Shown piece after piece: positions 1-64,000 of a stretch of 64,000 bases of DNA. Under the pieces are notes generated by a model, which made no database searches, had not been told where the DNA came from, and worked only from the letters and a program-made list of their open reading frames with translations. The number at the start of each line of letters is the position of its first letter. The first letter of the stretch is position 1. The stretch covers positions 1 through 64,000 of the forward strand of contig NZ_JAEMQX010000003.1 of assembly GCF_016463645.1 (NCBI RefSeq), written 5' to 3'. The position numbers and the translations under genes are program-made. This DNA comes from Sphingopyxis sp. Its GTDB lineage: Bacteria > Pseudomonadota > Alphaproteobacteria > Sphingomonadales > Sphingomonadaceae.

Positions 1-736
1 TTTCGTCGCGGTTCCACATCGCGGTGACCAGCCCGACATCGACGAGCGGATCGGCCAAGGTTGCCATCTCCCAGTCGAGGATCGCCAGCACCTTCGGCTC
101 GGCCATATCCATCAGCACATTGTCGAGATGATAGTCGCAATGGACGATCCGCACCGCTTCGGGCGCCGGCGCGTTATCGGCGAGCCATGCCCCAAGCGTT
201 TCGATCAACGGGAGTTCGCGAACCGCGTGCGCCGCTCGCACCGCGCGCCATCGCTCGATCTGGCGGCCGACGAAGTTCCGCGCCTTGTCGGCGTCGCCCA
301 GCCCGGCCGGAACCGGTTTGATCGCATGGACGCTGGCGATGGCGTCGATCAACGCGCGACCGACGGCGTCGCGTGTCGCGACATCGTCCGCATAGCCATC
401 CGGCAGCGTATCGGTGATCGCGGCGCCGCGCACGAAGCGCGTCAGGGAAAAGGGCACGCCGAGTACGTCCGGATCGTCGCAGAACAGGATGGGTTCCGCG
501 ACCGGCGCCTTTCCCGCGATCGCCGAAATGAACCGATACTCACGCGCGATGCCGGCGCTGGCGAGGTTGGACACGGTATCGGCCGGCGGATGCCGCAGCA
601 CCATCGGGCCGCTCGCGCTTTCGACCAGACTCGTGACATTGGCGTTGCCGCCGGTCAGAGGGCGGATGATCCGCGCATCGGCAATCCCCGCCTCATCCTC
701 CAGCCAGCGGGCGAGCCGCTCGGCCGGATCGCTCAC
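1..736 (-). CDS. APH-type phosphotransferase-fold protein (partial, runs off the left edge)
   Basis: Reading leftward from a GTG at 736, the translation carries the aminoglycoside-phosphotransferase/choline-kinase signature: an N-terminal TGGNANVT nucleotide loop, the catalytic loop HCDYHLDNVL and the metal-binding stretch ILDWEMATLADPLVDVG near the left edge. Homologues next to acyl-CoA dehydrogenases (ACAD10/11-like) are thought to phosphorylate hydroxyacyl-CoA or other hydroxylated substrates rather than drugs; that role is inferred here. The start overlaps the stop of the upstream SDR gene by four bases (GTGA), so the two are translationally coupled and belong to the receptor-SDR-kinase operon. 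The C-terminal part lies outside the window. Confidence 0.85.
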   Translation of the reverse strand, partial: MSDPAERLARWLEDEAGIADARIIRPLTGGNANVTSLVESASGPMVLRHPPADTVSNLASAGIAREYRFISAIAGKAPVAEPILFCDDPDVLGVPFSLTRFVRGAAITDTLPDGYADDVATRDAVGRALIDAIASVHAIKPVPAGLGDADKARNFVGRQIERWRAVRAAHAVRELPLIETLGAWLADNAPAPEAVRIVHCDYHLDNVLMDMAEPKVLAILDWEMATLADPLVDVGLVTAMWNRDE

Positions 737-1467
737 AATCTGCACAGCAGGCCGCCGTCGTTGGAGATGATCGAGCCGGTCATATAGGGCGACCCCGCCA
801 CCCACCAGACGACGTCGGCCAGTTCCTCGGCCGTGCCTTCGCGGCCCAGCGGAATGGCTGCCACCAATTTGGCCTTCGCGCGCGCCGATATGCCCGCCGT
901 CATTTCGGTCGATGTCATGCCCGGAATGACCAGATTGACGCGGATACCGCGACGCGCCAGCTCGACCGCCAGCACCTGGGTAAGACCCGCGAGCCCGGCC
1001 TTTGACGCGCCATAAGCCGCGTCGCCGGAAAAGCCGCGCAAACCCACGATCGCACCGATATTCACGACCGACCCGCCCTCGCCCAGATAGGGCAGAGCCG
1101 CCCGCACGAAGTTGAGCGGCCCCGACAGGTTGGTATCGAGCACCGCCTGCCAATCGTCCGGCGCGAGCGAGCCGATCAATCCGCCGCGATGCAGCCCGGC
1201 ATTGTTGACAAGCACATCGATGCCTCCCCAACGCTCCGCGACCTCCGCGCAGGCGCGCGTCACGGACGCCGGATCGGTCACATCCGCCACAAGACCGATC
1301 GCATTCTCTCCGATCGCCTTCGCCTGCGCGTCGATATCCTTGCCGCGCGCGACAAGCGCGACCTTGTCCCCTTTGCTCGCGGCCAGGCGGGCGATCGCGA
1401 GGCCGAGGCCTCGCGATGCGCCCGTAACCACCCAACGGCGCTGTTCTGGATTCGACGTCTTGACCAT
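733..1467 (-). CDS. Short-chain dehydrogenase/reductase, catalytic Ser replaced by Ala
   Basis: A 244-residue classical SDR, FabG-like. The NAD(P)-binding motif TGASRGLG is at about residues 15-22, NNAG follows at the end of beta-4, and YGASK holds the catalytic Tyr and Lys. The position of the catalytic Ser (IGSVVG in E. coli FabG) reads IGAIVG here, with an unambiguous GCG codon, so the usual tetrad is incomplete. The protein may be a weakly active or non-catalytic SDR, or use another residue. It lies between the TonB receptor gene (13 nt upstream) and the APH-fold gene (4-nt overlap), so it probably acts on the substrate imported by that receptor. Confidence 0.9.
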   Translation of the reverse strand: MVKTSNPEQRRWVVTGASRGLGLAIARLAASKGDKVALVARGKDIDAQAKAIGENAIGLVADVTDPASVTRACAEVAERWGGIDVLVNNAGLHRGGLIGSLAPDDWQAVLDTNLSGPLNFVRAALPYLGEGGSVVNIGAIVGLRGFSGDAAYGASKAGLAGLTQVLAVELARRGIRVNLVIPGMTSTEMTAGISARAKAKLVAAIPLGREGTAEELADVVWWVAGSPYMTGSIISNDGGLLCRL

Positions 1468-1479
1468 GCCGCGTCCCGC

Positions 1480-3747
1480 TCAGAAGGCCTGGGTCACGGC
1501 GACGCCCCACGTCCGCCGGGGACGCGGCGCGGCATAGCTCCACACGCCCTGCACGTCGTATCCGATCGTCCAGCCCTTTTCGTTGGCCAGATTCTTGCCG
1601 AACAGGCTGACCGTTGTCTTGTTGAAACGGGCGTTGATCGACGCGTCGACCAGATACTGTCCGCTGTTGCGCAGGTTCGGGTTGTTGAGGAAGGTGATCT
1701 CGTGCCCGCCGACATAATGGACGTCGCCGGACACCCACGCCGATGCGTTGCTGCCGATATCGGCCTCATAGGTTCCGCCGAGGCTCCACGTCCATTTCGG
1801 GGCCCGGCGGATCTTGAGGAAGCTCGCATCGATCGGCGTTCCGGTGCTGTAGATGTCGCCGACGAAATCCTTGTATTTCGCATCGAGATAGCCGAGATTG
1901 CCGTTGAGCGTGAAACCATCGGCGACGCGCGCGGTGAGGTCGAGTTCGAACCCCTTGAGTTCCGCCGACGCCGCGTTGATCGTGCGGTTTTCGCGCCCGG
2001 TCGAAGTCCCCGGCGCGGGCACGTCGAGATCCTGCTGCATATCGTCATATTTCATCAGGAACGCCGCGCCGTTCAGGCGCACGCGTCCGTTCGCGAATTC
2101 GGTCTTGAACCCGGCCTCATAGTTATCGAGTGTTTCGGGATCATAGGGAATCGTCGCCGCGCCGATCGTCGACGGCCGCCCGTTGAAGCCGCCGCCACGA
2201 TAGCCGCGCGACCAGAGGGCATAGATCATCGCTTCGTCGGTGATTTCATAACGAACCGAAACGCGCGGCGTGAACTTCGACCAGCTCTTCCTGACCGGAT
2301 CGGCCATGACGATGACACCCGGCGCGCTTCCCGTCGGATTTTCCTCGACCGTCGTGTCATAAAAGAAGATCGGCAGGTCGTTGACGATGCTCGACTTCCT
2401 GTCCTTGGTATAGCGCGCGCCGACCGTCAGCGTCAGCCGGTCGACGATCTCGTAATCGGCTTCGCCATAGATCGCCCACGACTTGTTGGTTTGCCTGACG
2501 TCCTGCGCGCTGGTGAGCAGCGGCGGGCCGGCGAAGCCGATATAATTCTTGAGATTGATCGTGTAGCGCGAATCCCAGAGGTAACCGCCAAGAACAAAGG
2601 TCAGCGGCCCCGATCCGCCCTTGGTCAGACGCAGTTCATTCGTCGTCTGGCGCCAGCGCGCCGGCCGGTCGGTGTGATAAAGCGTCTCCGGTCCGGCATC
2701 GAAATCCTGATTGATTTCCTCATCGGTTTTCAGCCAGCCGAAAATATAGTCGACCTGCATGTCGGATCCGAGGTCATAGGTCGCCTTGGCGATCGCCATG
2801 TCGAGCTTGAACGTCGCATTCTTCTCGAGCCGGCCGTCGGATACGCTGACATAGCGATCGCCCGAGGTCGGCACGCCCGGCGCGGGCGAGCATTGGTTAT
2901 AGGCCGTGCAGAACAGGTCGGTCGGGCGGTTGACCGCGAGCAGCTGCGGCGGATCCTGCTTCGTCTTCTGATGATCATAGCTGAGCTGGATGTCGAGATT
3001 GTCGGTCGGCTCGAACAGCAGCGCGCCCGAGATGGCGTAAAATTCGGACCGCTGCCCGTCCTGGTTCTGGAAGCGGTTGAAGATATAGCCGTCGGACTTC
3101 TCGTACGCCCCGCTGACCTTGACCGCGACATTGTCGGTCAGGCCGGTGCTGGCAACGCCTTCGACCTTCCAGCTGTCGAAACGACCATAGGTGAGCCGCG
3201 CCTTGCCGGTCAGGTCATAGGTCGGACGCGAGCGCGCGAGATTGATGACGCCGCCCGTGGCGTTGCGTCCGAACAATGTGCCCTGCGGACCGCGCAGCAC
3301 TTCGACGCGGTCGATGTCGATCGCCTTCAGCAAGCTGCCCGAGCTCTGGCCGATATAGACATCGTCGAATACGACGCCGACCGCGGGGTCGACCGACTTT
3401 TCGACGTCGGCGACGCCGATGCCGCGGATATAGACCGCAGCCACGCCGCCGGGCCCCTGCTGCGTATCGTCAATAACGATGTTGGGTGACGAGTCGGCAA
3501 AGTCGCGAACGTCGGAATCGAAACGCCGGTCGAGCTCACCCGCCGACAGCGCGCTGATCGACGCAGGCACGTCCTGCATACTCTCCTCGCGCTTGCGCGC
3601 GGTGACGACGATTTCCTCGAGCCCCCCGGACGAGGCCGCCCGCGTTTCGCCGGCGGCTTCCTGCGCGCTGGCGATCGATGCCGGACATAAAATGACTGCT
3701 GCGGTGGCCAGAAGGCGCACGGATTTCACGCGATCGATCATGATCAT
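1480..3747 (-). CDS. TonB-dependent outer-membrane receptor
   Basis: A 755-residue receptor with a signal peptide (positively charged start, then an alanine-rich hydrophobic stretch ending near ASAQ). A TonB-box-like IVVTARKREESMQDVP is followed by a plug domain (EVLRGPQGTLFGRNATGGVINL) and a beta-barrel ending in an aromatic-terminated strand (VTQAF). This is the Sphingomonad type used for hydrophobic or aromatic/terpenoid substrates rather than only siderophores. It is the first gene of a leftward operon with the SDR and APH-fold genes and diverges from the SDR/acyl-CoA dehydrogenase operon at 4017. Substrate is not deducible. Confidence 0.95.
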   Translation of the reverse strand: MIMIDRVKSVRLLATAAVILCPASIASAQEAAGETRAASSGGLEEIVVTARKREESMQDVPASISALSAGELDRRFDSDVRDFADSSPNIVIDDTQQGPGGVAAVYIRGIGVADVEKSVDPAVGVVFDDVYIGQSSGSLLKAIDIDRVEVLRGPQGTLFGRNATGGVINLARSRPTYDLTGKARLTYGRFDSWKVEGVASTGLTDNVAVKVSGAYEKSDGYIFNRFQNQDGQRSEFYAISGALLFEPTDNLDIQLSYDHQKTKQDPPQLLAVNRPTDLFCTAYNQCSPAPGVPTSGDRYVSVSDGRLEKNATFKLDMAIAKATYDLGSDMQVDYIFGWLKTDEEINQDFDAGPETLYHTDRPARWRQTTNELRLTKGGSGPLTFVLGGYLWDSRYTINLKNYIGFAGPPLLTSAQDVRQTNKSWAIYGEADYEIVDRLTLTVGARYTKDRKSSIVNDLPIFFYDTTVEENPTGSAPGVIVMADPVRKSWSKFTPRVSVRYEITDEAMIYALWSRGYRGGGFNGRPSTIGAATIPYDPETLDNYEAGFKTEFANGRVRLNGAAFLMKYDDMQQDLDVPAPGTSTGRENRTINAASAELKGFELDLTARVADGFTLNGNLGYLDAKYKDFVGDIYSTGTPIDASFLKIRRAPKWTWSLGGTYEADIGSNASAWVSGDVHYVGGHEITFLNNPNLRNSGQYLVDASINARFNKTTVSLFGKNLANEKGWTIGYDVQGVWSYAAPRPRRTWGVAVTQAF

Positions 3748-4016
3748 TTCTCTCCCATCGACGGGCGCATTGGTCGCTCGCAGCCGCTTGTGCGGTTCTC
3801 GTGAGTCACGCTCCGATCAAAGCATGCCTCACTTGTTTGTTATCGACAAGCAAATTTTATTTTCGACGATATGGTCGCAGAAAGAATATGGAATACAACA
3901 CTGATATTGATGTATATTTTTTCCAAAAACGGATCATGAAAATATTCTTGCTTGTTCTCATCTAGTAAGTGTGCAAGAAGATTGGCCAACGATAAATACC
4001 GAATGGGAGAGTGAAT
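3748..4016. promoter_or_regulatory. Divergent promoter region between receptor and SDR operons
   Basis: This 269-base gap is clearly more AT-rich than its surroundings and separates two divergent operons, so it must hold both promoters. An 8-base element ACAAGCAA at 3846-3853 recurs as its exact reverse complement TTGCTTGT at 3948-3955, about 100 bases apart, placing one copy near each operon. This is a candidate pair of regulator half-sites. No regulator gene lies directly beside it. A GGGAGA Shine-Dalgarno at 4005-4010 supports the ATG at 4017. Confidence 0.5.
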
Positions 4017-4769
4017 ATGGCAGACCGGCTAGCCGGCAAGTCGGCCCTGATCTCGGGCGGCGCGAGCGGCCTGGGCGAGGCTCAGGCGATCCTCTACGCC
4101 CGCGAAGGCGCCGCGGTGCTCATCGGCGATGTGCAGGCGGAAAAGGGCCACGCCGTCGTCGCCGCGATCGAAAGCGAAGGCGGCAAGGCGGCCTTCATCC
4201 ATCTCGACGTTTCCGATGCGGGCAATTGGGACGCGGCGGTCGCCGATGCCGTCGCCCGTTTCGGCAAGCTCACGACGCTGGTCAACAATGCCGGCATCTT
4301 CCACCCCGGCGGCATAACCCAAGAAACCCGGCAAGGCTGGGACCGCATGATCGCGATCAATCAGACCGGGGTTTTCCTCGGCATGAAAGCGGCCGCCCCT
4401 GCCCTGCTCGCCTCGGGCAATGCCGCCATCGTCAATGTCAGCTCGCTCTACGGCCTCATCGGAAGCCCCAATGCCATTTCCTATCATGCCTCGAAGGCGG
4501 CAGTGCGCGTGATGGGCAAGGCGGGCGCGCTCGAATTCGCCAGGCAGGGCATAAGGGTCAACACGATCTTCCCTGGCCAGATCAAGACCCCGATCCTCGG
4601 CGACATCACCCCCGAACAGGATGCCGCGATCAAGGCATCGATCCCGATGGGCATCGTGGGCGATCCGATGGATATCGCCTACGCCAGCCTCTACCTCGCG
4701 TCGGACGAGGCGAAATATGTGTCAGGCGCCGAACTCTGGGTCGATGGCGCATGGTACGCGGGGCAATGA
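4017..4769 (+). CDS. Short-chain dehydrogenase/reductase
   Basis: A 250-residue classical SDR with GGASGLG for dinucleotide binding, NNAG, the catalytic Ser in VNVSSLYG and YHASK with the Tyr and Lys. All tetrad residues are present, unlike the SDR at 733-1467. The ATG at 4017 is preferred over a GTG at 4011 because GGGAGA at 4005-4010 has proper spacing only to the ATG. It opens the rightward operon SDR, acyl-CoA dehydrogenase, SnoaL-like, hydrolase, Old Yellow Enzyme. It probably oxidises a secondary alcohol or beta-hydroxyacyl intermediate; the substrate is unknown. Confidence 0.92.
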   Translation: MADRLAGKSALISGGASGLGEAQAILYAREGAAVLIGDVQAEKGHAVVAAIESEGGKAAFIHLDVSDAGNWDAAVADAVARFGKLTTLVNNAGIFHPGGITQETRQGWDRMIAINQTGVFLGMKAAAPALLASGNAAIVNVSSLYGLIGSPNAISYHASKAAVRVMGKAGALEFARQGIRVNTIFPGQIKTPILGDITPEQDAAIKASIPMGIVGDPMDIAYASLYLASDEAKYVSGAELWVDGAWYAGQ

Positions 4770-4800
4770 GCGTGACTCCAAGCGGAAGGACGCTTCACTG

Positions 4801-6093
4801 ATGGCCTGGGATTTTTCGACCGACCCCGAATTCGAGCGGCAGCTCGAATGGATGCGCGGCTTCGTGGCCGAAGAGATCGAACCGCTCGACCTCGTTTTCC
4901 GCGACCCCGCCGCGCATGTCGATCCGCGCTCGCCCGCCGCGCGCGCGATGGCGCCGCTCAAGGAAGAGGTGAAGAAGCGCGGCCTGTGGGCCCGCCACCT
5001 CGGTCCCGAACTCGGCGGTCAGGGCCTCGGCCAGCTCAAACTGGGTTTGATGAACGAGATTCTCGGGCGCAGCCGTTTCGCACCGACGGTGTTCGGGACG
5101 CAGGCGCCCGATACCGGCAACGCCGAAATCCTCGCGCGCTTCGGCACCGCCGAGCAGAAGGCGAAATATCTCCAGCCGTTGCTCGATGGCGAAATCGTCT
5201 CCTGTTACTCGATGACCGAGCCGCAGGCTGGTGCCGACCCCGGCGAATTCACCTGCAAGGCGCGGCTCGACGGCGATCAATGGGTGATCGACGGCGAAAA
5301 ATGGTTCGCGAGCCATGCCTGCATCGCCGAATTCCTGATCGTCATGGTCATCACCGATCCCGATGTGCCGGTGCACGAGGGTTCGACGATGCTGATCGTT
5401 CCGCACGACACGCCGGGGCTCGAGATCGTGCGCAACACCGCGGTCGGGCCGAAGGACGAGATCGGCAGCGGGGTCCATGGCTATCTCCGCTTCACCGACT
5501 GCCGCGTGCCCGAGGCAAGCCGGCTCGGCCCCGTCGGCGAAGGCTTCAAGGTCGCCCAGTCGCGGCTCGGCGGCGGCCGCATCCATCATGCGATGCGCAC
5601 CGTGGGCATGCTGAACAAGGCCATGGATTATATGACCGAGCGCGTCGTGAGCCGGACGACGAAGGGCGAACGGCTGGCCGACAAGCAGATGGTCCAGGAA
5701 AAGATCGCCGACAGCTATACGCAGATTCTGCAGTTCCGGCTGCACGTCCTCTACGCCGCCTGGCTGCTCGACCGCGACAAGGCCTATACGCGCCCGGTAC
5801 GGCGCGAGATCAGCGCGATCAAGGCGGCGATGCCCGGCGTGCTCAAGGACGTCGTCTATCGCGCGCTCCATCTCCACGGTTCGCTCGGCATGTCGAACGA
5901 AACCCCGCTGATGGATATGTGGCAATATGTGCCCGAAATGGGGATCGTCGACGGACCGACCGAGGTTCACAAGATCGGCGTCGCCAAGGACATCTTGCGC
6001 GACGTGGCGCCGTCGGACGGCCCCTTCCCGACCTGTCATGTGCCGACGCGCCTCGCCGTCGCCCGCGAGAAGTTTGCCGCCTACCTCGACTGA
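4801..6093 (+). CDS. Acyl-CoA dehydrogenase family protein
   Basis: About 430 residues, a full three-domain acyl-CoA dehydrogenase. The flavin/substrate loop YSMTEPQAGADPGEF and the WVIDGEKWF strand lie in the middle domain. The C-terminal helical domain has HLHGSLGMSNETPL and DGPTEVHKIGVAKDIL, the ACAD10/11-like variant. It would introduce an alpha,beta double bond into an acyl-CoA with FAD. The start at 4801 (ATG GCC TGG) is used because residues upstream of it only read through the end of the SDR gene. An APH-fold gene, the usual partner of this ACAD subclass, is in the divergent operon. Confidence 0.93.
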   Translation: MAWDFSTDPEFERQLEWMRGFVAEEIEPLDLVFRDPAAHVDPRSPAARAMAPLKEEVKKRGLWARHLGPELGGQGLGQLKLGLMNEILGRSRFAPTVFGTQAPDTGNAEILARFGTAEQKAKYLQPLLDGEIVSCYSMTEPQAGADPGEFTCKARLDGDQWVIDGEKWFASHACIAEFLIVMVITDPDVPVHEGSTMLIVPHDTPGLEIVRNTAVGPKDEIGSGVHGYLRFTDCRVPEASRLGPVGEGFKVAQSRLGGGRIHHAMRTVGMLNKAMDYMTERVVSRTTKGERLADKQMVQEKIADSYTQILQFRLHVLYAAWLLDRDKAYTRPVRREISAIKAAMPGVLKDVVYRALHLHGSLGMSNETPLMDMWQYVPEMGIVDGPTEVHKIGVAKDILRDVAPSDGPFPTCHVPTRLAVAREKFAAYLD

Positions 6094-6117
6094 AGCCCCC
6101 ATCCGCAGGAGTCCGGA

Positions 6118-6579
6118 ATGACCGAAGACATCGAACACCGCCTCGACCGCGTCGAAAGCCGGTTCGCGATGCACGACCTCGTCAGCGATTATTGCCACGG
6201 CTTCGACAAGCGCGACTGGGACCGCTTCGCCGCGATCTGGTGGCCTGACGCGGTCTGGGACATCGGCCCGCCCTTCGGTACCTTCGAGGGCAGCGACGGC
6301 ATCGCGCATGTCACCAGGGATATCCTGTGGGACGCCTGGCTCGCGTCAAGCCACTACACCACCAACCTCGTGATCACCTTAGAAGGGAAAGACCGCGCAA
6401 CGGGGGTATGCGACGTCGATTGCATCGGCACGACGTCGGACGGACAGGCGCAGACGGTCGCCGCCAGCTATTTCGACATTTTCGAACGGCGCGGCGGGGT
6501 CTGGAAGATCGCGCATCGCAAGGTGAAGATGTATCACTTCAACCCGCTGCCCGGCGTCACGCTGTCGCCGCCGGCATAG
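6118..6579 (+). CDS. SnoaL-like / nuclear transport factor 2-fold protein
   Basis: A 153-residue single-domain protein with the SnoaL_4 pattern: an N-terminal helix leading to DLVSDYCHGFDKRDWDRFAAIWWPDAVWDIG, then a curved sheet ending in GVWKIAHRKVKMYHFNPL. Family members include dehydratases, isomerases, cyclases and ring-hydroxylase small subunits. The Asp/His-rich cone suggests an enzyme such as a dehydratase or isomerase acting on a ring compound, but this is inference. AGGAG just before the ATG gives a clear ribosome site. It is co-transcribed with its neighbours. Confidence 0.85.
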   Translation: MTEDIEHRLDRVESRFAMHDLVSDYCHGFDKRDWDRFAAIWWPDAVWDIGPPFGTFEGSDGIAHVTRDILWDAWLASSHYTTNLVITLEGKDRATGVCDVDCIGTTSDGQAQTVAASYFDIFERRGGVWKIAHRKVKMYHFNPLPGVTLSPPA

Positions 6580-6587
6580 GAGCTGAC

Positions 6588-7391
6588 ATGGCCTATCTCG
6601 ATACCGAAGACGGCGGCCGCGTCTATTATGCGCACCACCGCGCGCCCGAATTGCCGGTCGTGCTGATCCACGGCTGGGGCATGTCGGGCGACTATTGGGC
6701 GTCGGCGGTCGAGGCTCTCCTCGCCGACGGTCATGGCGCGATCACCGTCGATCATCGCGGCTGCGGCCGCTCCGACCGCGATTTCACCGACATGTCGATC
6801 GATGCGATCGCGCGCGACGTCGCGGCGATCGTCGAGCGCTGCGGCGCCCCCCGCGTCGCGCTCAACGGCTGGTCGCTCGGCGGCGCCGTTGCGGTCGCGG
6901 CGGCCGGGCTGCTCGGCGAACGCGTCGCGGGGCTTGTCCTGACCTGCGGCGCGTCGCCGCGCTATGTCCAGGGCGAGGGCTTCCCGCACGGCGGCACCGC
7001 CGACGATGTCCTCGGCATTGGCGCCGCAATCACCGCCGACCGCCCCGGCTTCTTCCGCGCCCTTGCCGAGGGCGCGTCGGGCGAAGGCGCGAGCGAGGCG
7101 ATGATCGGCTGGGTCGAACGCGGCTTTATCGCCACGGGTCCGCGCGCCAGCGACACCCTCGCCGGTCTCGCGACGCTCGACCAGCGCGACCTGCTGGCAT
7201 CCTTCGACTTCCCGGTGCTGTCGATCGGCGGCGCCAGGGACAGCATCGCCGACCCCGCCATCGCGGGGTTCGCCGCCAACTGCGCGCGAAACGGTACGCT
7301 GCTCACCCTGGACACCGGCCATTCGCCCCAGCTCGAAGCGCCTTCGGCCTATAACGAGGCATTGCTCGACTTCGTGAGGAAACTCGCTTGA
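6588..7391 (+). CDS. Alpha/beta-fold hydrolase
   Basis: A 267-residue alpha/beta hydrolase. HGWGMSGDYW supplies the oxyanion-hole HG, VDHRGCGRSDR the strand before it, and LNGWSLGGAVAVAAA the nucleophile elbow with catalytic Ser (GWSLGG). An Asp in GGARDSIADP and a His in DTGHSPQLEAP complete the triad. It most likely hydrolyses an ester, lactone or C-C bond in the pathway of this operon. The stop overlaps the ATG of the next gene (TGATG). Confidence 0.9.
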   Translation: MAYLDTEDGGRVYYAHHRAPELPVVLIHGWGMSGDYWASAVEALLADGHGAITVDHRGCGRSDRDFTDMSIDAIARDVAAIVERCGAPRVALNGWSLGGAVAVAAAGLLGERVAGLVLTCGASPRYVQGEGFPHGGTADDVLGIGAAITADRPGFFRALAEGASGEGASEAMIGWVERGFIATGPRASDTLAGLATLDQRDLLASFDFPVLSIGGARDSIADPAIAGFAANCARNGTLLTLDTGHSPQLEAPSAYNEALLDFVRKLA

Positions 7392-8536
7392 TGACCACCG
7401 CGCCGTCCGACGATCTGGCCGCCCTGCTCGCCCCGCTGCACGCCCCCTTCACGTGCAAGTCGCTGAAGGCGCCGAACCGCTTCTGCATGGCGCCGATGTC
7501 GCGTTATTTCGCGCCCGGCGGCGTACTGACCGATGACGGCGCCGAATATTATCGCCGCCGCGCCGCTGCGGGGATCGGTACGATCATTACGGAGGGGACC
7601 GGCGTCGCGATCGACCACACCGTCGCCGCCGACACCGTGCCGATCTTCGCCGGCGAGTCTCCCCTTGCCGCGTGGAAGGGTGCGGTCGACGCCGTCCATG
7701 CCGAGGGCGGCATGTTCGTCCCGCAATTGTGGCACGTCGGCGGCTGCATCGACTTCAATTTTCCCGACTCCCCGCATGCGGAACTGGTCAGCCCGTCGGG
7801 TTTTGCCGGGCCCGACGTGCCGGGCGGCCGCCCGATGACCGAGAAGGACATCGCCGACACCGCCGCCGCCTTCGCCGAATCCGCACGCGAAGCGAAACGG
7901 ATCGGCTGCGACGCGATCGAGCTTCATGGCGCACACGGCTATATTTTCGACCAGTTCTTCTGGGACCGGACGAACCTGCGCAGCGATCGCTACGGCGGAC
8001 CCGACATCGCCGACCGCGCGGCCTTCGCGGCCGAGGTCGTCGCCGCCTGCCGCGAAGCCGTCGGCGAGGATTTCGCGATCATCATGCGCGTGTCGCAATG
8101 GAAGACCTATGATTACGACGTGAAACTGGCGCGCGACCCCGACGAGATGCACCGCTGGCTCGATCCGATGGTCCGCGCGGGTGTCGATATTTTCCACGCC
8201 TCGCAGCGGCGCTTCTGGGAACCCGAATATGAAGGCGACCCGAAAAACCTCGGCGGCTGGATCAAGGAAGTCACCGGCAAACCCGTGGTCACCGTCGGGT
8301 CGATCGGCATGGACCGCGACCTGATGCAGGATTTCGTCGAGGGCATTTCCTCGCCGATGCTCGCCCGGCTTGAGGAGCTCGTGGAGATGTTCGAACGTGG
8401 CGAGTTCGATCTCGTTGCTCTTGGCCGCGTCCTTCTTGCCGATCCGAATTGGCTGGAAAAGGTCGAACAGCAACGCGTCGACGAACTGACGCCGTACGAC
8501 CGTGCAAGAGCGCTCCGGCAATATGAGCATGATTGA
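7391..8536 (+). CDS. Old Yellow Enzyme-family NADH:flavin oxidoreductase
   Basis: A 381-residue FMN TIM-barrel protein. Seen: NRFCMAPMSRYFAPGG near the N-terminus, HGAHGYIFDQFFWDRTNLRSD with the substrate/FMN-binding His pair, and VALGRVLLADPNWLEKV at the phosphate-binding C-terminal end. It lacks the C-terminal NAD(P) domain of 2,4-dienoyl-CoA reductase (FadH), so it is a stand-alone ene-reductase. It probably reduces a conjugated C=C bond in the same pathway as the SnoaL-like protein and dehydrogenase. The ATG at 7391 overlaps the preceding stop; a TTG at 7388 is possible but less likely. It ends the operon. Confidence 0.92.
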   Translation: MTTAPSDDLAALLAPLHAPFTCKSLKAPNRFCMAPMSRYFAPGGVLTDDGAEYYRRRAAAGIGTIITEGTGVAIDHTVAADTVPIFAGESPLAAWKGAVDAVHAEGGMFVPQLWHVGGCIDFNFPDSPHAELVSPSGFAGPDVPGGRPMTEKDIADTAAAFAESAREAKRIGCDAIELHGAHGYIFDQFFWDRTNLRSDRYGGPDIADRAAFAAEVVAACREAVGEDFAIIMRVSQWKTYDYDVKLARDPDEMHRWLDPMVRAGVDIFHASQRRFWEPEYEGDPKNLGGWIKEVTGKPVVTVGSIGMDRDLMQDFVEGISSPMLARLEELVEMFERGEFDLVALGRVLLADPNWLEKVEQQRVDELTPYDRARALRQYEHD

Positions 8537-8654
8537 CGCGGGCGCGGAATTTTGGTGGGTCCAAGGCTGAAAAAGTCGCGCGCCGTTCTCCGCCTCACGG
8601 TGCTGTTGGCCGACTGGCGGCTTCTGGACCGAAAAGGGAAAAAGCAGCCGGTAA

Positions 8655-9773
8655 CTAGAGCGTGAGTCCGAGATCCTGCCGCGCGATGATCCCCTTCATG
8701 ATCTCGGAAGCGCCGCCGCCGATGCTTTCGATCATCGTCTGACGCCACATCGCTTCCGGTCCGTCGGGCCCGTCGACGACGAGCGCCGAAGCCCCGCCCA
8801 CGTCCATCACGAAACGGGCGATCGACTGGATCGCATCCGTATGGGCGATCTTGTTGGCGGCCGCCGATGCCGCGGTGTCGCGACCCGCCGCCATGTCGGC
8901 GAGGACCGCGAGCGAAAGCGCCTCCGCCTCCATGACGCCGAGTTCGAGTTCCGCCAGGCGATGCTGCACAAAGGCGTCGCCGGACAATCCCATGCGGTCG
9001 AGCCAGGCGACGGCATCGTCGAAGTCGCGCCATACGCGCGCGCCGGCGAACTGGACATGGCGTTCGTCCGCCAGCGCCCTTGCCATCATTTGCCAGGCTC
9101 CGTTTTCCGGGCCCACCCGGTTCGCCACCGGGACGGCGACATCTTCGAGGAAGATCTGGCTGAAGCGGTGGCCGTCCATGTGGCGATCGTTGCGCAGGGT
9201 GATACCGGGCGCGCGCCGGTCGACGATCAGGAGGCTGAGCCCCTTCCCGCGCGAATCGGGCGCGCCGGTGCGGCAGAGCAGCCAGATGAAGTCGGAGAAT
9301 TCGGCGTAGGAGGTCCAGATCTTGCCGCCGTTGACCAGATAATGATCGCCGTTCCGTACCGCGGTCGTCGTCAGGCCGGCGAGGTCCGATCCCGCCTCGG
9401 GCTCCGAATAGCCGAGGCAGAAACGGATCTCGTTGCGCCGGATCGGCGGCAGCCATTCGTGCTGCTGTGCCCCTGTTCCGAAGCGCTGGATCGACTTCGC
9501 GATGATCCCGGTGCCGAGCGGCGGGCGACCGCCGCGGATATAGGCCATCTCGTTCCACAATATATATTCATAGGCGGCGGGCCTGCCCTCGCCCCCGAAT
9601 TGCTTCGGCCAGCATATGGCAAGCCAATTGCGTTCGACGAGCGCATGGTGGAGCGCCGCGACCCGCTCGGGATCGGCATCGGCGAACAGTGCCTTCGCCT
9701 CGCGATGGGGCCGCAGCACCTCGGCCACCTCGTCGCGAAAGGCGATCTCGTCGGGTTCGAACCAGATGTTCAT
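8655..9773 (-). CDS. Acyl-CoA dehydrogenase, larger subunit of a probable pair
   Basis: A 372-residue acyl-CoA dehydrogenase starting MNIWFEPDEIAFRDEV. It has CLGYSEPEAGSDLAGL for flavin contact, VNGGKIWTSYAE, and a C-terminal GGGASEIMKGIIARQDLGL that supplies the Glu-containing end loop. The ATG at 9773 overlaps the stop of the next upstream gene by four bases (ATGA). That gene encodes a shorter ACAD-like protein, the arrangement of heteromeric alpha2beta2 acyl-CoA dehydrogenases known from steroid side-chain breakdown (FadE28/29, ChsE1/2). I infer an obligate pair. Confidence 0.92.
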   Translation of the reverse strand: MNIWFEPDEIAFRDEVAEVLRPHREAKALFADADPERVAALHHALVERNWLAICWPKQFGGEGRPAAYEYILWNEMAYIRGGRPPLGTGIIAKSIQRFGTGAQQHEWLPPIRRNEIRFCLGYSEPEAGSDLAGLTTTAVRNGDHYLVNGGKIWTSYAEFSDFIWLLCRTGAPDSRGKGLSLLIVDRRAPGITLRNDRHMDGHRFSQIFLEDVAVPVANRVGPENGAWQMMARALADERHVQFAGARVWRDFDDAVAWLDRMGLSGDAFVQHRLAELELGVMEAEALSLAVLADMAAGRDTAASAAANKIAHTDAIQSIARFVMDVGGASALVVDGPDGPEAMWRQTMIESIGGGASEIMKGIIARQDLGLTL

Positions 9774-10699
9774 GCGCCCCCGGCTTCCTGATCCGCGTTG
9801 GACGGCACGCCGGGCGCGCCGGCGTCGTAAAGATTGACCAGCTGGCGCAGGCGTCGCGACAGATGGAATACCGGGCCGTCGCGCGTGACCCCGATGGCGC
9901 CATAGACCTGATGGACGGCGGGCACGATCCGGCTCACGGCCTTCGCCGCCGACAAGCGCGCCGCGACGACGCGCGCGTGGGGCGCCGGGCCATGATCGGC
10001 GGAGAAGGCGGCCTGGCGCCCGAGCGCGGTCATCGCGCGCAGCAGGACTCCCGCCTCGGCCAGCGGAAAGCTGACCCCCTGGAACTGCGAAAGCGCCTTG
10101 CCGAACTGCCGGCGCGAAGCGACATAGGCCGAAGCTTCCTCGACCAGCCGGCCCAGCGCGCCCCTGAGATAGCCGGAAAGGAAAATGTCCCGCAGATGGG
10201 CGGCGCGATCGCGGCCCGGCACCATGCCGGCCGTCTCGAGCCTGCCCTGCAGCCAGATGTCCCCGGCGAGCGTCCGCCGCTCGGCCGCGTCGCCGGTCAG
10301 CCGGACCCGCCGCACGGCCACCCCCTCGTCCACGAGCAGGATCGTCGCCGCCCTGCCCCACGGAATATGGGGCGGACGGCAAAGCACCGCGATTTCGGAG
10401 CCGGCGAGCAGCGCATCGCGTTCGGGGAGCGCAAGCTGGGCCGCGAAGATCGCATCGGCGAGCGGTCCCGGCGCCCCGAACGCGCCCAGCACCTGCGCCG
10501 CGGCATAGAGGTCGACCGCGCCGCCGAAGCCGTCTTCCGCGGCAAGCGCGAAGAAACCGAAACCCGCAAGATCCTGCCAGAAGGAAAACGGAAAATCGTC
10601 GGACGCGTCGACGCGGTCGCCGAGACTGGTCCGGCACAGCGCGCGGAGCGCGTCGGCGATCCCTTCCTCATCGGCTCCGGGCTCGAGAACCGGCCTCAT
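9770..10699 (-). CDS. Acyl-CoA dehydrogenase-like small subunit
   Basis: A 309-residue ACAD-fold protein, shorter than the usual 380. The N-terminal helical domain (FPFSFWQDLAGFGFFALAAEDGFGG) and the C-terminal helices with YVASRRQFGKALSQFQGVSF and VYGAIGVTRDGPVFHLSRRL are clear. The middle beta domain is reduced and has no SEPxAGSD flavin motif. This fits the partner subunit of a heteromeric ACAD, completing the FAD pocket through the ASRRQFGK segment. Overlaps of 4 bases on both sides place it in an operon with the PhyH gene upstream and the larger ACAD downstream. Confidence 0.88.
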   Translation of the reverse strand: MRPVLEPGADEEGIADALRALCRTSLGDRVDASDDFPFSFWQDLAGFGFFALAAEDGFGGAVDLYAAAQVLGAFGAPGPLADAIFAAQLALPERDALLAGSEIAVLCRPPHIPWGRAATILLVDEGVAVRRVRLTGDAAERRTLAGDIWLQGRLETAGMVPGRDRAAHLRDIFLSGYLRGALGRLVEEASAYVASRRQFGKALSQFQGVSFPLAEAGVLLRAMTALGRQAAFSADHGPAPHARVVAARLSAAKAVSRIVPAVHQVYGAIGVTRDGPVFHLSRRLRQLVNLYDAGAPGVPSNADQEAGGA

Positions 10700-11535
10700 G
10701 CCACCCCGCCGGCCTTTTGATGATCGGGAACGGGGCGCAGTTTCGGGAAATAGGGATGGCGCAGCGGATCGCCGGGCTGCAAGGCCTCGGCAAGCCCCGG
10801 AAAACGCATGTTGATGCGCGTCGGCTTGGGCTGGAAGGTCACGTCGGGCCCGAACACGTTCACCGTCATCGTACGGCGCTGCATATCCTCGCTCGTCGGC
10901 GCGCCGCCGTGCAGCACCTTGGGATGGATGACCAAGAGGTCGCCCGGCTGCGACGCATGCGAGCGGATCTCCCATTTCTCGCGTTCCTTCTGGATGTTGG
11001 GAAGCTGCGGCCTGCCATTGTCCGCTCCGACCTTGCTCGGCTGGTTCGGGTCGAACGTGTTGTATTCGGGGCCGAGGTGGCTGCCGACGACATATTCGAG
11101 GGCATGCGCCGCATCGAGCGGGTCGAGCGTGATCCACGCGCCCGCGATCTGCAGGCTGTCGTCCATCTGATAGAAGGGCATGTCCTGATGAAAGGCCGTC
11201 CGGTCCGCCGACCCGCCGCCCTTGAAGAATATCTGGTCGTAAAAAAGATAGACCTCGTCGGTCTCCATCAGGTCGGCCAGAATGTCCGCGATCGGTGAAT
11301 CGTACAACAGCCGCTGGAATTCGGGGTTCACCAGGAAATTCGAGTGATCGGTGAAGAATTTGCCGCTGCCCTTGTTGCGGATATCGACGCCGAACGGGCC
11401 CGGATGCCGCATGTTGCGCTCGAGCCCGATCTGGATGAGGTCGAGCCAGGTCTGCGATATCGCCTGCGGGATGAAGACGGCGCCATCCTCCCTATAGGTT
11501 CGGACATGCTCGGCTGTTACGATCGAAGAAAGCAA
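10696..11535 (-). CDS. Phytanoyl-CoA dioxygenase (PhyH) family protein
   Basis: An Fe(II)/2-oxoglutarate dioxygenase of about 279 residues. Ligands seen: H-x-D in AFHQDMPFYQMDD and the distal His in HPKVLHGGAPTSED, followed by an Arg-rich strand (QRRTMTVNVFG) for 2-oxoglutarate. It would hydroxylate a branched acyl-CoA or similar substrate, consistent with the ACAD pair after it. Start: a TTG at 11535 preceded by AAAAGGAACAGGAAA gives a protein starting just before TAEHVRTYREDG, typical for PhyH. An ATG at 11586 is the alternative. The reading frame stays open to 11619, but that point lies inside an operator-like dyad. Confidence 0.88.
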   Translation of the reverse strand: MLSSIVTAEHVRTYREDGAVFIPQAISQTWLDLIQIGLERNMRHPGPFGVDIRNKGSGKFFTDHSNFLVNPEFQRLLYDSPIADILADLMETDEVYLFYDQIFFKGGGSADRTAFHQDMPFYQMDDSLQIAGAWITLDPLDAAHALEYVVGSHLGPEYNTFDPNQPSKVGADNGRPQLPNIQKEREKWEIRSHASQPGDLLVIHPKVLHGGAPTSEDMQRRTMTVNVFGPDVTFQPKPTRINMRFPGLAEALQPGDPLRHPYFPKLRPVPDHQKAGGVA

Positions 11536-11611
11536 TTTCCTGTTCCTTTTCAAAATTCTGGACCTCGGCACCCCGGCCCGGTTCATGCGAATGATAGGCT
11601 CGCTCCCCGAT

Positions 11612-11631
11612 ATAGTCAATATGTTGACTAT
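11612..11631. promoter_or_regulatory. Perfect operator-like dyad upstream of the PhyH operon
   Basis: ATAGTCAA-TATG-TTGACTAT: two perfect 8-base inverted arms around a 4-base spacer. It overlaps the stop codon of the MFS gene and lies about 80 bases before the PhyH start. Two imperfect copies stand in the divergent intergenic region at 15353-15402. The size and symmetry suit a MarR- or TetR-type dimer; a MarR gene is at 17110. Confidence 0.65.
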
Positions 11632-12977
11632 TTAACGCTCTCCAGATCGGCGCGCAGATGGACCGCCGCCAGCAGATAATGGACGAAGCCCCAGACGTTG
11701 GTGATCGCGGTCAGCGCCAGCGCATAGCTCAGCGACAATTCGCCCGCGCGCGGCGCCATGAGATCGCTGAGCCCGCCGACGATCGTCGGGCCGAAGCTGT
11801 TGCCGATGAGGAACATCAGCGCCATCAGCACGGCCGAGGCGGTGGCGCGCATCTGTGCCGGGACGAGCGCCTGCGCCATCGCGAAGGTCGGCGCGATGAA
11901 CAATATGCCGAGCCCGTAGGACGGCACGAGCGCGACCAGCGCGACCGTCACGTCCGAAGCGAGAAAGGCGACCGCAAGACAGGGCGCCGCAACCAGCAAC
12001 GAAATGCCGGGCAGCCACATATACCAGCGCCGGTCGCGCTTGCCGAGCAGGTCGCCGAGCGTGCCGCCCGCGAGTGTTCCGACGATGCCCGAGACCCCCA
12101 CGACGGCGCCGAGCATCATGCCCGTTTCCGACGGCGAAAGCTCGTGAACGCGCATCAGGAACATCGGCGAGAAGGCGACTTTCGCCGAAGCCCCGAAGGC
12201 ATAGAGGCCGCAACCCATCGCCATGTGCCGGAAGGATTTCCTGGACCAGAGGAGGCGGAACACGTCGACCAGCCGCGCGGCGGACGGCGCTTCGTGCCGG
12301 GGTTTCTCGTCGAGGCGCCCGCGTTCGGGCTCGCGCAACGTCAGCATGATGAGCGCGGACAGGACGAGGCCGGGCAGCCCGATCCACAGCAGCGCGGCCC
12401 GCCAGCTCGAAACGTCGCTGATCCAGCCGCCGAGCAGCAGCCCGAGCATCGAGCCGATCGGCCCGCCGATCGAAAAGATCGCGATCGCGGTCGCGCGGCG
12501 GTTGGCGCGAAAATAATCGGCGATCAGCGAATGCGCGACCGGCGTGCAACCCGCCTCGCCGATCGCCACCCCGACGCGCGACAGCGCGAGCTGGACGAAG
12601 TTCGCGGCAAACCCGCCGATCGCCGTCATTACGCACCAGAATCCGACCGCGCTCGCCAGCACGGTGCGGCGCGAATGAATATCCGCCAGCCGCGCGATGG
12701 GAATGCCGCATATCGAATAGAAAGCGGCAAAGAGCAGACCGCCCAGAAGACCGATCTGGGCGTCCGACAGGCCGAGATCACTCTTGATCGCCTCGGCAAG
12801 GATGAACGGCAGCTGCCGGTCGATCATGCTGATGACATAGGCAAGCGTCAGCAGCGTCAGGACCCACCATTTATAGACCCCGCGATCGTCGGGCAGCGTG
12901 GCGATGGTGCCCGGTGGGGCACCATCATACGCCGCGCCGCGCGGTTCCGCCGGCTCGCGGGAGGCGGCGCCGGTCAT
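11628..12977 (-). CDS. MFS transporter (Spinster-like organic anion carrier)
   Basis: A 449-residue, 12-helix major facilitator. The first loop holds VISMIDRQLPFILAEAIK and the conserved loop 2-3 signature is IPIARLADIHSRR. This is the DRQ/Spinster-like branch common beside TonB receptors in Sphingomonads; it probably carries the substrate (or a carboxylate derived from it) over the inner membrane. The ATG at 12977 abuts the stop of the receptor gene (12978-12980) with no spacing, so receptor and carrier are co-transcribed. Confidence 0.93.
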   Translation of the reverse strand: MTGAASREPAEPRGAAYDGAPPGTIATLPDDRGVYKWWVLTLLTLAYVISMIDRQLPFILAEAIKSDLGLSDAQIGLLGGLLFAAFYSICGIPIARLADIHSRRTVLASAVGFWCVMTAIGGFAANFVQLALSRVGVAIGEAGCTPVAHSLIADYFRANRRATAIAIFSIGGPIGSMLGLLLGGWISDVSSWRAALLWIGLPGLVLSALIMLTLREPERGRLDEKPRHEAPSAARLVDVFRLLWSRKSFRHMAMGCGLYAFGASAKVAFSPMFLMRVHELSPSETGMMLGAVVGVSGIVGTLAGGTLGDLLGKRDRRWYMWLPGISLLVAAPCLAVAFLASDVTVALVALVPSYGLGILFIAPTFAMAQALVPAQMRATASAVLMALMFLIGNSFGPTIVGGLSDLMAPRAGELSLSYALALTAITNVWGFVHYLLAAVHLRADLESVK

Positions 12978-15281
12978 CTAGCGGCCGCCTCCGAAGGTGA
13001 CGTCGAGCTTCAGTCCGACATAGCGTTGATATTCCCGCGACAGCGAATGATAGGCGCCGCCGATCGACTGCACGAACTGCTTGCGCGCGACATAGAATTT
13101 GTCGGTGAGATTCTTTGCGAACAGCGAGACATCCCAGCCCTGGTCCTCGTTCTTCAGGCCGATGGCCAGGTCGACGATGCCCGCGCTCTTCCGGATCGTG
13201 CGCGGATCCTGGTTGATGCTGAACTGCACATCGTCCTGCCAGGTGAAGGCGGGAACGGCGTAGAAGGTCAGCCCCGAATCGCTCACCGGCTGCTCGAAGC
13301 GCGCCGACAGATTGACCTTGACCTTGGGCAGCAGGGCCAGCGGCTTGCCGTCGAGGTCCTGGCTCTCCACCGTTCCGTTGCCGTCGACGTCGACGGTGCA
13401 GCCGAGCGCCGCCGTCTGCCCCGGATAGCAATCGAAGATCGTCCCCTGATATTTGCCGTCGTCATAGACGACGCCCAGATTGAAGCTCAGCCGGTCGTTC
13501 GCCTGGAAATTCGCGTCGAGTTCGACGCCTTGCGACAGCACGTCGCCCGCGGTGACGAGCTGGGTGCCCGTCGGCGGGATGATCTTGAACGCCTGGAAGT
13601 TCGATATCTCGGTCCGGAACAGCGCGGCGTTCAGCCGCAGCCGCCGGTCGAACAGCAACGACTTGATGCCGAGTTCCCACGAGTTGGCGGTCTCGGCGCT
13701 GATCAGCGCGTTGGCGGGATCGCGCGCCTGATCGCTGAGGTCGATCGCCGGCCCCTTGTAGCCGCGCGACCACATGCCATAGACATTGACGTCGTCGGTG
13801 ATCTCGAAGCGCGCGCCGGCACGCGCCGTGAAGCCGGTATCGTGCGCCTTGCCGTCCCACGGACCGATCTGCACGGTGGCGGCGGGCGTCGAATTGTCGC
13901 GGAAATAGCTATAGTCGAAATTCTCGCGCGTGATGCGCGCGCCCGCGATCAGCGTCAGCCGGTCCGTCAGGCCGAGCTCGCCGTCGACGAAGGCCGACAG
14001 GCTTTCATTCGCATAGGTCACGTTGCGGAACCGATTGGTCGGCAGTCCGGTCGACCGGGTCATCTGGACGAGGTCGACGTCCATCGCCTCCTCGAAGCGC
14101 GAATAGAAACCGCCGATTGTCCAGTCGAGCGCGCCCGAAACGCCGTGAAGGCGCAGTTCGGCGGTCAGTTCGTCGCCGTTCTGGCGGTAACTGCCACCGG
14201 GCTGCATCAGGATACCGTGGATATCCAGATTCTCGGGCGTGAAGGCGAGCGACGTCTGGTCGACGTCGGTCACGAACGCGATCCTGTAATCGGTGTAGCC
14301 GACGAGCGCGGTCAGATCGACGTCGCCGCCGAGCGACCAGTCGAGCTGGGCGCTGCTATTGAAGACCCGCGTCCGCGCAAAGGGATCGACGTCGATATTG
14401 ACCTCGTCATTCTTCGGCCCGGCGACGACCGGATAAAGGGCCTCATCCTGCCGCTGACCCGGCAGGCCCGAATCATTGGCGGTTTCGAGGAACCACTGAT
14501 TGTTGGTATTGGTCTTGGCATAGCCGGCGGCGAGCCGGAGCGTGACGTCGGGCGAGATTTCGAAGTCGAGCTTCCCCCGGACGCCGAACGATCGGAGATA
14601 GCCGATGTCGTGCGGAGCCGGCCCGTAATTCTTTCCCCACCCCTCGTGCGTGTTACGCCACGCCGTCACCCGCGCGGCGACGCCTTCGCCGAGCGGCCCG
14701 GTAACGCTCGCGGCAAAGGATTTGCCCGTGTCGTCGGCGACCGATGCCGACACGAAGCCCCCGAATTCGTGCGAGGGCGACAGCGTCGTGATGTTCAGAA
14801 CGCCCGCCGTCGCATTCTTCCCGAACAGCGTACCCTGCGGGCCGCGCAGAATCTCGATGCGCTCGACGTCGGGCAGGTCGCCCCAGAAGCCCGCGGCGCG
14901 CGATGCCGGGATCCCGTCGACGCTGACGACCACGCTCTGCTGGATATAGCCCCCGTCGGCCGACACCTGGGTGCCGATCCCGCGGATCGTCACATTGTTG
15001 GCACCGGGATGATAATGGCGTGCGAAGGTGATCGACGGCGACACGAGTTCGAGATTGTCGACGCCGCGAAATTGCGAGGCGGACAGCTCGGCACCGCCGA
15101 GCACCTGCACCGACAGCGGCACGTCCTGAAGCGATTGCTCGCGTTTCTGCGCGGTGACGACGATGTCGCCCGCGGCGGGCCGGTCCGCCGCCCCTTCGGC
15201 GGGATCCGCCTCCTGGGCCAGGGCCGCACCGCCGGCCAGCATCGCATATAGACTGACCGCCATCCCCAATGATCTACGCAT
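12978..15281 (-). CDS. TonB-dependent outer-membrane receptor
   Basis: A 767-residue receptor with signal peptide (MRRSLGMAVSLYAMLAGGAALAQ), a TonB-box-like IVVTAQKREQSLQDVP, plug motif EILRGPQGTLFGKNATAGVLN and a barrel whose last strand ends FGGGR, an unusual non-aromatic tail. It opens a leftward operon with the MFS carrier. The upstream divergent region to the acyl-CoA ligase holds two dyad operators, so uptake and activation of the substrate are probably induced together. Confidence 0.94.
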   Translation of the reverse strand: MRRSLGMAVSLYAMLAGGAALAQEADPAEGAADRPAAGDIVVTAQKREQSLQDVPLSVQVLGGAELSASQFRGVDNLELVSPSITFARHYHPGANNVTIRGIGTQVSADGGYIQQSVVVSVDGIPASRAAGFWGDLPDVERIEILRGPQGTLFGKNATAGVLNITTLSPSHEFGGFVSASVADDTGKSFAASVTGPLGEGVAARVTAWRNTHEGWGKNYGPAPHDIGYLRSFGVRGKLDFEISPDVTLRLAAGYAKTNTNNQWFLETANDSGLPGQRQDEALYPVVAGPKNDEVNIDVDPFARTRVFNSSAQLDWSLGGDVDLTALVGYTDYRIAFVTDVDQTSLAFTPENLDIHGILMQPGGSYRQNGDELTAELRLHGVSGALDWTIGGFYSRFEEAMDVDLVQMTRSTGLPTNRFRNVTYANESLSAFVDGELGLTDRLTLIAGARITRENFDYSYFRDNSTPAATVQIGPWDGKAHDTGFTARAGARFEITDDVNVYGMWSRGYKGPAIDLSDQARDPANALISAETANSWELGIKSLLFDRRLRLNAALFRTEISNFQAFKIIPPTGTQLVTAGDVLSQGVELDANFQANDRLSFNLGVVYDDGKYQGTIFDCYPGQTAALGCTVDVDGNGTVESQDLDGKPLALLPKVKVNLSARFEQPVSDSGLTFYAVPAFTWQDDVQFSINQDPRTIRKSAGIVDLAIGLKNEDQGWDVSLFAKNLTDKFYVARKQFVQSIGGAYHSLSREYQRYVGLKLDVTFGGGR

Positions 15282-15352
15282 GCAATCCTCCTCTTCCCAC
15301 TTTGCGGGCTGTCGGCGTCCGGCGCTAACTTTGCCCTTGACACGGAGCGAAT

Positions 15353-15372
15353 AAAGTCAATGTGTTTACTGT
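15353..15372. promoter_or_regulatory. Operator-like dyad, copy 2
   Basis: AAAGTCAA-TGTG-TTTACTGT, six of eight arm positions matching by inversion, same architecture as the perfect site at 11612. On the minus strand it overlaps a plausible promoter for the receptor gene (TTGACA then, 16 bases on, TATTCG), which a bound repressor would block. Confidence 0.55.
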
Positions 15373-15382
15373 CAAGGAAGCG

Positions 15383-15402
15383 ATAGTCAATATATTGATT
15401 AG
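15383..15402. promoter_or_regulatory. Operator-like dyad, copy 3
   Basis: ATAGTCAA-TATA-TTGATTAG, with the left arm identical to that of the site at 11612 and six of eight inverted matches. It lies 22 bases before the acyl-CoA ligase start codon and so could control that rightward operon. Confidence 0.6.
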
Positions 15403-15423
15403 ACGGATCGCGGCAGGGAGATA

Positions 15424-17067
15424 ATGAGCGTGACCCAGACCCCGTGGCATCTCGCGAGCGTTTTCGAGAGTCTGGCGGATGCCGTTCCCGACCGGATTGC
15501 CAGCATTCACGGGACGAACCGGCGGACCTACCGCGCGTTCGAAGACCGCGCCGCGCGCCTTGCCACGGCGCTGGCCGGGATGGGAGTCGGGCACGAAACC
15601 AAGGTCGCGCTGCTGATGCGCAATTGCCCCGAATACAAGGAGGCGCAGTTCGCGATCTTCAAGAATCGCGGCATCAGCATCAACGTCAACTTCCGCTACA
15701 AGGGCGAGGAACTGCTCTACCTGCTGAGCGATTCGGATTCCGTGATCGTGGTCTTTCAGGACGAGTTTCACGATGTGCTGGCCGAGATCGCGGCGGACTT
15801 GCCCGGCGTTCGTGCCTTCATCCGCGTCGGCGACGCGTCGGACGGCGGCGTCGGCAAGGGGCTTTCCGGCCTCCATGATTTCGAGACGCTGATCGCGACC
15901 CATGGCCCCGCGCCGCGCATCGACCGGTCGCCGCGCGACACCGTCATCAACTATACGGGGGGCACCACCGGACTGCCGAAGGGCGTGATGATCGACCAGG
16001 AGGCGAGCGTCCGGCTCTATTGCTTCGGCTATGAATTCTATGGCCTGCCGACGCCGCAGACGACCGCGGATCTGGTTGCGGCCGCTACCGGGCTGGCAAA
16101 GGCCGGCACGGCTCCCGTCTGCCTCGTCTGCGTCCCCTACATCCATAATACCGGCAGCGGCGTCGGGCACACGATGACGACGCTGATGGGCGGCACCGTC
16201 GTCACCCTGACCGGCAAGAGCTTCGACCCCGCCGAAGTGCTGTCGACCATCCTGCGCGAACGGGTCACCCAGCTCGTGATCGTCGGCGATGCGATCGCGA
16301 AGCCGCTGCTCCTCGAGATCGAGGCGCGCGAACGCGCGGGCGAGCCGTGCGACCTGTCGTCGCTCCGCCTGATCGCTTCGGCCGGGGTCATGTGGAGCAA
16401 GGAGGTCAAGCAGGCCTTCCTCGACCGCGGCGACATGACGCTGATCGACTTCTTCGGCGCGACCGAGGGCGGAATGGGCATGTCGCGGTCGAGCCGGACC
16501 GAGCCGCCCACCACCGCCAAATTCCGCGCGCGGCCGAGCGTCAAGCTGCTCGACGACGACGGCAACGAAATCCCGTGGGGTTCGGGGCGACCGGGACGCT
16601 TCGCCGCCAGGGAAAATATTCCGTTCGGCTATTACAAGTCGGAGGAGCGGACCAACGCGGCCTTCCGGACCTTCGGCGGCGTCCGCTATTCGGTGCCGGG
16701 CGATTATGGCTTCATCGCCGCCGACGGCGAGATGACCGTCCTCGGGCGCGGATCGAGCTGTATCAACACCGGCGGCGAGAAGGTCTTCGCCGAAGAGGTC
16801 GAATCGGTCGTGAAGCGTCACGACGCCGTGCTCGACTGTCTGGTTATCGGCGTTCCCGACGACCGGTTCGGCTCGGCGGTCGCGGCGCTGGTGGCGCCGA
16901 AGCCGGGCGTCCGGATCGAGAGCGACGAGCTCGCCGATTTCGTCCGCTCGGTCCTGTCGGGCTACAAGGTGCCCAAATATTTCATCGAAGTGCCGGGCGT
17001 GCAGCGCGGCCCGAACGGCAAGCCCGACTATCAATGGGCGAAAGCGGCCGCGGGGATCGCAGCATGA
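15424..17067 (+). CDS. AMP-forming acyl-CoA synthetase
   Basis: A 547-residue adenylate-forming ligase. Seen: the phosphate loop YTGGTTGLPKGVM, FFGATEGG for the adenine pocket, the hinge/A8 region GSSCINTGGEKVFAEEVE and the C-terminal catalytic Lys in GPNGKPDYQWAK. It activates a carboxylic acid to its CoA thioester, the entry step for the beta-oxidation-type genes that follow. AGGGAG precedes the ATG. The first gene of the rightward operon, directly behind the operator-like sites. Substrate chain type unknown. Confidence 0.93.
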   Translation: MSVTQTPWHLASVFESLADAVPDRIASIHGTNRRTYRAFEDRAARLATALAGMGVGHETKVALLMRNCPEYKEAQFAIFKNRGISINVNFRYKGEELLYLLSDSDSVIVVFQDEFHDVLAEIAADLPGVRAFIRVGDASDGGVGKGLSGLHDFETLIATHGPAPRIDRSPRDTVINYTGGTTGLPKGVMIDQEASVRLYCFGYEFYGLPTPQTTADLVAAATGLAKAGTAPVCLVCVPYIHNTGSGVGHTMTTLMGGTVVTLTGKSFDPAEVLSTILRERVTQLVIVGDAIAKPLLLEIEARERAGEPCDLSSLRLIASAGVMWSKEVKQAFLDRGDMTLIDFFGATEGGMGMSRSSRTEPPTTAKFRARPSVKLLDDDGNEIPWGSGRPGRFAARENIPFGYYKSEERTNAAFRTFGGVRYSVPGDYGFIAADGEMTVLGRGSSCINTGGEKVFAEEVESVVKRHDAVLDCLVIGVPDDRFGSAVAALVAPKPGVRIESDELADFVRSVLSGYKVPKYFIEVPGVQRGPNGKPDYQWAKAAAGIAA

Positions 17068-17109
17068 TATATTTGCCCGCCGCGTCAGATCGCCTATGGA
17101 CCGGAAACC

Positions 17110-17616
17110 ATGAGCAACACCATGTCCGATCAGCCAGAGACGTCGAATACGCTCGACCTTGCGCGCCTGCCGTGGAGCGGGCTGCCGGCGGGGATGCAGC
17201 TCATTCTGAACGCCGACCTGGTCGGCAAGGAATTTCGCCGCCGCGCCCGCCAGCGCCTGACCGATCACGACGTCAACGACCGGCGGGCATCGATCATCTC
17301 GTTCCTGTCGCAGGTCGGGCCGCAGTCGATCAACGACCTTGCGCAAAAGCTCGAACAGCACAAGGCGGCGATCAGTTCGCTGCTTATCCGGATGGAGAGC
17401 GACGGGCTGATCGAATTCACGCCGAATCCGGAGGACAAGCGCTCGAAATCGGCGGGACTGACCGAGAAGGGCAAGCTGCTTGCCGAGCCGATCCGCGATG
17501 CGCTGCTCGATATCCGGCACGGGATGCTCGAAGGGGTCGGCGAGGCCGACGTCGATCATGCCAACGCCATCCTGCTGCGGATGCTGTCCAACCTGAACCG
17601 GCTCGCCGAGAATTGA
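17110..17616 (+). CDS. MarR-family transcriptional regulator
   Basis: A 168-residue winged-helix protein. The recognition region reads SINDLAQKLEQHKAAISSLLIRM and the wing DGLIEFTPNPEDKRSKSAGLTEKG, with helices at both ends for dimerisation. Its place between the acyl-CoA ligase and AtuA-family genes makes it the obvious candidate for the dyads at 11612, 15353 and 15383; ligand is likely an acyl-CoA or acid of this pathway. This link is inferred from position and site symmetry. Confidence 0.9.
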   Translation: MSNTMSDQPETSNTLDLARLPWSGLPAGMQLILNADLVGKEFRRRARQRLTDHDVNDRRASIISFLSQVGPQSINDLAQKLEQHKAAISSLLIRMESDGLIEFTPNPEDKRSKSAGLTEKGKLLAEPIRDALLDIRHGMLEGVGEADVDHANAILLRMLSNLNRLAEN

Positions 17617-17638
17617 CGGCCGGCGGGGAGACCCGCCG

Positions 17639-19006
17639 ATGAACGATATCCGCCTCCTCGCCAACGGCCTCGTCGGCAACGGATTCTCCTACCGCGGCTT
17701 TCAGGCCGGTCTCGACCGGCGACCGCACATGATCGGCTGCGACGCGGGAACGTCCGACTATGGCCCCGGCCCCCTCGGATCGGGCCGCGACATCAAGCCG
17801 CCCGCCTCGGTCGAGCGCGATCTTGAAATCATGTTCGAGGGCGCGCGGCGCCTCGGCATACCGCTGATCATCGGGTCGTGCGGCGTCGCCGGGGCCGCGC
17901 CGCATCTCGAGGGCTATCGCCGGATCGTCGAGCGGCTGGTCGCCGATTCGGGCCGGCCCTGCCGCCTCGCGCTCATCCATTCGGACCAGGACCCGGCACT
18001 GCTCAAGGCCGCGTCGGCCGCGGGCCGGGTCCGCCCGCTCGGCCCCGTCCCGCCCCTGACCGATGCCGCGATCGACGCGAGTACGCATATCGTCGCGATG
18101 GCGGGCGCCGCGCCCTTCATCCGCGCGCTCGACGCCGGCGCCGACGTCATCCTCGCGGGACGCTGCACCGACCCCGCGATCTACGCCGGGCTGGCGATGA
18201 GGATGGGCGCGTCGCCCGCGATCGCCTGGCACGCGGCGCGCAGCATCGACAAGGGCATGCTCGCGACCGAAAATGTCGAAGAGGGATCGCCGGTGATGGC
18301 GACGCTCGACGACACGGGCTTCACCATCGAGCCGACGAAGGACGGGGCGCGCTGCACGGTGAAGAGCATCGCCGCGCTGACGATGTACGAAAATCCCGAT
18401 CCATGGTCGATCCTCCAGCCCTCGGGCCGGATTTCGGCCGAACATTGCCGCTTCGAACAGCTCGACGAACGCAGCGTCCGGGTTTCGGGCAGCGAATTCT
18501 TCGCCGCCGGACGGCCCAGCGTGAAGCTGGAGGGCGCGCGTCCGGTCGGGCACCGCGCCGCCATGCTGGTCGGCATTCGCGACCCGCGACTGATCGCCGA
18601 ACTCGACGATTATCTCGATCGCTTCGGGACGATGATCCGGCGGACGGCGCGCAGCCTCGGTATCGCCGAGGACAGCTATCGCTTCCGTTTTCTCGCCTAT
18701 GGCCGCGACGCGGTGATGGGACTGCGCGAACCGCTCCGCGATTCACCGCCGCACGAGATCGGGCTGCTCGTCGACATTCTGGCCAGCGACGAGGCCGACG
18801 CGATGGCGCTGCTCGCCCGCGCGAGTTCGACCGGCGCAAAGCTGGCGCCGGTGCGCGGCATTCCCGCCGGCGGCAATTTCGCGGCGCCCTTCTCGCCCAA
18901 CCAGATCCCGATCGGCCCGGCCTTCGAATGGAGCGTATGGCACCTTCTCGACTGCGCCGACGAAAGCGATCCCTTCCGTATCGAAATCATGGACCTTCAG
19001 GCATGA
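17639..19006 (+). CDS. AtuA family protein (DUF1446)
   Basis: A 455-residue protein matching the acyclic-terpene-utilization AtuA family: N-terminal LANGLVGNGFSYRGFQAGL, then MIGCDAGTSDYGPGPLGSG and IIGSCGVAGAAPHLEGY, and a conserved FEWSVWHLLDC close to the C-terminus. AtuA belongs to the citronellol/geraniol operon of Pseudomonas, but its reaction is not established. Here there is no geranyl-CoA carboxylase pair nearby, so the terpene role is not proved. A GGGGAG ribosome site precedes the ATG and the stop overlaps the DUF4387 gene (ATGA). Confidence 0.88.
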   Translation: MNDIRLLANGLVGNGFSYRGFQAGLDRRPHMIGCDAGTSDYGPGPLGSGRDIKPPASVERDLEIMFEGARRLGIPLIIGSCGVAGAAPHLEGYRRIVERLVADSGRPCRLALIHSDQDPALLKAASAAGRVRPLGPVPPLTDAAIDASTHIVAMAGAAPFIRALDAGADVILAGRCTDPAIYAGLAMRMGASPAIAWHAARSIDKGMLATENVEEGSPVMATLDDTGFTIEPTKDGARCTVKSIAALTMYENPDPWSILQPSGRISAEHCRFEQLDERSVRVSGSEFFAAGRPSVKLEGARPVGHRAAMLVGIRDPRLIAELDDYLDRFGTMIRRTARSLGIAEDSYRFRFLAYGRDAVMGLREPLRDSPPHEIGLLVDILASDEADAMALLARASSTGAKLAPVRGIPAGGNFAAPFSPNQIPIGPAFEWSVWHLLDCADESDPFRIEIMDLQA

Positions 19007-19311
19007 CGCGTCTCGCCGACCTCGCTCCCGGCATCAAGGGCCGCAACGCCGGTGCCGCGTGGCTGACCTTCGACATCCCCTTTTCCGATCGCGCGTCCTA
19101 CGAAAGGGCGCTGGCCAGCGGCGCGATCAGTCCGCGCCGGATCGGCGAGATCTACGCCGTTCCCGAAGCGGACGTCCGCGTTTTCCCCTTCGCGCCCGCG
19201 CTGGCGCTGAAGATCACCATTCCGCGAGCCGCCTTTGCGGGCGGGTTCGACGAATCCGACTTCGACGGCGCGCAGCAGTTCGCGCCGATCCTCGACATCG
19301 AAATCCCGTAG
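19003..19311 (+). CDS. DUF4387 family protein, partner of AtuA
   Basis: A 102-residue protein with the family landmarks: an N-terminal RLADLAPGIKGRNAGAAWLT, a central RRIGEIYAVPEADVRVF and a C-terminal FDGAQQFAPILDIEIP. DUF4387 proteins are almost always encoded right behind AtuA-family genes, sometimes fused to them, and here the start overlaps the AtuA stop by four bases. Presumably the small subunit of an AtuA complex; function not established. Confidence 0.88.
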   Translation: MTRLADLAPGIKGRNAGAAWLTFDIPFSDRASYERALASGAISPRRIGEIYAVPEADVRVFPFAPALALKITIPRAAFAGGFDESDFDGAQQFAPILDIEIP

Positions 19312-19320
19312 GAGAAGGGC

Positions 19321-20124
19321 ATGACGGCCTCCCCATATGCCGAGTTCAGGGAATTGCAGACGGTCGTCCGCGACCAGGTCTTGCGGATCACCCTGTCCAA
19401 CCCGCCGATGAACGGGATGACACCCGCGATCCACGGCGAGCTCGCCTATATATTCCGGGTCGCGAACCGCGACCGCTCGATCCGCGCCGTCGTCATCACG
19501 GGCGCGGGCGACCGCGCCTTCAGCGCCGGCGGCGATATCAACCGCATGGCCGCGAAGATCGACGACCATGGCGCCTGGAACGGCGCGATGCCCGAGGCGC
19601 GCGAGATCATCGCCAGCATATTGGAATGCGACAAGCCGACGATCGCGCGGATCAACGGCCATGCGGTCGGCCTCGGCGCCTCGATCGTGCTTGCCTGCGA
19701 CATCACGGTGATGGTGGAGAAGGCGAAGATCGGCGACACCCACGTCAAGGTCGGGCTGTCGGCGGGCGACGGCGGCGCGCTGCTCTGGCCCTTTCTCGTC
19801 GGGCCGGTGCTGGCGCGGCGCTATCTGCTCACGGGCGACCTGCTCACCGGCGCCGAGGCCGCGGCGATCGGGCTGATCACCGAAGCCGTGCCCGCCGCCG
19901 ATCTCGATACGCGGGTCGACATCTGGACCGAAAGGCTGGCGCGCGGCGCGACGCAGGCGATTTCGCTCACCAAGCGGTCGATCAACGCGAATATCCGCCA
20001 GCAGGCGCAGGCCTATCTCGACGCACATCTGGGCCTTGAGACCATGACCCACCTGTCCGCCGACCATCGCCGCGCGGCCTTCGCCTTCCGCGATCAGGAA
20101 GAACCGTCGTTCGAGGGCGACTGA
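19321..20124 (+). CDS. Enoyl-CoA hydratase/isomerase (crotonase) family protein
   Basis: A 267-residue crotonase. The CoA/oxyanion hole is in [14 protein letters not shown] and [15 protein letters not shown]. At the second catalytic glutamate the family GAGGTQ motif reads [10 protein letters not shown], the Asp variant common in many actinobacterial and sphingomonad homologues, so hydratase activity should not be taken for granted. It lies 9 bases behind the DUF4387 gene and before a CoA-transferase, in line with a beta-oxidation-like route. Confidence 0.9.
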
Positions 20125-20125
20125 C

Positions 20126-20830
20126 ATGGCCGTCAAGCTCCACTCTTCCGCCGCGGACGCACTCGCGGGGCTGCTTCGCGACGGCATGACGATCGCCGCG
20201 GGCGGCTTCGGCCTCTGCGGCATTCCCGAAACGCTGATCGCCGCCATCCGCGACAGCGGGGTGCGCGATCTCACGATCGTCTCGAACAACGCCGGCATCG
20301 ACGATTTCGGCCTCGGCATCCTGCTGCGGAGCCGGCAGGTCAGGAAGATGATCTCCTCCTACGTCGGCGAGAACAAGGAGTTCGAACGGCAATATCTGGC
20401 GGGCGAGCTCGAGCTCGAATTCAATCCCCAGGGCACGCTCGCCGAGCGGATTCGCGCCGGTGGCGCCGGCATCGGCGGTTTCTACACGCGCACCGGTGTC
20501 GGAACGCTGGTGGCCGAGGGCAAAGAAGAGAAGATGTTCGGCGGCGAGCGCCATATTCTCGAGACCGGCCTGACCGCCGATCTCGCGATCGTGAAGGCGT
20601 GGCGCGGCGACGCGAAGGGCAATCTCGTCTATCGGAAGACGGCGCGCAACTTCAATCCGATGGTCGCCACCTGCGCCGCGACGACCGTCGCCGAGGTCGA
20701 GGAGCTGGTGCCGGTCGGGACGATCGACCCCGATCATGTCCACAGCCCGGGAATCTTCGTCCAGCGCCTCATCCGCGCCGAAAGCAACGAGAAGCGCATC
20801 GAGAAGCGCGTCCTGGCAGGAGCTGGCTGA
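20126..20830 (+). CDS. 3-oxoacid CoA-transferase subunit A
   Basis: A 234-residue alpha subunit of a class I CoA-transferase. It has the glycine-rich [13 protein letters not shown] near the N-terminus, [14 protein letters not shown], and [21 protein letters not shown], all standard for ScoA/AtoD. With the B subunit encoded 1 base further on, it moves CoA between succinyl-CoA (or acetyl-CoA) and a 3-keto acid. This may activate a keto acid for thiolysis at the end of the pathway. Confidence 0.93.
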
Positions 20831-20831
20831 C

Positions 20832-21467
20832 ATGCCGCGAACCCGAACCGAAATGGCCGCCCGCGCCGCGCAGGAACTCCGCGACGGCTATTACGTCAAT
20901 CTCGGCATCGGTATTCCGACGCTGGTCGCCGACAATATCCCGCCGGGCATCGACGTCACGCTCCAGTCCGAAAACGGCATGCTCGGCCTCGGCCCCTATC
21001 CCGCCGCCGACGAGGTCGATGCCGATGTGATCAACGCCGGCAAGGAAACGATCACCGAGCTTCCCGGAACCAGCTACGTCTCGTCAGCCGACAGTTTTGC
21101 GATGGTCCGCGGCGGGCATATCGACCTGTCGGTACTCGGCGCGATGGAAGTGGCCGAGAATGGCGACATCGCCAACTGGATGATCCCTGGGAAGATGGTC
21201 AAGGGCATGGGGGGTGCGATGGACCTCGTCGCCGGGGTCCGGAAGATCATCGTCCTGATGGATCATGTGGCACGGGGCGGCGCGCCCAAATTTCGCCGGC
21301 GGTGCGCGCTGCCGCTCACCGGCGCGGGCTTCGTCGACATGATCATCACCGACCTCGCCGTTTTCGAACGCCCGGACCGCAAATCCCGCTTTCGCCTTGT
21401 CGAATGCGCCCCCGGCGTGAGCGCGGAGCAGGTGCGGGCGGCGACCGAAGCGCATTACGAACTGTAG
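20832..21467 (+). CDS. 3-oxoacid CoA-transferase subunit B
   Basis: A 211-residue beta subunit starting at the ATG at 20832 (TGACATG junction with subunit A). The catalytic Glu lies in [12 protein letters not shown], and [14 protein letters not shown] and the later [21 protein letters not shown] are the expected conserved blocks. Length matches ScoB/AtoA. Together with subunit A it forms an (alpha-beta)2 transferase. Confidence 0.94.
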
Positions 21468-21507
21468 CACGACCGCGTGATCCATCCCGTTTTCCGAGCG
21501 AGATTCC

Positions 21508-22680
21508 ATGTTTCTGAGCCCCTATGACAACGAGGACTTTCCCGAAATCCGTGAAGGCGTTCGCCGCCTGTGCGCCGGATTTCCGGGAGAATATTGGCGC
21601 GATCTCGACGCCGGACGCGAATATCCTACCGATTTCGTACGCGCGCTGACCGAAGCGGGCTATCTGTCGGTGTTGATACCCGAAGCATATGGCGGGTCGG
21701 GGCTCGGCCTCCGGGCGGCCGCCGCCATTCTCGAGACGATCCAGGCCGAGGGCTGCAATGGCGGCGCCTGTCATGCGCAAATGTATGTCATGGGCACGAT
21801 CCTGCGCCACGGGTCGGACGACCAGAAGCAGCATTATCTGCCGAAGATCGCCGCGGGCGAATTACGGCTCCAGGCCTTCGCGGTCACGGAACCGACGAGT
21901 GGCACCGATACAACCGCCCTCCGCACGACGGCCGTCCGCGATGGCGATTGCTATGTCGTCAACGGTCAGAAGATCTGGACCAGCCGCGCCGGGCACAGCG
22001 ACCTCATGCTGCTGCTCGCCCGCACCACACCCCGCGACCGGTCGGCGAAAAAGACCGAAGGTCTTTCGACCTTCATCGTCGACATGAAGCGGGCGCTCGC
22101 CGACGGGTCGCTTGCAATCCGGCCGATCCGCACGATGATGAACCATGCAACCACCGAGATATTCTTCGACAATATGCGCATTCCTGCCGCCAGTCTCGTC
22201 GGCGAGGAAGGAAAGGGTTTCCGCTATATCCTTTCTGGGATGAACGCCGAACGCGTCCTGATCGCCGCCGAATGTGTCGGCGATGCCAAATGGTTCACGC
22301 GCAAGTCCGCGGCCTATGCCAGCGATCGCAAGGTTTTCGGTCGCGCTATCGGCCAGAATCAGGGCGTTTCCTTCCCGATCGCCCGCGCATACGCCAATAT
22401 GCGCGCTGCGGAGTTGATGGTGCACGAAGCCGCCCGCCTCTATGAGGCGGGGCGGCCGAACGGCGCCGAGGCGAACATGGCAAAGATGCTTGCCGCCGAC
22501 GCGTCGGTCGAGGCGGGCAATGCCTGCATCCAGACGCACGGCGGCTTCGGCTTCGCCGAGGAATATGACGTCGAGCGTAAATTCCGCGAGACGCGCCTTT
22601 ACCAGGTCGCGCCCATCTCCACCAATCTCATCCTCTCCTTCCTTGCCGAACATGTTCTCGATATGCCTCGCAGCTACTGA
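21508..22680 (+). CDS. Acyl-CoA dehydrogenase family protein
   Basis: A 390-residue acyl-CoA dehydrogenase. Seen: AVTEPTSGTDTTAL and VVNGQKIWTSRAGHSDLML in the flavin region, and THGGFGFAEEYDVERKFRE in the C-terminal domain. The end loop reads LYQVAPISTNLIL instead of GGTSEI, so the catalytic Glu of medium-chain enzymes is not at its usual place; this is a recognised subgroup and the base may come from another helix. It is the last gene of the ligase operon and converges on the MarR gene at 22739. Confidence 0.92.
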   Translation: MFLSPYDNEDFPEIREGVRRLCAGFPGEYWRDLDAGREYPTDFVRALTEAGYLSVLIPEAYGGSGLGLRAAAAILETIQAEGCNGGACHAQMYVMGTILRHGSDDQKQHYLPKIAAGELRLQAFAVTEPTSGTDTTALRTTAVRDGDCYVVNGQKIWTSRAGHSDLMLLLARTTPRDRSAKKTEGLSTFIVDMKRALADGSLAIRPIRTMMNHATTEIFFDNMRIPAASLVGEEGKGFRYILSGMNAERVLIAAECVGDAKWFTRKSAAYASDRKVFGRAIGQNQGVSFPIARAYANMRAAELMVHEAARLYEAGRPNGAEANMAKMLAADASVEAGNACIQTHGGFGFAEEYDVERKFRETRLYQVAPISTNLILSFLAEHVLDMPRSY

Positions 22681-22738
22681 GACCCCGGTTCGGATCGCTT
22701 CCCCGATTCCCGCATCGCCCCCGCCTCCCGTCGCCGGC

Positions 22739-23281
22739 TCAATCCCGGTCGATCGCCCCGGCATCGAGCAGCGGCGCCGCGTCCGCGTCTCCGGCACCAA
22801 GAAGGTCGGCCAATCGTTCCGTGCCGGCCAAAATCATCGCCTGTTCCCAGCCGGGCAGCACGGCGAACGCGGCCTCGAATTTGAGCTGCAGCATGTCGGG
22901 AGCCTCGACGAGGCGGCGGCGCCCCGCTTCCGTCGCCTTCAGAAGCATCCTTCGCTTGTCGTGCTCGCTGCGTGTCCGGCTCACGAGATCGAGCGCGACG
23001 AGACGATCGACGATCGCCGTGATCGTGGCGTGGCCGAATTGCAATCGCTGGGCAACCAGACCGGGAGTAACTTCGTCGCCCGCGTCGATCTCGCGCAGAA
23101 CCAATAGCTGCGATGGCGTGAGCCCCGTGGCCACGGCCAGCCGGCGCGTTCCGCCTTCGGTCGCGCGAAGCACGCGCCGCAGGGCTTTCAACGTCGCATT
23201 GGCAATCTCTGACTCCATCGGGGACTGGTAGCCGCTGGAAACGCCGGCGCAAATCGATTTCGTTGCGCTTGCAAACGCCAT
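22739..23281 (-). CDS. MarR-family regulator, probably EctR-like
   Basis: A 180-residue MarR protein: LTPSQLLVLREIDAGDEVTP, recognition helix in QRLQFGHATITAIVDRLVAL and wing SRTRSEHDKRRMLLKATEAGR. It is divergent from ectA, the arrangement of EctR1, the MarR repressor of ectABC-ask in halotolerant methylotrophs, so the same role is inferred. The ATG at 23281 has no clear Shine-Dalgarno; Met22 (MESEIANATL, codon at 23218) is a possible internal start. Confidence 0.85.
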   Translation of the reverse strand: MAFASATKSICAGVSSGYQSPMESEIANATLKALRRVLRATEGGTRRLAVATGLTPSQLLVLREIDAGDEVTPGLVAQRLQFGHATITAIVDRLVALDLVSRTRSEHDKRRMLLKATEAGRRRLVEAPDMLQLKFEAAFAVLPGWEQAMILAGTERLADLLGAGDADAAPLLDAGAIDRD

Positions 23282-23485
23282 TTATTTCATAAATCAAAAT
23301 ATATATTCGCCGCTCGGGGTTGCCCACGCTCCGATTGCACCTATATTTGCGTCGAATCACCTCGACTGAGGAATGATTCCATCGGATATTATTTCAGGAG
23401 ATGAAAGATATTAGATCGGCAAAAAGACGAAGAGTCATTGCCTCCAGGGACAGATTTGGACGCGATTCCGGTCAGGAAGGCCGAT
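23282..23485. promoter_or_regulatory. ectR-ectA divergent regulatory region
   Basis: An AT-rich gap holding the promoters of the MarR gene and of the ectoine operon. Two small dyads are visible: TTTAT-TTC-ATAAA directly at the regulator start (23281-23293) and the 11-base palindrome GGAATGATTCC at 23370-23380, followed by the AT-rich GATATTATTT. They are candidate operator and promoter parts. AGGAAGG at 23474-23480 is the ribosome site for ectA. Confidence 0.5.
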
Positions 23486-23989
23486 ATGGAGTTTCGAACG
23501 CCGGTCGCGGCGGACGGCCCCGCCATCACCGCGCTGATCGCGGCCTGCCCGCCGCTCGATCGCAACTCGCGTTATTGCAACCTGCTTCAATGCGAACATT
23601 TCGCCGACCATTGCGTCATCGCCGAAAGAGCGGGGCGGATCGTCGGCTGGGTATCGGGCTATCGTCCGCCTTCGGACCCGCACGCCTTTTTCGTGTGGCA
23701 GGTCGCCGTCTCCGGCGAGGGACGCGGAAAGCAGCTTGCGAGCCGCATGATCGCCGACCTGCTCGCCAGGCCGGCGCAGGATGGCGTGACGCACATGATC
23801 ACCACGATCACTGCCGACAATCAGGCGTCGTGGGGGTTGTTTCGCAGCCTTGCCCGCAACTGGGACGCCGAACTCGAGCGCAGCGCGCTGTTCGAACGCG
23901 AAGCCCATTTCGCGGGCGCCCACGCCACCGAATATCTGGCCCGCATCGGGCCGATCGACCACGACAAGATCCACGCAAAACGGGGATAA
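23486..23989 (+). CDS. ectA: L-2,4-diaminobutyrate N-gamma-acetyltransferase
   Basis: A 167-residue GNAT enzyme, first gene of the ectoine operon. It transfers acetyl from acetyl-CoA to L-2,4-diaminobutyrate. Typical EctA landmarks: PPLDRNSRYCNLLQCEHF near the N-terminus, VGWVSGYRPPSDP, the acetyl-CoA loop VSGEGRGKQLASRMIADLL and TTITADNQASWGLFRSLAR. The ATG at 23486 is chosen for the AGGAAGG five bases upstream; an in-frame TTG at 23438 would add 16 non-conserved residues. One base separates it from ectB. Confidence 0.95.
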   Translation: MEFRTPVAADGPAITALIAACPPLDRNSRYCNLLQCEHFADHCVIAERAGRIVGWVSGYRPPSDPHAFFVWQVAVSGEGRGKQLASRMIADLLARPAQDGVTHMITTITADNQASWGLFRSLARNWDAELERSALFEREAHFAGAHATEYLARIGPIDHDKIHAKRG

Positions 23990-23990
23990 G

Positions 23991-25298
23991 ATGATGATCA
24001 TGACACCGCAGCCGTCCGGATCGCTTCCGGACCGGACCCTCTATGAGCGCCGCGAATCCGAAGTCCGCAGCTATGCCCGGTCGATGCCGCGCCAGTTCGG
24101 CCGCGCCGAAGGCGTGTGGATGCACGACGATCAGGGCGGGCGCTACCTCGACTTCCTGTCGGGTTGCTCGACGCTCAACTATGGCCACAACCACCCCGTA
24201 TTGAAGCGGGCGTTGCTCGATTATATCGGCGCCGACGGCATCGCGCACGGTCTCGACCTGCACACCGGTGCCAAGCGGGAATTCCTCGCCGCCTTCGAGG
24301 AGCTGATCCTGAAACCGCGCGGGCTCGACCATCGCCTGATGTTCACGGGGCCGACGGGCACGAACGCGGTCGAGGCGGCGATCAAGCTTGCGCGCAAGGT
24401 CACCGGCCGCGAAATGGTGATCGCCTTCACCAACGGCTTCCACGGCATGACGCTCGGCGCGCTCGCCTGCACCGGCAATGCCGCGAAGCGCGGCGGCGCG
24501 GGCGTCCCCCTCACCCATGTCTCGCACGAGCCCTATGACGGTTATTACGGCCCCGACGTCGACACGGCCGACCTGCTCGAACAGCGCCTCGCCGATCCGT
24601 CGAGCGGGCTCGACGCGCCCGCCGCGATCCTCGTCGAGACGGTGCAGGGCGAAGGCGGGCTCAACGCCGCCTCGCCCGAATGGCTGCGCCGGATTGCCGG
24701 CATAGCGAAGGCGCATGGCGCGCTGCTCATCGTCGACGACATCCAGGCCGGTTGCGGCCGCACCGGCGGCTTTTTCAGTTTCGAGGACATGGGTTTCACT
24801 CCCGACATCGTGACGCTCGCGAAATCGCTGTCGGGCATGGGCCTGCCCTTCGCGCTGACCCTGCTGCGCCCCGAGTTCGACCGATGGTCGCCGGGCGAGC
24901 ATAATGGCACCTTCCGCGGCAACAACCACGCCTTCGTCACCGCGACCGCCGCGCTCAGGCATTTCTGGAGCGGCGGAGATTTCCGGCGCGACGTCGAACG
25001 GCGCGGGACGCTGCTCGAAGCGCGGCTCGCCCGCATCGCCGCCGAGCATGGTTTCGAAACGCGCGGCCGGGGCATGATGCGCGGCGTCAATGTCGGGTCG
25101 GGCGAGCTTGCCGCGACCGTGACCGCCGCCTGCTTCGACGCCGGCCTCATCATCGAAACCAGCGGCGCGCACGACGAGGTGATCAAGGTGCTCGCCCCGC
25201 TCGTCATCGACGATGCGGTGTTCGGCGCCGGCCTCGACATCCTCGAAACCAGGATCCGCGAAGCGATGGCCGCCGACTACGCCGTCGCCGCAGAATAA
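23991..25298 (+). CDS. ectB: L-2,4-diaminobutyrate transaminase
   Basis: A 435-residue class III PLP aminotransferase that makes diaminobutyrate from aspartate-semialdehyde and glutamate. Seen: SGCSTLNYGHNHP near the N-terminus, FTGPTGTNAVEAAIKLAR for PLP phosphate, VDDIQAGCGRTGGFFSFE, and the Schiff-base Lys in TLAKSLSG. The following EHNGTFRGNNHAFVTA is specific for EctB. Three ATG codons lie close together (23991, 23994, 24000); the first is used. Confidence 0.96.
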   Translation: MMIMTPQPSGSLPDRTLYERRESEVRSYARSMPRQFGRAEGVWMHDDQGGRYLDFLSGCSTLNYGHNHPVLKRALLDYIGADGIAHGLDLHTGAKREFLAAFEELILKPRGLDHRLMFTGPTGTNAVEAAIKLARKVTGREMVIAFTNGFHGMTLGALACTGNAAKRGGAGVPLTHVSHEPYDGYYGPDVDTADLLEQRLADPSSGLDAPAAILVETVQGEGGLNAASPEWLRRIAGIAKAHGALLIVDDIQAGCGRTGGFFSFEDMGFTPDIVTLAKSLSGMGLPFALTLLRPEFDRWSPGEHNGTFRGNNHAFVTATAALRHFWSGGDFRRDVERRGTLLEARLARIAAEHGFETRGRGMMRGVNVGSGELAATVTAACFDAGLIIETSGAHDEVIKVLAPLVIDDAVFGAGLDILETRIREAMAADYAVAAE

Positions 25299-25316
25299 TT
25301 GCAAGGAGACATCCAC

Positions 25317-25718
25317 ATGATCGTTCGCAACCTCAATGACATCCGCAAGACCGACCGCAACGTCCGCTCGGACGGCTGGGCGAGCGCCCGCATGCTGCTC
25401 AAGGACGATGGCATGGGCTTTTCCTTCCACATCACCACCATGTTCGCGGGCACCGAGCTCAGGATGCACTATCAGAACCATCTCGAAGCCGTCTTCGTGC
25501 TCAAGGGCACCGGCACGATCGAGGATCTGGGAACGGGCGAGATCCATCGTCTGGAACCCGGCGTCATGTACGCGCTCAACGACCATGACCGGCACATCGT
25601 GCGACCCGAAACCGACATTCTGACGGCCTGCACCTTCAATCCGCCGGTGACGGGCAAGGAAGTGCACGACGAAACGGGCGCCTATCCGGCCGACGCCGAT
25701 CTCGTCGCCGCCGACTGA
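25317..25718 (+). CDS. ectC: Ectoine synthase
   Basis: A 133-residue cupin that cyclises N-gamma-acetyl-diaminobutyrate to ectoine. It starts [16 protein letters not shown] and carries the metal/substrate strand [22 protein letters not shown] and [18 protein letters not shown], both characteristic. An AAGGAGA site at 25303-25309 precedes the ATG. Same operon as ectB, 18 bases downstream. Confidence 0.96.
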
Positions 25719-25747
25719 CAACCTGCAAACGGAAAGGGAGACGTCCG

Positions 25748-26668
25748 ATGCAAGACCTCTACCCCTCACGCCACGCGGCGACCGCCGAAATGCGGCCGCG
25801 GCACGACCCCGTCGTCCATAGCCAATGGAGCAACGACGCGCCGATCAGTCCGGCCCAGGCCGCGCAGTTCGACCGCGACGGCTATATCGTCCTCGAGGAT
25901 ATCTTCGCGGCCGACGAAGTCGCGTTCCTGCAACAGGCCGCGGGAGCGCTGCTCGCCGACCCCGCCGCGCTCGACGCCGAAACGATCGTCACCGAAGCGC
26001 AAGGCAGCGAAATCCGCTCGATCTTCGAAATCCACGCGCAGAGCCCCGTGATGGCGCGGCTCGCCGCCGACGCGCGGCTCGCCGACGTCGCGCGCTTCCT
26101 GCTCGGCGACGAGGTCTATATCCACCAGTCGCGCCTCAACTACAAACCCGGTTTCAGGGGCAAGGAATTCTACTGGCACAGCGACTTCGAGACCTGGCAT
26201 GTCGAGGACGGCATGCCGCGCATGCGCGCGCTCTCGATGTCGGTGCTGCTCGCCGAAAACACTCCCCACAACGGGCCGCTGATGGTGATCCCGGGGTCGC
26301 ACCGCACCTATCTCACCTGCGTCGGCGAAACCCCCGACGACCATTATCTGAGCTCGCTCAAGAAGCAGGAATATGGCGTCCCCGACGAGGTGAGCCTCGC
26401 CGAACTCGCGCATCGGCACGGCATCGTCGCGCCGACCGGCAAGCCCGGCACCGTGATCCTGTTCGACTGCAACCTGATGCACGGGTCGAACGGCAATATC
26501 ACCCCCTTCCCGCGCGCCAACGCCTTCCTCGTCTATAATGCGGTCAGCAATCGGCTCGGAAAGCCGTTCGGCGTGGACAAGCCGCGTCCCTGGTTCCTCG
26601 CGCATCGCGGCGACCCCGAACCGCTGGCGGTCGAGCGCGGCGCGCTCGCCGGGACGGTGGCGGCATGA
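25748..26668 (+). CDS. ectD: Ectoine 5-hydroxylase
   Basis: A 306-residue Fe(II)/2-oxoglutarate dioxygenase that converts ectoine to 5-hydroxyectoine. It contains the EctD signature WHSDFETWHVEDGMPRMR (H-x-D iron ligands at about residue 143) and the distal ligand in FDCNLMHGSNGN. Its presence means the strain should make hydroxyectoine as well as ectoine. GGGAG precedes the ATG; the stop overlaps the aspartokinase start by four bases. Confidence 0.96.
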   Translation: MQDLYPSRHAATAEMRPRHDPVVHSQWSNDAPISPAQAAQFDRDGYIVLEDIFAADEVAFLQQAAGALLADPAALDAETIVTEAQGSEIRSIFEIHAQSPVMARLAADARLADVARFLLGDEVYIHQSRLNYKPGFRGKEFYWHSDFETWHVEDGMPRMRALSMSVLLAENTPHNGPLMVIPGSHRTYLTCVGETPDDHYLSSLKKQEYGVPDEVSLAELAHRHGIVAPTGKPGTVILFDCNLMHGSNGNITPFPRANAFLVYNAVSNRLGKPFGVDKPRPWFLAHRGDPEPLAVERGALAGTVAA

Positions 26669-28104
26669 CCGGGCACAGCGTCGAGAAGATCGGCGGCACA
26701 TCGATGGCCGCGACCGCGACATTGTTCGACAATGTGCTGATCGCGGGGCGCTCGGGCGCCGATCTCTACAACCGCATCTTCGTCGTCTCGGCCTATGCCG
26801 GAATGACCGACCTGCTGCTCGAGAACAGCAAGAGCGGCGCGCCCGGCGTCTACGGCCGCTTCGTCGCCGACGAGGATGCGGGCGGCTGGCGCGAGGCGAT
26901 GGAGGATGTCCGCCGCGCGATGCAGGAGCGCAACGCCGGAATGTTCGCGCGGCCCGAAAGCCGCGACGAGGCCGACGCCTTCGTCGATACGCGCATCGCC
27001 ACCGTCGCCGCATGCCTCGAAGACCTCGCGCGGCTGCGCGCGCACGGCCGCTTCTGCGTCAAGGAGCAGCTGATGACGGTGCGCGAACTGCTCGCGGGCA
27101 TCGGCGAGGCGCACAGCGCGCACAGCACCGCGCTGCTGCTGCGCGACCGCGACGTGAACGCGCGCTTCGTCGATCTGACGCTGTGGGACCAGAACGACCT
27201 GCGCAGCCTCGACGCGCGGCTCGGCGACAGCTTCGCCGCGATCGACCTTCGGGCGACGCTGCCGATCGTCACCGGCTATGCGGGATGCGAGGGCGGCATG
27301 GTGCGGCGTTATGCGCGCGGCTATACCGAAATGACCTTCTCGCGGCTCGCCGTCGTCACCGGCGCGCGCGAGGCGATCATCCACAAGGAATTCCACCTGT
27401 CGAGCGCCGACCCCCGGCTGGTCGGCGAGGACAGGGCGCGCAAGATCGGCCGCACCAACTACGACGTCGCCGACCAGCTCGCGAACCTCGGCATGGAGGC
27501 GATCCACCCCGGCGCCGGGCGCGGCCTCCGCCAGACCGGCATTCCGCTGCGCGTGCGCAACACCTTCGACCGCGAGGACGGCGGCACGCTGGTCACCGGC
27601 GACTATGTCTCCGACGTGCCGCGGGTCGAGATCGTCACCGGCATCCGCCAGATACAGGCGCTGACCTTCTTCGAACAGGATATGGTCGGGGTGAAGGGTT
27701 ACGACGCCGCGATCCTCGACGCGCTGACGCGCCACCGCCTGTGGATCGTCAGCAAATCGTCGAACGCCAACACGATCACCCATTATCTGTCGGCGAGCGC
27801 CGACGCCGTGAAAGGCGTGATCGCCGACCTGCAGAAGGATTATCCCGAGGCCGCCATCTCGGCGCAGCCGGTGGCGATGGTCGCGGCGATCGGCAGCGAC
27901 ATCTCGCGCCCCGGGCTCGTCCCCGATGCGTTGCGCGCGCTGGAAGCGGCAGGCATCGGCATGATCGCGATGCAGCACCAGATCCGCAACGTCGACGTCC
28001 AGTTCATCGTCGAAAGCCGCGATTTCGAAGCGGCGGTGCGCGCGCTGCACAAATCGCTGGTCGAGGACATGGACGCGAGCGCGGAGGGTCGGCGCGCCGC
28101 ATGA
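26665..28104 (+). CDS. ask: Ectoine-operon aspartate kinase
   Basis: A 479-residue aspartokinase. It starts with the kinase signature EKIGGTSM, continues FVVSAYAGMTDLLLENS, has the substrate region LVGEDRARKIGRTNYDVADQL, and ends with two ACT-type regulatory segments (SKSSNANTITHYLS; VAAIGSDISRPGL). Placement behind ectD and its divergence from the usual lysine-sensitive enzyme mark it as Ask_Ect, which feeds aspartyl phosphate into ectoine synthesis free of the normal feedback control. Confidence 0.94.
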   Translation: MTGHSVEKIGGTSMAATATLFDNVLIAGRSGADLYNRIFVVSAYAGMTDLLLENSKSGAPGVYGRFVADEDAGGWREAMEDVRRAMQERNAGMFARPESRDEADAFVDTRIATVAACLEDLARLRAHGRFCVKEQLMTVRELLAGIGEAHSAHSTALLLRDRDVNARFVDLTLWDQNDLRSLDARLGDSFAAIDLRATLPIVTGYAGCEGGMVRRYARGYTEMTFSRLAVVTGAREAIIHKEFHLSSADPRLVGEDRARKIGRTNYDVADQLANLGMEAIHPGAGRGLRQTGIPLRVRNTFDREDGGTLVTGDYVSDVPRVEIVTGIRQIQALTFFEQDMVGVKGYDAAILDALTRHRLWIVSKSSNANTITHYLSASADAVKGVIADLQKDYPEAAISAQPVAMVAAIGSDISRPGLVPDALRALEAAGIGMIAMQHQIRNVDVQFIVESRDFEAAVRALHKSLVEDMDASAEGRRAA

Positions 28105-28125
28105 CGCGGCGGCCGGGCCCGGCCG

Positions 28126-29403
28126 ATGTTCGCAACGATCCTGCCCGTGCGGAGCCTGCTGGTCGCGATTTTCGTGATGATGGCGGGCAGCGGTTTCCTC
28201 TCGACGCTGATCGGCCTGCGGCTCGAACGCGCCGGCAGCGGGACGATGGTCATCGGCCTCGTCGCGACCGCCTATTTCGCCGGGCTCGTCGTCGGCGCGC
28301 TGCGCGGGGGCGAGGTCGTGCGCCGCGTCGGCCATATCCGCGCCTTCGCCGCCTTCGTCGCGCTGCTGTCGGCGAGCACGCTCACCTATGCGCTGTTCCG
28401 GCATCCCGCGCTGTGGGCGGCGCTGCGCCTCGTCGACGGGCTGTGCGTCGCAGGGGTCTTCATCTGCGTCGAAAGCTGGCTGGGCGACCGTGCCGAAGCG
28501 AACACGCGCGGCACCGTGCTCGCCTGGTATATGGTCGCGCTCTATTCGGGGCAGGCGCTCGGCCAGCTCATCCTGCGGTCGGGAAACAGCGCGCCGCAAA
28601 TTCCGTTCGAGCTCGCCTCGATCCTGATCACGCTCGCGATCATCCCCGTCTGCCTGACCCGCGCCGCGGCGCCATCGCTCGAGGATGCCGCCTCGCTGCC
28701 GCTGCGGCGCCTGTTCGAAGCCTCGCCGCTCGGCGTCGCGGGCGCGGGAATCACCGGGCTGTTGCTCGGCGCCTTCTATGGCCTGGCGGCGATCTACGCG
28801 CGCCGGATCGGCCTCGGCCTCGCCGACACCGCGACCTTCATGATGACCGTGATCCTTGGCGGCGTCGCGCTGCAATGGCCGCTCGGCCGCCTGTCGGACC
28901 GCTACGACCGGCGGCGCGTCATCATCGCCTGCTTCGCCGCGACGCTCGGGGTCAGCCTCGCGCTCGCCATGGCGCCGACCGGCGCCCTGCTGCTCGGCCT
29001 CGGCGCGCTGTTCGGCGGATTGAGCTTCGCGCTCTATCCGCTCTGCGTCGCCTTCGCCAACGACCGCCTGCTGCCGTCGGAGCGCGTCACCGCAAGCGGC
29101 CAGCTCGTTCTTCTCTATTCGGTCGGCGCCGCGCTCGGCCCGCTCGGCGCCGCGGCGGCGATGACGCTGGCGGGCGCGGGCGGGCTTTTCCTCTTCATCG
29201 CGCTCGGTGCGGCCGCGATGCTCGCCTTCGGGCTGTGGCGCCTCGCGACCAGCGATCCGGTGCCCGGCGCGGCGCAGCAGGATTTCCAGATCCTGCCGCG
29301 CACGACCCCGGTCGCCGCGCTGCTCGATCCCGCCGGCCCCGAACCGCCCGCCCCTTCGGCCAAACCCCATCGGCAAACAGGTGACACATGGAAAAGCCCG
29401 TAA
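28126..29403 (+). CDS. MFS transporter of the ectoine operon (YcaD-like)
   Basis: A 425-residue membrane protein of the major facilitator superfamily. The first helix begins right after the start and the VESWL / RGTVLAWYMVALYSGQALGQ segment recalls the YcaD branch. The 22-base distance behind ask and a 16-base overlap with the next MFS gene put it in the ectoine operon. Export or recovery of ectoines or precursors is a reasonable inference but untested. A Pro-rich tail follows the last helix. Confidence 0.85.
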   Translation: MFATILPVRSLLVAIFVMMAGSGFLSTLIGLRLERAGSGTMVIGLVATAYFAGLVVGALRGGEVVRRVGHIRAFAAFVALLSASTLTYALFRHPALWAALRLVDGLCVAGVFICVESWLGDRAEANTRGTVLAWYMVALYSGQALGQLILRSGNSAPQIPFELASILITLAIIPVCLTRAAAPSLEDAASLPLRRLFEASPLGVAGAGITGLLLGAFYGLAAIYARRIGLGLADTATFMMTVILGGVALQWPLGRLSDRYDRRRVIIACFAATLGVSLALAMAPTGALLLGLGALFGGLSFALYPLCVAFANDRLLPSERVTASGQLVLLYSVGAALGPLGAAAAMTLAGAGGLFLFIALGAAAMLAFGLWRLATSDPVPGAAQQDFQILPRTTPVAALLDPAGPEPPAPSAKPHRQTGDTWKSP

Positions 29404-30743
29404 CGATCCACGCCCCGGGGCACCCGCCCCCCTTTCGCGAACCGTCGCCGCTGCACCGCGCGGTCGGCGCCTCGGCGCTCGGCAATGCGGTCGAATGGTT
29501 CGACTATGGCATCTACGCCTATGGCGTGACCTATATCTCCGCCGCGCTTTTCCCCGGCGATACCGAGGAGGCGGTGCTGTTCGCGCTCGCGACCTTCGCC
29601 ATCTCCTTCCTCGTCCGGCCGCTCGGCGGCCTGTTCTGGGGACCGCTCGGCGACCGCATCGGGCGCAAGTCGGTGCTCGCGATGACGATCCTGCTGATGG
29701 CGGGCGCGACCTTCGCGGTCGGGCTCATTCCCTCCTATGACAGCATCGGCTTCTGGGCGCCGACGCTGCTCATCGTCCTCCGCATGTTGCAGGGCTTTTC
29801 GACCGGCGGCGAATATGGCGGCGCGGCGACCTTCATGGCCGAATATGCCCCCGACGACCGCCGCGGCTTCTACGGCAGCTTCCTCGAATTCGGGACGCTC
29901 GCGGGCTTTTCCTTCGGCGCCGCGCTGATGCTCGGCTATTCGCTGCACCTCGGCGATCGGGCGATGCACGAATGGGGCTGGCGCATTCCCTTCCTGATCG
30001 CCGGTCCGATCGGCCTCATCGGCATGTATGTGCGATCGAAGATGGAAGACACGCCGATCTTTCGCGAGGAGATGGCGTCGGCCGAACGGCGCAAGCCGCC
30101 CGGCATCGCGGCGATGCTGCGCGACCACTGGCGCCCGCTTCTCGTCGTCGGCGGGCTCGTCGTCGCGCTCAACGTCGTCAACTATTCGCTGCTCAGCTAT
30201 ATGCCCACCTATCTCCAGCGGCGGATCGGCCTGTCGAACGAAGAAGCGCTGCTCGTGCCCATTATCGGCATGGTCTTCATGATGATCTTCCTGCCCTTCG
30301 CGGGCGCGCTGTCCGACCGCGTCGGCCGCCGCGCGATGTGGCGATGGTCGCTGATCGGGCTGCTGCTCGGCGTCGTCCCGCTCTATATGCTGATCGGGAC
30401 GGGGTTCACCGGCGCGCTGATCGGCTTCATGGCGCTCGGCCTCCTCTATGTGCCGCAACTTGCGACGATCTCGGCGACCTTTCCGGCAATGTTCCCGACC
30501 GCGGTGCGCTTCGCGGGCTTCGCGATCGCCTATAATATTTCGACCTCGATCTTCGGCGGCACCGCGCCGATGATCGGCAGCGGTCTCATCACCCTGACCG
30601 GCGATCCGCTCATGCCCGCCTATTATATGATGCTGGCATGTCTGACCGGCCTGGCGGCGTTGCGTTTCATGCCCGAAACGGCCGGGCGGTCGCTGCGCGA
30701 AGATCCTTTCGCACGGGACGCGCCGCCAGCCTCGGAAAGCTGA
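29388..30743 (+). CDS. MFS transporter, metabolite:H+ symporter (ProP-like)
   Basis: A 451-residue carrier of the MHS family. The N-terminal AVGASALGNAVEWFDYGIYA and the loop 2-3 motif GGLFWGPLGDRIGRKSVLA, plus FSTGGEYGGAATFMAEYAP, are diagnostic for ProP/ShiA/KgtP-type symporters. In an ectoine operon the likely cargo is proline, betaine or an ectoine. Equally, it converges on the operon for proline-like substrates at 30787-35542. ATG at 29388 lies inside the end of the upstream MFS gene. Confidence 0.9.
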   Translation: MEKPVTIHAPGHPPPFREPSPLHRAVGASALGNAVEWFDYGIYAYGVTYISAALFPGDTEEAVLFALATFAISFLVRPLGGLFWGPLGDRIGRKSVLAMTILLMAGATFAVGLIPSYDSIGFWAPTLLIVLRMLQGFSTGGEYGGAATFMAEYAPDDRRGFYGSFLEFGTLAGFSFGAALMLGYSLHLGDRAMHEWGWRIPFLIAGPIGLIGMYVRSKMEDTPIFREEMASAERRKPPGIAAMLRDHWRPLLVVGGLVVALNVVNYSLLSYMPTYLQRRIGLSNEEALLVPIIGMVFMMIFLPFAGALSDRVGRRAMWRWSLIGLLLGVVPLYMLIGTGFTGALIGFMALGLLYVPQLATISATFPAMFPTAVRFAGFAIAYNISTSIFGGTAPMIGSGLITLTGDPLMPAYYMMLACLTGLAALRFMPETAGRSLREDPFARDAPPASES

Positions 30744-30786
30744 CGGCCCTCGTCGAAGAATATGGATCGCAAACGGCGGGGGCGAT

Positions 30787-31242
30787 CTAGACCGTCGGTC
30801 CTGAAAACCGGACCGGTTCGCGACCCGGAATCGTCAGCACGGACCGACCGGTCTCGCACCAGAGATGTCCGGTCGCCCCGCACGACAGCCTCGCGAAATC
30901 GTCCTCGGATATGATCAGGATCGGGATGGCGACGCCGTAAAGATCATCGGCAACCAGGGCGCCGATCGTGAGGATCGGGTCGGCGCGCGTGGTGATCACG
31001 CCGGCGGGCGCGCGCTTCGTGCGGGCGAGTTCGACCAGCGCGCTCGACGAGGAGGACGACCCCCGGCTTCCGGGCATCGCCAGCAGCCGATCGGCGAGTA
31101 TCGCGCCTCGCTGCGGGTGCGAGGCGTCGACGATGCGGCCGGTCTGCAGGTCGACCCCGCCCCACAGGCTCAGCGGATCGGTGAGCTTCAGCAGGGCCCC
31201 GCTCGCCATCCCCTCGATGAGGGCGTTTCCGCGGATCATCAT
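30787..31242 (-). CDS. Aconitase X swivel-domain (small) subunit, DUF126
   Basis: A 151-residue protein equal to the swivel domain of aconitase X: IRGNALIEGMASGALLKL, SLWGGVDLQTGRIVDASHPQRG, then a Ser-rich turn GSRGSSSSSSALVEL that shapes the active-site loop (catalytic Ser in this family) and PAGVITTRADPILTIGA. In AcnX of type II the two domains form cis-3-hydroxy-L-proline dehydratase. The gene overlaps the large-subunit stop (ATGATGA), so both are made together. Last gene of the six-gene operon. Confidence 0.9.
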   Translation of the reverse strand: MMIRGNALIEGMASGALLKLTDPLSLWGGVDLQTGRIVDASHPQRGAILADRLLAMPGSRGSSSSSSALVELARTKRAPAGVITTRADPILTIGALVADDLYGVAIPILIISEDDFARLSCGATGHLWCETGRSVLTIPGREPVRFSGPTV

Positions 31243-32468
31243 GGCGCCACCACCCTTCCCGTCTCGGCCGACCGGATGCAGCGCTCCAGCGTCATCAACG
31301 CGACCCGCCGCCCCAGATTGCCGGGGCCGTAATGCGCGTATTTGCCCGATGTCGTCAGGATCAGCCCCGACGTCTCGCGGACGACCGGCGCCAGATAGGT
31401 GCAGGTATCGACGACGATGTTGACGCCAAAGGCGCGCAAGGGACCGAAGGCGTCGTCGTCCGCAATCCCGGCGGCGATCTCGCGCGAGGTCGATACATAG
31501 ACTTCGGTCGCCGCCGCGCGGCGGCGTCCGTCCACGGCCTTGTTGAGCAAGTCGAATTCATGCATCGAATAATGCGGCGTGCCAAGGCAGACCGCCGCGA
31601 CGGCCTCGCCCTCCACCGCGCGGCACAGCGATGCGATCGCCCCCGCCACCTCGGCCGGCGACACCGTTTCGACCGGCAGCCCGACCGTCGGCATGTCGGC
31701 CGCCTCGGGCGTCACCCCCTCGGCGTGGAACAGCGCGAGCGCGCCCGACGACGCGCCCGTGGCGCCGAGCGCCTTCAGTTCGTCCTCGTTCGCATCGGGC
31801 GGCAATCCGCGCAGATAGGGAATGATGCCCGGCGCGCGGCGCCCGACGACATAGCCGATCGCGGCGAAATAGAGGTCGCGCGGCAGCCGTGCGGCATCGA
31901 TCGACGGAAGCTCGAAAACGACCGCCGGCCGGCGCGCCTCGTCGCGGTGCAGACCCGCGAGCGGCACGCGCCCCGTCAGCGCGGCGCAAAGGTCGGTGAA
32001 ATCGCCATAACGGTCGGTGCGCGCGCCGAGTACCGAGTTGATGAAGACGATGGCATTGGATTCGGCCCAGGCGACATGCTCGCCGCGCCGCGGGCGCGCC
32101 ATCCGCTGATAGGGCGCGCAGGTCAGCGTCGGCAGGCATCCGAGCAGCTCGTGCAGCCGGGTCAGTTCCTTCTGCTGCGCGATGATGTCCGGCGGGCCGC
32201 AATGCCAGCCGGGATGCGTGACGTCGACCGCCGCGACATTCAGCGTGGTCGGCACGCGCACCTTTCCGCCCAGATCGACGAAGCGTTCCACGAAATCGAT
32301 GCTCGACGGGCCGTGATAGAGGCATCCGTCGATATGCGCGGATTCGATCGGAATGAATCGCTCCGCGCCGCAGGCCTCGCCGTACCGGACGAGCAACGCC
32401 ATCGCGCGCCCGGCGGCGGCGCCATGCTCTCCGGCCAGCAGCGCGCGATCGATCGGTTCGAGCTTCAC
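31239..32468 (-). CDS. Aconitase X catalytic (large) subunit, DUF521
   Basis: A 409-residue aconitase X large subunit starting at GTG 32468, which overlaps the stop of the imine-reductase gene. Conserved cysteines for the Fe-S cluster are seen in LTCAPYQRM, VCLGTPHYS and VVDTCTYLAP, and GCLYHGPSSIDF marks the substrate pocket. Bacterial AcnX of known function dehydrates cis-3-hydroxy-L-proline to delta1-pyrroline-2-carboxylate. The neighbouring reductase fits that chemistry, but another hydroxy acid is possible. Confidence 0.9.
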   Translation of the reverse strand: MKLEPIDRALLAGEHGAAAGRAMALLVRYGEACGAERFIPIESAHIDGCLYHGPSSIDFVERFVDLGGKVRVPTTLNVAAVDVTHPGWHCGPPDIIAQQKELTRLHELLGCLPTLTCAPYQRMARPRRGEHVAWAESNAIVFINSVLGARTDRYGDFTDLCAALTGRVPLAGLHRDEARRPAVVFELPSIDAARLPRDLYFAAIGYVVGRRAPGIIPYLRGLPPDANEDELKALGATGASSGALALFHAEGVTPEAADMPTVGLPVETVSPAEVAGAIASLCRAVEGEAVAAVCLGTPHYSMHEFDLLNKAVDGRRRAAATEVYVSTSREIAAGIADDDAFGPLRAFGVNIVVDTCTYLAPVVRETSGLILTTSGKYAHYGPGNLGRRVALMTLERCIRSAETGRVVAP

Positions 32469-33406
32469 GACGCGCCGTATCCCGCGACGAGTTCCGCGGC
32501 CGCCAGATCCTCGATCGCGGTGCCCACCGACTTGAACAGCGTGATCGCCTCGCCGTCATCGCCGCGTCCCGGATGCGCGCCCGAACACAGCGCGGCGAGG
32601 TCGGCCTCGATCGCCTCCGCGCCGATCGCGCCGGCGTCGATCGCCCGAAGCAGATCGCCGGCCTCGTCCAGCACGCCCTCGCGGGTGTCGACGAAAACGC
32701 GCGCGCGGGCAAAGGTTTCGGCATCGGCCTCGCACATGTCGGGCCGGAACGCGCCGATCAGGTCGATGTGCATGCCGGGACGCAGCGCCGCCCCTGCGAT
32801 CAGCGGTTCGGTCGCGAGCGTCGCGGCCGAGACGATATCGGCCGCCGCCAATCCCGCGTCGACCGTCGCGACTGCTTCCGCCGGATATCCCTGCGCGCGC
32901 GCCGCGCGCGCCGCCGCCTCGGCCTTGCCCGCATCGCGGCCCCAGACCAGAACCCGTTTCAACTCGAAAGCGGCGGCATAGGCCTCGATGATCGGCGCGT
33001 TGAGAGCGCCGGTGCCGATGACGAGCAAGGTGGCCGACGCTGGCCGCGCAAGCCGCGACGCGGCAAGAACCGACGCGGCGGCGGTCCGGCGGCGGGTGAG
33101 CGCGGCGCCGTCGATCAGCGCGATCGGCGGCCCCGATGCGCGATCGTCCAGGACGTAGGTCGATCGGATCGAGGGACGCGAACACGGATCGACCGTGACG
33201 ATTTTCGTGCCGATCCGCCCGTTTCCCTTCCACGCAGGCATGACAAGCAACGAGGCGCCGCCCATATCCGCGGCGAGCCGCGGTGGTGCGCGATATTCGT
33301 CCCGGGCGAAAGCGTGCTGCAACGCCGCGATCAGCGCGGGCATCGGCGTTGCCCGCGCGACCGCTGCCGCATCGTACCAAGGGATCGTGGCGGCCGCCCC
33401 GGTCAT
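32465..33406 (-). CDS. Ornithine cyclodeaminase/mu-crystallin family reductase
   Basis: A 313-residue protein with N-terminal ALIAALQHAFARDEYRAPPR, a Rossmann fold starting LLVIGTGALNAPIIEAY, and GMHIDLIGAFRPDMCEAD, the usual OCD/mu-crystallin layout. Members beside aconitase X are delta1-pyrroline-2-carboxylate reductases that yield L-proline, so this is the first choice. It overlaps both neighbours by four bases. Ornithine cyclodeaminase or ketimine reductase activity cannot be excluded by sequence reading. Confidence 0.88.
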   Translation of the reverse strand: MTGAAATIPWYDAAAVARATPMPALIAALQHAFARDEYRAPPRLAADMGGASLLVMPAWKGNGRIGTKIVTVDPCSRPSIRSTYVLDDRASGPPIALIDGAALTRRRTAAASVLAASRLARPASATLLVIGTGALNAPIIEAYAAAFELKRVLVWGRDAGKAEAAARAARAQGYPAEAVATVDAGLAAADIVSAATLATEPLIAGAALRPGMHIDLIGAFRPDMCEADAETFARARVFVDTREGVLDEAGDLLRAIDAGAIGAEAIEADLAALCSGAHPGRGDDGEAITLFKSVGTAIEDLAAAELVAGYGAS

Positions 33407-34308
33407 GCGCCCGGGGTTCTGAGCTTCAGCATCTCGCGCGTCTCGGCGGGCGTCGCGACCTCATAGCCGCCGACCGCGTTGACGATCGTATAGGCGCGCT
33501 CGACGAGTTGGCCGTTGGTCGCCCAGACGCCGCGCGACATATAGAGATTGTCCTCCAGCCCGACGCGGATGTTGCCCCCGAGCAGCAAGGTGTGCGCGAG
33601 CATCGGCATCTGTTCGCGCCCGATTCCGAACGCGCCCCATATCGTTCCGGGCGCCATCAGGCTCTTCTGGTACAGGATCGTCTCGACGCCGTGCGGCGCC
33701 GCCCATTGCACGCCCAGCACCATCTGCATCATCGGCGGGCCGTCGATCAGCCCCTCTTCGACCAGCCTGTTGCCGAACAATATGTCGCCGGGGCCGAACA
33801 CCTCGAGTTCGGGCTTCACCCCCGCCGCCCGGAACCGTTTCGCCATCGCGCGCAGCGTGTGCGGCGGGCTGAAATAGATATATTCGGTCGGACCCTCGAC
33901 CTGGTTGTTGGTGACGATGTCGAGCGTCGCGATCTCGGGCAGCAATTCCTCGACATGCGCGACGCGCTCGTCGACGCCGACGACATCGCTGCCGGGCAGC
34001 ATATGCCCTTCCTTCTCGGGATCGGGCAGGAAATAGGCGCCCATGCCGCACGTCAGGTTGAGCACGATGTCGGTGCCGGTCTGGCGGACGCGATCGACGA
34101 CTTCGCGGAAATGCGCGCGGTCGCGGTTGCCCTCGCCCGTCTCGGGATCGCGGACGTGGATATGGACGATGCTCGCGCCCGCCGACGCGGCTTCGATACA
34201 GGCGTCGGCGATCTGCTTCGGCGTCACCGGCATCGACGGATGCTTCCTGTTATACGGCGCGCCGCCGGTGACCGCGCAGGTCAGGATCGTCTTCTTGTTC
34301 ATCGTCAT
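33403..34308 (-). CDS. Beta-keto acid cleavage enzyme (BKACE, DUF849)
   Basis: A 301-residue TIM-barrel enzyme. The zinc ligands HIHVRD are at about residues 47-52 and GLEDNLYM holds the fourth ligand, both diagnostic of BKACE (Kce). These enzymes condense a beta-keto acid with acetyl-CoA and release acetoacetate plus a new acyl-CoA. Known substrates include 3-keto-5-aminohexanoate and dehydrocarnitine. The upstream SDR could supply the beta-keto acid and the thioesterase could open the acyl-CoA product, as in carnitine breakdown. ATG 34308 overlaps the SDR stop. Confidence 0.93.
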   Translation of the reverse strand: MTMNKKTILTCAVTGGAPYNRKHPSMPVTPKQIADACIEAASAGASIVHIHVRDPETGEGNRDRAHFREVVDRVRQTGTDIVLNLTCGMGAYFLPDPEKEGHMLPGSDVVGVDERVAHVEELLPEIATLDIVTNNQVEGPTEYIYFSPPHTLRAMAKRFRAAGVKPELEVFGPGDILFGNRLVEEGLIDGPPMMQMVLGVQWAAPHGVETILYQKSLMAPGTIWGAFGIGREQMPMLAHTLLLGGNIRVGLEDNLYMSRGVWATNGQLVERAYTIVNAVGGYEVATPAETREMLKLRTPGA

Positions 34309-35063
34309 TCTTCCCATTCCATGTTGCCGCTCACGGCGATGATCTCTCCGGTGATCTTCTTGCCGGCGTCCGAGGTGAGGAATTCGACCATGTCGGCGAA
34401 CTCGCTGAGCTCGACCTTGCAGCGCAGCGACACATATTTGAGATAGTCGTTCTCGATGTCCTCGAAGCTCCGCCCCGTCGCGTCGACGTTGCGCTGGACG
34501 ATGAAGCGGAAACGGTCGTTGTTGATGATCCCGGGCAGGATCGCGTTGACGCGGATGCCCGACGGGCCAAGCTCGCGCGCGCTGTTCCTCGTCAGCCCCT
34601 CGACCCCCGCCTTCGACGCGATATAGGGCGCGCGGAACGGGATGCCGGTGCGCGTCGAGCAGGTCGAGAAATTGACGATCGAGCCGCCGCCGTTCGCCTT
34701 CAGCATCGGGACGGCGCGCTTCATCGTATAGAACATGCCCGACAGGTTGACCGCGATCGTCTTGTCCCACTCGTCCTCGTCGATATCCTCGATCGCGGCG
34801 CGCGGGCCCGCCATGCCGACGACATTGACCAGGACCGTCAGGTCGCCGACCTGCGCGCGCACATCGGCGAACAGGGCATCCACCTCGCTGCGAACGCCGA
34901 CATCGGTGACGCTGCCGCTCATTCCCGGATTCGCCGCCAGCGTCGCGGCGACCGCATCGCCGCGCACATCGCAGATATGCACCTTCGCGCCCTTTTGCAG
35001 GAAACGCTCGGCGATCGCGCGTCCGACGCTGTCGCCCGCCCCGGTAACCAGCACTCGTTCCAT
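34305..35063 (-). CDS. Short-chain dehydrogenase, probable beta-hydroxy acid dehydrogenase
   Basis: A 252-residue SDR with VTGAGDSVGRAIAE, the catalytic Ser region in NFSTCSTRTG and YIASK. NNAG is replaced by NVVG. In this operon it most likely oxidises a beta-hydroxy acid to the beta-keto acid used by the BKACE encoded directly after it (4-base overlap). This would be the SDR counterpart of L-carnitine dehydrogenase in the carnitine pathway; the assignment is contextual. Confidence 0.9.
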   Translation of the reverse strand: MERVLVTGAGDSVGRAIAERFLQKGAKVHICDVRGDAVAATLAANPGMSGSVTDVGVRSEVDALFADVRAQVGDLTVLVNVVGMAGPRAAIEDIDEDEWDKTIAVNLSGMFYTMKRAVPMLKANGGGSIVNFSTCSTRTGIPFRAPYIASKAGVEGLTRNSARELGPSGIRVNAILPGIINNDRFRFIVQRNVDATGRSFEDIENDYLKYVSLRCKVELSEFADMVEFLTSDAGKKITGEIIAVSGNMEWEE

Positions 35064-35080
35064 CAAAGCCTCCCTTCGGT

Positions 35081-35542
35081 TCAGTTCGTTTCGGCCGGCA
35101 GCATCAGCCGCCCGGCGATGGCGCGCTCGCGGTCGGACAGGGGCGTCGCCTTGCGCGCGCCCAGATCGAAGCGAACGGTGACGCCCTCCAATATCGTGCA
35201 GGGTTTGGCGTCGGGACGCCGCGACAGGATCGTCCGGTGCCGGATCGACGTGCGCCCGACCGACAATATGCCGCTGGCGAGGATCAGCAGGTCGCCCGCG
35301 ATCAGTTCGTGAAGATAGCGGATCTCGTGCGAGACATCGGCCCAGCCCGCGTTGCGGCCGTCGATCTCGCCCGCCGTCGGGCCGAAGAAGCCGAGCAGAT
35401 GATAGACCGCATTGTCGAGGAGCGGCATCTGATGCTGCACCGACATGTGACCCATCGCGTCGCAATGCCAGGGAAAGACGACTCCGCGAAAGGTTTCGAC
35501 CGGCGCGCTTGTCACTGATTCCGGGGTGATTTCGGGGTCCAT
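35081..35542 (-). CDS. Hotdog-fold acyl-CoA thioesterase
   Basis: A 153-residue 4HBT-type thioesterase. The motif VFPWHCDAMGHMSVQHQM corresponds to the active-site D-x-x-G-H-M/V-N block of the family, followed by the long central helix and a beta-sheet. The ATG at 35542 has GGAAAGG six bases before it. In carnitine breakdown a related thioesterase cleaves betainyl-CoA; here it would hydrolyse the acyl-CoA released by BKACE. First gene of the leftward operon thioesterase-SDR-BKACE-imine reductase-aconitase X. Confidence 0.9.
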   Translation of the reverse strand: MDPEITPESVTSAPVETFRGVVFPWHCDAMGHMSVQHQMPLLDNAVYHLLGFFGPTAGEIDGRNAGWADVSHEIRYLHELIAGDLLILASGILSVGRTSIRHRTILSRRPDAKPCTILEGVTVRFDLGARKATPLSDRERAIAGRLMLPAETN

Positions 35543-35587
35543 GATGCGCCTTTCCGTTGCCGACGGCACCGGACTAATCGCCCATGC

Positions 35588-35620
35588 TTGACTTGTCTAC
35601 ACAGATTATACACAATGTGT
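35588..35620. promoter_or_regulatory. Promoter with GntR-type operator before the TonB receptor
   Basis: TTGACT (35588-35593), 17 bases, then CACAAT (35611-35616) form a plausible rightward promoter for the receptor at 35676. The spacer holds TTGTCTACAC (35593-35602), matching TTGTATACAC at 43249-43258 in nine of ten bases, and the -10 sits in the palindrome ACACAATGTGT (35610-35620). Such sites suit a GntR/FCD repressor; the gene for one is at 41156. Confidence 0.6.
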
Positions 35621-35675
35621 TCATTGGGTATTCGCACTCTCGTCACAATCCATAAAACGTGCAAAAGGGGACAAT

Positions 35676-37799
35676 ATGCGTAGCAAGCTGAAGACTGGAT
35701 CGGGCCTTGGCGTCGTCGCCGCGCTGCTGTGGACGGCTCCCGCCGCCGCGCAGACGGCCGACGAAGCCGGTGCCGGGGATGCGAACGAAATCGTGGTGAC
35801 CGCGCAGAAGCGCGAGGAACGGCTGCAGGACGTGCCGATCTCGATCACCTCGCTCGGCGGCAAGGATCTCGACGCGCAGGCCAGCGGCGGCGTCAGCGAA
35901 GCCCTGCGTTCGGTCGCCGGCATCTCGATCACCAACTCGCCACAGGGCGGCGGGACGCAGCTCACGATCCGCGGCGTCGCCGCGAACGGCGCGACGCTCG
36001 CGGGGTCGAGCACCTCGGCCTTCTATATCGATTCGGTCCCCTTCGGCCTCGTCAAGTCGGCGATCCTGCCCGACACCAACGCCTATGACATGTCGCGCAT
36101 CGAGGTGCTGCGCGGGCCGCAGGGCACGCTCTACGGCGCCAACGCGCTGAACGGCGTCGTGCGCGTCCTCACCAACGACGCCAACCTCGACCGCTTCGAA
36201 TTCAAGGCGCGCGCCGGCGTCGCCGCGACCGAGGGCGGCGACCAGAGCTATCGCGGCGACATGGCGGTCAACATCCCGCTCGTCGAGGACAAGCTCGGTC
36301 TCCGCATCGTCGGCGGCTTCGAAAGCGCCGGAGGCTGGATCGATCAGCCCGCCCGCGGCGTCAAGAATGCCAACGACAGCCGCTCGCGCAACGTGCGTAT
36401 CAAGCTCAACGGTCAGCCGACCGACGATTTCAGCTTTGGCCTGTCGGCATGGATATCGCGCATCGACCAGGACGCGCCCGCCTATGCCAACGACGCCGGC
36501 AACCAGCTGACCACCGTGCCGTTGCCGCAGAAGCTGAACTATGACGCGTTCAGCGCCAGGCTCGGCTACGACTTCGGCGCCTTCGAGGTATCGAGCGCGA
36601 CGAGCTACCTCAAATTCACCAACCTCAGCGAGCGCGACTATACCAATCTCGCGCCGGACCAGACGCTCCACACCGAAATCGGCTCGAAGATCTTCACCGA
36701 GGAACTGCTGATCAATTCGACCGGCGGCGGCGACTGGCGCTGGTCGGTCGGCGGCTTCTACCGCGACGCGTCCGACCTTCTGAACCAGACCCTCTTCGTC
36801 CTCCCGGCACCGATCAACTTCAAGGACAAGTCGCGCTCGTTCGCGGCGTTCGGCGAAGTCACGCGCAGCTTCATGGACGGCACGTTCGAAGTCACCGGCG
36901 GGCTGCGCTATTTCAAGGACCGCGTGACCCAGATCGAGCTCACCCCGACCACCGGCGACCCGGCGCAGCCGCTCGCGCGGCGCACCGACACCTTCGATGC
37001 GGTGACCCCGCGCGCGGTGATCACCTGGCTGCCGAGCCGCCGCTTCACCGCCTATGCGTCCTACTCGCAGGGCTTCCGCAGCGGCTTCAACCAGAGCCCG
37101 ACGATCATCCGCACCGCCCCCGGCATCCCGCCGGTCAAGGCCGACCGCCTGTCGAACTACGAAGTCGGCGCGAAGGGCAGCCTGCTCGGCGGCGCACTCA
37201 CCTTCGATGCCGCGCTCTATTATATCGACTGGAAGGACATTCAGCAGAACCTCAACGTCGACATCGACGGCGTCGTCTTCGCCGCGTCGGTCAACGGGCC
37301 GAAGGCGAGCGGCTTCGGCGCAGACCTCGCGCTCACCGCGCACCCGGTGGAGGGGCTCGACATCGGCGGCACCTTCAGCTGGAACGGCCTCGACCTTGCC
37401 GGCCCGATCGTGACGCAAACCGCGGCCGGACCCGTCACCCTCTACAACAAGGGCGACCGCCTCGCCTTCTCGCCCGAATATACGGCGAGCGGCTTCCTCG
37501 ATTATCGTTTCCCCGTCGGCAAGGCGGGGCTCAAGGGCATAGTCTCGGGCTCGCTGACCTATCGCTCGAAAATCCCCGCGCGCCTGCTCGCGTCGGGCGC
37601 CGCGCGCTACTTTCTCAGCGACGAACCGCTGCTCGCGCGCGGCAGCATCGGGCTCGAATCGCCCGACAACTGGACCGCCTCGCTCTACGTCGAGAATATC
37701 GGCAACTGGAACGGCATCACCCAGCCGCCGACGGACATCAGCCAGGAATATCGCATGCGCCCGCGCACCGTGGGCCTGCAGTTCGAATTCCGTTATTGA
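35676..37799 (+). CDS. TonB-dependent outer-membrane receptor
   Basis: A 707-residue receptor with signal peptide ending near APAAAQ, a TonB-box-like EIVVTAQKREERLQDVP, plug motif EVLRGPQGTLYGANALNGVVRV and a final strand ending FEFRY with the terminal aromatic residue needed for assembly. It is divergent from the thioesterase/BKACE/aconitase X operon and followed by a terminator, then by a peptidase and carrier. I infer uptake of a peptide-like or amino-acid-derived compound. Confidence 0.95.
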   Translation: MRSKLKTGSGLGVVAALLWTAPAAAQTADEAGAGDANEIVVTAQKREERLQDVPISITSLGGKDLDAQASGGVSEALRSVAGISITNSPQGGGTQLTIRGVAANGATLAGSSTSAFYIDSVPFGLVKSAILPDTNAYDMSRIEVLRGPQGTLYGANALNGVVRVLTNDANLDRFEFKARAGVAATEGGDQSYRGDMAVNIPLVEDKLGLRIVGGFESAGGWIDQPARGVKNANDSRSRNVRIKLNGQPTDDFSFGLSAWISRIDQDAPAYANDAGNQLTTVPLPQKLNYDAFSARLGYDFGAFEVSSATSYLKFTNLSERDYTNLAPDQTLHTEIGSKIFTEELLINSTGGGDWRWSVGGFYRDASDLLNQTLFVLPAPINFKDKSRSFAAFGEVTRSFMDGTFEVTGGLRYFKDRVTQIELTPTTGDPAQPLARRTDTFDAVTPRAVITWLPSRRFTAYASYSQGFRSGFNQSPTIIRTAPGIPPVKADRLSNYEVGAKGSLLGGALTFDAALYYIDWKDIQQNLNVDIDGVVFAASVNGPKASGFGADLALTAHPVEGLDIGGTFSWNGLDLAGPIVTQTAAGPVTLYNKGDRLAFSPEYTASGFLDYRFPVGKAGLKGIVSGSLTYRSKIPARLLASGAARYFLSDEPLLARGSIGLESPDNWTASLYVENIGNWNGITQPPTDISQEYRMRPRTVGLQFEFRY

Positions 37800-37807
37800 G
37801 CCTCTCC

Positions 37808-37837
37808 GGGGGCCGGAGCGATCCGGCCCCCGTTTTC
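37808..37837 (+). terminator. Rho-independent terminator behind the TonB receptor
   Basis: A perfect 9-bp stem (GGGGGCCGG and CCGGCCCCC) around a 6-base loop AGCGAT, followed by GTTTTC. It begins 9 bases after the receptor stop codon and ends before the GTG of the peptidase, so it should lower expression of the peptidase and carrier relative to the receptor. Confidence 0.8.
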
Positions 37838-37852
37838 AAAAAAGGTTTGCCC

Positions 37853-39847
37853 GTGTCCTCCCCCGATAGCGATCTCCCCTCCTCCGCCAACGCCATCGAA
37901 GCGCAGGTCCGCGATTATTTCGAGCGCCTCTATCGCCCCGGCGCCGGGCAATTCCATGGCATCGTCCATGTCGCGCCCAACCCCACCAGTGGCATGATCG
38001 CCTTTTCGGGCCCGATGATGCGCGCCGGCGGCGGCTTCCCGGTCACGCGCATCGGCCTTCTCGCCCCCGACGGCACGGTGACCCTGCTCGGCAGCGACGA
38101 GGCGAACGACAGCCAGCCGAAATGGTCGCCCGACGGCCGCCGGCTTGCCTTCCTGTCCGACCGCGACCATGGCGCGGGCAATTTCCAGTTGATGATCGCA
38201 TCGGCCGATGCTCTCGATCGCGCCACCGCGCCCGCACCGATTGCCGGCGAGGCGGTCGAAAGCTTCGTCTGGGCGGCCGACAGCGGCAGAGTTCTGCTTC
38301 AGAGCGCCGACGCCGGCGCCGATGCCGCCGGGTCGGCGGCGACCGCGCGCATCGGCGGAGGCGACGGCGGCGAACGCCCCTCGTGGATGCCGACCGTCGA
38401 AACCGGCGGCCACGACGGCCTGTGGCGCCGTGCGCATATTCTCGACATCGAAAGCGGCGCGCTCGCGCGCGTCGGCACCGACGGCCAGAATGTCTGGGAA
38501 GCCGACTGGTGCGGCCCCGACGCGGTCGTCGCGATAACCTCGGCCAGCCCGACCGAGGGCGGCTGGTACCAGACCGAAATCGCGATCGCCCCCGCGGCCG
38601 GCGGCGCCTTCGAACGCTTCGCCGCGCCCGAGGTCGAACTCGCCGGCATCACCGCCTCGTCCGATGGCCAGACGATCGCGGTAATCGAGGGACGGTTCCA
38701 CCGCACCGTCCAGCTCGGCTCGCTCATCCTCTACGACCGCGCGACCGGCGCGGCGCGCGAGCCCGATATCGGCGCACAGGTGTCGGCGCTCGTCTGGCGC
38801 GATGCGAACCGCCTCTTCTTCGCGGGCTTCGCCGCACCGGGATCGGTCGCGGGAACGCTCGATATCGCGAACGGTACCACCGCAATCGAATGGCGCGTGT
38901 CGGGCACGGCGGGACGCAAGGTGCCCTATGCGGTCCCCGAAGGCGAGGACGCCGTCCTCGTCCCCGGCCACGCTTTCGACCGCTATCCCTATCTCGCGCG
39001 CTCGGACGCGGCGGGCGAGCAGATGCTGCTCGACCTCACCCCGCCCGACCTCGCGCCCGTCCAGGCGCGGATGAAACCCGCCGAGGTCGTGCGCTGGCAC
39101 GGCCGCGACGGGCTCGACATCCTCGGCTATCTCGCGATGCCCGAAGGGGTCGAACACCCGCCGCTCGTCGCCTTCATCCATGGCGGCCCCTCGCATCTGT
39201 TCCGCGATAGCTGGAGCTTCGACAACCCGCTCGCGGCGCTGCTCGTCAGTTCGGGCTATGCGGTGCTCTTCCCCAATCCGCGCGGCAGTTCGGGGCGCGG
39301 GCTCGATTTCGCGTCGCGCGTGATCGGCGACATGGCAGGCGAGGATGTGCACGACATATTGGCGGGGATCGACCATGTCGTCGCCAACCACCCGGTCGAC
39401 GGCAGCCGGCTGTTCGTCACCGGCGGCAGCTACGGCGGCTTCATGACCACCTGGCTCGTCGGCCAGACGGGGCGCTTTCAGGCGGCGTGCGCGATCGCGC
39501 CGCTGACCGACATGCGCAGCCAGTATTTCACCGCACACCATCCCGAATTCCTGTCGCTCTATTCGGAAGGCGATCCCTATGACGTCGGCGGCACCTTCGA
39601 CCGGCGGAGCCCGCTCGCGCACGCGAACAAGGTGACGACGCCGACGCTGCTGATCGCGGGCGAGATGGACAAGACCACCCCGCCCGCGCAGGCGGTGCAA
39701 TTCCACCATGCGCTCGTTCTCGCGGACGTGCCGACCGAACTGATACTCTACCCGGAGGAGGGGCACGCCGCCGCACGCTTCGAGGCACAGGTCGATCAGG
39801 GAACGCGCGTGCTGCGCTGGTTCGCGCAGTGGCGGGATCGCAATTGA
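37853..39847 (+). CDS. S9 family (prolyl-oligopeptidase-type) serine peptidase
   Basis: About 664 residues: an N-terminal beta-propeller (SDEANDSQPKWSPDGRRLAF and later WD-like repeats) and a C-terminal alpha/beta hydrolase domain. The catalytic Ser is in GGSYGGFMTTW, the Asp in AGEMDKTTPP and the His in PEEGHAAARF. Such enzymes (dipeptidyl/acylaminoacyl peptidases) often act on proline- or acyl-capped peptides. The GTG at 37853 is preferred because an in-frame TTG at 37796 would place the terminator hairpin inside the coding region. No signal peptide is evident, so cytoplasmic. Confidence 0.9.
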   Translation: MSSPDSDLPSSANAIEAQVRDYFERLYRPGAGQFHGIVHVAPNPTSGMIAFSGPMMRAGGGFPVTRIGLLAPDGTVTLLGSDEANDSQPKWSPDGRRLAFLSDRDHGAGNFQLMIASADALDRATAPAPIAGEAVESFVWAADSGRVLLQSADAGADAAGSAATARIGGGDGGERPSWMPTVETGGHDGLWRRAHILDIESGALARVGTDGQNVWEADWCGPDAVVAITSASPTEGGWYQTEIAIAPAAGGAFERFAAPEVELAGITASSDGQTIAVIEGRFHRTVQLGSLILYDRATGAAREPDIGAQVSALVWRDANRLFFAGFAAPGSVAGTLDIANGTTAIEWRVSGTAGRKVPYAVPEGEDAVLVPGHAFDRYPYLARSDAAGEQMLLDLTPPDLAPVQARMKPAEVVRWHGRDGLDILGYLAMPEGVEHPPLVAFIHGGPSHLFRDSWSFDNPLAALLVSSGYAVLFPNPRGSSGRGLDFASRVIGDMAGEDVHDILAGIDHVVANHPVDGSRLFVTGGSYGGFMTTWLVGQTGRFQAACAIAPLTDMRSQYFTAHHPEFLSLYSEGDPYDVGGTFDRRSPLAHANKVTTPTLLIAGEMDKTTPPAQAVQFHHALVLADVPTELILYPEEGHAAARFEAQVDQGTRVLRWFAQWRDRN

Positions 39848-41139
39848 GCATCGCCCCCACCCCCGCCGCACAGGGCGGCGGCGCGGCGCATCTCTATTCT
39901 CCGGCGCGCCGCTGGACCTTCCTTGCGATCCTGTTCCTCGTCGGCGCGTCGAGCTCGATCGACCGCGTCGTCATTTCGGTGCTGCTCGAACCCATCAAGC
40001 AGGAATTCCGGGTCTCCGACACCCAGCTCGGGCTGCTCAGCGGCCTCTCTTTCGCATTGCTCTATTCGGCGTTCGGCCTGCCGATCGCGCGCTTCGCCGA
40101 TCGCGGCAATCGCAAGAAGCTCATCGCGGCCGCGATCTCGGTGTGGAGCCTGATGACCGTGCTGTGCGCCGCGGCGGCCAGTTTCTGGCAGCTCCTGCTC
40201 GCGCGCATCGGCGTCGGCGTCGGCGAAGCCGGCGCGACCCCGCCCGCCCAGTCGCTGATCGTCGACTATTTCCCGACCGCGCAGCGCGCCCGCGCGATCG
40301 GCATTTTCGCGACGTCGGGGACCGTCGGCTATCTGATCGGGCTGTCGGCGGGGTCGCAGCTCGTCGCCGCCTACGGCTGGCGCGCGACGCTCGTCGCCTT
40401 CGGCCTGCCGGGCCTCCTGATCGCCGCGCTCGTCTGGTGGGTGCTCGACGAACCGCGTCAGCGGGTCGATGCCGCGGTTTCCCGCGCCAGCACGGAAGAT
40501 TTCCGGACTTCGGTGCGCCGCCTCGTCGACAAGCGCTCCTTCGTGCTGATGCTGACGGGGTTCACCCTCTATCATTTCGCCGCCTATGGCTCGCTCGTCT
40601 TCGTACCCTCCTACCTCGTCCGCGTGATCGAAAGTCCGATCGAACAGGCGGGGCTCTATTATGGCGCGACGTCGGCGCTGGGGGTGCTGATCGGCAGCCT
40701 CGCCGGCGGCGCGATCCAGGACGCGCTGTCGCGGCGCGATCCGCGCTGGATCGTCCGCTTCCCCGCCATCGCCTTCGGTCTCGCGGCGCTGCCCAATTGC
40801 GCGATGTTCCTGATCGACGACCTGCCGGCCTTTCTGGTCGTCAGCACGATCGGCGGCATCCTGCTCTACGCTGCCCTGCCCGCCGCCTTCGCCGCGATCC
40901 ACGCGGTGTGCGGCAGCGCGCGGCGGGCGACCGCGATCGCGATCGTCCTCTTCTTCGGCAATCTCCTGGGCTTCGGTCTCGGTCCGGTGATCACCGGCGC
41001 GCTCAGCGACCATTTCAGCGCGATCCACGGCCCCCAGGGGCTGCGCTACGCGCTGATCATCGTGATGGCGCTGACCTTGCCGACCGCATTTTTCTTCTAC
41101 CGCGCGAGCGGCAGGGTGGCGGACGATCTGGAGGACTGA
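39844..41139 (+). CDS. MFS transporter (Spinster-like)
   Basis: A 12-helix carrier of about 431 residues. SSIDRVVISVLLEPIKQEF in the first segment and LPIARFADRGNRKKLI in loop 2-3 place it with the MFS protein at 11628. The TTG at 39844 overlaps the stop of the peptidase gene; a GTG at 39829 is the alternative. Probably imports the compound handled by the receptor and peptidase. Converges on the GntR gene 16 bases away, with no clear terminator. Confidence 0.92.
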   Translation: MSIAPTPAAQGGGAAHLYSPARRWTFLAILFLVGASSSIDRVVISVLLEPIKQEFRVSDTQLGLLSGLSFALLYSAFGLPIARFADRGNRKKLIAAAISVWSLMTVLCAAAASFWQLLLARIGVGVGEAGATPPAQSLIVDYFPTAQRARAIGIFATSGTVGYLIGLSAGSQLVAAYGWRATLVAFGLPGLLIAALVWWVLDEPRQRVDAAVSRASTEDFRTSVRRLVDKRSFVLMLTGFTLYHFAAYGSLVFVPSYLVRVIESPIEQAGLYYGATSALGVLIGSLAGGAIQDALSRRDPRWIVRFPAIAFGLAALPNCAMFLIDDLPAFLVVSTIGGILLYAALPAAFAAIHAVCGSARRATAIAIVLFFGNLLGFGLGPVITGALSDHFSAIHGPQGLRYALIIVMALTLPTAFFFYRASGRVADDLED

Positions 41140-41155
41140 AGCTGGCGGGCGCGGC

Positions 41156-41914
41156 TCAGCCGCGACCGTTCAGCGAGAAATCGGCGGTGCTCGCACCGGC
41201 GACAAAGGTCTTCATCCGCTCGCGGAACTCGTCCGAATGCTCGTAGACCAGCCGTTCGGCCTCGGCGGCGTCGCCGCGGCGGATCGCGTCGATCATCTGA
41301 TCATGCTGCTCGATGACGTCCGAATAGCTCAGCAGCGCCGCGCCGTTCTGGCGAAAGGCGAGCAGCGACAGGCGCATCACGCCGCGCAGCATTTTCGAGC
41401 AGTCGGCGGCGAGGAACCTGTTTCCGCACGCCTGATTGATCGCGTCGTGAAAGGCCCAGTTCGCCTCGACGATCAGGCGGGGATCGCGCGTTTCGCTCGC
41501 GACCGCGAACTCGCGGTTGCGCTGTTCGAGCAGGTCGAGGTGATGCGGCTGCCGGCGCAGCGCCGCCCAGCGCGTCGTCGCGCGCTCATAGAGTTCGAGG
41601 GCCTCGAGCACCTGCGGAACCTGGTCGAGGTCGAGCGGCGCGACGCGCGCACCGCGGTTCGGCGCCAGCACGACAAGGCTGTCCGACGCGAGCCGGATCA
41701 GCGCCTCGCGGATCGGGGTGCGCGAAAAGCCCAGCTCGCGGCTGAACTGGACCTCGTCCAGCTCGGTGTTCGGCGGCAGGTCGAGATTCAGGATCTGCTC
41801 GCGCAGCAAGGCATAGACCTTCTGTCCCGAGGACTGGCGGGCGACCTCTTCGCTTATGTCTAGGACCTCCGCCGGCTCGGCGGGCTTGTCGGATCTGGTT
41901 CGGGCTGCGCGCAT
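41156..41914 (-). CDS. GntR-family regulator with FCD ligand domain
   Basis: A 252-residue regulator. Winged helix at about residues 30-95 (VYALLREQILNLDLPPNTEL; FSRTPIREALIRLASDSLV), then the all-helical FCD domain with WAFHDAINQACGNRF and HDQMIDAIRRGDAAEAE. FCD regulators sense small carboxylates. It is encoded 10 bases behind the M20 deacylase. A TTGT(A/C)TACAC element occurs upstream of this operon and of the receptor at 35676, so it is the likely controller of the whole 30.8-43.1 kb module. Confidence 0.92.
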   Translation of the reverse strand: MRAARTRSDKPAEPAEVLDISEEVARQSSGQKVYALLREQILNLDLPPNTELDEVQFSRELGFSRTPIREALIRLASDSLVVLAPNRGARVAPLDLDQVPQVLEALELYERATTRWAALRRQPHHLDLLEQRNREFAVASETRDPRLIVEANWAFHDAINQACGNRFLAADCSKMLRGVMRLSLLAFRQNGAALLSYSDVIEQHDQMIDAIRRGDAAEAERLVYEHSDEFRERMKTFVAGASTADFSLNGRG

Positions 41915-41923
41915 CGCCGATCT

Positions 41924-43120
41924 CTACTCCGCATGGGTCATCGCAATCAACCTCGACATGAACCGCGCGCCCGCCTCGATCTGCGCGATCTCGATATATT
42001 CGTCGGGGCGGTGCGCCTGGACGATCGATCCCGGGCCGCAGATCACCGTCGACATGCCCGCGGTCTGGAACTGTCCCGCCTCGGCGCCATAGGATACCGC
42101 GCCCGCCGGCGTCACGACCTCGCTCAGCATCGCCGCCAGCCGCTCGGCGGCGCCTTCCTCCTCGCGGCGCAGCGGCGGCACCTCGGCGATCGCCCGCACC
42201 GCGATGCCGGTTTCTTCGCCCTCGCCCTTCAGCCGCGTTCGCGCCTCCTCGACCGCCGCCCAGAAGGGGGCGAGCACCGCATCGGCGTCGCGGTCGGGCA
42301 CCGTGCGCAGGTCGAAGGTGAAACGGCATTCGCGCGCGAGGATATTCGCCGCGGTACCGCCGTGGATCGTCCCCACCGTCAGCGTCGACCAGGGCGGGTC
42401 GAAGCGCGCATCGCGGTGATCGGCGCGCTCGTCTTCAGCGATCCTGCCAAGTACGCCCAATATCCCGATCGCGATCATGTTCGCCGATACGCCCTCGTGC
42501 ACCAGGCTCGAATGCGCCTCGCGGCCGGTGACGACCACCTCGTAAAGGTGGATGCCCTTGTGGCTGTTGATGATCGCCATTTCGGTCGGCTCGCCGACGA
42601 TCGCCGCGACCGGGCGATGCCCCTCGGCGACCAGCGCGTCGATCAGGTCGGGCGCACCGAGGCAGCCGATCTCCTCGTCATAGGAAAAGGCGAGATGGAC
42701 CGGACGCGTCATCGTGCGCGGCGTCAGGTAAGGCACCGCCGCGAGCGCGAGCGCGATAAAGCTCTTCATGTCGGCGGTGCCGCGGCCATAGAGGCGCCCG
42801 CCGTCCTCGGCGAGCGTGAAGGGATCGCGGCTCCACGGCTGGCCTTCGACCGGCACGACGTCGGTATGCCCCGACAGGACCAGTCCGCGCGCGTCGGCGG
42901 GTCCGATCGTCGCGAGCAGATTGGCCTTGCTGCCGTCGGCGTTGGCGATCCGCCGCGACGCGACGCCATGCCCCGCCAGATACGCCTCGACATGGTCGAT
43001 CAGCGCGAGGTTCGACGCGCTCGACGTGGTGTCGAACGCGACCAGCCGCGCGAGGATGTCGATCGCCGATGCCGCGAGCGCGGGGGCCAGATTGTCGTCG
43101 CTCCGCGGCGCTCCGCTCAT
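41924..43120 (-). CDS. M20 metallo-deacylase (acetylornithine deacetylase/ArgE type)
   Basis: A 398-residue M20 enzyme with two-zinc motifs LVLSGHTDVVPV, GRGTADMKSFIALAL and SYDEEIGCLG, and a dimerisation lid in the middle. ArgE-type members remove N-acyl groups from amino acids or peptides. Being encoded with the GntR regulator beside peptidase and receptor genes, it more probably deacylates an N-acyl amino acid from the imported substrate than serves arginine synthesis. ATG at 43120 chosen; the frame is open to 43258 but the extra residues resemble no ArgE N-terminus. Confidence 0.9.
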   Translation of the reverse strand: MSGAPRSDDNLAPALAASAIDILARLVAFDTTSSASNLALIDHVEAYLAGHGVASRRIANADGSKANLLATIGPADARGLVLSGHTDVVPVEGQPWSRDPFTLAEDGGRLYGRGTADMKSFIALALAAVPYLTPRTMTRPVHLAFSYDEEIGCLGAPDLIDALVAEGHRPVAAIVGEPTEMAIINSHKGIHLYEVVVTGREAHSSLVHEGVSANMIAIGILGVLGRIAEDERADHRDARFDPPWSTLTVGTIHGGTAANILARECRFTFDLRTVPDRDADAVLAPFWAAVEEARTRLKGEGEETGIAVRAIAEVPPLRREEEGAAERLAAMLSEVVTPAGAVSYGAEAGQFQTAGMSTVICGPGSIVQAHRPDEYIEIAQIEAGARFMSRLIAMTHAE

Positions 43121-43439
43121 CGGCCGCACCCCGCAGGGGCCGCCGGCCCCGCCAGCGACGCGCAAGACCGCCGCGCGCCTCCCGTCCGCGCGCGCTGCCC
43201 AAAACCTTCCTGCATGAAAACCCCTGCTGCGAATGCCGTGTCCTGTTATTGTATACACTTTGTATTATTCTCGTCGGCAGTCAATAGGCATTGCGACGAA
43301 ACAGGTCCGATATGCGCGATGATCGAGAAGTTGCTCATGAAAGGGCGGCGCACCCCGGGCGAATGGAACCCGCGGTGCGCCGCAGTGTGACCGGCGCGGT
43401 CACAGGATGGGAGAGGAACAGGGCGCCGGCCGATTTCGA
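43121..43439. promoter_or_regulatory. Upstream region of the deacylase-GntR operon
   Basis: A 319-base stretch with no supported gene. TTGTATACAC at 43249-43258 contains the perfect palindrome TGTATACA (43250-43257), typical for GntR/FCD operators, and matches nine of ten bases of the element at 35593-35602. Reading leftward, TTGACT (complement of 43279-43284) lies just upstream as a possible -35 box. The part from 43320 to 43439 shows nothing clear. Confidence 0.6.
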
Positions 43440-44393
43440 TCAGGCAGGTTCGTACTCGACAGCCTTTTCCCGCCGCACGATGCGGCTGCGGCGCCCGTCG
43501 ATCGCGACCGGCGCCTCGCCGTGGATCGTCGCGCGGCGGAGAGTGCGGCGCTGGAGCCCGAAGTCGGCGGTCGCGCGGTGCTGGGTCGCCTGATTGTCCC
43601 ATATGGCGACGTCGCCCGCCTGCCAGCGCCAGCGCACCACATTCTCGGGCTTGGTGATATGATCCTGCAGCGTCTGGAACAGGCGCGCGCTGTCGGTCTG
43701 GTTCAGGCCGACGAACTGCTTGACAAAATGGCCGAGGAGCAAGCTGCGCTGCCCGCTCACCGGATGGACGCGGACCACCGGGTGCTCGGTTTCGTAGACG
43801 GTCGAGGCGAAGACGTTACGATGCTCCCTGATCCGCTTCGCCGCGCTTTCGGCGTCGGGCGCCGACTGCAGGATCGACGCATAATCATAGAGATTGGTGT
43901 GCGTCGCCCAGAGGTTGTTCACGAGCTGGCGCAACACCTCGGGTAGCCCTTCATAGGCAGTTTCGCCGTTGGCCCATTGCGTGTCGCCGCCCGCTTCGGG
44001 GATGGTGAGCGCGCGCAGGATCGACGCCTTGGGATAGGCATCGACGAAAGTCACGTCGGTGTGCCAGCTCGACGCGGCATAGCCCTCCTTGCTGTCCAGT
44101 TCGAGCAGATAGCGCGAGCCTTCGGCGACCGGCACCGTCGGATGCGCCACCGGATCGCCGAGCAGCGCGGCGAAATCCTCATGCTCCTGGTCGGTCAGAT
44201 GTTGCTGGTCGCGGAAGAAGAGCACCTTGTGCCGCACGAGCGCGGCCTGGATCGCCTGCACCGTTGCTGCGGACAGGTCGCCCGACAGCTGGACGCCGTT
44301 CACGACGGCTCCGATCGTGCCGGTCACGGGGGTTATGTCGAGCGGGATATTCCTGTCTCGGGCATTGGCATAGCTGGTGTGAAGGTCGGTCAT
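43440..44393 (-). CDS. TauD/TfdA-family 2-oxoglutarate dioxygenase
   Basis: A 317-residue Fe(II)/2-oxoglutarate dioxygenase. DITPVTGTIGAVVNGVQL starts the fold, H-x-D iron ligands are in SSWHTDVTFVD, the distal His in DNQATQHRA and the 2-oxoglutarate Arg in LRRATIHGE. The sequence resembles alkylsulfatase AtsK and taurine dioxygenase, so oxidative release of sulfite/sulfate or an aldehyde from an alkyl ester is likely; the actual substrate is not shown. GGAGA lies before the ATG at 44393. Same operon as the symporter and receptor upstream. Confidence 0.92.
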   Translation of the reverse strand: MTDLHTSYANARDRNIPLDITPVTGTIGAVVNGVQLSGDLSAATVQAIQAALVRHKVLFFRDQQHLTDQEHEDFAALLGDPVAHPTVPVAEGSRYLLELDSKEGYAASSWHTDVTFVDAYPKASILRALTIPEAGGDTQWANGETAYEGLPEVLRQLVNNLWATHTNLYDYASILQSAPDAESAAKRIREHRNVFASTVYETEHPVVRVHPVSGQRSLLLGHFVKQFVGLNQTDSARLFQTLQDHITKPENVVRWRWQAGDVAIWDNQATQHRATADFGLQRRTLRRATIHGEAPVAIDGRRSRIVRREKAVEYEPA

Positions 44394-44430
44394 ATCAGTC
44401 TCCTTTGGTGGTATCGGTTGGCGGCGGGGT

Positions 44431-45780
44431 TCATTCGGCGAAGGCGTAATCCGGTGGTGCGGGATCGAGCTTTCGGCGAATTTCGGCGTGCGCCGCCTCG
44501 TCGAGCGGGAAGCGTGCGATGAGGGCGGCGGACAAGGCGTGGGCGATGGCAGGGCCAAGGCCGAAGACGAGAAGCAGGCCATTAAGCGCCTCGGGGCTGT
44601 TTATGCCCTTGGGATCGAACCCGAGCCAGCTTACGAGTGGCAGCGCGATGCCGACCGCGACCGCGGTGGCGGTCTTCCCGGCAAGGCTGAATACCGAATA
44701 GTAAAGACCGGTGCGGTCCTCGCCGCTGTCGAGGCGATGCTTGTCCGCGACATCGGCGACGATCGCGCGCAGCATCAGATTGCCCGATCCCTGCGCCAGC
44801 CCCTGCGCCAGCGTCAGTGCGAGCAGAAGCGTGAAGGTCTGCGGTGTGACAAGCAACAGTGACAAGTTGATCGCAACCTGCACCATCTCACCCGCGACGG
44901 CGGTGCGATGCTTGCCGAAACGGCGCCCGATCTTCAGCCAGATCGGCCCCGCGAAAATGCCGAAGACGAACTGGAACAGGAACAAGCCCCCGGCCCACTC
45001 GGGCCGACCCATGTAGAAGGTCACGAAGAAGACGATCAGCGCGGCGCGAATATTCTGCGCCAGCGTCACCGCGAAATCGGAAGCGAGGACACGGAGCAGC
45101 AGAGGTTCGCCGGTGATCGCGCGGAACACTTCGCGGACGTTCGGCTTGCTCGCCGGAAGCGCCGGCAGTGGCGGCTCGTTGAGCGCGGTCAACGTGAACA
45201 GCAGCGCGGGAAAGACCGTCAGCAAGACGAGCCCGCCCATCAGGGTCAGCTGCAGCCGTCCGTCCCCGGGACGCAGCTGATCCGCGATCGTCGGCAGGAT
45301 CAACGTGAGCAACAGCGCGCTGGCCGCCACCACCTGCTGGTAGGTCGCGATCCGCGTGCGCTCGTGATAGTCGCCCGACACCTCGCCCGACCAAGCTTGG
45401 AACGGTATCTGCACTGCGGTCCACCCGAGATATAGGAAGAACAGCACGATTCCGAGCGACAGCGGCGTAACCCCGAAAGGCGGGAAAAAGAGGAAGATCG
45501 CCGAGATTGCGAAGATCACGCCGCCAACCGCGATCCATGGCTTGCGGCGGCCATAGCGGCTGCGCGTTGCGTCGCTGAGCGATCCCATCAGCGGATCGGC
45601 GATCGCATCCCACAGCCGGCCGAGCAGGAAGATGACGCCTATTACGGTCAAGGACAGGCCATAGTCGCGCGCGTAGATGGCTGGGAGATAGACGCCGAGC
45701 GGCAATCCGGCGGCGGCGAGCGGGACGGCGACCGCCGAAAAGCGGATCAGCTGACCCGGCTTGGCTGACGCGACACTCAC
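44431..45780 (-). CDS. MFS transporter of the glycoside-pentoside-hexuronide (GPH) type
   Basis: A 449-residue, 12-helix symporter. The loop after helix 2 reads DAIADPLMGSLSDATRSRYG followed by RRKPW, the melibiose-carrier (MFS_2) signature. GPH members move sugars, glycosides or sulfo-sugars with H+ or Na+. The GTG at 45780 overlaps the stop of the receptor gene by four bases. With the dioxygenase, this suggests uptake and oxidation of a sulfated or glycosidic compound, which is inference. Confidence 0.92.
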   Translation of the reverse strand: MSVASAKPGQLIRFSAVAVPLAAAGLPLGVYLPAIYARDYGLSLTVIGVIFLLGRLWDAIADPLMGSLSDATRSRYGRRKPWIAVGGVIFAISAIFLFFPPFGVTPLSLGIVLFFLYLGWTAVQIPFQAWSGEVSGDYHERTRIATYQQVVAASALLLTLILPTIADQLRPGDGRLQLTLMGGLVLLTVFPALLFTLTALNEPPLPALPASKPNVREVFRAITGEPLLLRVLASDFAVTLAQNIRAALIVFFVTFYMGRPEWAGGLFLFQFVFGIFAGPIWLKIGRRFGKHRTAVAGEMVQVAINLSLLLVTPQTFTLLLALTLAQGLAQGSGNLMLRAIVADVADKHRLDSGEDRTGLYYSVFSLAGKTATAVAVGIALPLVSWLGFDPKGINSPEALNGLLLVFGLGPAIAHALSAALIARFPLDEAAHAEIRRKLDPAPPDYAFAE

Positions 45781-48224
45781 AGCCGCGTCCTCAGCGTCGC
45801 ACCGATCGTGCGCGGTTCGCCGATCAGCGCGGTGACGATACCGCTGTTCTGCGCCGACAAGGTCTGGAAATAGTCCTCATCGAACAGATTTCGCGCCCAC
45901 AGGGACAGGTCAAACAGCCCATCGTCCGTGCGGATACCGATCCGCGCATTGGCGATGCCATAAGCGGAAATATCAGCGTAGCGGCTGTCGCTGGACGATG
46001 TATTGAAGGCCGAACGGTGCGAATAATCGGCGTGGCCATAGAGCGACAGATCACGCCCGCCGAGATTGCCGAGCGGCGCCGACACGTCGCCACCCAGCGT
46101 GTAGGTGAACTTTGGAACGCCGGGCAGCTGCTTGCCCGTCAGATCCTGAATGCCGCTGATATTCAGCCGCTCGGGCGCCTGCGGCGCGTTCGGATAGTCG
46201 CTGTACGTCGTGTCGGCATAGGCGACCGAGGCATAGAAGCTCGCGCGCTCCGATGGCGCGAACGCCAGGTCGCCCTCGACTCCGCGCGAGCGCACCCCGG
46301 GAATGTTGGCGATATACTGGCGGACATTGACCGAGTTCTGCACCTGCTCGGTGATCGCGGTCTGATAGTCGCGGATCTCGGTCCAATATCCGGCGACGTT
46401 CATCGTCACCCTTTTGTCGAACCACTCCGACTTGATGCCGAGTTCATAGCTGTCGACCTTTTCGGGCTCCACGGCGGCCACATCTTCGGGACGCAGCCCC
46501 GCCGGCAGGTTGGTGAGGTTGAGCCCGCCCGACTTGTTGCCCCGCGAATAAGTCGCATAGGCGAGCGCATCGTCCGAAAACTGCCACGACAATGTCGCGA
46601 GCCCCGACACGCTGTTGTCCTTGAAACTCGTCGAATATCTGGTGACCGGGTTGAACTGCGACCGGACCGCAGTCGCCTGCGCCGCAAGCCCTGCAGGCAA
46701 GGTCGACAGATCGATTCCCGCGACATGTACCTGCACAAACGAGCCGCTCATCTTCTCGTGCGTATAGCGGAGCCCCGCGGTCAGCGTCAGCCGGTCGATG
46801 AATTTCCAGTCGAGCTGGCCGAACAGCGCATAGCTTTTGGTCCGCGGGTCCGATGTCGAATTCGCCTCGAAGCCATCGAGCGCAGCATCCCATGCGGCGA
46901 GCGGGATCGGCGAGGTCGCGGGCCGGTTCCACAGTCCGGCGGCCGGGCCATAGGCGCTGCCCCCCCTGCCGCGGATCACCTGCCAGAAATAATATGCGCC
47001 GACGACGTAATCAATCGGTCCGTCGCTGTCCGACGCCAGTCGGATTTCCTGGCTGAACTGGCGCTGGCGGTTCGCCTGCTGCGCCTTGGTCGTGATCGGC
47101 AGCGAGGTGGAATCGCCGTCGTTCGCCGGATTCCAGTCCCACCAGCGATAGGCGTTGATCGAGGTCAGCCGGGCGCCGCCGATATCCCAGTCGACCTGCC
47201 CCGACACGCCATAGCCATCCATGTTCGACTGATAATGGCTGTCGGCCTCGCCGTACCGGGCAAAGGGATCGATCGCAGGGAAAGCATATCCCGGGAAACG
47301 CGCCGCGCGCTCGGCGAAGTTGTTCGGGATCGCGGCGCCATTCTCATATGTTCCGAAATAATCGGCGAAGATGTTGAGGACGTGATTCTGCTTCTGACGC
47401 GAGAAGTCGCCGATGATCCGCGCCTCAATATCGGGCGTCGGTGTAAAGAGCAGCTGCCCGCGCACGCTCCAGTTCGAATAGTCTTGCGCGCGTTCGCTCT
47501 GGGTCCTGTTGTATAGAAAGCCCCGCCGCTCGGTCACCGCCCCGCTGACGCGCACCGCGAGCAGATCATCGATCAGGGGCCCCGACACCGAGCCCCGTAG
47601 CTGGTAATAGCCATAGTCGCCGACGCTCGCCTCGCCCGAAAATTCTGGGTCGAAACTCGGCTTTTTCGAGGTGATGTTGATCGCGCCCGACGTCGTGTTC
47701 TTGCCGAACAATGTCCCTTGCGGCCCGCGCAGCACCTCGATCTGCCGCAGGTCGACCAAGTCGAATTGCGACTGGCCGACGCGCCCGAAATAGACATTGT
47801 CGACGTAGAATCCGACGCCGTCGAGCCCGTCGTTGGTAAGCGCGACGTTGCTTCCGAGCCCGCGGATATTGATGTTGGTGTTGCGCGGGTTGAAGCTGAA
47901 GACCTGCAAGCTGGGCACGATCTGCTGGATCTGCGTCAGCGTGTAGTTGCCGGTCGCCTCGAGCGTTTCGGAGCCGACGACCGACAACGCGATCGGCACA
48001 TCCTGCGCGCTTTCATCGCGGCGGCGTGCCGACACGATGATCTCGGCGCCGTCATAGGATGCGGCGGAAGCGGCCGCGGTCGCAGCGCCCACGGCGCGTT
48101 CGCCGGCGCTGTCGGAGGACGCCCCCGCCTCGATGGTTTCCGCGGCAATGGCCGGTGCGGCGGGCAGCGACAGGGCCGCGCCGAGCAGGAACTTCAAGCG
48201 ATGATCGGGAGAGAAACGGTTCAT
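45777..48224 (-). CDS. TonB-dependent outer-membrane receptor
   Basis: An 815-residue receptor with signal peptide LKFLLGAALSLPAAPAIA, a TonB-box-like AEIIVSARRRDESAQDVP, plug motif EVLRGPQGTLFGKNTTSGAIN and last strand ending TLRTRL. The ATG at 48224 forms TAATG with the stop of a 59-codon ORF upstream, so its translation is probably coupled to that leader. Same operon as the GPH symporter and the TauD-type dioxygenase. Confidence 0.94.
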   Translation of the reverse strand: MNRFSPDHRLKFLLGAALSLPAAPAIAAETIEAGASSDSAGERAVGAATAAASAASYDGAEIIVSARRRDESAQDVPIALSVVGSETLEATGNYTLTQIQQIVPSLQVFSFNPRNTNINIRGLGSNVALTNDGLDGVGFYVDNVYFGRVGQSQFDLVDLRQIEVLRGPQGTLFGKNTTSGAINITSKKPSFDPEFSGEASVGDYGYYQLRGSVSGPLIDDLLAVRVSGAVTERRGFLYNRTQSERAQDYSNWSVRGQLLFTPTPDIEARIIGDFSRQKQNHVLNIFADYFGTYENGAAIPNNFAERAARFPGYAFPAIDPFARYGEADSHYQSNMDGYGVSGQVDWDIGGARLTSINAYRWWDWNPANDGDSTSLPITTKAQQANRQRQFSQEIRLASDSDGPIDYVVGAYYFWQVIRGRGGSAYGPAAGLWNRPATSPIPLAAWDAALDGFEANSTSDPRTKSYALFGQLDWKFIDRLTLTAGLRYTHEKMSGSFVQVHVAGIDLSTLPAGLAAQATAVRSQFNPVTRYSTSFKDNSVSGLATLSWQFSDDALAYATYSRGNKSGGLNLTNLPAGLRPEDVAAVEPEKVDSYELGIKSEWFDKRVTMNVAGYWTEIRDYQTAITEQVQNSVNVRQYIANIPGVRSRGVEGDLAFAPSERASFYASVAYADTTYSDYPNAPQAPERLNISGIQDLTGKQLPGVPKFTYTLGGDVSAPLGNLGGRDLSLYGHADYSHRSAFNTSSSDSRYADISAYGIANARIGIRTDDGLFDLSLWARNLFDEDYFQTLSAQNSGIVTALIGEPRTIGATLRTRL

Positions 48225-48403
48225 TATAGTGGGTCCCCGGGCGGCGATCCCGCCCCCTTTTTGATGTGATGGATGGTGGCGCGATGCGCCGCACCGGATC
48301 GGGCAGCCGCCAGTTCCGCCCCCCACAGCGCACGGGCGGCGCTGCGCAGGGACGCAGGATAGCGAGCCAGATCCGACAGGTCGGCTCGGGTCAGCAAAGG
48401 CAT
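48224..48403 (-). CDS. Small leader ORF coupled to the TonB receptor
   Basis: A 59-residue ORF starting ATG 48403 (GGGGA about 8 bases upstream) with an amphipathic helix around LARYPASLRSAARALWGAEL and a basic IHHIKKGAG tail. Its TAA stop shares its last base with the ATG of the receptor (TAATG). No family is recognised, and third codon positions are GC-rich but less so than in neighbouring genes. It may be a real microprotein or a leader whose translation controls the receptor. Confidence 0.5.
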   Translation of the reverse strand: MPLLTRADLSDLARYPASLRSAARALWGAELAAARSGAAHRATIHHIKKGAGSPPGDPL

Positions 48404-48820
48404 GATTTTTCCCCGCGCCGGCGCTCGGATGCCGGACGTCAGGCCGCAAACGTCTCGCGAGAGGAGGCGCGGCTGGAGATGTGGAGAGCCGCAGGACACG
48501 GCAGGGCGCGGTAGGTCCGCTACCCCATGCCCATGCTTGCGGCGGTGATCTAGCTGATGGTGCTACACATACGCATCGCAATACCCCTGATGGGGGGAAC
48601 GCAATGCCTGGCGCTGTCGCCCGAGCATCACGCGCTTTAGCCGTTGGTTACGCGGAGCAAGCTGCTTCCCGGTCAAAAGCCGCGGGTCGAGGGGGAGAGC
48701 CCGCCATCCGTCTCGACCAGTTCCGGATGACAAACTCAACTTAAAAGATAGATATTGCTTTCGTCAATGACGCAACCGGCTTTTTGCGACGAAGAAAATC
48801 TTTCGGAAGGCGAGTTGCCC
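48404..48820. promoter_or_regulatory. Intergenic region with short hairpins between the uptake operon and the EPS operon
   Basis: A gap of 417 bases upstream of the leader ORF and downstream of the polymerase gene. It holds small dyads: the 10-base palindrome TCTCGCGAGA (48453-48462), GGTAG-GTCCG-CTACC (about 48510-48525), and CCCCTGATGGGG (about 48585-48597). The promoter of the leader/receptor operon must be here. I could not match a known riboswitch. The AT-rich stretch 48728-48770 may hold the end of the polymerase transcript; no clean terminator is visible. Confidence 0.4.
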
Positions 48821-50227
48821 CTATGTGCGATGCTCTCGCGCACGCGCGTCGGCCGGGCCAGGACGGATGTTTCCCCTCCCGCGCCGCGGCGCCATAAGGC
48901 GAAGAGGAGCCGACTGCGGCGCCGCCGCCGCCGCGCGTGCCGCATGGATGGAGCAACCGCAAAGCAACCCGTAAAGCGCCAGTCCCTCGACCTGCCAGAA
49001 CGGCATCGTCGCCATGTTGAGCAGGAAGAAGGAGAAATGCGCAGCAAGAAGCTTGAAGCGTTCGGCGTGCGCCGAGGCGGCAGCCGAAATCATCGTGATC
49101 CATAGCAGGATCATCGCTGCCACCCCGAACCAGCCGAGCTCGTACAGCGTCGCAACCAGCGTGTTGTGCGGATAGACCTTGAACACGCCTTCCCAGCTTT
49201 CCGGCCCGAGCCCGAACAGATGCTGAAGCGGAGTGCCCTCGGCCCAGGCATAGATGTAACTGCTCCAGATCAGCGGCCGGCCCGACATCACCTGCCGCTC
49301 AAGCAGGTCGAAGTCGCGCGGCGGCTTGATCAGGCCGGCGGGGTCCGAAAGAAAGGCCGTGAGATCGGCAAACTTCTCGCTGTAGAACAGCGCCGCGACG
49401 GCGACGAGCAACACACCCCCGACTGCCGCCATCGCTGCCATCGGCCCGCGCTGGTCGCGCTGTACGCTCATCGTCAGGCCGCTCAGGAAAACCGCAAGCG
49501 CGAGCGGCGCGAGCGCGAGGATCGTGGTGCGATAGCCTGCAAGCAGGATTCCGATCAGGATCGCGGCGAGGAAGGTCATCCGCACCGCGCGCGGCGCCGA
49601 ACGCGCGAAGCCGCCGACCAGAAACCCGGTGAGCAACGCAACCGAGAAAGCGGCCTCGTGATTATAGCCGCCGATCCACACCAGCCCGTCACCATCCTCC
49701 GCCCCCTTGGGCAGATTCAGCGCCAGCGACAGCGCCTGAAAGACGAGCATCGGCAGGAAGGAAACCATCGCCCAGCTCAGGAAGCGCGCCTCGGGGTCGC
49801 GGCGCAGCGCCTGGAACACGGCGATGATGATCACCACCATATAGGCATATTTGACCGCAACGTTGATGCCCCCTGCGACATCGCCATTGAGGCTCGCGCT
49901 GACCAATGCCAGCACGACCAGCGTATAGAGCGGCAACAGCCATTTGAGCGCGAGATTGGCGGGCCGCACCACGAAGAGAAGCCCGAAGCCGGTGACCGCG
50001 ATCGAGAGCAGCGCGTTGCCCGACAGCCCGCCCGCGAGCGGCTGGAACATATAGAGATGATAGGCGCCGGCTGTATAGCGCAGCCACAGCGCCACCACGA
50101 CGAACGCCCCCGCCATGCTGCCCGCCCGCCGCGCCGCGACGACGAGCGGAACGAGCAGCAGCAAGGTCACCGGCAGCAACAGTCCGAGCCCGAACGCCGG
50201 GCCATAAGGTAGCGTCTGCGCGGTCAT
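48821..50227 (-). CDS. O-antigen ligase/polymerase-like membrane protein (Wzy type)
   Basis: A 468-residue polytopic membrane protein with about ten to twelve hydrophobic segments. A long periplasmic loop after the middle helices holds SGRPLIWSSYIYAWAEGTPL and FGLGPESWEGVFKVYPHNT, the pattern of Wzy/WaaL-type enzymes (the HN in YPHNT is typical). It probably polymerises the repeat units. The C-terminal 30 residues are Arg/Pro-rich and may be a non-conserved tail. 12 bases separate it from the autokinase gene. Confidence 0.85.
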   Translation of the reverse strand: MTAQTLPYGPAFGLGLLLPVTLLLLVPLVVAARRAGSMAGAFVVVALWLRYTAGAYHLYMFQPLAGGLSGNALLSIAVTGFGLLFVVRPANLALKWLLPLYTLVVLALVSASLNGDVAGGINVAVKYAYMVVIIIAVFQALRRDPEARFLSWAMVSFLPMLVFQALSLALNLPKGAEDGDGLVWIGGYNHEAAFSVALLTGFLVGGFARSAPRAVRMTFLAAILIGILLAGYRTTILALAPLALAVFLSGLTMSVQRDQRGPMAAMAAVGGVLLVAVAALFYSEKFADLTAFLSDPAGLIKPPRDFDLLERQVMSGRPLIWSSYIYAWAEGTPLQHLFGLGPESWEGVFKVYPHNTLVATLYELGWFGVAAMILLWITMISAAASAHAERFKLLAAHFSFFLLNMATMPFWQVEGLALYGLLCGCSIHAARAAAAAPQSAPLRLMAPRRGRGNIRPGPADARAREHRT

Positions 50228-50239
50228 CGCGCCGCCCGC

Positions 50240-52417
50240 TCAGTCGGCATAATAGGGACGATACGCCCGCAGGAAGGTGCCGCCATCCTCATAGCCGGCC
50301 CGCTCCTGCTCGCGAACGTCGACCAGCGTCAGCACCGCGCCGACCATCTCGGCATGCACGTCATAGAGCCGCCGCAGCGCGACCGACGCCGCCTTCGACG
50401 GCGTCTTGCGCCAGCGCACGAGAAACACGACTCCGTCCGCCAAGCTGGCGATCACCCGCGCCTCGTCGACCGGCAGCACCGGCGGCGTGTCGAGGATCAC
50501 GAAATCATAGCGTTCGCGCACCTGTTCTATCAGCTCGGCGAGCCGCGGGCTCTCGGTGATGCCGATGCCCTTTGAATCGAGCCGCTGTGGCAACAGGCAA
50601 GCGTCCGACACGCTGTCCTTGACGATCGCCTGTTCGAGCGTCGCCTGACCCGCGAGCACCTCGTCCAACCCGACGGTAACGCTGTCCACAAATTGTCGGC
50701 TCGACGCGCGCCGGCGCGCGTCGGCGTCGATCAGCAGCACCTTGCTCCCCGCTGCGGCCATCGCCCGCGCGAGACCCATGGCGGTGGTGGTCTTGCCCTC
50801 ACCCGGCACCGCCGACGTAATCGCGACGACGCGGATCGGCCGTGCGGTCTCGGCGAACTGGATCGACGTTCGCAAGGTGCGGAACGCCTCGGCATAGGTC
50901 GATTGCGGTCGCTTGAGCATCAGCTCCGCCGGCGGCGCCGGCACGCCCGCCTTGCGGTAACCAGGCAGCGTGCTGGCATCGGGGATCGCCGCGAGCGTGG
51001 AAAGCCCGAGCGTCTCCTCGATCGCATCGCTCGTTTCGAGCCCGCGTTCGAGCAGTTGCAGCAGCACGACGAGCAGAACCCCGACGCCCAGTCCGCCGAC
51101 AACCGCCATAGCGGCATAGATCAGCATGTTCGGCGAGCTCGGTGCCCCGGGAACGCGCGCGCGGCTCACGATATAAGCGTCGCTGCGTTCCAGCCCCGAC
51201 TGCGCGACCGTCTGGCGATAACGGTCGAGAAACGCCTGATAGAGCGTCCGCGCCGATTCGGCGTTGCGTTCGAGTTCGCCCAAACGGACCGACGCGGCAT
51301 TGTCGCTCGCTAGCTTGCCTTGCGACTGCGCGACCGACCCCGCAAGCGAGCCCGCGCGTTGGCTGGCAATGCTCGCCTGAATCGAAACATTGGAGACGAT
51401 GCGCTGCACCTCTCCGGCGATCGCCTCGTCGGCGGTACGCAGCTGACTCTGCGCCTGCAACAGCGCCGGATGGCGCGGACCGTAGCGTTTTTCGAGCGCC
51501 GCGACTTCGCGAGCCGCCTCGGCGCGCTGCGCGCGAAGCTGGCTGACTACGGGCGAGTCGAGCGAGTCCCCGAGTTCTTCGCCGTTGCGCCCGCCGTTAA
51601 GCTGCGCGCGCGCCGCCGAAAGCCGCGCCTGCGCCGCGGCATTTTCCGCCTTGGCCTGCGCGAGTTGGGTTGTGAGCCCCGACAATTCCTGCTGCGTCAC
51701 GGTGCTGGCCTCGGAAACCGCAAACAGATTATGCGCCGCACGATAGTCGGCCACTGCGCGTTCGGCGCCAAGCACCTGCGCGCGCAATTCCTGCAGCCGC
51801 TGTTCGAGGAAGCCACGCGCCCGCTGCGTCGCATAGACCTTCGCCCCTGCCTGTCCCGACACATAATCGTCGACCAGCGCATTGGCGATTTGCGCCGCCT
51901 GCACCGGCGTGCCGCCCTCATAAGAGACGCTGATCGCATAGGACAGGCCGTCGCGCTTCACCGTGAGCCCGCTCATCAGCGTGCCGATCGCGCGCTGTCG
52001 CCCGATCAGGTCGGGCTGCGCGGACGGCGCGCGCTGCCCCGCTGCCTCGTTGAACGCCGGATTGGCGGCGAGCTTCAGCCGGTCGACCACCCGCCCGATC
52101 AGTTCGGGCGAGCGCAGAGCTTGCACCTCGGTATCGACCGCCGCCGAATCGGGATCGGTCGTCGGCACCACCGAATCGACATTGATCACGCGCTCGGCGG
52201 TTCGTTCGAGCGCGACCTGCGCGGTCGCCAGATAACGTGGTTCGGCAACGAGCCAAGCGGCAGCGGCGATCACGATCGCCGCGAGCATCGCCGCCAACAG
52301 CACCATCCATCGCCGGCGCAGTACCGCACCGATATGGCGCAGGTCGATCAGTGCATCGCGATCGACCTGCGGATCCGCTTCGCGGCGAAGCGGCACGCGC
52401 CTTGCAACTGCGTCCAT
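50240..52417 (-). CDS. Polysaccharide co-polymerase / tyrosine autokinase (Wzc/GumC/ExoP type)
   Basis: A 725-residue fusion of a Wzz-like periplasmic domain (helices TM1 at about residues 37-57 and TM2 near 445-465, coiled coil between) and a cytoplasmic BY-kinase. Kinase motifs: Walker A TSAVPGEGKTTTAMG, A' KVLLIDADARRR, B FVILDTPPVLPVDEA. The tail LRAYRPYYAD carries the tyrosine cluster for autophosphorylation. It controls chain length and export with the Wza-like lipoprotein at 62428. One base separates it from galU. Confidence 0.95.
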   Translation of the reverse strand: MDAVARRVPLRREADPQVDRDALIDLRHIGAVLRRRWMVLLAAMLAAIVIAAAAWLVAEPRYLATAQVALERTAERVINVDSVVPTTDPDSAAVDTEVQALRSPELIGRVVDRLKLAANPAFNEAAGQRAPSAQPDLIGRQRAIGTLMSGLTVKRDGLSYAISVSYEGGTPVQAAQIANALVDDYVSGQAGAKVYATQRARGFLEQRLQELRAQVLGAERAVADYRAAHNLFAVSEASTVTQQELSGLTTQLAQAKAENAAAQARLSAARAQLNGGRNGEELGDSLDSPVVSQLRAQRAEAAREVAALEKRYGPRHPALLQAQSQLRTADEAIAGEVQRIVSNVSIQASIASQRAGSLAGSVAQSQGKLASDNAASVRLGELERNAESARTLYQAFLDRYRQTVAQSGLERSDAYIVSRARVPGAPSSPNMLIYAAMAVVGGLGVGVLLVVLLQLLERGLETSDAIEETLGLSTLAAIPDASTLPGYRKAGVPAPPAELMLKRPQSTYAEAFRTLRTSIQFAETARPIRVVAITSAVPGEGKTTTAMGLARAMAAAGSKVLLIDADARRRASSRQFVDSVTVGLDEVLAGQATLEQAIVKDSVSDACLLPQRLDSKGIGITESPRLAELIEQVRERYDFVILDTPPVLPVDEARVIASLADGVVFLVRWRKTPSKAASVALRRLYDVHAEMVGAVLTLVDVREQERAGYEDGGTFLRAYRPYYAD

Positions 52418-52418
52418 G

Positions 52419-53276
52419 TCACGCCGCAGCCAGGAAGGCGCGCACCGCGGGCGCGATGTCCGGCCGATCCAGTGCGAGCGCCAACGTCGCGGTCACGAAA
52501 CCGCCCTTATCGCCGCAATCGTAACGCTTTCCAGCGAAGGTGACGCCGTGGAACGGCTGCTGGCCAATCATCCGCGCGAGCGCGTCGGTCAGCTGGATCT
52601 CGCCGCCGGCGCCCTCTTCCTGGCTGCCGAGCACGTTCATCACCTCGGGCTGAAGGATGTAGCGGCCAATGACTGCGAGCCGCGATGGCGCTACGTCGGG
52701 CGCCGGCTTCTCGACCAGCCCTTTTACCTCGGTGATCGCGCCGGCCTGCGCGCCGGGCGTGACGATGCCATATTTATGCGTATCGCTCGCCGCCACCTCT
52801 TCGGTGCAGATCAGATTGCCGCCGAGTTCTTCATAGGCGTCGACCATCTGCTTGAGGCAGCCGGGCTCGCCGACCATCAGATCGTCAGGAAGCAGCACTG
52901 CAAAGGGTTCATCGCCGATCAGACGACGCGCACACCACACGGCATGGCCCAGCCCCAGCGGCTCCTGCTGACGAACGATGGCGATATCTCCGGGCGACGG
53001 GCGCGTGCCGTCGAGCGCGGCGAGCGACTTGCCGCGCCGCGCCATCGCCTCCTCGAGCTCGAAGGCATGATCGAAATGATCCTCGATCAGGCTCTTGCCG
53101 CGGCTGGTTACGAAGATGAACTGCTCGATCCCCGCCTCGCGCGCTTCGTCGACGGCATATTGGATCAGCGGCCGGTCGACGACCGGCAGCATCTCTTTCG
53201 GCATCGACTTGGTCGCCGGAAGGAACCGGGTTCCAAGGCCGCCGATGGGGAACACGGCCTTGCGTATCTTTCGCAT
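52419..53276 (-). CDS. galU: UTP-glucose-1-phosphate uridylyltransferase
   Basis: A 285-residue nucleotidyltransferase that makes UDP-glucose. The N-terminal KAVFPIGGLGTRFLPATKSM with PKEMLPVVDRPLIQYAVDEA is the GalU signature; LPDDLMVGEPGCLKQM and GKRYDCGDKGGFVTA follow. ATG at 53276 with AAAGGGTGAAAAG upstream. It provides the substrate of the Ugd encoded at 56023 and possibly for glucosyl transfer. First gene of the galU-wzc-wzy leftward operon. Confidence 0.96.
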   Translation of the reverse strand: MRKIRKAVFPIGGLGTRFLPATKSMPKEMLPVVDRPLIQYAVDEAREAGIEQFIFVTSRGKSLIEDHFDHAFELEEAMARRGKSLAALDGTRPSPGDIAIVRQQEPLGLGHAVWCARRLIGDEPFAVLLPDDLMVGEPGCLKQMVDAYEELGGNLICTEEVAASDTHKYGIVTPGAQAGAITEVKGLVEKPAPDVAPSRLAVIGRYILQPEVMNVLGSQEEGAGGEIQLTDALARMIGQQPFHGVTFAGKRYDCGDKGGFVTATLALALDRPDIAPAVRAFLAAA

Positions 53277-53433
53277 CTTTTCACCCTTTTCTGGTCGCTG
53301 GGTTCCCCCCCAAATAACCAGCATTCGGATTTGCAGACACGATCGCCACGTGCTGACGGGAGCGACGTGCGCCCTTTCGTTGCATCGCAGCAAGAGCCCG
53401 GCGTCGAAGCGTGTCCAAACTGCGTCAGGCCAT

Positions 53434-54372
53434 TCAGAGCTTTGGCGGTGTCCCGGCAAAGGACACTCCGCCGGGTACCGATCCACCGTTGCGCGAACGC
53501 ACGAGCGGCGTGCTCGGCGGAACCCGGATATCGTGGGAGCCGATGATGATCTTGGCGGGCCCGTTGTGGACGTCGAAGATCGGCCAGCCGCGCTCACTCT
53601 TCACCACCAGATGCTCGATGTGGATGACGGGCGGTTCGCTCGCGCCCTCCGCCCCCATGATCGAAAGATGATTGGTATCGCCGATGCCGCCAATCTTGAT
53701 CGGATCGACACTGGTGAGACGAGTCGCGCGGATGCTCGACCAGAGGCGGAAATTCCGCGCGTTGCGACCGCTGATGCAGTCATCGAGCAACGTCTCGGTC
53801 GATTTCAGATCGAATCCGCCGTCGCTGTTGTCCCAAGCGGCGCATTGATGAAACTGGAAGCGGGCGTTGCCGCGTTCGGTCGAGAAGCCGTCGCCGTTCC
53901 AATATTGCCTTGCCTTGCGCTGCCAACGGAACCCGCGCATGACACAACGCTCGATCCGAAAATCGTGCGCGGTACCGTCGAAGGCGATACCGACCGGCAG
54001 GTCGGTCGAACCGGTGGTCCGTATGCCGCTCGCGCTGACATCTTCGATCAGACCGTCATGACTATCATATCGAATGCGGGCGAAGCTGCGCTCAAGGCCC
54101 GTCGCCCGTACCCCGCGCACGCGAAGCCCGGCGACTCCCGCGTCAACCAGTTCCGGTGCAGCGCTGTTCTCGATAACCCGGTAGCCGCCAGTTACCTGGA
54201 CATCGGCAATCTGCAAATTGCGGACCGGTTCGCGGATCAGGAACAGCCCATTGCCTACGTCTCTCGCGCGTACGCCGCGATAGATGGCGCCCGATCGCAC
54301 GACATAGACCGGCTCGCCCGCTGCCGCGATCTCCACGGGCTTCGCCGTGAAGCTGGAGGATATGTCGGCCAT
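53434..54372 (-). CDS. Right-handed beta-helix protein of the EPS locus
   Basis: A 312-residue protein with no signal peptide. From about residue 30 on it has short strands at regular spacing with aligned Gly/Asn/Asp turns (VRARDVGNGLFLIREP, IADVQVTGGYRVIENS, GLRVRGVRATGLE, IEDVSASGIRTTG), typical of a parallel beta-helix as in polysaccharide lyases or epimerases. Wording around GDGFSTERGNARFQFHQC and DNSDGGFDLKST suggests a lyase/hydrolase-like groove. Role in modifying or trimming the polymer is inferred. It is separated from galU by 157 bases. Confidence 0.75.
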   Translation of the reverse strand: MADISSSFTAKPVEIAAAGEPVYVVRSGAIYRGVRARDVGNGLFLIREPVRNLQIADVQVTGGYRVIENSAAPELVDAGVAGLRVRGVRATGLERSFARIRYDSHDGLIEDVSASGIRTTGSTDLPVGIAFDGTAHDFRIERCVMRGFRWQRKARQYWNGDGFSTERGNARFQFHQCAAWDNSDGGFDLKSTETLLDDCISGRNARNFRLWSSIRATRLTSVDPIKIGGIGDTNHLSIMGAEGASEPPVIHIEHLVVKSERGWPIFDVHNGPAKIIIGSHDIRVPPSTPLVRSRNGGSVPGGVSFAGTPPKL

Positions 54373-54439
54373 GTCGCCTCGTTAACCTGCAGCCGGAACC
54401 CGGGACAGGAGGTTGCGGCGCAGCGTGGCGCGCCCGGGA

Positions 54440-55720
54440 TCAGCGCAGCGCGGGCGCAGCGTCCCCCAAGTCATCGCCGCCTGATCCCGCAGGTACACGC
54501 GGCAAGCCGAACAGCCGCGGACTGCAGACCTGCCGCGCCTGGCTGAACCGGCGGTACCCGGCCTCGCCGTCCGCGACGTTCAGCGTCATGTCGCGGTCGA
54601 TTTTTGCGGCCGATAATATCCGCCCGTCGATCGTGATCGCCGAAGACAGCGTGCGTTCGAGCACGTGCCGGCGCTCGGCGGTGTCGCGGCCGTAATAATA
54701 GATGGCGATCGGCGGCGACCGCCGATGGATGACCGCAATGGCGTCCTCGACCCGCGCATAATTGCGCAGCGGCAAAATCGGCCCGCCGATTTCTTCCCGC
54801 ATCACCAGCATGTCATCGCTGGCGTGGCGGACGATATAAAGCGGTGTGTCCGCCCCGCGGGGCTCGGCGGTCATCACTTCGCCGCCCCGCGCGCGCGCGT
54901 CATCGAGGAGGCCCGTCAACCGTTCCCGATCGGCACCGGCCGGCATCGCATCGCTCGCTCCCGACTGCATCGCCGCGCGCCAAAGCCAGGAGGCAACGGC
55001 TTCTTCCCGCTCGTCGGGGACGAGAAGATAGTCGGGCGCGAGCGGAGCCCGACCGCCCCTCAGCCGCTTCCGCGCAACGATATTGTCTGCCGCCTTGGCA
55101 AAATCGGCCGATCGCCCGACAATCGCCGGTGATTTGCCCGAACGCGCGATCGTCACGTCGCCGCCGGCCTCTGGCTCGCTCATCACTATCAAGTCGCAAC
55201 CTGAATCCGCCAAAGCGCCGCCGGGCACGATCACGAGTTCAAGGGCATCGAAATAGCGCGGCGCCAGTTCGTCCACCAGCCGCGCAAGAGCCGGCGATGC
55301 CGCGTCGAATGCCAGCACGATGCGGTTGCCCGCAGCGAGCGCGCTCGCAAGAACGCTCGCCGTGCGAAGTAACGCCATCGGAGCGGGAGCAGCGACGCCG
55401 ACCACACCGATCGGCAGATATTCCGTATAGCTTCCGCCCCGGCCAAGCCGCGCGAGCAGGCCCTGCCCCTTTTCGGCGCGCATCCAGCCGCTGACGCCGT
55501 CGACCGCCGCACGGAGTGCAGCCAGCGCCGGAGCGACTTCGGTAAGCTCCGCCGACTCCGAATCCTGATTCGGCTGATCGCAAGCGAGCGCGTCGCACAG
55601 CGCGCCGGCATTTTCCCCGATCATCAGCGCCAATCGCCGCAACCGGTCGCGGCGAAGCCCCAGCGAAACCGGCAGGTCGGCGAAAAAGGCCGCGCGTTGC
55701 GCCTCCAGCATCCTTCCCAT
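54440..55720 (-). CDS. Aldehyde-dehydrogenase homologue without catalytic Cys and Glu (pseudoenzyme)
   Basis: A 426-residue protein clearly built on the coniferyl-aldehyde dehydrogenase fold: N-terminal helices, LPIGVVGVAAPAPM (usual PxGVVxIIxPWN), APDYLLVPDE, and EEIGGPILPLRNYARVEDAI near the C-terminus. Both active-site residues are gone: the GQTCIAPDY motif reads GRAPLAPDY (Cys to Pro) and VTLELGGKSP reads VTIARSGKSP (Glu to Ala). It cannot be an ordinary dehydrogenase. Since the frame is intact and codon use normal, a structural or regulatory role in the polysaccharide locus is more likely than decay. Confidence 0.88.
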   Translation of the reverse strand: MGRMLEAQRAAFFADLPVSLGLRRDRLRRLALMIGENAGALCDALACDQPNQDSESAELTEVAPALAALRAAVDGVSGWMRAEKGQGLLARLGRGGSYTEYLPIGVVGVAAPAPMALLRTASVLASALAAGNRIVLAFDAASPALARLVDELAPRYFDALELVIVPGGALADSGCDLIVMSEPEAGGDVTIARSGKSPAIVGRSADFAKAADNIVARKRLRGGRAPLAPDYLLVPDEREEAVASWLWRAAMQSGASDAMPAGADRERLTGLLDDARARGGEVMTAEPRGADTPLYIVRHASDDMLVMREEIGGPILPLRNYARVEDAIAVIHRRSPPIAIYYYGRDTAERRHVLERTLSSAITIDGRILSAAKIDRDMTLNVADGEAGYRRFSQARQVCSPRLFGLPRVPAGSGGDDLGDAAPALR

Positions 55721-56022
55721 CCCACAACTTATCCTGTTCCGCTTCTAATCGGACGACGACGCGTGGCAAGTTCAAGTCGAAACGTTTCGTCGCAAGGGAG
55801 CGAATTGCCCTGCGGATCGTTTGCGCAAAGTCGCGAGCTATCTGCCTATAAACGATTGCAATTTTTGGAATTGTCCCGTTTTGAATTGCATTTGCGACGA
55901 CATTCGTTTCGCCTTCCAATTGCCTCTTCTCAAAGCTGGCAAGTTGACCCTTAACCATCGCAACGCGATTGTTCGCAGGCGCAGCAAAAAGTCGCCTTCA
56001 GATAAAAAGGGAGCAACGCGTA
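55721..56022. promoter_or_regulatory. Divergent promoter region between the ALDH-like gene and ugd
   Basis: A 302-base AT-rich gap. AATTG occurs four times in one orientation (55803, 55869, 55884, 55918), and ATTGCAAT, a perfect palindrome, stands at about 55854-55861. TTGACC (55944-55949), 17 bases, then GATTGT is a weak candidate promoter for ugd. TATAAA lies at about 55848. No coding potential seen. Confidence 0.4.
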
Positions 56023-57363
56023 ATGCGTATCGTAATGATCGGGTCCGGCTATGTCGGGCTCGTTTCGGGCGCGTGTTTTGCCGATTTCGGCCATCATGTG
56101 ACCTGTGTTGACAAGGACGCAAACAAGATCGCGCGGCTTCGTGCCGGCGGCATCCCGATCTATGAGCCCGGCCTCGACGATCTGGTCGCGCGCAACGTAG
56201 CGGCGGGGAATCTCGACTTCACCACGGATCTTTCCGACGCCGTCGGCGCCGCTGACGTCGTGTTCATCGCGGTCGGCACCCCCAGCCGCCGCGGCGACGG
56301 CCACGCCGACCTTTCCTATGTCCATGGCGCCGCGCGCGAGATTGCAGCCGCACTCGACGGCTTCACCGTCGTCGTCACCAAATCGACCGTGCCCGTCGGC
56401 ACCGGCGACGAGGTCGAGCGTATCCTTCGCGAATGCAACCCCGCGGCCGATTTCGCGGTCGCGTCCAATCCCGAATTCCTGCGCGAAGGCGCCGCGATCG
56501 AGGATTTCAAACGCCCCGACCGCGTCGTCATCGGCATCGAGGACCCCCGCGCCCGTCCGTCGATGGAAGAGGTCTATCGCCCACTCTCGCTGAACAAGGC
56601 GCCGATCGTCTTCACCTCCCGCCGCACCAGCGAACTGATCAAATATGCGGCAAACGCCTTCCTCGCGATGAAGATCACCTACATCAACGAGATGGCGGAC
56701 CTGTGCGAGCACGTCGGCGCCGACGTTCAGGAAGTCGCACGCGGCATCGGGCTCGACAATCGCATTGGCGCCAAGTTCCTGAACGCCGGGCCGGGCTATG
56801 GCGGCTCCTGTTTTCCCAAGGATACGCTCGCCCTGATGAAAACGGCGCAGGATCACGACGCGCCGCTGCGCCTCATCGAGGCGACGGTCGCGGTCAACGA
56901 ACAACGCAAGCGCGCGATGGGCCGCAAGGTGATCGCCGCAATGGAGGGGCAGGTGCGCGGCCGCACCGTCGCGATACTCGGCCTGACCTTCAAGCCCAAT
57001 ACCGACGATATGCGCGACGCGCCCTCGATCGCGATCATCCAGGCGCTGCAGGATGCCGGCGCCCGGATCCGCGCCTTCGATCCCGAGGGGATGTCGGCCG
57101 CCGACCTCATGCTCCGCGACGTCGAATATGCCTCGTCGCCATATGAGGCTGCAGAGGGCGCTGCAGCCACGGTGATCGTCACCGAATGGGACGCCTTCCG
57201 CGCGCTCGACCTTTCCCGCCTCAAAGCGGCCATGGCCGAGCCGGTGCTCGTCGATCTCCGTAACATCTACCCGCCCTCGCACGTCGAGGAAGCAGGACTG
57301 ACCTATGTCGGCATCGGCCGGCCAGGCGAGCCTGAAGTCCGCAACGAAAGGCAGGCCGCATGA
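56023..57363 (+). CDS. ugd: UDP-glucose 6-dehydrogenase
   Basis: A 446-residue enzyme that oxidises UDP-glucose to UDP-glucuronate with two NAD+. N-terminal Rossmann motif GSGYVGLVSGACFADFG, the substrate/NAD block KSTVPVGTGDEVER, SNPEFLREGAAIEDF, and the catalytic Cys in GPGYGGSCFPKD. ATG at 56023 starts directly at MRIVMIG; upstream in-frame residues are not conserved. It implies a uronic acid in the exported polymer. Overlaps the epimerase start. Confidence 0.96.
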   Translation: MRIVMIGSGYVGLVSGACFADFGHHVTCVDKDANKIARLRAGGIPIYEPGLDDLVARNVAAGNLDFTTDLSDAVGAADVVFIAVGTPSRRGDGHADLSYVHGAAREIAAALDGFTVVVTKSTVPVGTGDEVERILRECNPAADFAVASNPEFLREGAAIEDFKRPDRVVIGIEDPRARPSMEEVYRPLSLNKAPIVFTSRRTSELIKYAANAFLAMKITYINEMADLCEHVGADVQEVARGIGLDNRIGAKFLNAGPGYGGSCFPKDTLALMKTAQDHDAPLRLIEATVAVNEQRKRAMGRKVIAAMEGQVRGRTVAILGLTFKPNTDDMRDAPSIAIIQALQDAGARIRAFDPEGMSAADLMLRDVEYASSPYEAAEGAAATVIVTEWDAFRALDLSRLKAAMAEPVLVDLRNIYPPSHVEEAGLTYVGIGRPGEPEVRNERQAA

Positions 57364-58373
57364 TGACCGACAGCCCCATATTGGTGACGGGCGCGGCGGG
57401 CTTCATCGGCCATGCGGTATCCGAACGGCTGCTCGCGCGCGGCGAACGCGTGCTCGGGCTCGACAATTTCACCGACTATTACGACGTTGCGTTAAAAAAG
57501 GCGCGCACTACGCGGCTGGTCGACAATTTCAACTTCCGGCTTATCGACGGCGATGTCGCCAGTCCGGGACTCGTCAGCGAGTTGGTGAAGGCCAATGGCA
57601 TCCGCCGGATCGTCCATCTCGCCGCACAAGCCGGCGTGCGCTACAGTCTCGAAAATCCGTTCGCTTATGAGCATAGCAACCTCAAAGGGCATCTCGCGGT
57701 ACTTGAGGCGGCGCGGCATGCCGGCGATATCGAGCATCTCGTCTATGCTTCGTCGAGTTCGGTCTATGGCGACCGCCCGCTCGGCGGCACCGGCTTCCGC
57801 GAGGATGAGCCCTGTACCGCGCCGGTGTCGCTCTATGCGGCCACGAAGCGCAGCTGTGAATTGATGAGCGAGAGCTATGCCAAGCTCTATCGCCTGCCGC
57901 TCAGCGGGCTGCGCTTCTTCACCGTCTATGGTCCGTGGGGCCGGCCCGACATGGCCTATTACGGCTTTGCGCAGAAGATCCTGCTCGGCCAGCCGATCGA
58001 GGTGTTTGGCGAAGGCCGGATGGCGCGCGACTTCACCTATATCGACGACATCGTCGACGGCGTCGTCGGCGTGCTCGATCGCCCCTCTGCCGGCGGCGAA
58101 AACCGGCTGCTCAACATCGGCGACTGCAATCCGGTCGGGCTGATGGACATGATCTCGCTGCTCGAACGCGCGCTCGGTCGGCCCGCGGTCAAGCTGATGC
58201 GGCCGATGCAGCCGGGCGACGTGACGTCAACCTATGCCGACATCTCGGCAATCCAGGCGCTCACCGGATACAGCCCGAAAGTGCCGCTCGCACGCGGCAT
58301 CGAGCGGTTCGTCGACTGGTATCTCAGCGAAATAGAAACTGGTGGAAGAGGGCCGATGGCAGCGGTGGCCTGA
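57360..58373 (+). CDS. NAD-dependent epimerase, probable UDP-glucuronate 4-epimerase
   Basis: A 337-residue extended SDR: VTGAAGFIGHAVSERLLARG for NAD, SSSSVYGDRPLGG with catalytic Ser/Thr region, and YAATK with Tyr and Lys. FFTVYGPWGRPDMAYYGFAQ is typical of UDP-glucuronate 4-epimerases (GAE/LspL), which make UDP-galacturonate. This agrees with its 4-base overlap with ugd. The start has two adjacent ATGs (57360, 57363). Confidence 0.93.
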   Translation: MMTDSPILVTGAAGFIGHAVSERLLARGERVLGLDNFTDYYDVALKKARTTRLVDNFNFRLIDGDVASPGLVSELVKANGIRRIVHLAAQAGVRYSLENPFAYEHSNLKGHLAVLEAARHAGDIEHLVYASSSSVYGDRPLGGTGFREDEPCTAPVSLYAATKRSCELMSESYAKLYRLPLSGLRFFTVYGPWGRPDMAYYGFAQKILLGQPIEVFGEGRMARDFTYIDDIVDGVVGVLDRPSAGGENRLLNIGDCNPVGLMDMISLLERALGRPAVKLMRPMQPGDVTSTYADISAIQALTGYSPKVPLARGIERFVDWYLSEIETGGRGPMAAVA

Positions 58374-58409
58374 GCCGGGAAGTCCGGCCGGACGCTTTTG
58401 GAGTTTATT

Positions 58410-59600
58410 ATGCTGCAACGGACGAGTGTGCCTTCCGGCGATCCCGCGCGATCGCCCGTCATCTGCGTGACCGGCCTCCGCGGCTTTCCGCACGTGATGG
58501 GCGGGATCGAAAGCCATTGCGAGGAGTTGCTGCCGCGAATCAAGACGCTGTGGCCCGACCATCGCTCGGTCGTGCTCGGCCGCGCGCCCTATCTGCCCGA
58601 GCGCGAGGGCGAGCATCGCGGGGTCGAGATTATCGGCATCCCCTGCCCGCGCTCCCAGCATTTCGAGGCGGTCGTCTCGACCTTCCTCTCGGTCCTGTCC
58701 GCCCGCAAGCGCGGCGCCGGACTGATCCATATCCACGCGATCGGCCCGGGCCTGCTGGCGCCGGTCGCGCGGCTGCTCGGCCTGAAGGTCGTCGTGACGC
58801 ACCACGGGACCGACTATCACCGCGCCAAATGGGGCCTGCTCGCGCGGAGCGCGCTACGCGCCGGCGAGTGGCTCGCGCTGAATTTCGCCGACCGGGTCAT
58901 CGCCGTCTCGCCCTCGCTCGCCGCGCAGCTGCGACAGAGCTTCCCGAAACGGGCGGAAACGATCTCGTACATCCCGAACGGCACGTCGGAGCTGCCCGGC
59001 GATGCCGACCCGGCGCTGATCCTCGAAAGGCTGGGCATCGAGGAGGGCAACTTCCTCCTCGCCGTGGCGCGGCTGGTCCCCGAAAAAGGACTGCACGACC
59101 TGATCGACGCTTATGAACGCTCAAGCTGTAACGCGAAGCTCGTGATCGCAGGCTCGGCCGACCATGAAAGCGAGTATGCCCGCGAACTGCTCGCGCGCGC
59201 CAGCGACCGCGTGATCTTCGCCGGCGTCCAGTCGCGCGCGACACTAAAATGCCTCTATGAACATTGCGCGCTGTTCGTGATGCCTTCCTATCATGAAGGC
59301 CTCCCGATCGCGGCCTTGGAAGCCGCAAGCTGCGGCGCGCGCATGTTGTTGAGCGACATCCCGGCCAATCTCGATATCGGGCTCGATCGGGCGAACTATT
59401 TCCCGGTCGGCGATGTCGAGGCGCTGACCGGGCGGCTGAATGCCGATTGCGCCGATTTCGAGATCGACCACGCCGGCGTGCGCGCGCGCTTCAGCTGGGA
59501 CAAGGCGGCCGAAGATACTCTCGACGTCTACCGCGCCGCGCTCGCCGAGCGCCCGGCGACCCGCCGGCCTTCCCCCAGTCCGGGCGTCGTCGAAGCCTAG
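58410..59600 (+). CDS. GT4-family glycosyltransferase
   Basis: A 396-residue GT-B glycosyltransferase. N-terminal domain: GLRGFPHVMGGIESHCEEL for acceptor/nucleotide entry and HHGTDYHRAKWG. C-terminal domain: LLAVARLVPEKGLHDLIDAY and the donor-binding PSYHEGLPIAALEAASCGA. The ATG at 58410 has GGAG six bases before it. The HVMGGIESHCEELLP region resembles transferases found in sphingan-like and colanic-acid loci. Donor sugar unknown. Same direction as ugd and the epimerase, 36 bases behind. Confidence 0.92.
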   Translation: MLQRTSVPSGDPARSPVICVTGLRGFPHVMGGIESHCEELLPRIKTLWPDHRSVVLGRAPYLPEREGEHRGVEIIGIPCPRSQHFEAVVSTFLSVLSARKRGAGLIHIHAIGPGLLAPVARLLGLKVVVTHHGTDYHRAKWGLLARSALRAGEWLALNFADRVIAVSPSLAAQLRQSFPKRAETISYIPNGTSELPGDADPALILERLGIEEGNFLLAVARLVPEKGLHDLIDAYERSSCNAKLVIAGSADHESEYARELLARASDRVIFAGVQSRATLKCLYEHCALFVMPSYHEGLPIAALEAASCGARMLLSDIPANLDIGLDRANYFPVGDVEALTGRLNADCADFEIDHAGVRARFSWDKAAEDTLDVYRAALAERPATRRPSPSPGVVEA

Positions 59601-59872
59601 CCGGAAAGCCGGGCCAGCACCGCCGCGCGATCCGCGGCGTTGATCGGCCCGCTCCATTCGATACCGCCGGCCGCCCGCTTCGCCCGCGCAATCTGCGGAC
59701 GCCACGCGCCGCCTTGCCATTTCCAGCTGCGGATGCGCCAGCGTCCCGGCCCTTCGGAATCGATCGCCAGCGTCGGCCGGCCGGATTGCCCGCCGCCGTC
59801 GCCCTCTTCGGCCGTGCATGCGCCGACAGTCGCGGCGCCGGCGATCGACGTGAGAAGCGTTCTTCGGTCCAT
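59597..59872 (-). CDS. Small secreted lipoprotein of unknown function
   Basis: A 91-residue protein starting MDRRTLLTSIAGAATVGACT: an Arg pair, a hydrophobic stretch and a lipobox (VGAC) with the acceptor Cys near residue 19, so a lipoprotein by Sec or Tat. The mature part is short and rich in Trp/Arg (RWRIRSWKWQGGAWRP), with no family recognised. AAGGAGA before the ATG at 59872 supports translation. It shares the minus strand with the acyltransferase upstream (41 bases away) and converges on the glycosyltransferase, with a 4-base overlap of the 3' ends. Confidence 0.65.
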   Translation of the reverse strand: MDRRTLLTSIAGAATVGACTAEEGDGGGQSGRPTLAIDSEGPGRWRIRSWKWQGGAWRPQIARAKRAAGGIEWSGPINAADRAAVLARLSG

Positions 59873-59913
59873 CGAATGATCTCCTTGTCCAGATAACCGC
59901 AAAGCGGCCTGCG

Positions 59914-61074
59914 TCACGGCGCGGCGAGTTTCTCGGGAATGGTCTGCTCCGCGCGCACCGCGTTACGGCCGATCGCGCGTTTGATTGCCGCCTTGCCCAG
60001 TCGCTGCCCGGGCAATTCGACGAGCCTGTAGGTCACAAAGGCAAGCGCATATGTAGCCGGCACCACGATCGTTCCGGTCAGCGCAAATCGCCCGATCGCA
60101 CCGAGCCCGAGGCCGAATTCGCCGATCACCGCCGCCGCGACAGGCTGCAGGATCAAGAGGTGGATCAGATAGGTGCCATAGGAAAGCTCGCCCAGCCAAT
60201 AGAAGGGCCGGCTGCCGAACAGGCGCGAGACCCATCCGATCGGCGCGACAGCGCGCAGATGGACCAGCGCGAAGAAACCGAAGACGAGCAGTTCGCGCAC
60301 CGCGAAATGCAGCAGGTCCTGATCGCCTCCGATAGGGATAGCGGCAAGCAACATCGCCGCGGCGAGCTTCCCCCACAGCTGCGCACGGCTCTCCCCGGAG
60401 CCTGCGGCGATCAGCATGCCGGCGAGAAAAAGCTGAAGCTTCAGCGGCAGGAAGGATGGCATCGGATAATCGAGCCCCGCCGCGCCGGCGATCAAGGCAA
60501 TCGCAACGCCCGCTCCGGCCGCGATAAACGCGGACCGGGTCCAGCCGATCCGCCGCCCGAGCAGGATGAGAAAGGGAAAGACGAGATAGAATTGCATCTC
60601 GAGCCCGAGGCTCCAGTCGGGCAACGGCGTGCGAAAGGCATGCTCCGGCAGCAATCCGAACAGGAAGCTCAAATGCAGCACGATATTGGCAAGGCTCGCG
60701 TCGGTGTAGCGTTCCGCCGGCTGCAGCCCCTGACCGAGAAACGTATCGATCGCGACCCGGTCGGCATAGATCGCCGGCCCGGCGATCAGCGCCGCCGCCA
60801 ACGTGACATAGAAAAGCGGCGCGAGCCGGAAAAAGCGCCGCGTCCAGAAAGCTGCCCAGGTGCCGGGCGCGTTCCAGTCCTCGCTGCCCGAACGCAGCCG
60901 ATACTGGAACATCATCAGGAAGCCCGAAAGCAGGATGAACAAATCGACGCCGAGGTCGGGTTTGCTCACCAGCGGCAGGCGGAAACCGGTCAGGATCATC
61001 ATATGCCCGACCAGCACCCAGAGCGCCGCGACGCCGCGCAGGCCGTCCAGACACTCGACTCGCCGAATGTCCAT
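59914..61074 (-). CDS. Acyltransferase 3 family membrane protein
   Basis: A 386-residue, roughly ten-helix O-acyltransferase of the OafA/YrhL family. The first segment DGLRGVAALWVLVGHMMI holds the catalytic His, DLFILLSGFLMMFQYRL and WTRRFFRLAPLFYVTL give the R-x-x-R motif, and LSYGTYLIHLLILQP is near the C-terminus. It would add acetyl, succinyl or similar groups to the polysaccharide in the membrane. The ATG at 61074 begins MDIRRVECLDGL. Confidence 0.93.
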   Translation of the reverse strand: MDIRRVECLDGLRGVAALWVLVGHMMILTGFRLPLVSKPDLGVDLFILLSGFLMMFQYRLRSGSEDWNAPGTWAAFWTRRFFRLAPLFYVTLAAALIAGPAIYADRVAIDTFLGQGLQPAERYTDASLANIVLHLSFLFGLLPEHAFRTPLPDWSLGLEMQFYLVFPFLILLGRRIGWTRSAFIAAGAGVAIALIAGAAGLDYPMPSFLPLKLQLFLAGMLIAAGSGESRAQLWGKLAAAMLLAAIPIGGDQDLLHFAVRELLVFGFFALVHLRAVAPIGWVSRLFGSRPFYWLGELSYGTYLIHLLILQPVAAAVIGEFGLGLGAIGRFALTGTIVVPATYALAFVTYRLVELPGQRLGKAAIKRAIGRNAVRAEQTIPEKLAAP

Positions 61075-61258
61075 ATAATACCTCCGCGAATGTTCGTCGA
61101 TGCTCGCCCTGATAGACGTATCGGGGCGCAAAACCCCCTGAAATCGGCCAGCTGCCCCCCGCGGACGATGAAGCGGGCCACGCCGTGTGCACTGCAACAA
61201 ATGGCCGTGGTAAGCGTTGTCCCGAGGCGAATTCCGCACCCCATTCCAGCGAGGAAAC
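61075..61258. promoter_or_regulatory. Divergent promoter region between acyltransferase and glycosyltransferase operons
   Basis: A 184-base gap that must hold promoters in both directions. GAGGAAAC at 61251-61258 is the ribosome site for the glycosyltransferase. Otherwise no clear boxes, repeats or hairpins. Confidence 0.35.
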
Positions 61259-62431
61259 ATGCTGCACCGAAAGCGGATATTATTCGCGATCAACTCGCTT
61301 GCGGGCGGCGGTGCCGAGCGCGTGCTCGTCACCCTGCTCGGCGCATCCGGGCCCTGGCGCGATCGCTACGACATTCATCTCGCACTGCTCGACGACGAGC
61401 CGCGCGCCTATGAGCCGCCCGACTGGGTCACGGTCCACCAACTCGACGCGCGCTACAAATTGCTGCCCAGCCTGACCCGGCTTCGCGCACTCGCGGCGCG
61501 GCTCGCGCCGCACGCGACGCTCAGCTTCCTGACCCGCGCCAATATCGCCAATGCCTGGGCGATGGCGGGCCGCGGCCGTCCTTGGCTGATCAGCGAACGC
61601 GTCAACACCAGCGCGCATCTGGGTCACGCACGCGCGGCCAGGGCGATGGTGCGCATGGTCTATCCGCGCGCCGCGCATGTGATCGCCGTCTCGGACGGCG
61701 TCGTCGAGGATCTTGCCGCCAATTTCGGCGTTGCGCGGGGTCGCATGTCGGCGATTGCCAATCCGGTCGATCACCGCCGCATCGCGGAACTCGCCGCCGA
61801 ACCGCCCGCTTTTGTCCCCGCCTGCCCTTACATCGCCGCCGCCGGACGGCTCACCCCCAACAAGAACTTCCCCCTCCTGCTCCGCGCCTATGCGAATGCC
61901 GCGCCGCCCGAGCGCCTCGTCATTCTGGGCGAAGGACCCGAGCGTGGCGCGCTTGAGGCGCTCGCCGCGTCGCTCGGCATTGCCGACCGCGTCGACATGC
62001 CCGGCTTTGCCGCCAATCCCTTTGCCATCGTGGCACGCGCACGGGCCTACGCAATGCCTTCCAATGCCGAGGGTTTCCCGAACGGGCTGGTCGAGGCGAT
62101 GGCGTGCGGCGTGCCCGTCATCGCGACGAATTGCGCGTCGGGGCCGTCCGAGATTCTCGCCGGCCAGCCGCGCAGCGCCATTACCGGCCCGATCGACGTC
62201 GATGCGGGGGCACTGGTGCCCACCGACGATGCGCCGGCCTTTGCCGCCGCGCTCGGCCGTGTGCTCGCTGAGCCGCGCCGCAGCATCTGCGGCGCCCGCG
62301 CACGCGATCGCTCGCAAGCCTATGGCGTCGAGCAGGCGGCCGCCAATTACTGGGGAAGGATCGAGGCAGCGCTCGCCTCATCCGCCGAAACCGCAAATAT
62401 CGCAACATTCCATCCGGGAGCAAGTTCATGA
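61259..62431 (+). CDS. GT4-family glycosyltransferase
   Basis: A 390-residue GT-B enzyme: INSLAGGGAERVLVTLL at the N-terminus, YIAAAGRLTPNKNFPLLLRA and MPSNAEGFPNGLVEAMACG in the donor domain, the standard E-x7-E motif. GAGG precedes the ATG at 61259. It is the first gene of a rightward trio with the export lipoprotein and acetyltransferase, so it builds a side chain or backbone sugar of the same polymer. The stop overlaps the next start (ATGA). Confidence 0.92.
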   Translation: MLHRKRILFAINSLAGGGAERVLVTLLGASGPWRDRYDIHLALLDDEPRAYEPPDWVTVHQLDARYKLLPSLTRLRALAARLAPHATLSFLTRANIANAWAMAGRGRPWLISERVNTSAHLGHARAARAMVRMVYPRAAHVIAVSDGVVEDLAANFGVARGRMSAIANPVDHRRIAELAAEPPAFVPACPYIAAAGRLTPNKNFPLLLRAYANAAPPERLVILGEGPERGALEALAASLGIADRVDMPGFAANPFAIVARARAYAMPSNAEGFPNGLVEAMACGVPVIATNCASGPSEILAGQPRSAITGPIDVDAGALVPTDDAPAFAAALGRVLAEPRRSICGARARDRSQAYGVEQAAANYWGRIEAALASSAETANIATFHPGASS

Positions 62432-62991
62432 AATTCTACAGGCAGATCGCGCTGGCGGGGGCGCTTGCGATACTCGGCGGTTGCGCGGGGCAGACCCCGC
62501 TTGCCGGCAGCGGCGACGCGCCGCCGCCCGCCGCGGCGTTCGTCCTGTCGCCCGGCGACAAGATCAAGATCGCGACCTATGGCGAGGAAACGCTCACCGG
62601 CGATTTCGAGGTATCGCCTGCCGGCACCATCGCCTTTCCGCTGATCGGCGAGGTCAAAGCCGCAGGCCTGCAAACCGGCGAGCTGTCGAAGGCGCTCGAA
62701 GCCAGGCTCGGCGAGGGCTATCTGCTCGAACCGAAAGTCTCGGTGCAGGTCGCGAGCTTCCGCCCCGTCTATGTGCTCGGCGAGGTGAACAAGCCTGGGG
62801 AATATCCCTATACGCAGGGGCTCACCATTCGCGGCGCCGTCGCCAAGGCCGACGGTTTCACCTATCGCGCCAACGAGAAGCGCGTGTTCCTGAAGCGCGC
62901 AGGCGAAGCCGGCGAAACCGCCTATCCGCTCACCGCCGATTTTGCGGTCCTCCCCGGCGACACGATCCGCTTCGGCGAGCGCTATTTCTGA
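62428..62991 (+). CDS. Polysaccharide export lipoprotein (Wza/GumB type)
   Basis: A 187-residue export protein. The signal peptide ends in a lipobox (LGGCAGQ) with Cys at about residue 20. The Poly_export domain VLSPGDKIKIATYGEETLTGDF is followed by SLBB-like FRPVYVLGEVNKPGEYPYT. It forms the outer-membrane channel with the Wzc-like protein as inner-membrane partner. Shorter than E. coli Wza, like GumB. Overlaps both neighbours. Confidence 0.93.
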   Translation: MKFYRQIALAGALAILGGCAGQTPLAGSGDAPPPAAAFVLSPGDKIKIATYGEETLTGDFEVSPAGTIAFPLIGEVKAAGLQTGELSKALEARLGEGYLLEPKVSVQVASFRPVYVLGEVNKPGEYPYTQGLTIRGAVAKADGFTYRANEKRVFLKRAGEAGETAYPLTADFAVLPGDTIRFGERYF

Positions 62992-63716
62992 TGGATATGG
63001 CCACCGCATCGCTCGCACCCGCGCCAGCATTCGAAGAACCGGTGCCCGACGAAGCCGGCAAACCACATTTGCGCGGTTGCCCGGTCAGCTTCGCGAAGCT
63101 TAAGGCGCTGCTCGCTGCCGACCTCTATCGCTATGCCGGGCGCGTCGGCTTCGGCGCCTTCGCGAAGCATTATGCCTTTACGCCGGGATATAAATATACG
63201 GTGCTGATGCGCACCACCGGTTGGCTTAAACTGAAGCCCGCCAAAGGTTTCGGCTTCTACATTCTCTTCAAGTGGCTGCTACTGCGCGCACGCTACAAAT
63301 ATGGCTTCGCGATCCCGGAATATATGGAGATCGGGCCCGGCCTCTTCCTCAACCGCTTCGGCGGCTTCTATTTCCACGGCGACACGGTGCTGGGCAGCAA
63401 TGTCAACATCACCCACGGCGTCGTCCTCGGCTATATGAACCGCGGTGGACGGCGCGGCGCGCCAGTGATCGGCGACCGCACCTTCTTGGGGTCGGGCGCC
63501 AAGGTGATCGGCGGCATTCATGTCGGGGCGGAGGCCGCGATCGGCGCCAATGCGGTGGTGACTAAGGACGTGCCCGAACGCGGCGTCGTCGGCGGCATCC
63601 CCGCGAAGCTGCTCTCGGATCAGGGATCGGACGGCTATATCAATCGCCTCGCGCCGCCCGAGTTGCTCGCGGCATGCGAAGGAGCGCTGCACGGGTCGCG
63701 GACGAAGCCGGTCTGA
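62991..63716 (+). CDS. Hexapeptide-repeat acetyltransferase (serine acetyltransferase-like)
   Basis: A 241-residue protein. After a 60-residue helical front (SFAKLKALLAADLYRY) there is a left-handed beta-helix with NITHGVVLGYMNRGGRRGAP, GDRTFLGSGAKVIGGIHVGAEAAIGANAVVTKDV in hexad rhythm and PAKLL at the end, like CysE and WcaF. Position behind the export gene (TGATG overlap) points to O-acetylation of the polysaccharide or a precursor rather than cysteine synthesis. Confidence 0.9.
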   Translation: MDMATASLAPAPAFEEPVPDEAGKPHLRGCPVSFAKLKALLAADLYRYAGRVGFGAFAKHYAFTPGYKYTVLMRTTGWLKLKPAKGFGFYILFKWLLLRARYKYGFAIPEYMEIGPGLFLNRFGGFYFHGDTVLGSNVNITHGVVLGYMNRGGRRGAPVIGDRTFLGSGAKVIGGIHVGAEAAIGANAVVTKDVPERGVVGGIPAKLLSDQGSDGYINRLAPPELLAACEGALHGSRTKPV

Positions 63717-63723
63717 GGCGCCG

Positions 63724-64000
63724 TTACAGGCCCGAGAAGGTCACCCCCACCGACGCCCGATTGTCGGCAAACTCGCGGCCCGCCGTCAGGCCTTGGCTCG
63801 ACTGGGTGCGCCGCTGCACGTCGAACCGCAGCGCCAGCCGCTTGCTCACAAGGTACGACGCGCTGCCGCGCCAGGTCCAACGGTCGTCCTTCCGGTCGAT
63901 ATTGTTGAAATCGCGCTTTTCAAGCTCGCCACCCGCGCTGATGATCAGGTTGCGCAGCAGTTCGTAATCGGCGCGGAGTGTCATGTTCGTCGCCAGATAG
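63724..64000 (-). CDS. Outer-membrane beta-barrel protein of the EPS locus (partial)
   Basis: The C-terminal 91 codons of a gene that continues past the right edge. The translation shows alternating amphipathic strands (YELLRNLIISAGGELEKRDF, SYLVSKRLALRFDVQRRTQ) and ends ASVGVTFSGL. This is the BBP2_2 outer-membrane protein type often found beside GumC/Wza-like genes. ATG at 63984 is internal, since the frame is open to the edge. Start and size unknown. Confidence 0.7.
   Translation of the reverse strand, partial: YLATNMTLRADYELLRNLIISAGGELEKRDFNNIDRKDDRWTWRGSASYLVSKRLALRFDVQRRTQSSQGLTAGREFADNRASVGVTFSGL

What the first reader, a model, noticed from the sequence alone, without database searches (positions are those of the whole stretch)
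30787..43120. Unassigned catabolic regulon: aconitase X, imine reductase, BKACE, SDR and thioesterase with a TonB receptor, S9 peptidase, MFS and M20 deacylase
Three operons stand together. The leftward one ends in the two-part aconitase X and an ornithine-cyclodeaminase-fold reductase (known pair for cis-3-hydroxyproline to proline) and starts with thioesterase-SDR-BKACE (known logic of carnitine breakdown: beta-hydroxy acid to beta-keto acid, acetyl-CoA-dependent cleavage, release of the acid). The others bring a receptor, a peptidase, a carrier, a deacylase and the regulator. I know of no described pathway that joins these two chemistries. A peptide-like or N-acylated natural product containing hydroxyproline and a beta-hydroxy acid unit would explain the set. 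Each family assignment is solid; the joint pathway is inference.
Basis: partly seen in the sequence, partly recalled or inferred. Interest (0 to 1): 0.68.

Follow-up and report, generated by a model that had tools for sequence, protein, structure and literature searches.

The report
Breakdown genes for hydroxyproline natural product
Eleven neighbouring genes, kept together in the same order in several sphingomonad bacteria, look like one supply line that imports and digests a peptide-like natural product whose unusual core is a hydroxyproline lengthened by two carbons; if so, they would also point to a natural source of the rare amino acid cis-3-hydroxyproline.

Summary
In detail: eleven genes (30787-43120) have the stated families. 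Of 19 aconitase X relatives returned by a scan of species genomes, five carry the set in the same order: four complete, and Sphingomonas colocasiae without the imine reductase. Flanking genes are not shared. The genes show purifying selection, and TTGTMTACAC occurs exactly twice in the window, at two of the cluster's promoters. So this is one conserved unit.

SDR, BKACE and thioesterase would turn R-CHOH-CH2-COOH into R-COOH; AcnX and the imine reductase would then need R-COOH to be cis-3-hydroxyproline. Such a malonate-extended hydroxyproline is 'Det', the core of detoxin/rimosamide-like depsipeptides, which protect some bacteria from blasticidin S. I propose that the cluster digests such a compound: about 0.5 for the serial route, 0.4 for the compound class. 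No enzyme or substrate was tested, Det's ring stereochemistry was not verified, and BKACE lies outside the carnitine clade, so its tree does not by itself favour an amine substrate.

The parts
30787..31242 (-). aconitase X small subunit (swivel domain)
   Evidence: Pfam PF01989; [quoted passage not shown]
31239..32468 (-). aconitase X large subunit; predicted cis-3-hydroxyproline dehydratase with the small subunit
   Evidence: Pfam PF04412; [quoted passage not shown] contact residues
32465..33406 (-). ornithine-cyclodeaminase-fold imine reductase, predicted pyrroline-2-carboxylate reductase
   Evidence: Pfam PF02423; PRK06141 318.2 bits against a cut-off of 322
33403..34308 (-). beta-keto acid cleavage enzyme (BKACE)
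   Evidence: Pfam PF05853; solved relative 3c6c, E=1.4e-133; only BKACE found in the own genome
34305..35063 (-). short-chain dehydrogenase, predicted beta-hydroxy acid dehydrogenase
   Evidence: Pfam; YxxSK and TGxGxxxG-type motifs in all 6 copies
35081..35569 (-). hotdog-fold thioesterase (4HBT_2)
   Evidence: Pfam PF13279; weak similarity to thioesterases of 2 of 3 other BKACE loci compared
35588..35611 (-). 24-base block identical in all six genomes in the divergent thioesterase/receptor promoter; holds TTGTCTACAC at 35593-35602 (plus strand)
35676..37799 (+). TonB-dependent receptor
   Evidence: Pfam plug and barrel
37796..39847 (+). S9 family peptidase with a beta-propeller repeat match, related to acyl-peptide hydrolases
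   Evidence: Pfam; solved relatives; GGSYGG in all 6 copies by pattern
39829..41139 (+). MFS carrier (exact start unsure)
   Evidence: Pfam
41156..41914 (-). GntR-FCD regulator
   Evidence: Pfam GntR plus FCD
41924..43120 (-). M20 family deacylase, ArgE-like
   Evidence: Pfam; PRK07522 and TIGR01892 over their cut-offs
43250..43266 (-). conserved AATACAA-NN-TGTATACA element upstream of M20, overlapping TTGTATACAC at 43249-43258 (plus strand)

Best explanation
One conserved, probably GntR-controlled catabolic unit for a peptide-type natural product whose core is a 3-hydroxyproline lengthened by a reduced malonate unit (Det, 3-hydroxy-3-(3-hydroxypyrrolidin-2-yl)propanoate), most likely a detoxin/rimosamide-like (DRL) depsipeptide. 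Import by the TonB receptor and the MFS carrier; release of Det by the S9 peptidase and the M20 deacylase. Then a linear route: the SDR oxidises the beta-hydroxyl; BKACE with acetyl-CoA gives acetoacetate and 3-hydroxyprolyl-CoA; the thioesterase frees cis-3-hydroxyproline; AcnX dehydrates it to pyrroline-2-carboxylate; the imine reductase makes proline. Shown: families, conserved order, purifying selection, AcnX contact residues, shared operator-like site. Inferred: every reaction, their order, and the substrate.
For: Eleven genes in fixed order in four other genomes and ten of eleven in a fifth, with flanks not shared and dN/dS 0.03-0.56 in all pairs computed. TTGTMTACAC twice in the window, at two cluster promoters, 0.02 expected, 0 of 100 shuffles with two; 24 bases identical in 6 of 6 divergent promoters. 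AcnX keeps 11 of the contact or ligand residues named in PMC8184944 (passages) and replaces three conservatively. The SDR-BKACE pair also occurs in Cupriavidus at 58% and 66%. AcnX-OCD without BKACE stands near prolidase-type peptidases in the two loci annotated: where no peptidase of that kind is present, the thioesterase-SDR-BKACE set takes that place. Det is a proline with a ring hydroxyl next to the chain and a malonate extension reduced to the alcohol (PMC9503745, passages), so these enzymes would undo its assembly. DRLs are N-acylated or otherwise capped depsipeptides of soil, plant-associated and marine bacteria (PMC12828459, first of five parts; PMC8302735 and PMC12911931, passages).
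Against: No activity or substrate was tested. The cis relation in Det was not found in the passages I saw. BKACE forms its own clade outside the carnitine clade, and I could not check which residues bind an amine. S. colocasiae lacks the local imine reductase, though it has a 44% homologue elsewhere. A DRL has more bonds (ester, O-acyl, Ile/Val-Det amide, N-acyl) than the two hydrolases obviously serve. AcnX is less conserved between genera (about 72%) than BKACE (93%) and SDR (85-90%), so the halves do not evolve at one rate. The exact 10-base site is not kept upstream of M20 in any of the 5 other genomes.
Confidence: 0.5

Rival explanations
1. Parallel, not serial: one peptide or lipopeptide contains 3-hydroxyproline as an ordinary residue and, separately, a beta-hydroxy acid; AcnX/OCD and SDR/BKACE/thioesterase degrade the two parts independently.
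For: Explains the same genes; AcnX-OCD also occurs without BKACE (14 of 19 loci) near peptidases; peptide antibiotics with hydroxyprolines exist (telomycin, pneumocandins, named in PMC5144071, passages); miramides carry 3-hydroxy acyl groups (PMC9503745).
Against: Close BKACE (>60%) was seen only beside AcnX in 298 family genomes; common beta-hydroxy acids can be degraded through CoA esters without BKACE (general knowledge); a separate hydroxyproline residue would be expected to need a prolidase-type enzyme, and none is among the eleven genes.
Confidence: 0.27
2. Serial route of the same logic on a different ring or chain, for example a malonate-extended 3-hydroxypipecolate or another cyclic beta-hydroxy amino acid, not a DRL.
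For: The OCD protein scores just under a model that covers both pyrroline-2- and piperideine-2-carboxylate; Ile206, which lines the ring in the solved enzyme, is Leu here.
Against: No natural product of this kind is known to me; Leu206 is shared with most relatives examined.
Confidence: 0.12
3. Carnitine or betaine catabolism with an accessory hydroxyproline branch.
For: Thioesterase, dehydrogenase and BKACE together follow the logic of carnitine breakdown; carnitine-operon BKACEs are 51-53% identical.
Against: The dehydrogenase is an SDR, not the 3-hydroxyacyl-CoA-dehydrogenase type annotated in carnitine operons; the carnitine BKACE clade is separate; a TonB receptor and peptidases are not needed.
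Confidence: 0.04
4. Hydroxyectoine turnover: AcnX and OCD act on hydroxyectoine made by the neighbouring ectoine hydroxylase.
For: Ectoine hydroxylase over its cut-off lies 4 kb away; hydroxyectoine is also a cyclic beta-hydroxy amino acid derivative.
Against: The ectoine-side genes are not found in the roughly 9.5 kb held beyond AcnX-S in any of the 5 other clusters nor beyond M20.
Confidence: 0.03
5. Chance neighbours: three unrelated operons.
For: Close BKACE is rare: found only in the own genome in samples of 396 (order), 385 (class) and 398 (phylum) genomes at strict cut-offs, and 0 of 18 other same-genus genomes.
Against: Ten or eleven genes in fixed order in five other genomes with different flanks; shared operator-like site.
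Confidence: 0.02

Closest known systems
Bacterial cis-3-hydroxy-L-proline pathway (aconitase X plus pyrroline-2-carboxylate reductase; PMC5144071, PMC8184944, passages)
   Same: AcnX with conserved contact residues and an OCD-fold reductase encoded beside it
   Different: No proline racemase-like, D-hydroxyproline dehydrogenase or ABC genes of the described Lhp clusters among the eleven genes; instead BKACE, SDR, thioesterase, TonB receptor, S9 and M20
L-carnitine degradation operon (carnitine 3-dehydrogenase, BKACE, thioesterase; e.g. Paracoccus denitrificans, Agrobacterium fabrum)
   Same: Logic: beta-hydroxy acid to beta-keto acid, BKACE, then thioesterase; BKACE 51-53% identical
   Different: SDR instead of the carnitine dehydrogenase; BKACE in a different clade; thioesterase at most weakly similar; linked to AcnX and peptidases
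AcnX-OCD-peptidase loci of sphingomonads (Rhizorhabdus histidinilytica L078/L051, Sphingopyxis MAG L081)
   Same: Related AcnX (64-68%) with an OCD-family gene in the neighbourhood, peptidases and, in L078, a TonB receptor
   Different: No BKACE in the DNA held; M24, M2 or S58 peptidases instead
Cupriavidus pinatubonensis SDR-BKACE locus (L070; its BKACE is very close to the unassigned solved structure 3c6c)
   Same: SDR 58% and BKACE 66%, side by side
   Different: No AcnX, OCD, thioesterase or TonB receptor in the 19 kb shown; hydantoinase/oxoprolinase genes instead

Membership tests
[quoted passage not shown]
   Trp35, Ser70, Asp203, Asn233, Glu292, Ser293, Asn294, Lys530 and Tyr534 kept; Cys71 and Thr72 to Ser and Ile206 to Leu, in all 6 cluster copies. 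PMC8184944 calls the sites completely conserved in IIa, so the three changes are a reservation.
[quoted passage not shown]
   Two genes; Cys273 and Cys508 kept, Cys510 is Tyr and Ser449 is Thr
[quoted passage not shown]
   The sequences of the characterised IIa enzymes were not in hand; no assay possible
BKACE family | PF05853 domain and the conserved HxH and LEDN motifs | tested here: met
   289.8 bits against 24.8; motifs in all 6 copies. That these are the zinc site is recalled.
L-carnitine degradation BKACE | falls in the carnitine-operon clade | tested here: not met
   own clade 100/100; the carnitine-operon clade is separate at 98/98
L-carnitine degradation operon | carnitine 3-dehydrogenase gene | tested here: not met
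   the dehydrogenase is an SDR
Pyrroline-2-carboxylate reductase, OCD type | passes the curated model PRK06141 | tested here: inconclusive
   318.2 bits against a cut-off of 322
L-hydroxyproline (Lhp) gene cluster | racemase-like, D-hydroxyproline dehydrogenase and ABC transporter genes around AcnX | tested here: not met
   none among the eleven genes; description of Lhp clusters from PMC5144071 (passages)
Proposed DRL catabolic pathway | growth on, or turnover of, a detoxin/rimosamide-like compound | not testable with these tools
   needs compound and strain
Proposed DRL catabolic pathway | all pathway genes stay together in other genomes | tested here: met
   4 of 5 complete, 1 of 5 without the imine reductase

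The most novel reading that the evidence does not exclude
Sphingomonads carry a dedicated pathway that eats detoxin/rimosamide-like 'antibiotic antidotes' by undoing their biosynthesis: a carnitine-style retro-Claisen step removes the malonate extension and aconitase X removes the ring hydroxyl, giving proline and acetoacetate. It would be a way of inactivating these antidotes in the environment and a natural source of cis-3-hydroxyproline.
Probability: 0.4. Interest if true: 0.78.

Novelty: new variant of a known kind. Interest (0 to 1): 0.62.

Why it matters
The authors who assigned aconitase X wrote that, to their knowledge, cis-3-hydroxyproline had been found only in telomycin (PMC5144071, passages), so why bacteria keep enzymes for it is open. 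A conserved cluster that would make it from a malonate-extended proline offers a concrete source. It would also name consumers of detoxin/rimosamide-like antidotes and give a BKACE with a new predicted kind of substrate that can be assayed at once. Deposited strains carry the cluster (Sphingopyxis panaciterrae DSM 27164; Sphingomonas colocasiae JCM 31229), so the test is direct.

Tried and rejected
Hydroxyectoine link: considered because an ectoine hydroxylase lies next door; disfavoured because those genes are not in the flanks held of the 5 other clusters. Carnitine: disfavoured after the tree. The window genome as a DRL producer: no NRPS condensation domain found (assembly 94.8% complete in 270 contigs, so not absolute). 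BKACE residues as evidence for an amine substrate: PMC4922564 (passages) names a 'positively charged' group G5, but residue positions were not in the text I saw, so I make no claim. BKACE beside an NRPS-PKS gene in Sinorhizobium mexicanum: looked at, not resolved.

Limits of the surveys. The order, class and phylum samples used cut-offs of 1e-130, 1e-115 and 1e-105 and speak only of close orthologues. The genome-contig scan used two short peptide patterns, so its 19 loci are a lower bound; L083, L085, L088, L089 and L091 are held with shortened flanks. Of 63 other family genomes with a BKACE match I fetched 15 regions from 14 genomes. Before the BKACE tree three rows with stop codons in the fetched frame (L021, L024, L028) were dropped, and L022 is a long, unsure branch. 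The pattern 'TE' used for OCD was meaningless and is ignored; the thioesterase pattern WHCDxxGH failed in Root720 because it reads WFCDSMGH there. Besides the divergent promoter, L073 holds one more TTGTNTACA site outside the cluster. The cluster is 68.0% G+C against 66.0% for the window, so composition does not mark it off.

Papers. In the listings no title or abstract start speaks of DRL or Det breakdown, and one search listed no paper holding both 'aconitase X' and a BKACE term; I did not read most of the listed papers, and only open-licence PMC papers are searchable. Structure prediction and fold search were not used.
Full report
1. What is there. The three operons exist as described. Leftward: thioesterase (35081-35569), SDR (34305-35063), BKACE (33403-34308), OCD-fold imine reductase (32465-33406), aconitase X large (31239-32468) and small subunit (30787-31242). 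Rightward: TonB receptor (35676-37799), S9 peptidase (37796-39847), MFS carrier (39829-41139). Leftward again: M20 deacylase (41924-43120) and GntR-FCD regulator (41156-41914). Families; positions. The own genome, held as 270 contigs, has one BKACE match, this one.

2. Is it one thing? A scan of species genomes with an alignment of three AcnX large subunits returned 19 loci. Five of 19 carry the set: Sphingopyxis sp. BIN8 (L073), Sphingopyxis sp. BC_concoct.bin.48 (L074), Sphingopyxis panaciterrae DSM 27164 (L075) and Sphingomonas sp. Root720 (L077) with all eleven genes, and Sphingomonas colocasiae JCM 31229 (L076) with ten, the imine reductase missing. Order and orientation are the same; the M20 end was completed by fetching the other flank. 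S. colocasiae has an imine-reductase homologue at 44% identity elsewhere. The other 14 of 19 loci, with AcnX at 68% identity or less, show no BKACE in the DNA held; five of them have shortened flanks (L083, L085, L088, L089, L091).

3. The converse. In 298 family genomes, BKACE above 60% identity occurs only in the own genome and in G253, whose contig has the same length as that of S. colocasiae; both have AcnX in the same cluster. Fifteen 20-kb regions around BKACEs at 43-60%, from 14 of the 63 other genomes with a match, hold no AcnX. So this BKACE was seen only with AcnX, while AcnX also occurs without it. Close BKACEs are rare: samples of 396 (order), 385 (class) and 398 (phylum) genomes gave the own genome only, at strict cut-offs.

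4. Boundaries. The TauD and MFS_2 genes to one side and the ectoine hydroxylase, aspartokinase and MFS genes to the other were not found in the flanks held of the five clusters; the second TonB receptor has only weak matches at 29-32% in L073, L077 and L121. Pairwise dN/dS between the window and each of the five genomes lies between 0.03 and 0.56 for all gene pairs computed.

5. Regulation. In the divergent thioesterase/receptor promoter 24 bases (35588-35611) are identical in 6 of 6 genomes. Upstream of M20, AATACAA-NN-TGTATACA is conserved in 6 of 6. In the window the two promoters share TTGTMTACAC: two matches in 64 kb, 0.02 expected, 0 of 100 shuffles with two. In the other five genomes the M20 element keeps TGTATACA but not the exact 10-mer; the looser TGTNTACAC is kept in 2 of 5. 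The shared site is thus best supported in the window and weaker elsewhere. The GntR-FCD regulator of the unit is the natural candidate; binding is inference.

6. AcnX. The solved cis-3-hydroxyproline dehydratase matches the large subunit at E=2.4e-82 and the small one at E=5.5e-25. Using the contacts and ligands named in PMC8184944 (passages), the cluster keeps Trp35, Ser70, Asp203, Asn233, Cys273, Glu292, Ser293, Asn294, Cys508, Lys530 and Tyr534, and changes Cys71 and Thr72 to Ser and Ile206 to Leu, in all 6 cluster copies and most relatives. Cys510 is Tyr, leaving two candidate cysteines, which is what the paper reports for type IIa, a cis-3-hydroxyproline dehydratase class; but it also calls the contact sites completely conserved in IIa, so the three changes are a reservation. 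Three distant AcnX of the same family (L067-L069) lose Asp203 and Asn233. A cyclic beta-hydroxy alpha-amino acid as substrate is well supported; exact specificity is not.

7. BKACE, SDR, thioesterase. The best solved relatives of BKACE are 3c6c (1.4e-133) and 9zsc (1.1e-72); Kce (2y7d) follows at 8.8e-32. In a tree of 38 BKACEs the six cluster copies form one clade (100/100), next to the Cupriavidus gene with modest support (92/75), and outside the carnitine-operon clade (98/98, which also holds four family genomes) (contexts). The only plasmid match of the SDR at E<=1e-70 is the Cupriavidus SDR beside that BKACE. The SDR has an Asp after the second strand (ICD), which by a recalled rule favours NAD+ and so oxidation. 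The thioesterase is weakly similar to thioesterases beside other BKACEs in 2 of 3 comparisons (5e-12, 3e-6; not to L097) and has no solved relative at E<=0.1.

8. Front ends. I annotated two AcnX loci without BKACE. The Rhizorhabdus locus has M2, M24/creatinase-type, esterase, amidohydrolase and AstE/AspA-type genes; the Sphingopyxis MAG locus has an M24 protein with prolidase-type domains, S58, beta-lactamase-fold and hydantoinase B genes and an S9 peptidase at 32%. There 3-hydroxyproline could come from prolyl peptides. The present cluster has no such prolidase-type gene among its eleven; thioesterase-SDR-BKACE stand in that place, as expected if they deliver the hydroxyproline. This is inference.

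9. The serial route. SDR, BKACE and thioesterase would turn R-CHOH-CH2-COOH into R-COOH and acetoacetate. If R-COOH is AcnX's substrate, the starting acid is 3-hydroxyproline lengthened by a reduced malonate. This is the Det residue of detoxin/rimosamide-like depsipeptides: a proline with a beta-hydroxyl and a malonate extension whose keto group is reduced (PMC9503745, passages). Such compounds come from Streptomyces, Pseudomonas, Chitinimonas and Pseudovibrio and protect Bacillus cereus from blasticidin S (PMC12828459, first of five parts, and passages; PMC12911931 and PMC8302735, passages). The S9 enzyme's solved relatives after an unspecified S9 peptidase (8wt1) are acyl-peptide hydrolases, and M20 is ArgE-like, which suits N-acyl amino acid ends. 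Which enzyme cuts the ester, the O-acyl group and the Ile/Val-Det bond is open, and so is where each enzyme sits in the cell.

10. Limits. Nothing biochemical was done. The cis relation in Det was not verified. The BKACE tree does not favour an amine substrate. Between genera, BKACE (93%) and SDR (85-90%) are much better conserved than AcnX-L (71-73%), AcnX-S (49-63%) or the thioesterase (65-68%); this may be looser constraint or variation in the compounds eaten. I put 0.5 on the serial route and 0.4 on the detoxin/rimosamide class.

11. Novelty. The enzymes belong to known families; the combination and predicted pathway were not seen in the searches made, which cover open-licence papers and which I saw mostly as listings. 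I file it as a new variant of a known kind.

Noticed in passing
window 25748-30743: Ectoine hydroxylase (over its curated cut-off), a PRK09181-type aspartate kinase and two MFS carriers, one ProP-like: a hydroxyectoine/osmoprotectant neighbourhood beside, but not shared with, the cluster.
   Followed up: partly
window 20126-20830: 3-oxoacid CoA-transferase subunit A, over its cut-off, about 10 kb from the cluster; could use the acetoacetate that BKACE would release. Not tested for linkage elsewhere.
   Followed up: no
window 43440-48581: TauD-type dioxygenase, MFS_2 carrier and a second TonB receptor on the minus strand; TauD and MFS_2 not found in the other clusters' flanks.
   Followed up: partly
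L071 8920-10619 (Pseudomonas sp. MPC6 plasmid): AcnX with Asp203 to Asn and Ile206 to Phe, between betaine/proline ABC transporter genes: perhaps a dehydratase for a hydroxyproline betaine.
   Followed up: no
L124 10710-19880 (Sinorhizobium mexicanum plasmid pEmeITTGR7b): A BKACE 57% identical to the cluster's, divergent from an NRPS/type I PKS gene, with ectB and MATE genes near by.
   Followed up: partly
L098 71-7339 (Paracoccus versutus pTAV3): BKACE with a 3-hydroxyacyl-CoA-dehydrogenase-type gene and a thioesterase, near proline racemase-family, mandelate racemase-family and GntR genes: possibly another carnitine-like route for a proline-derived compound.
   Followed up: no
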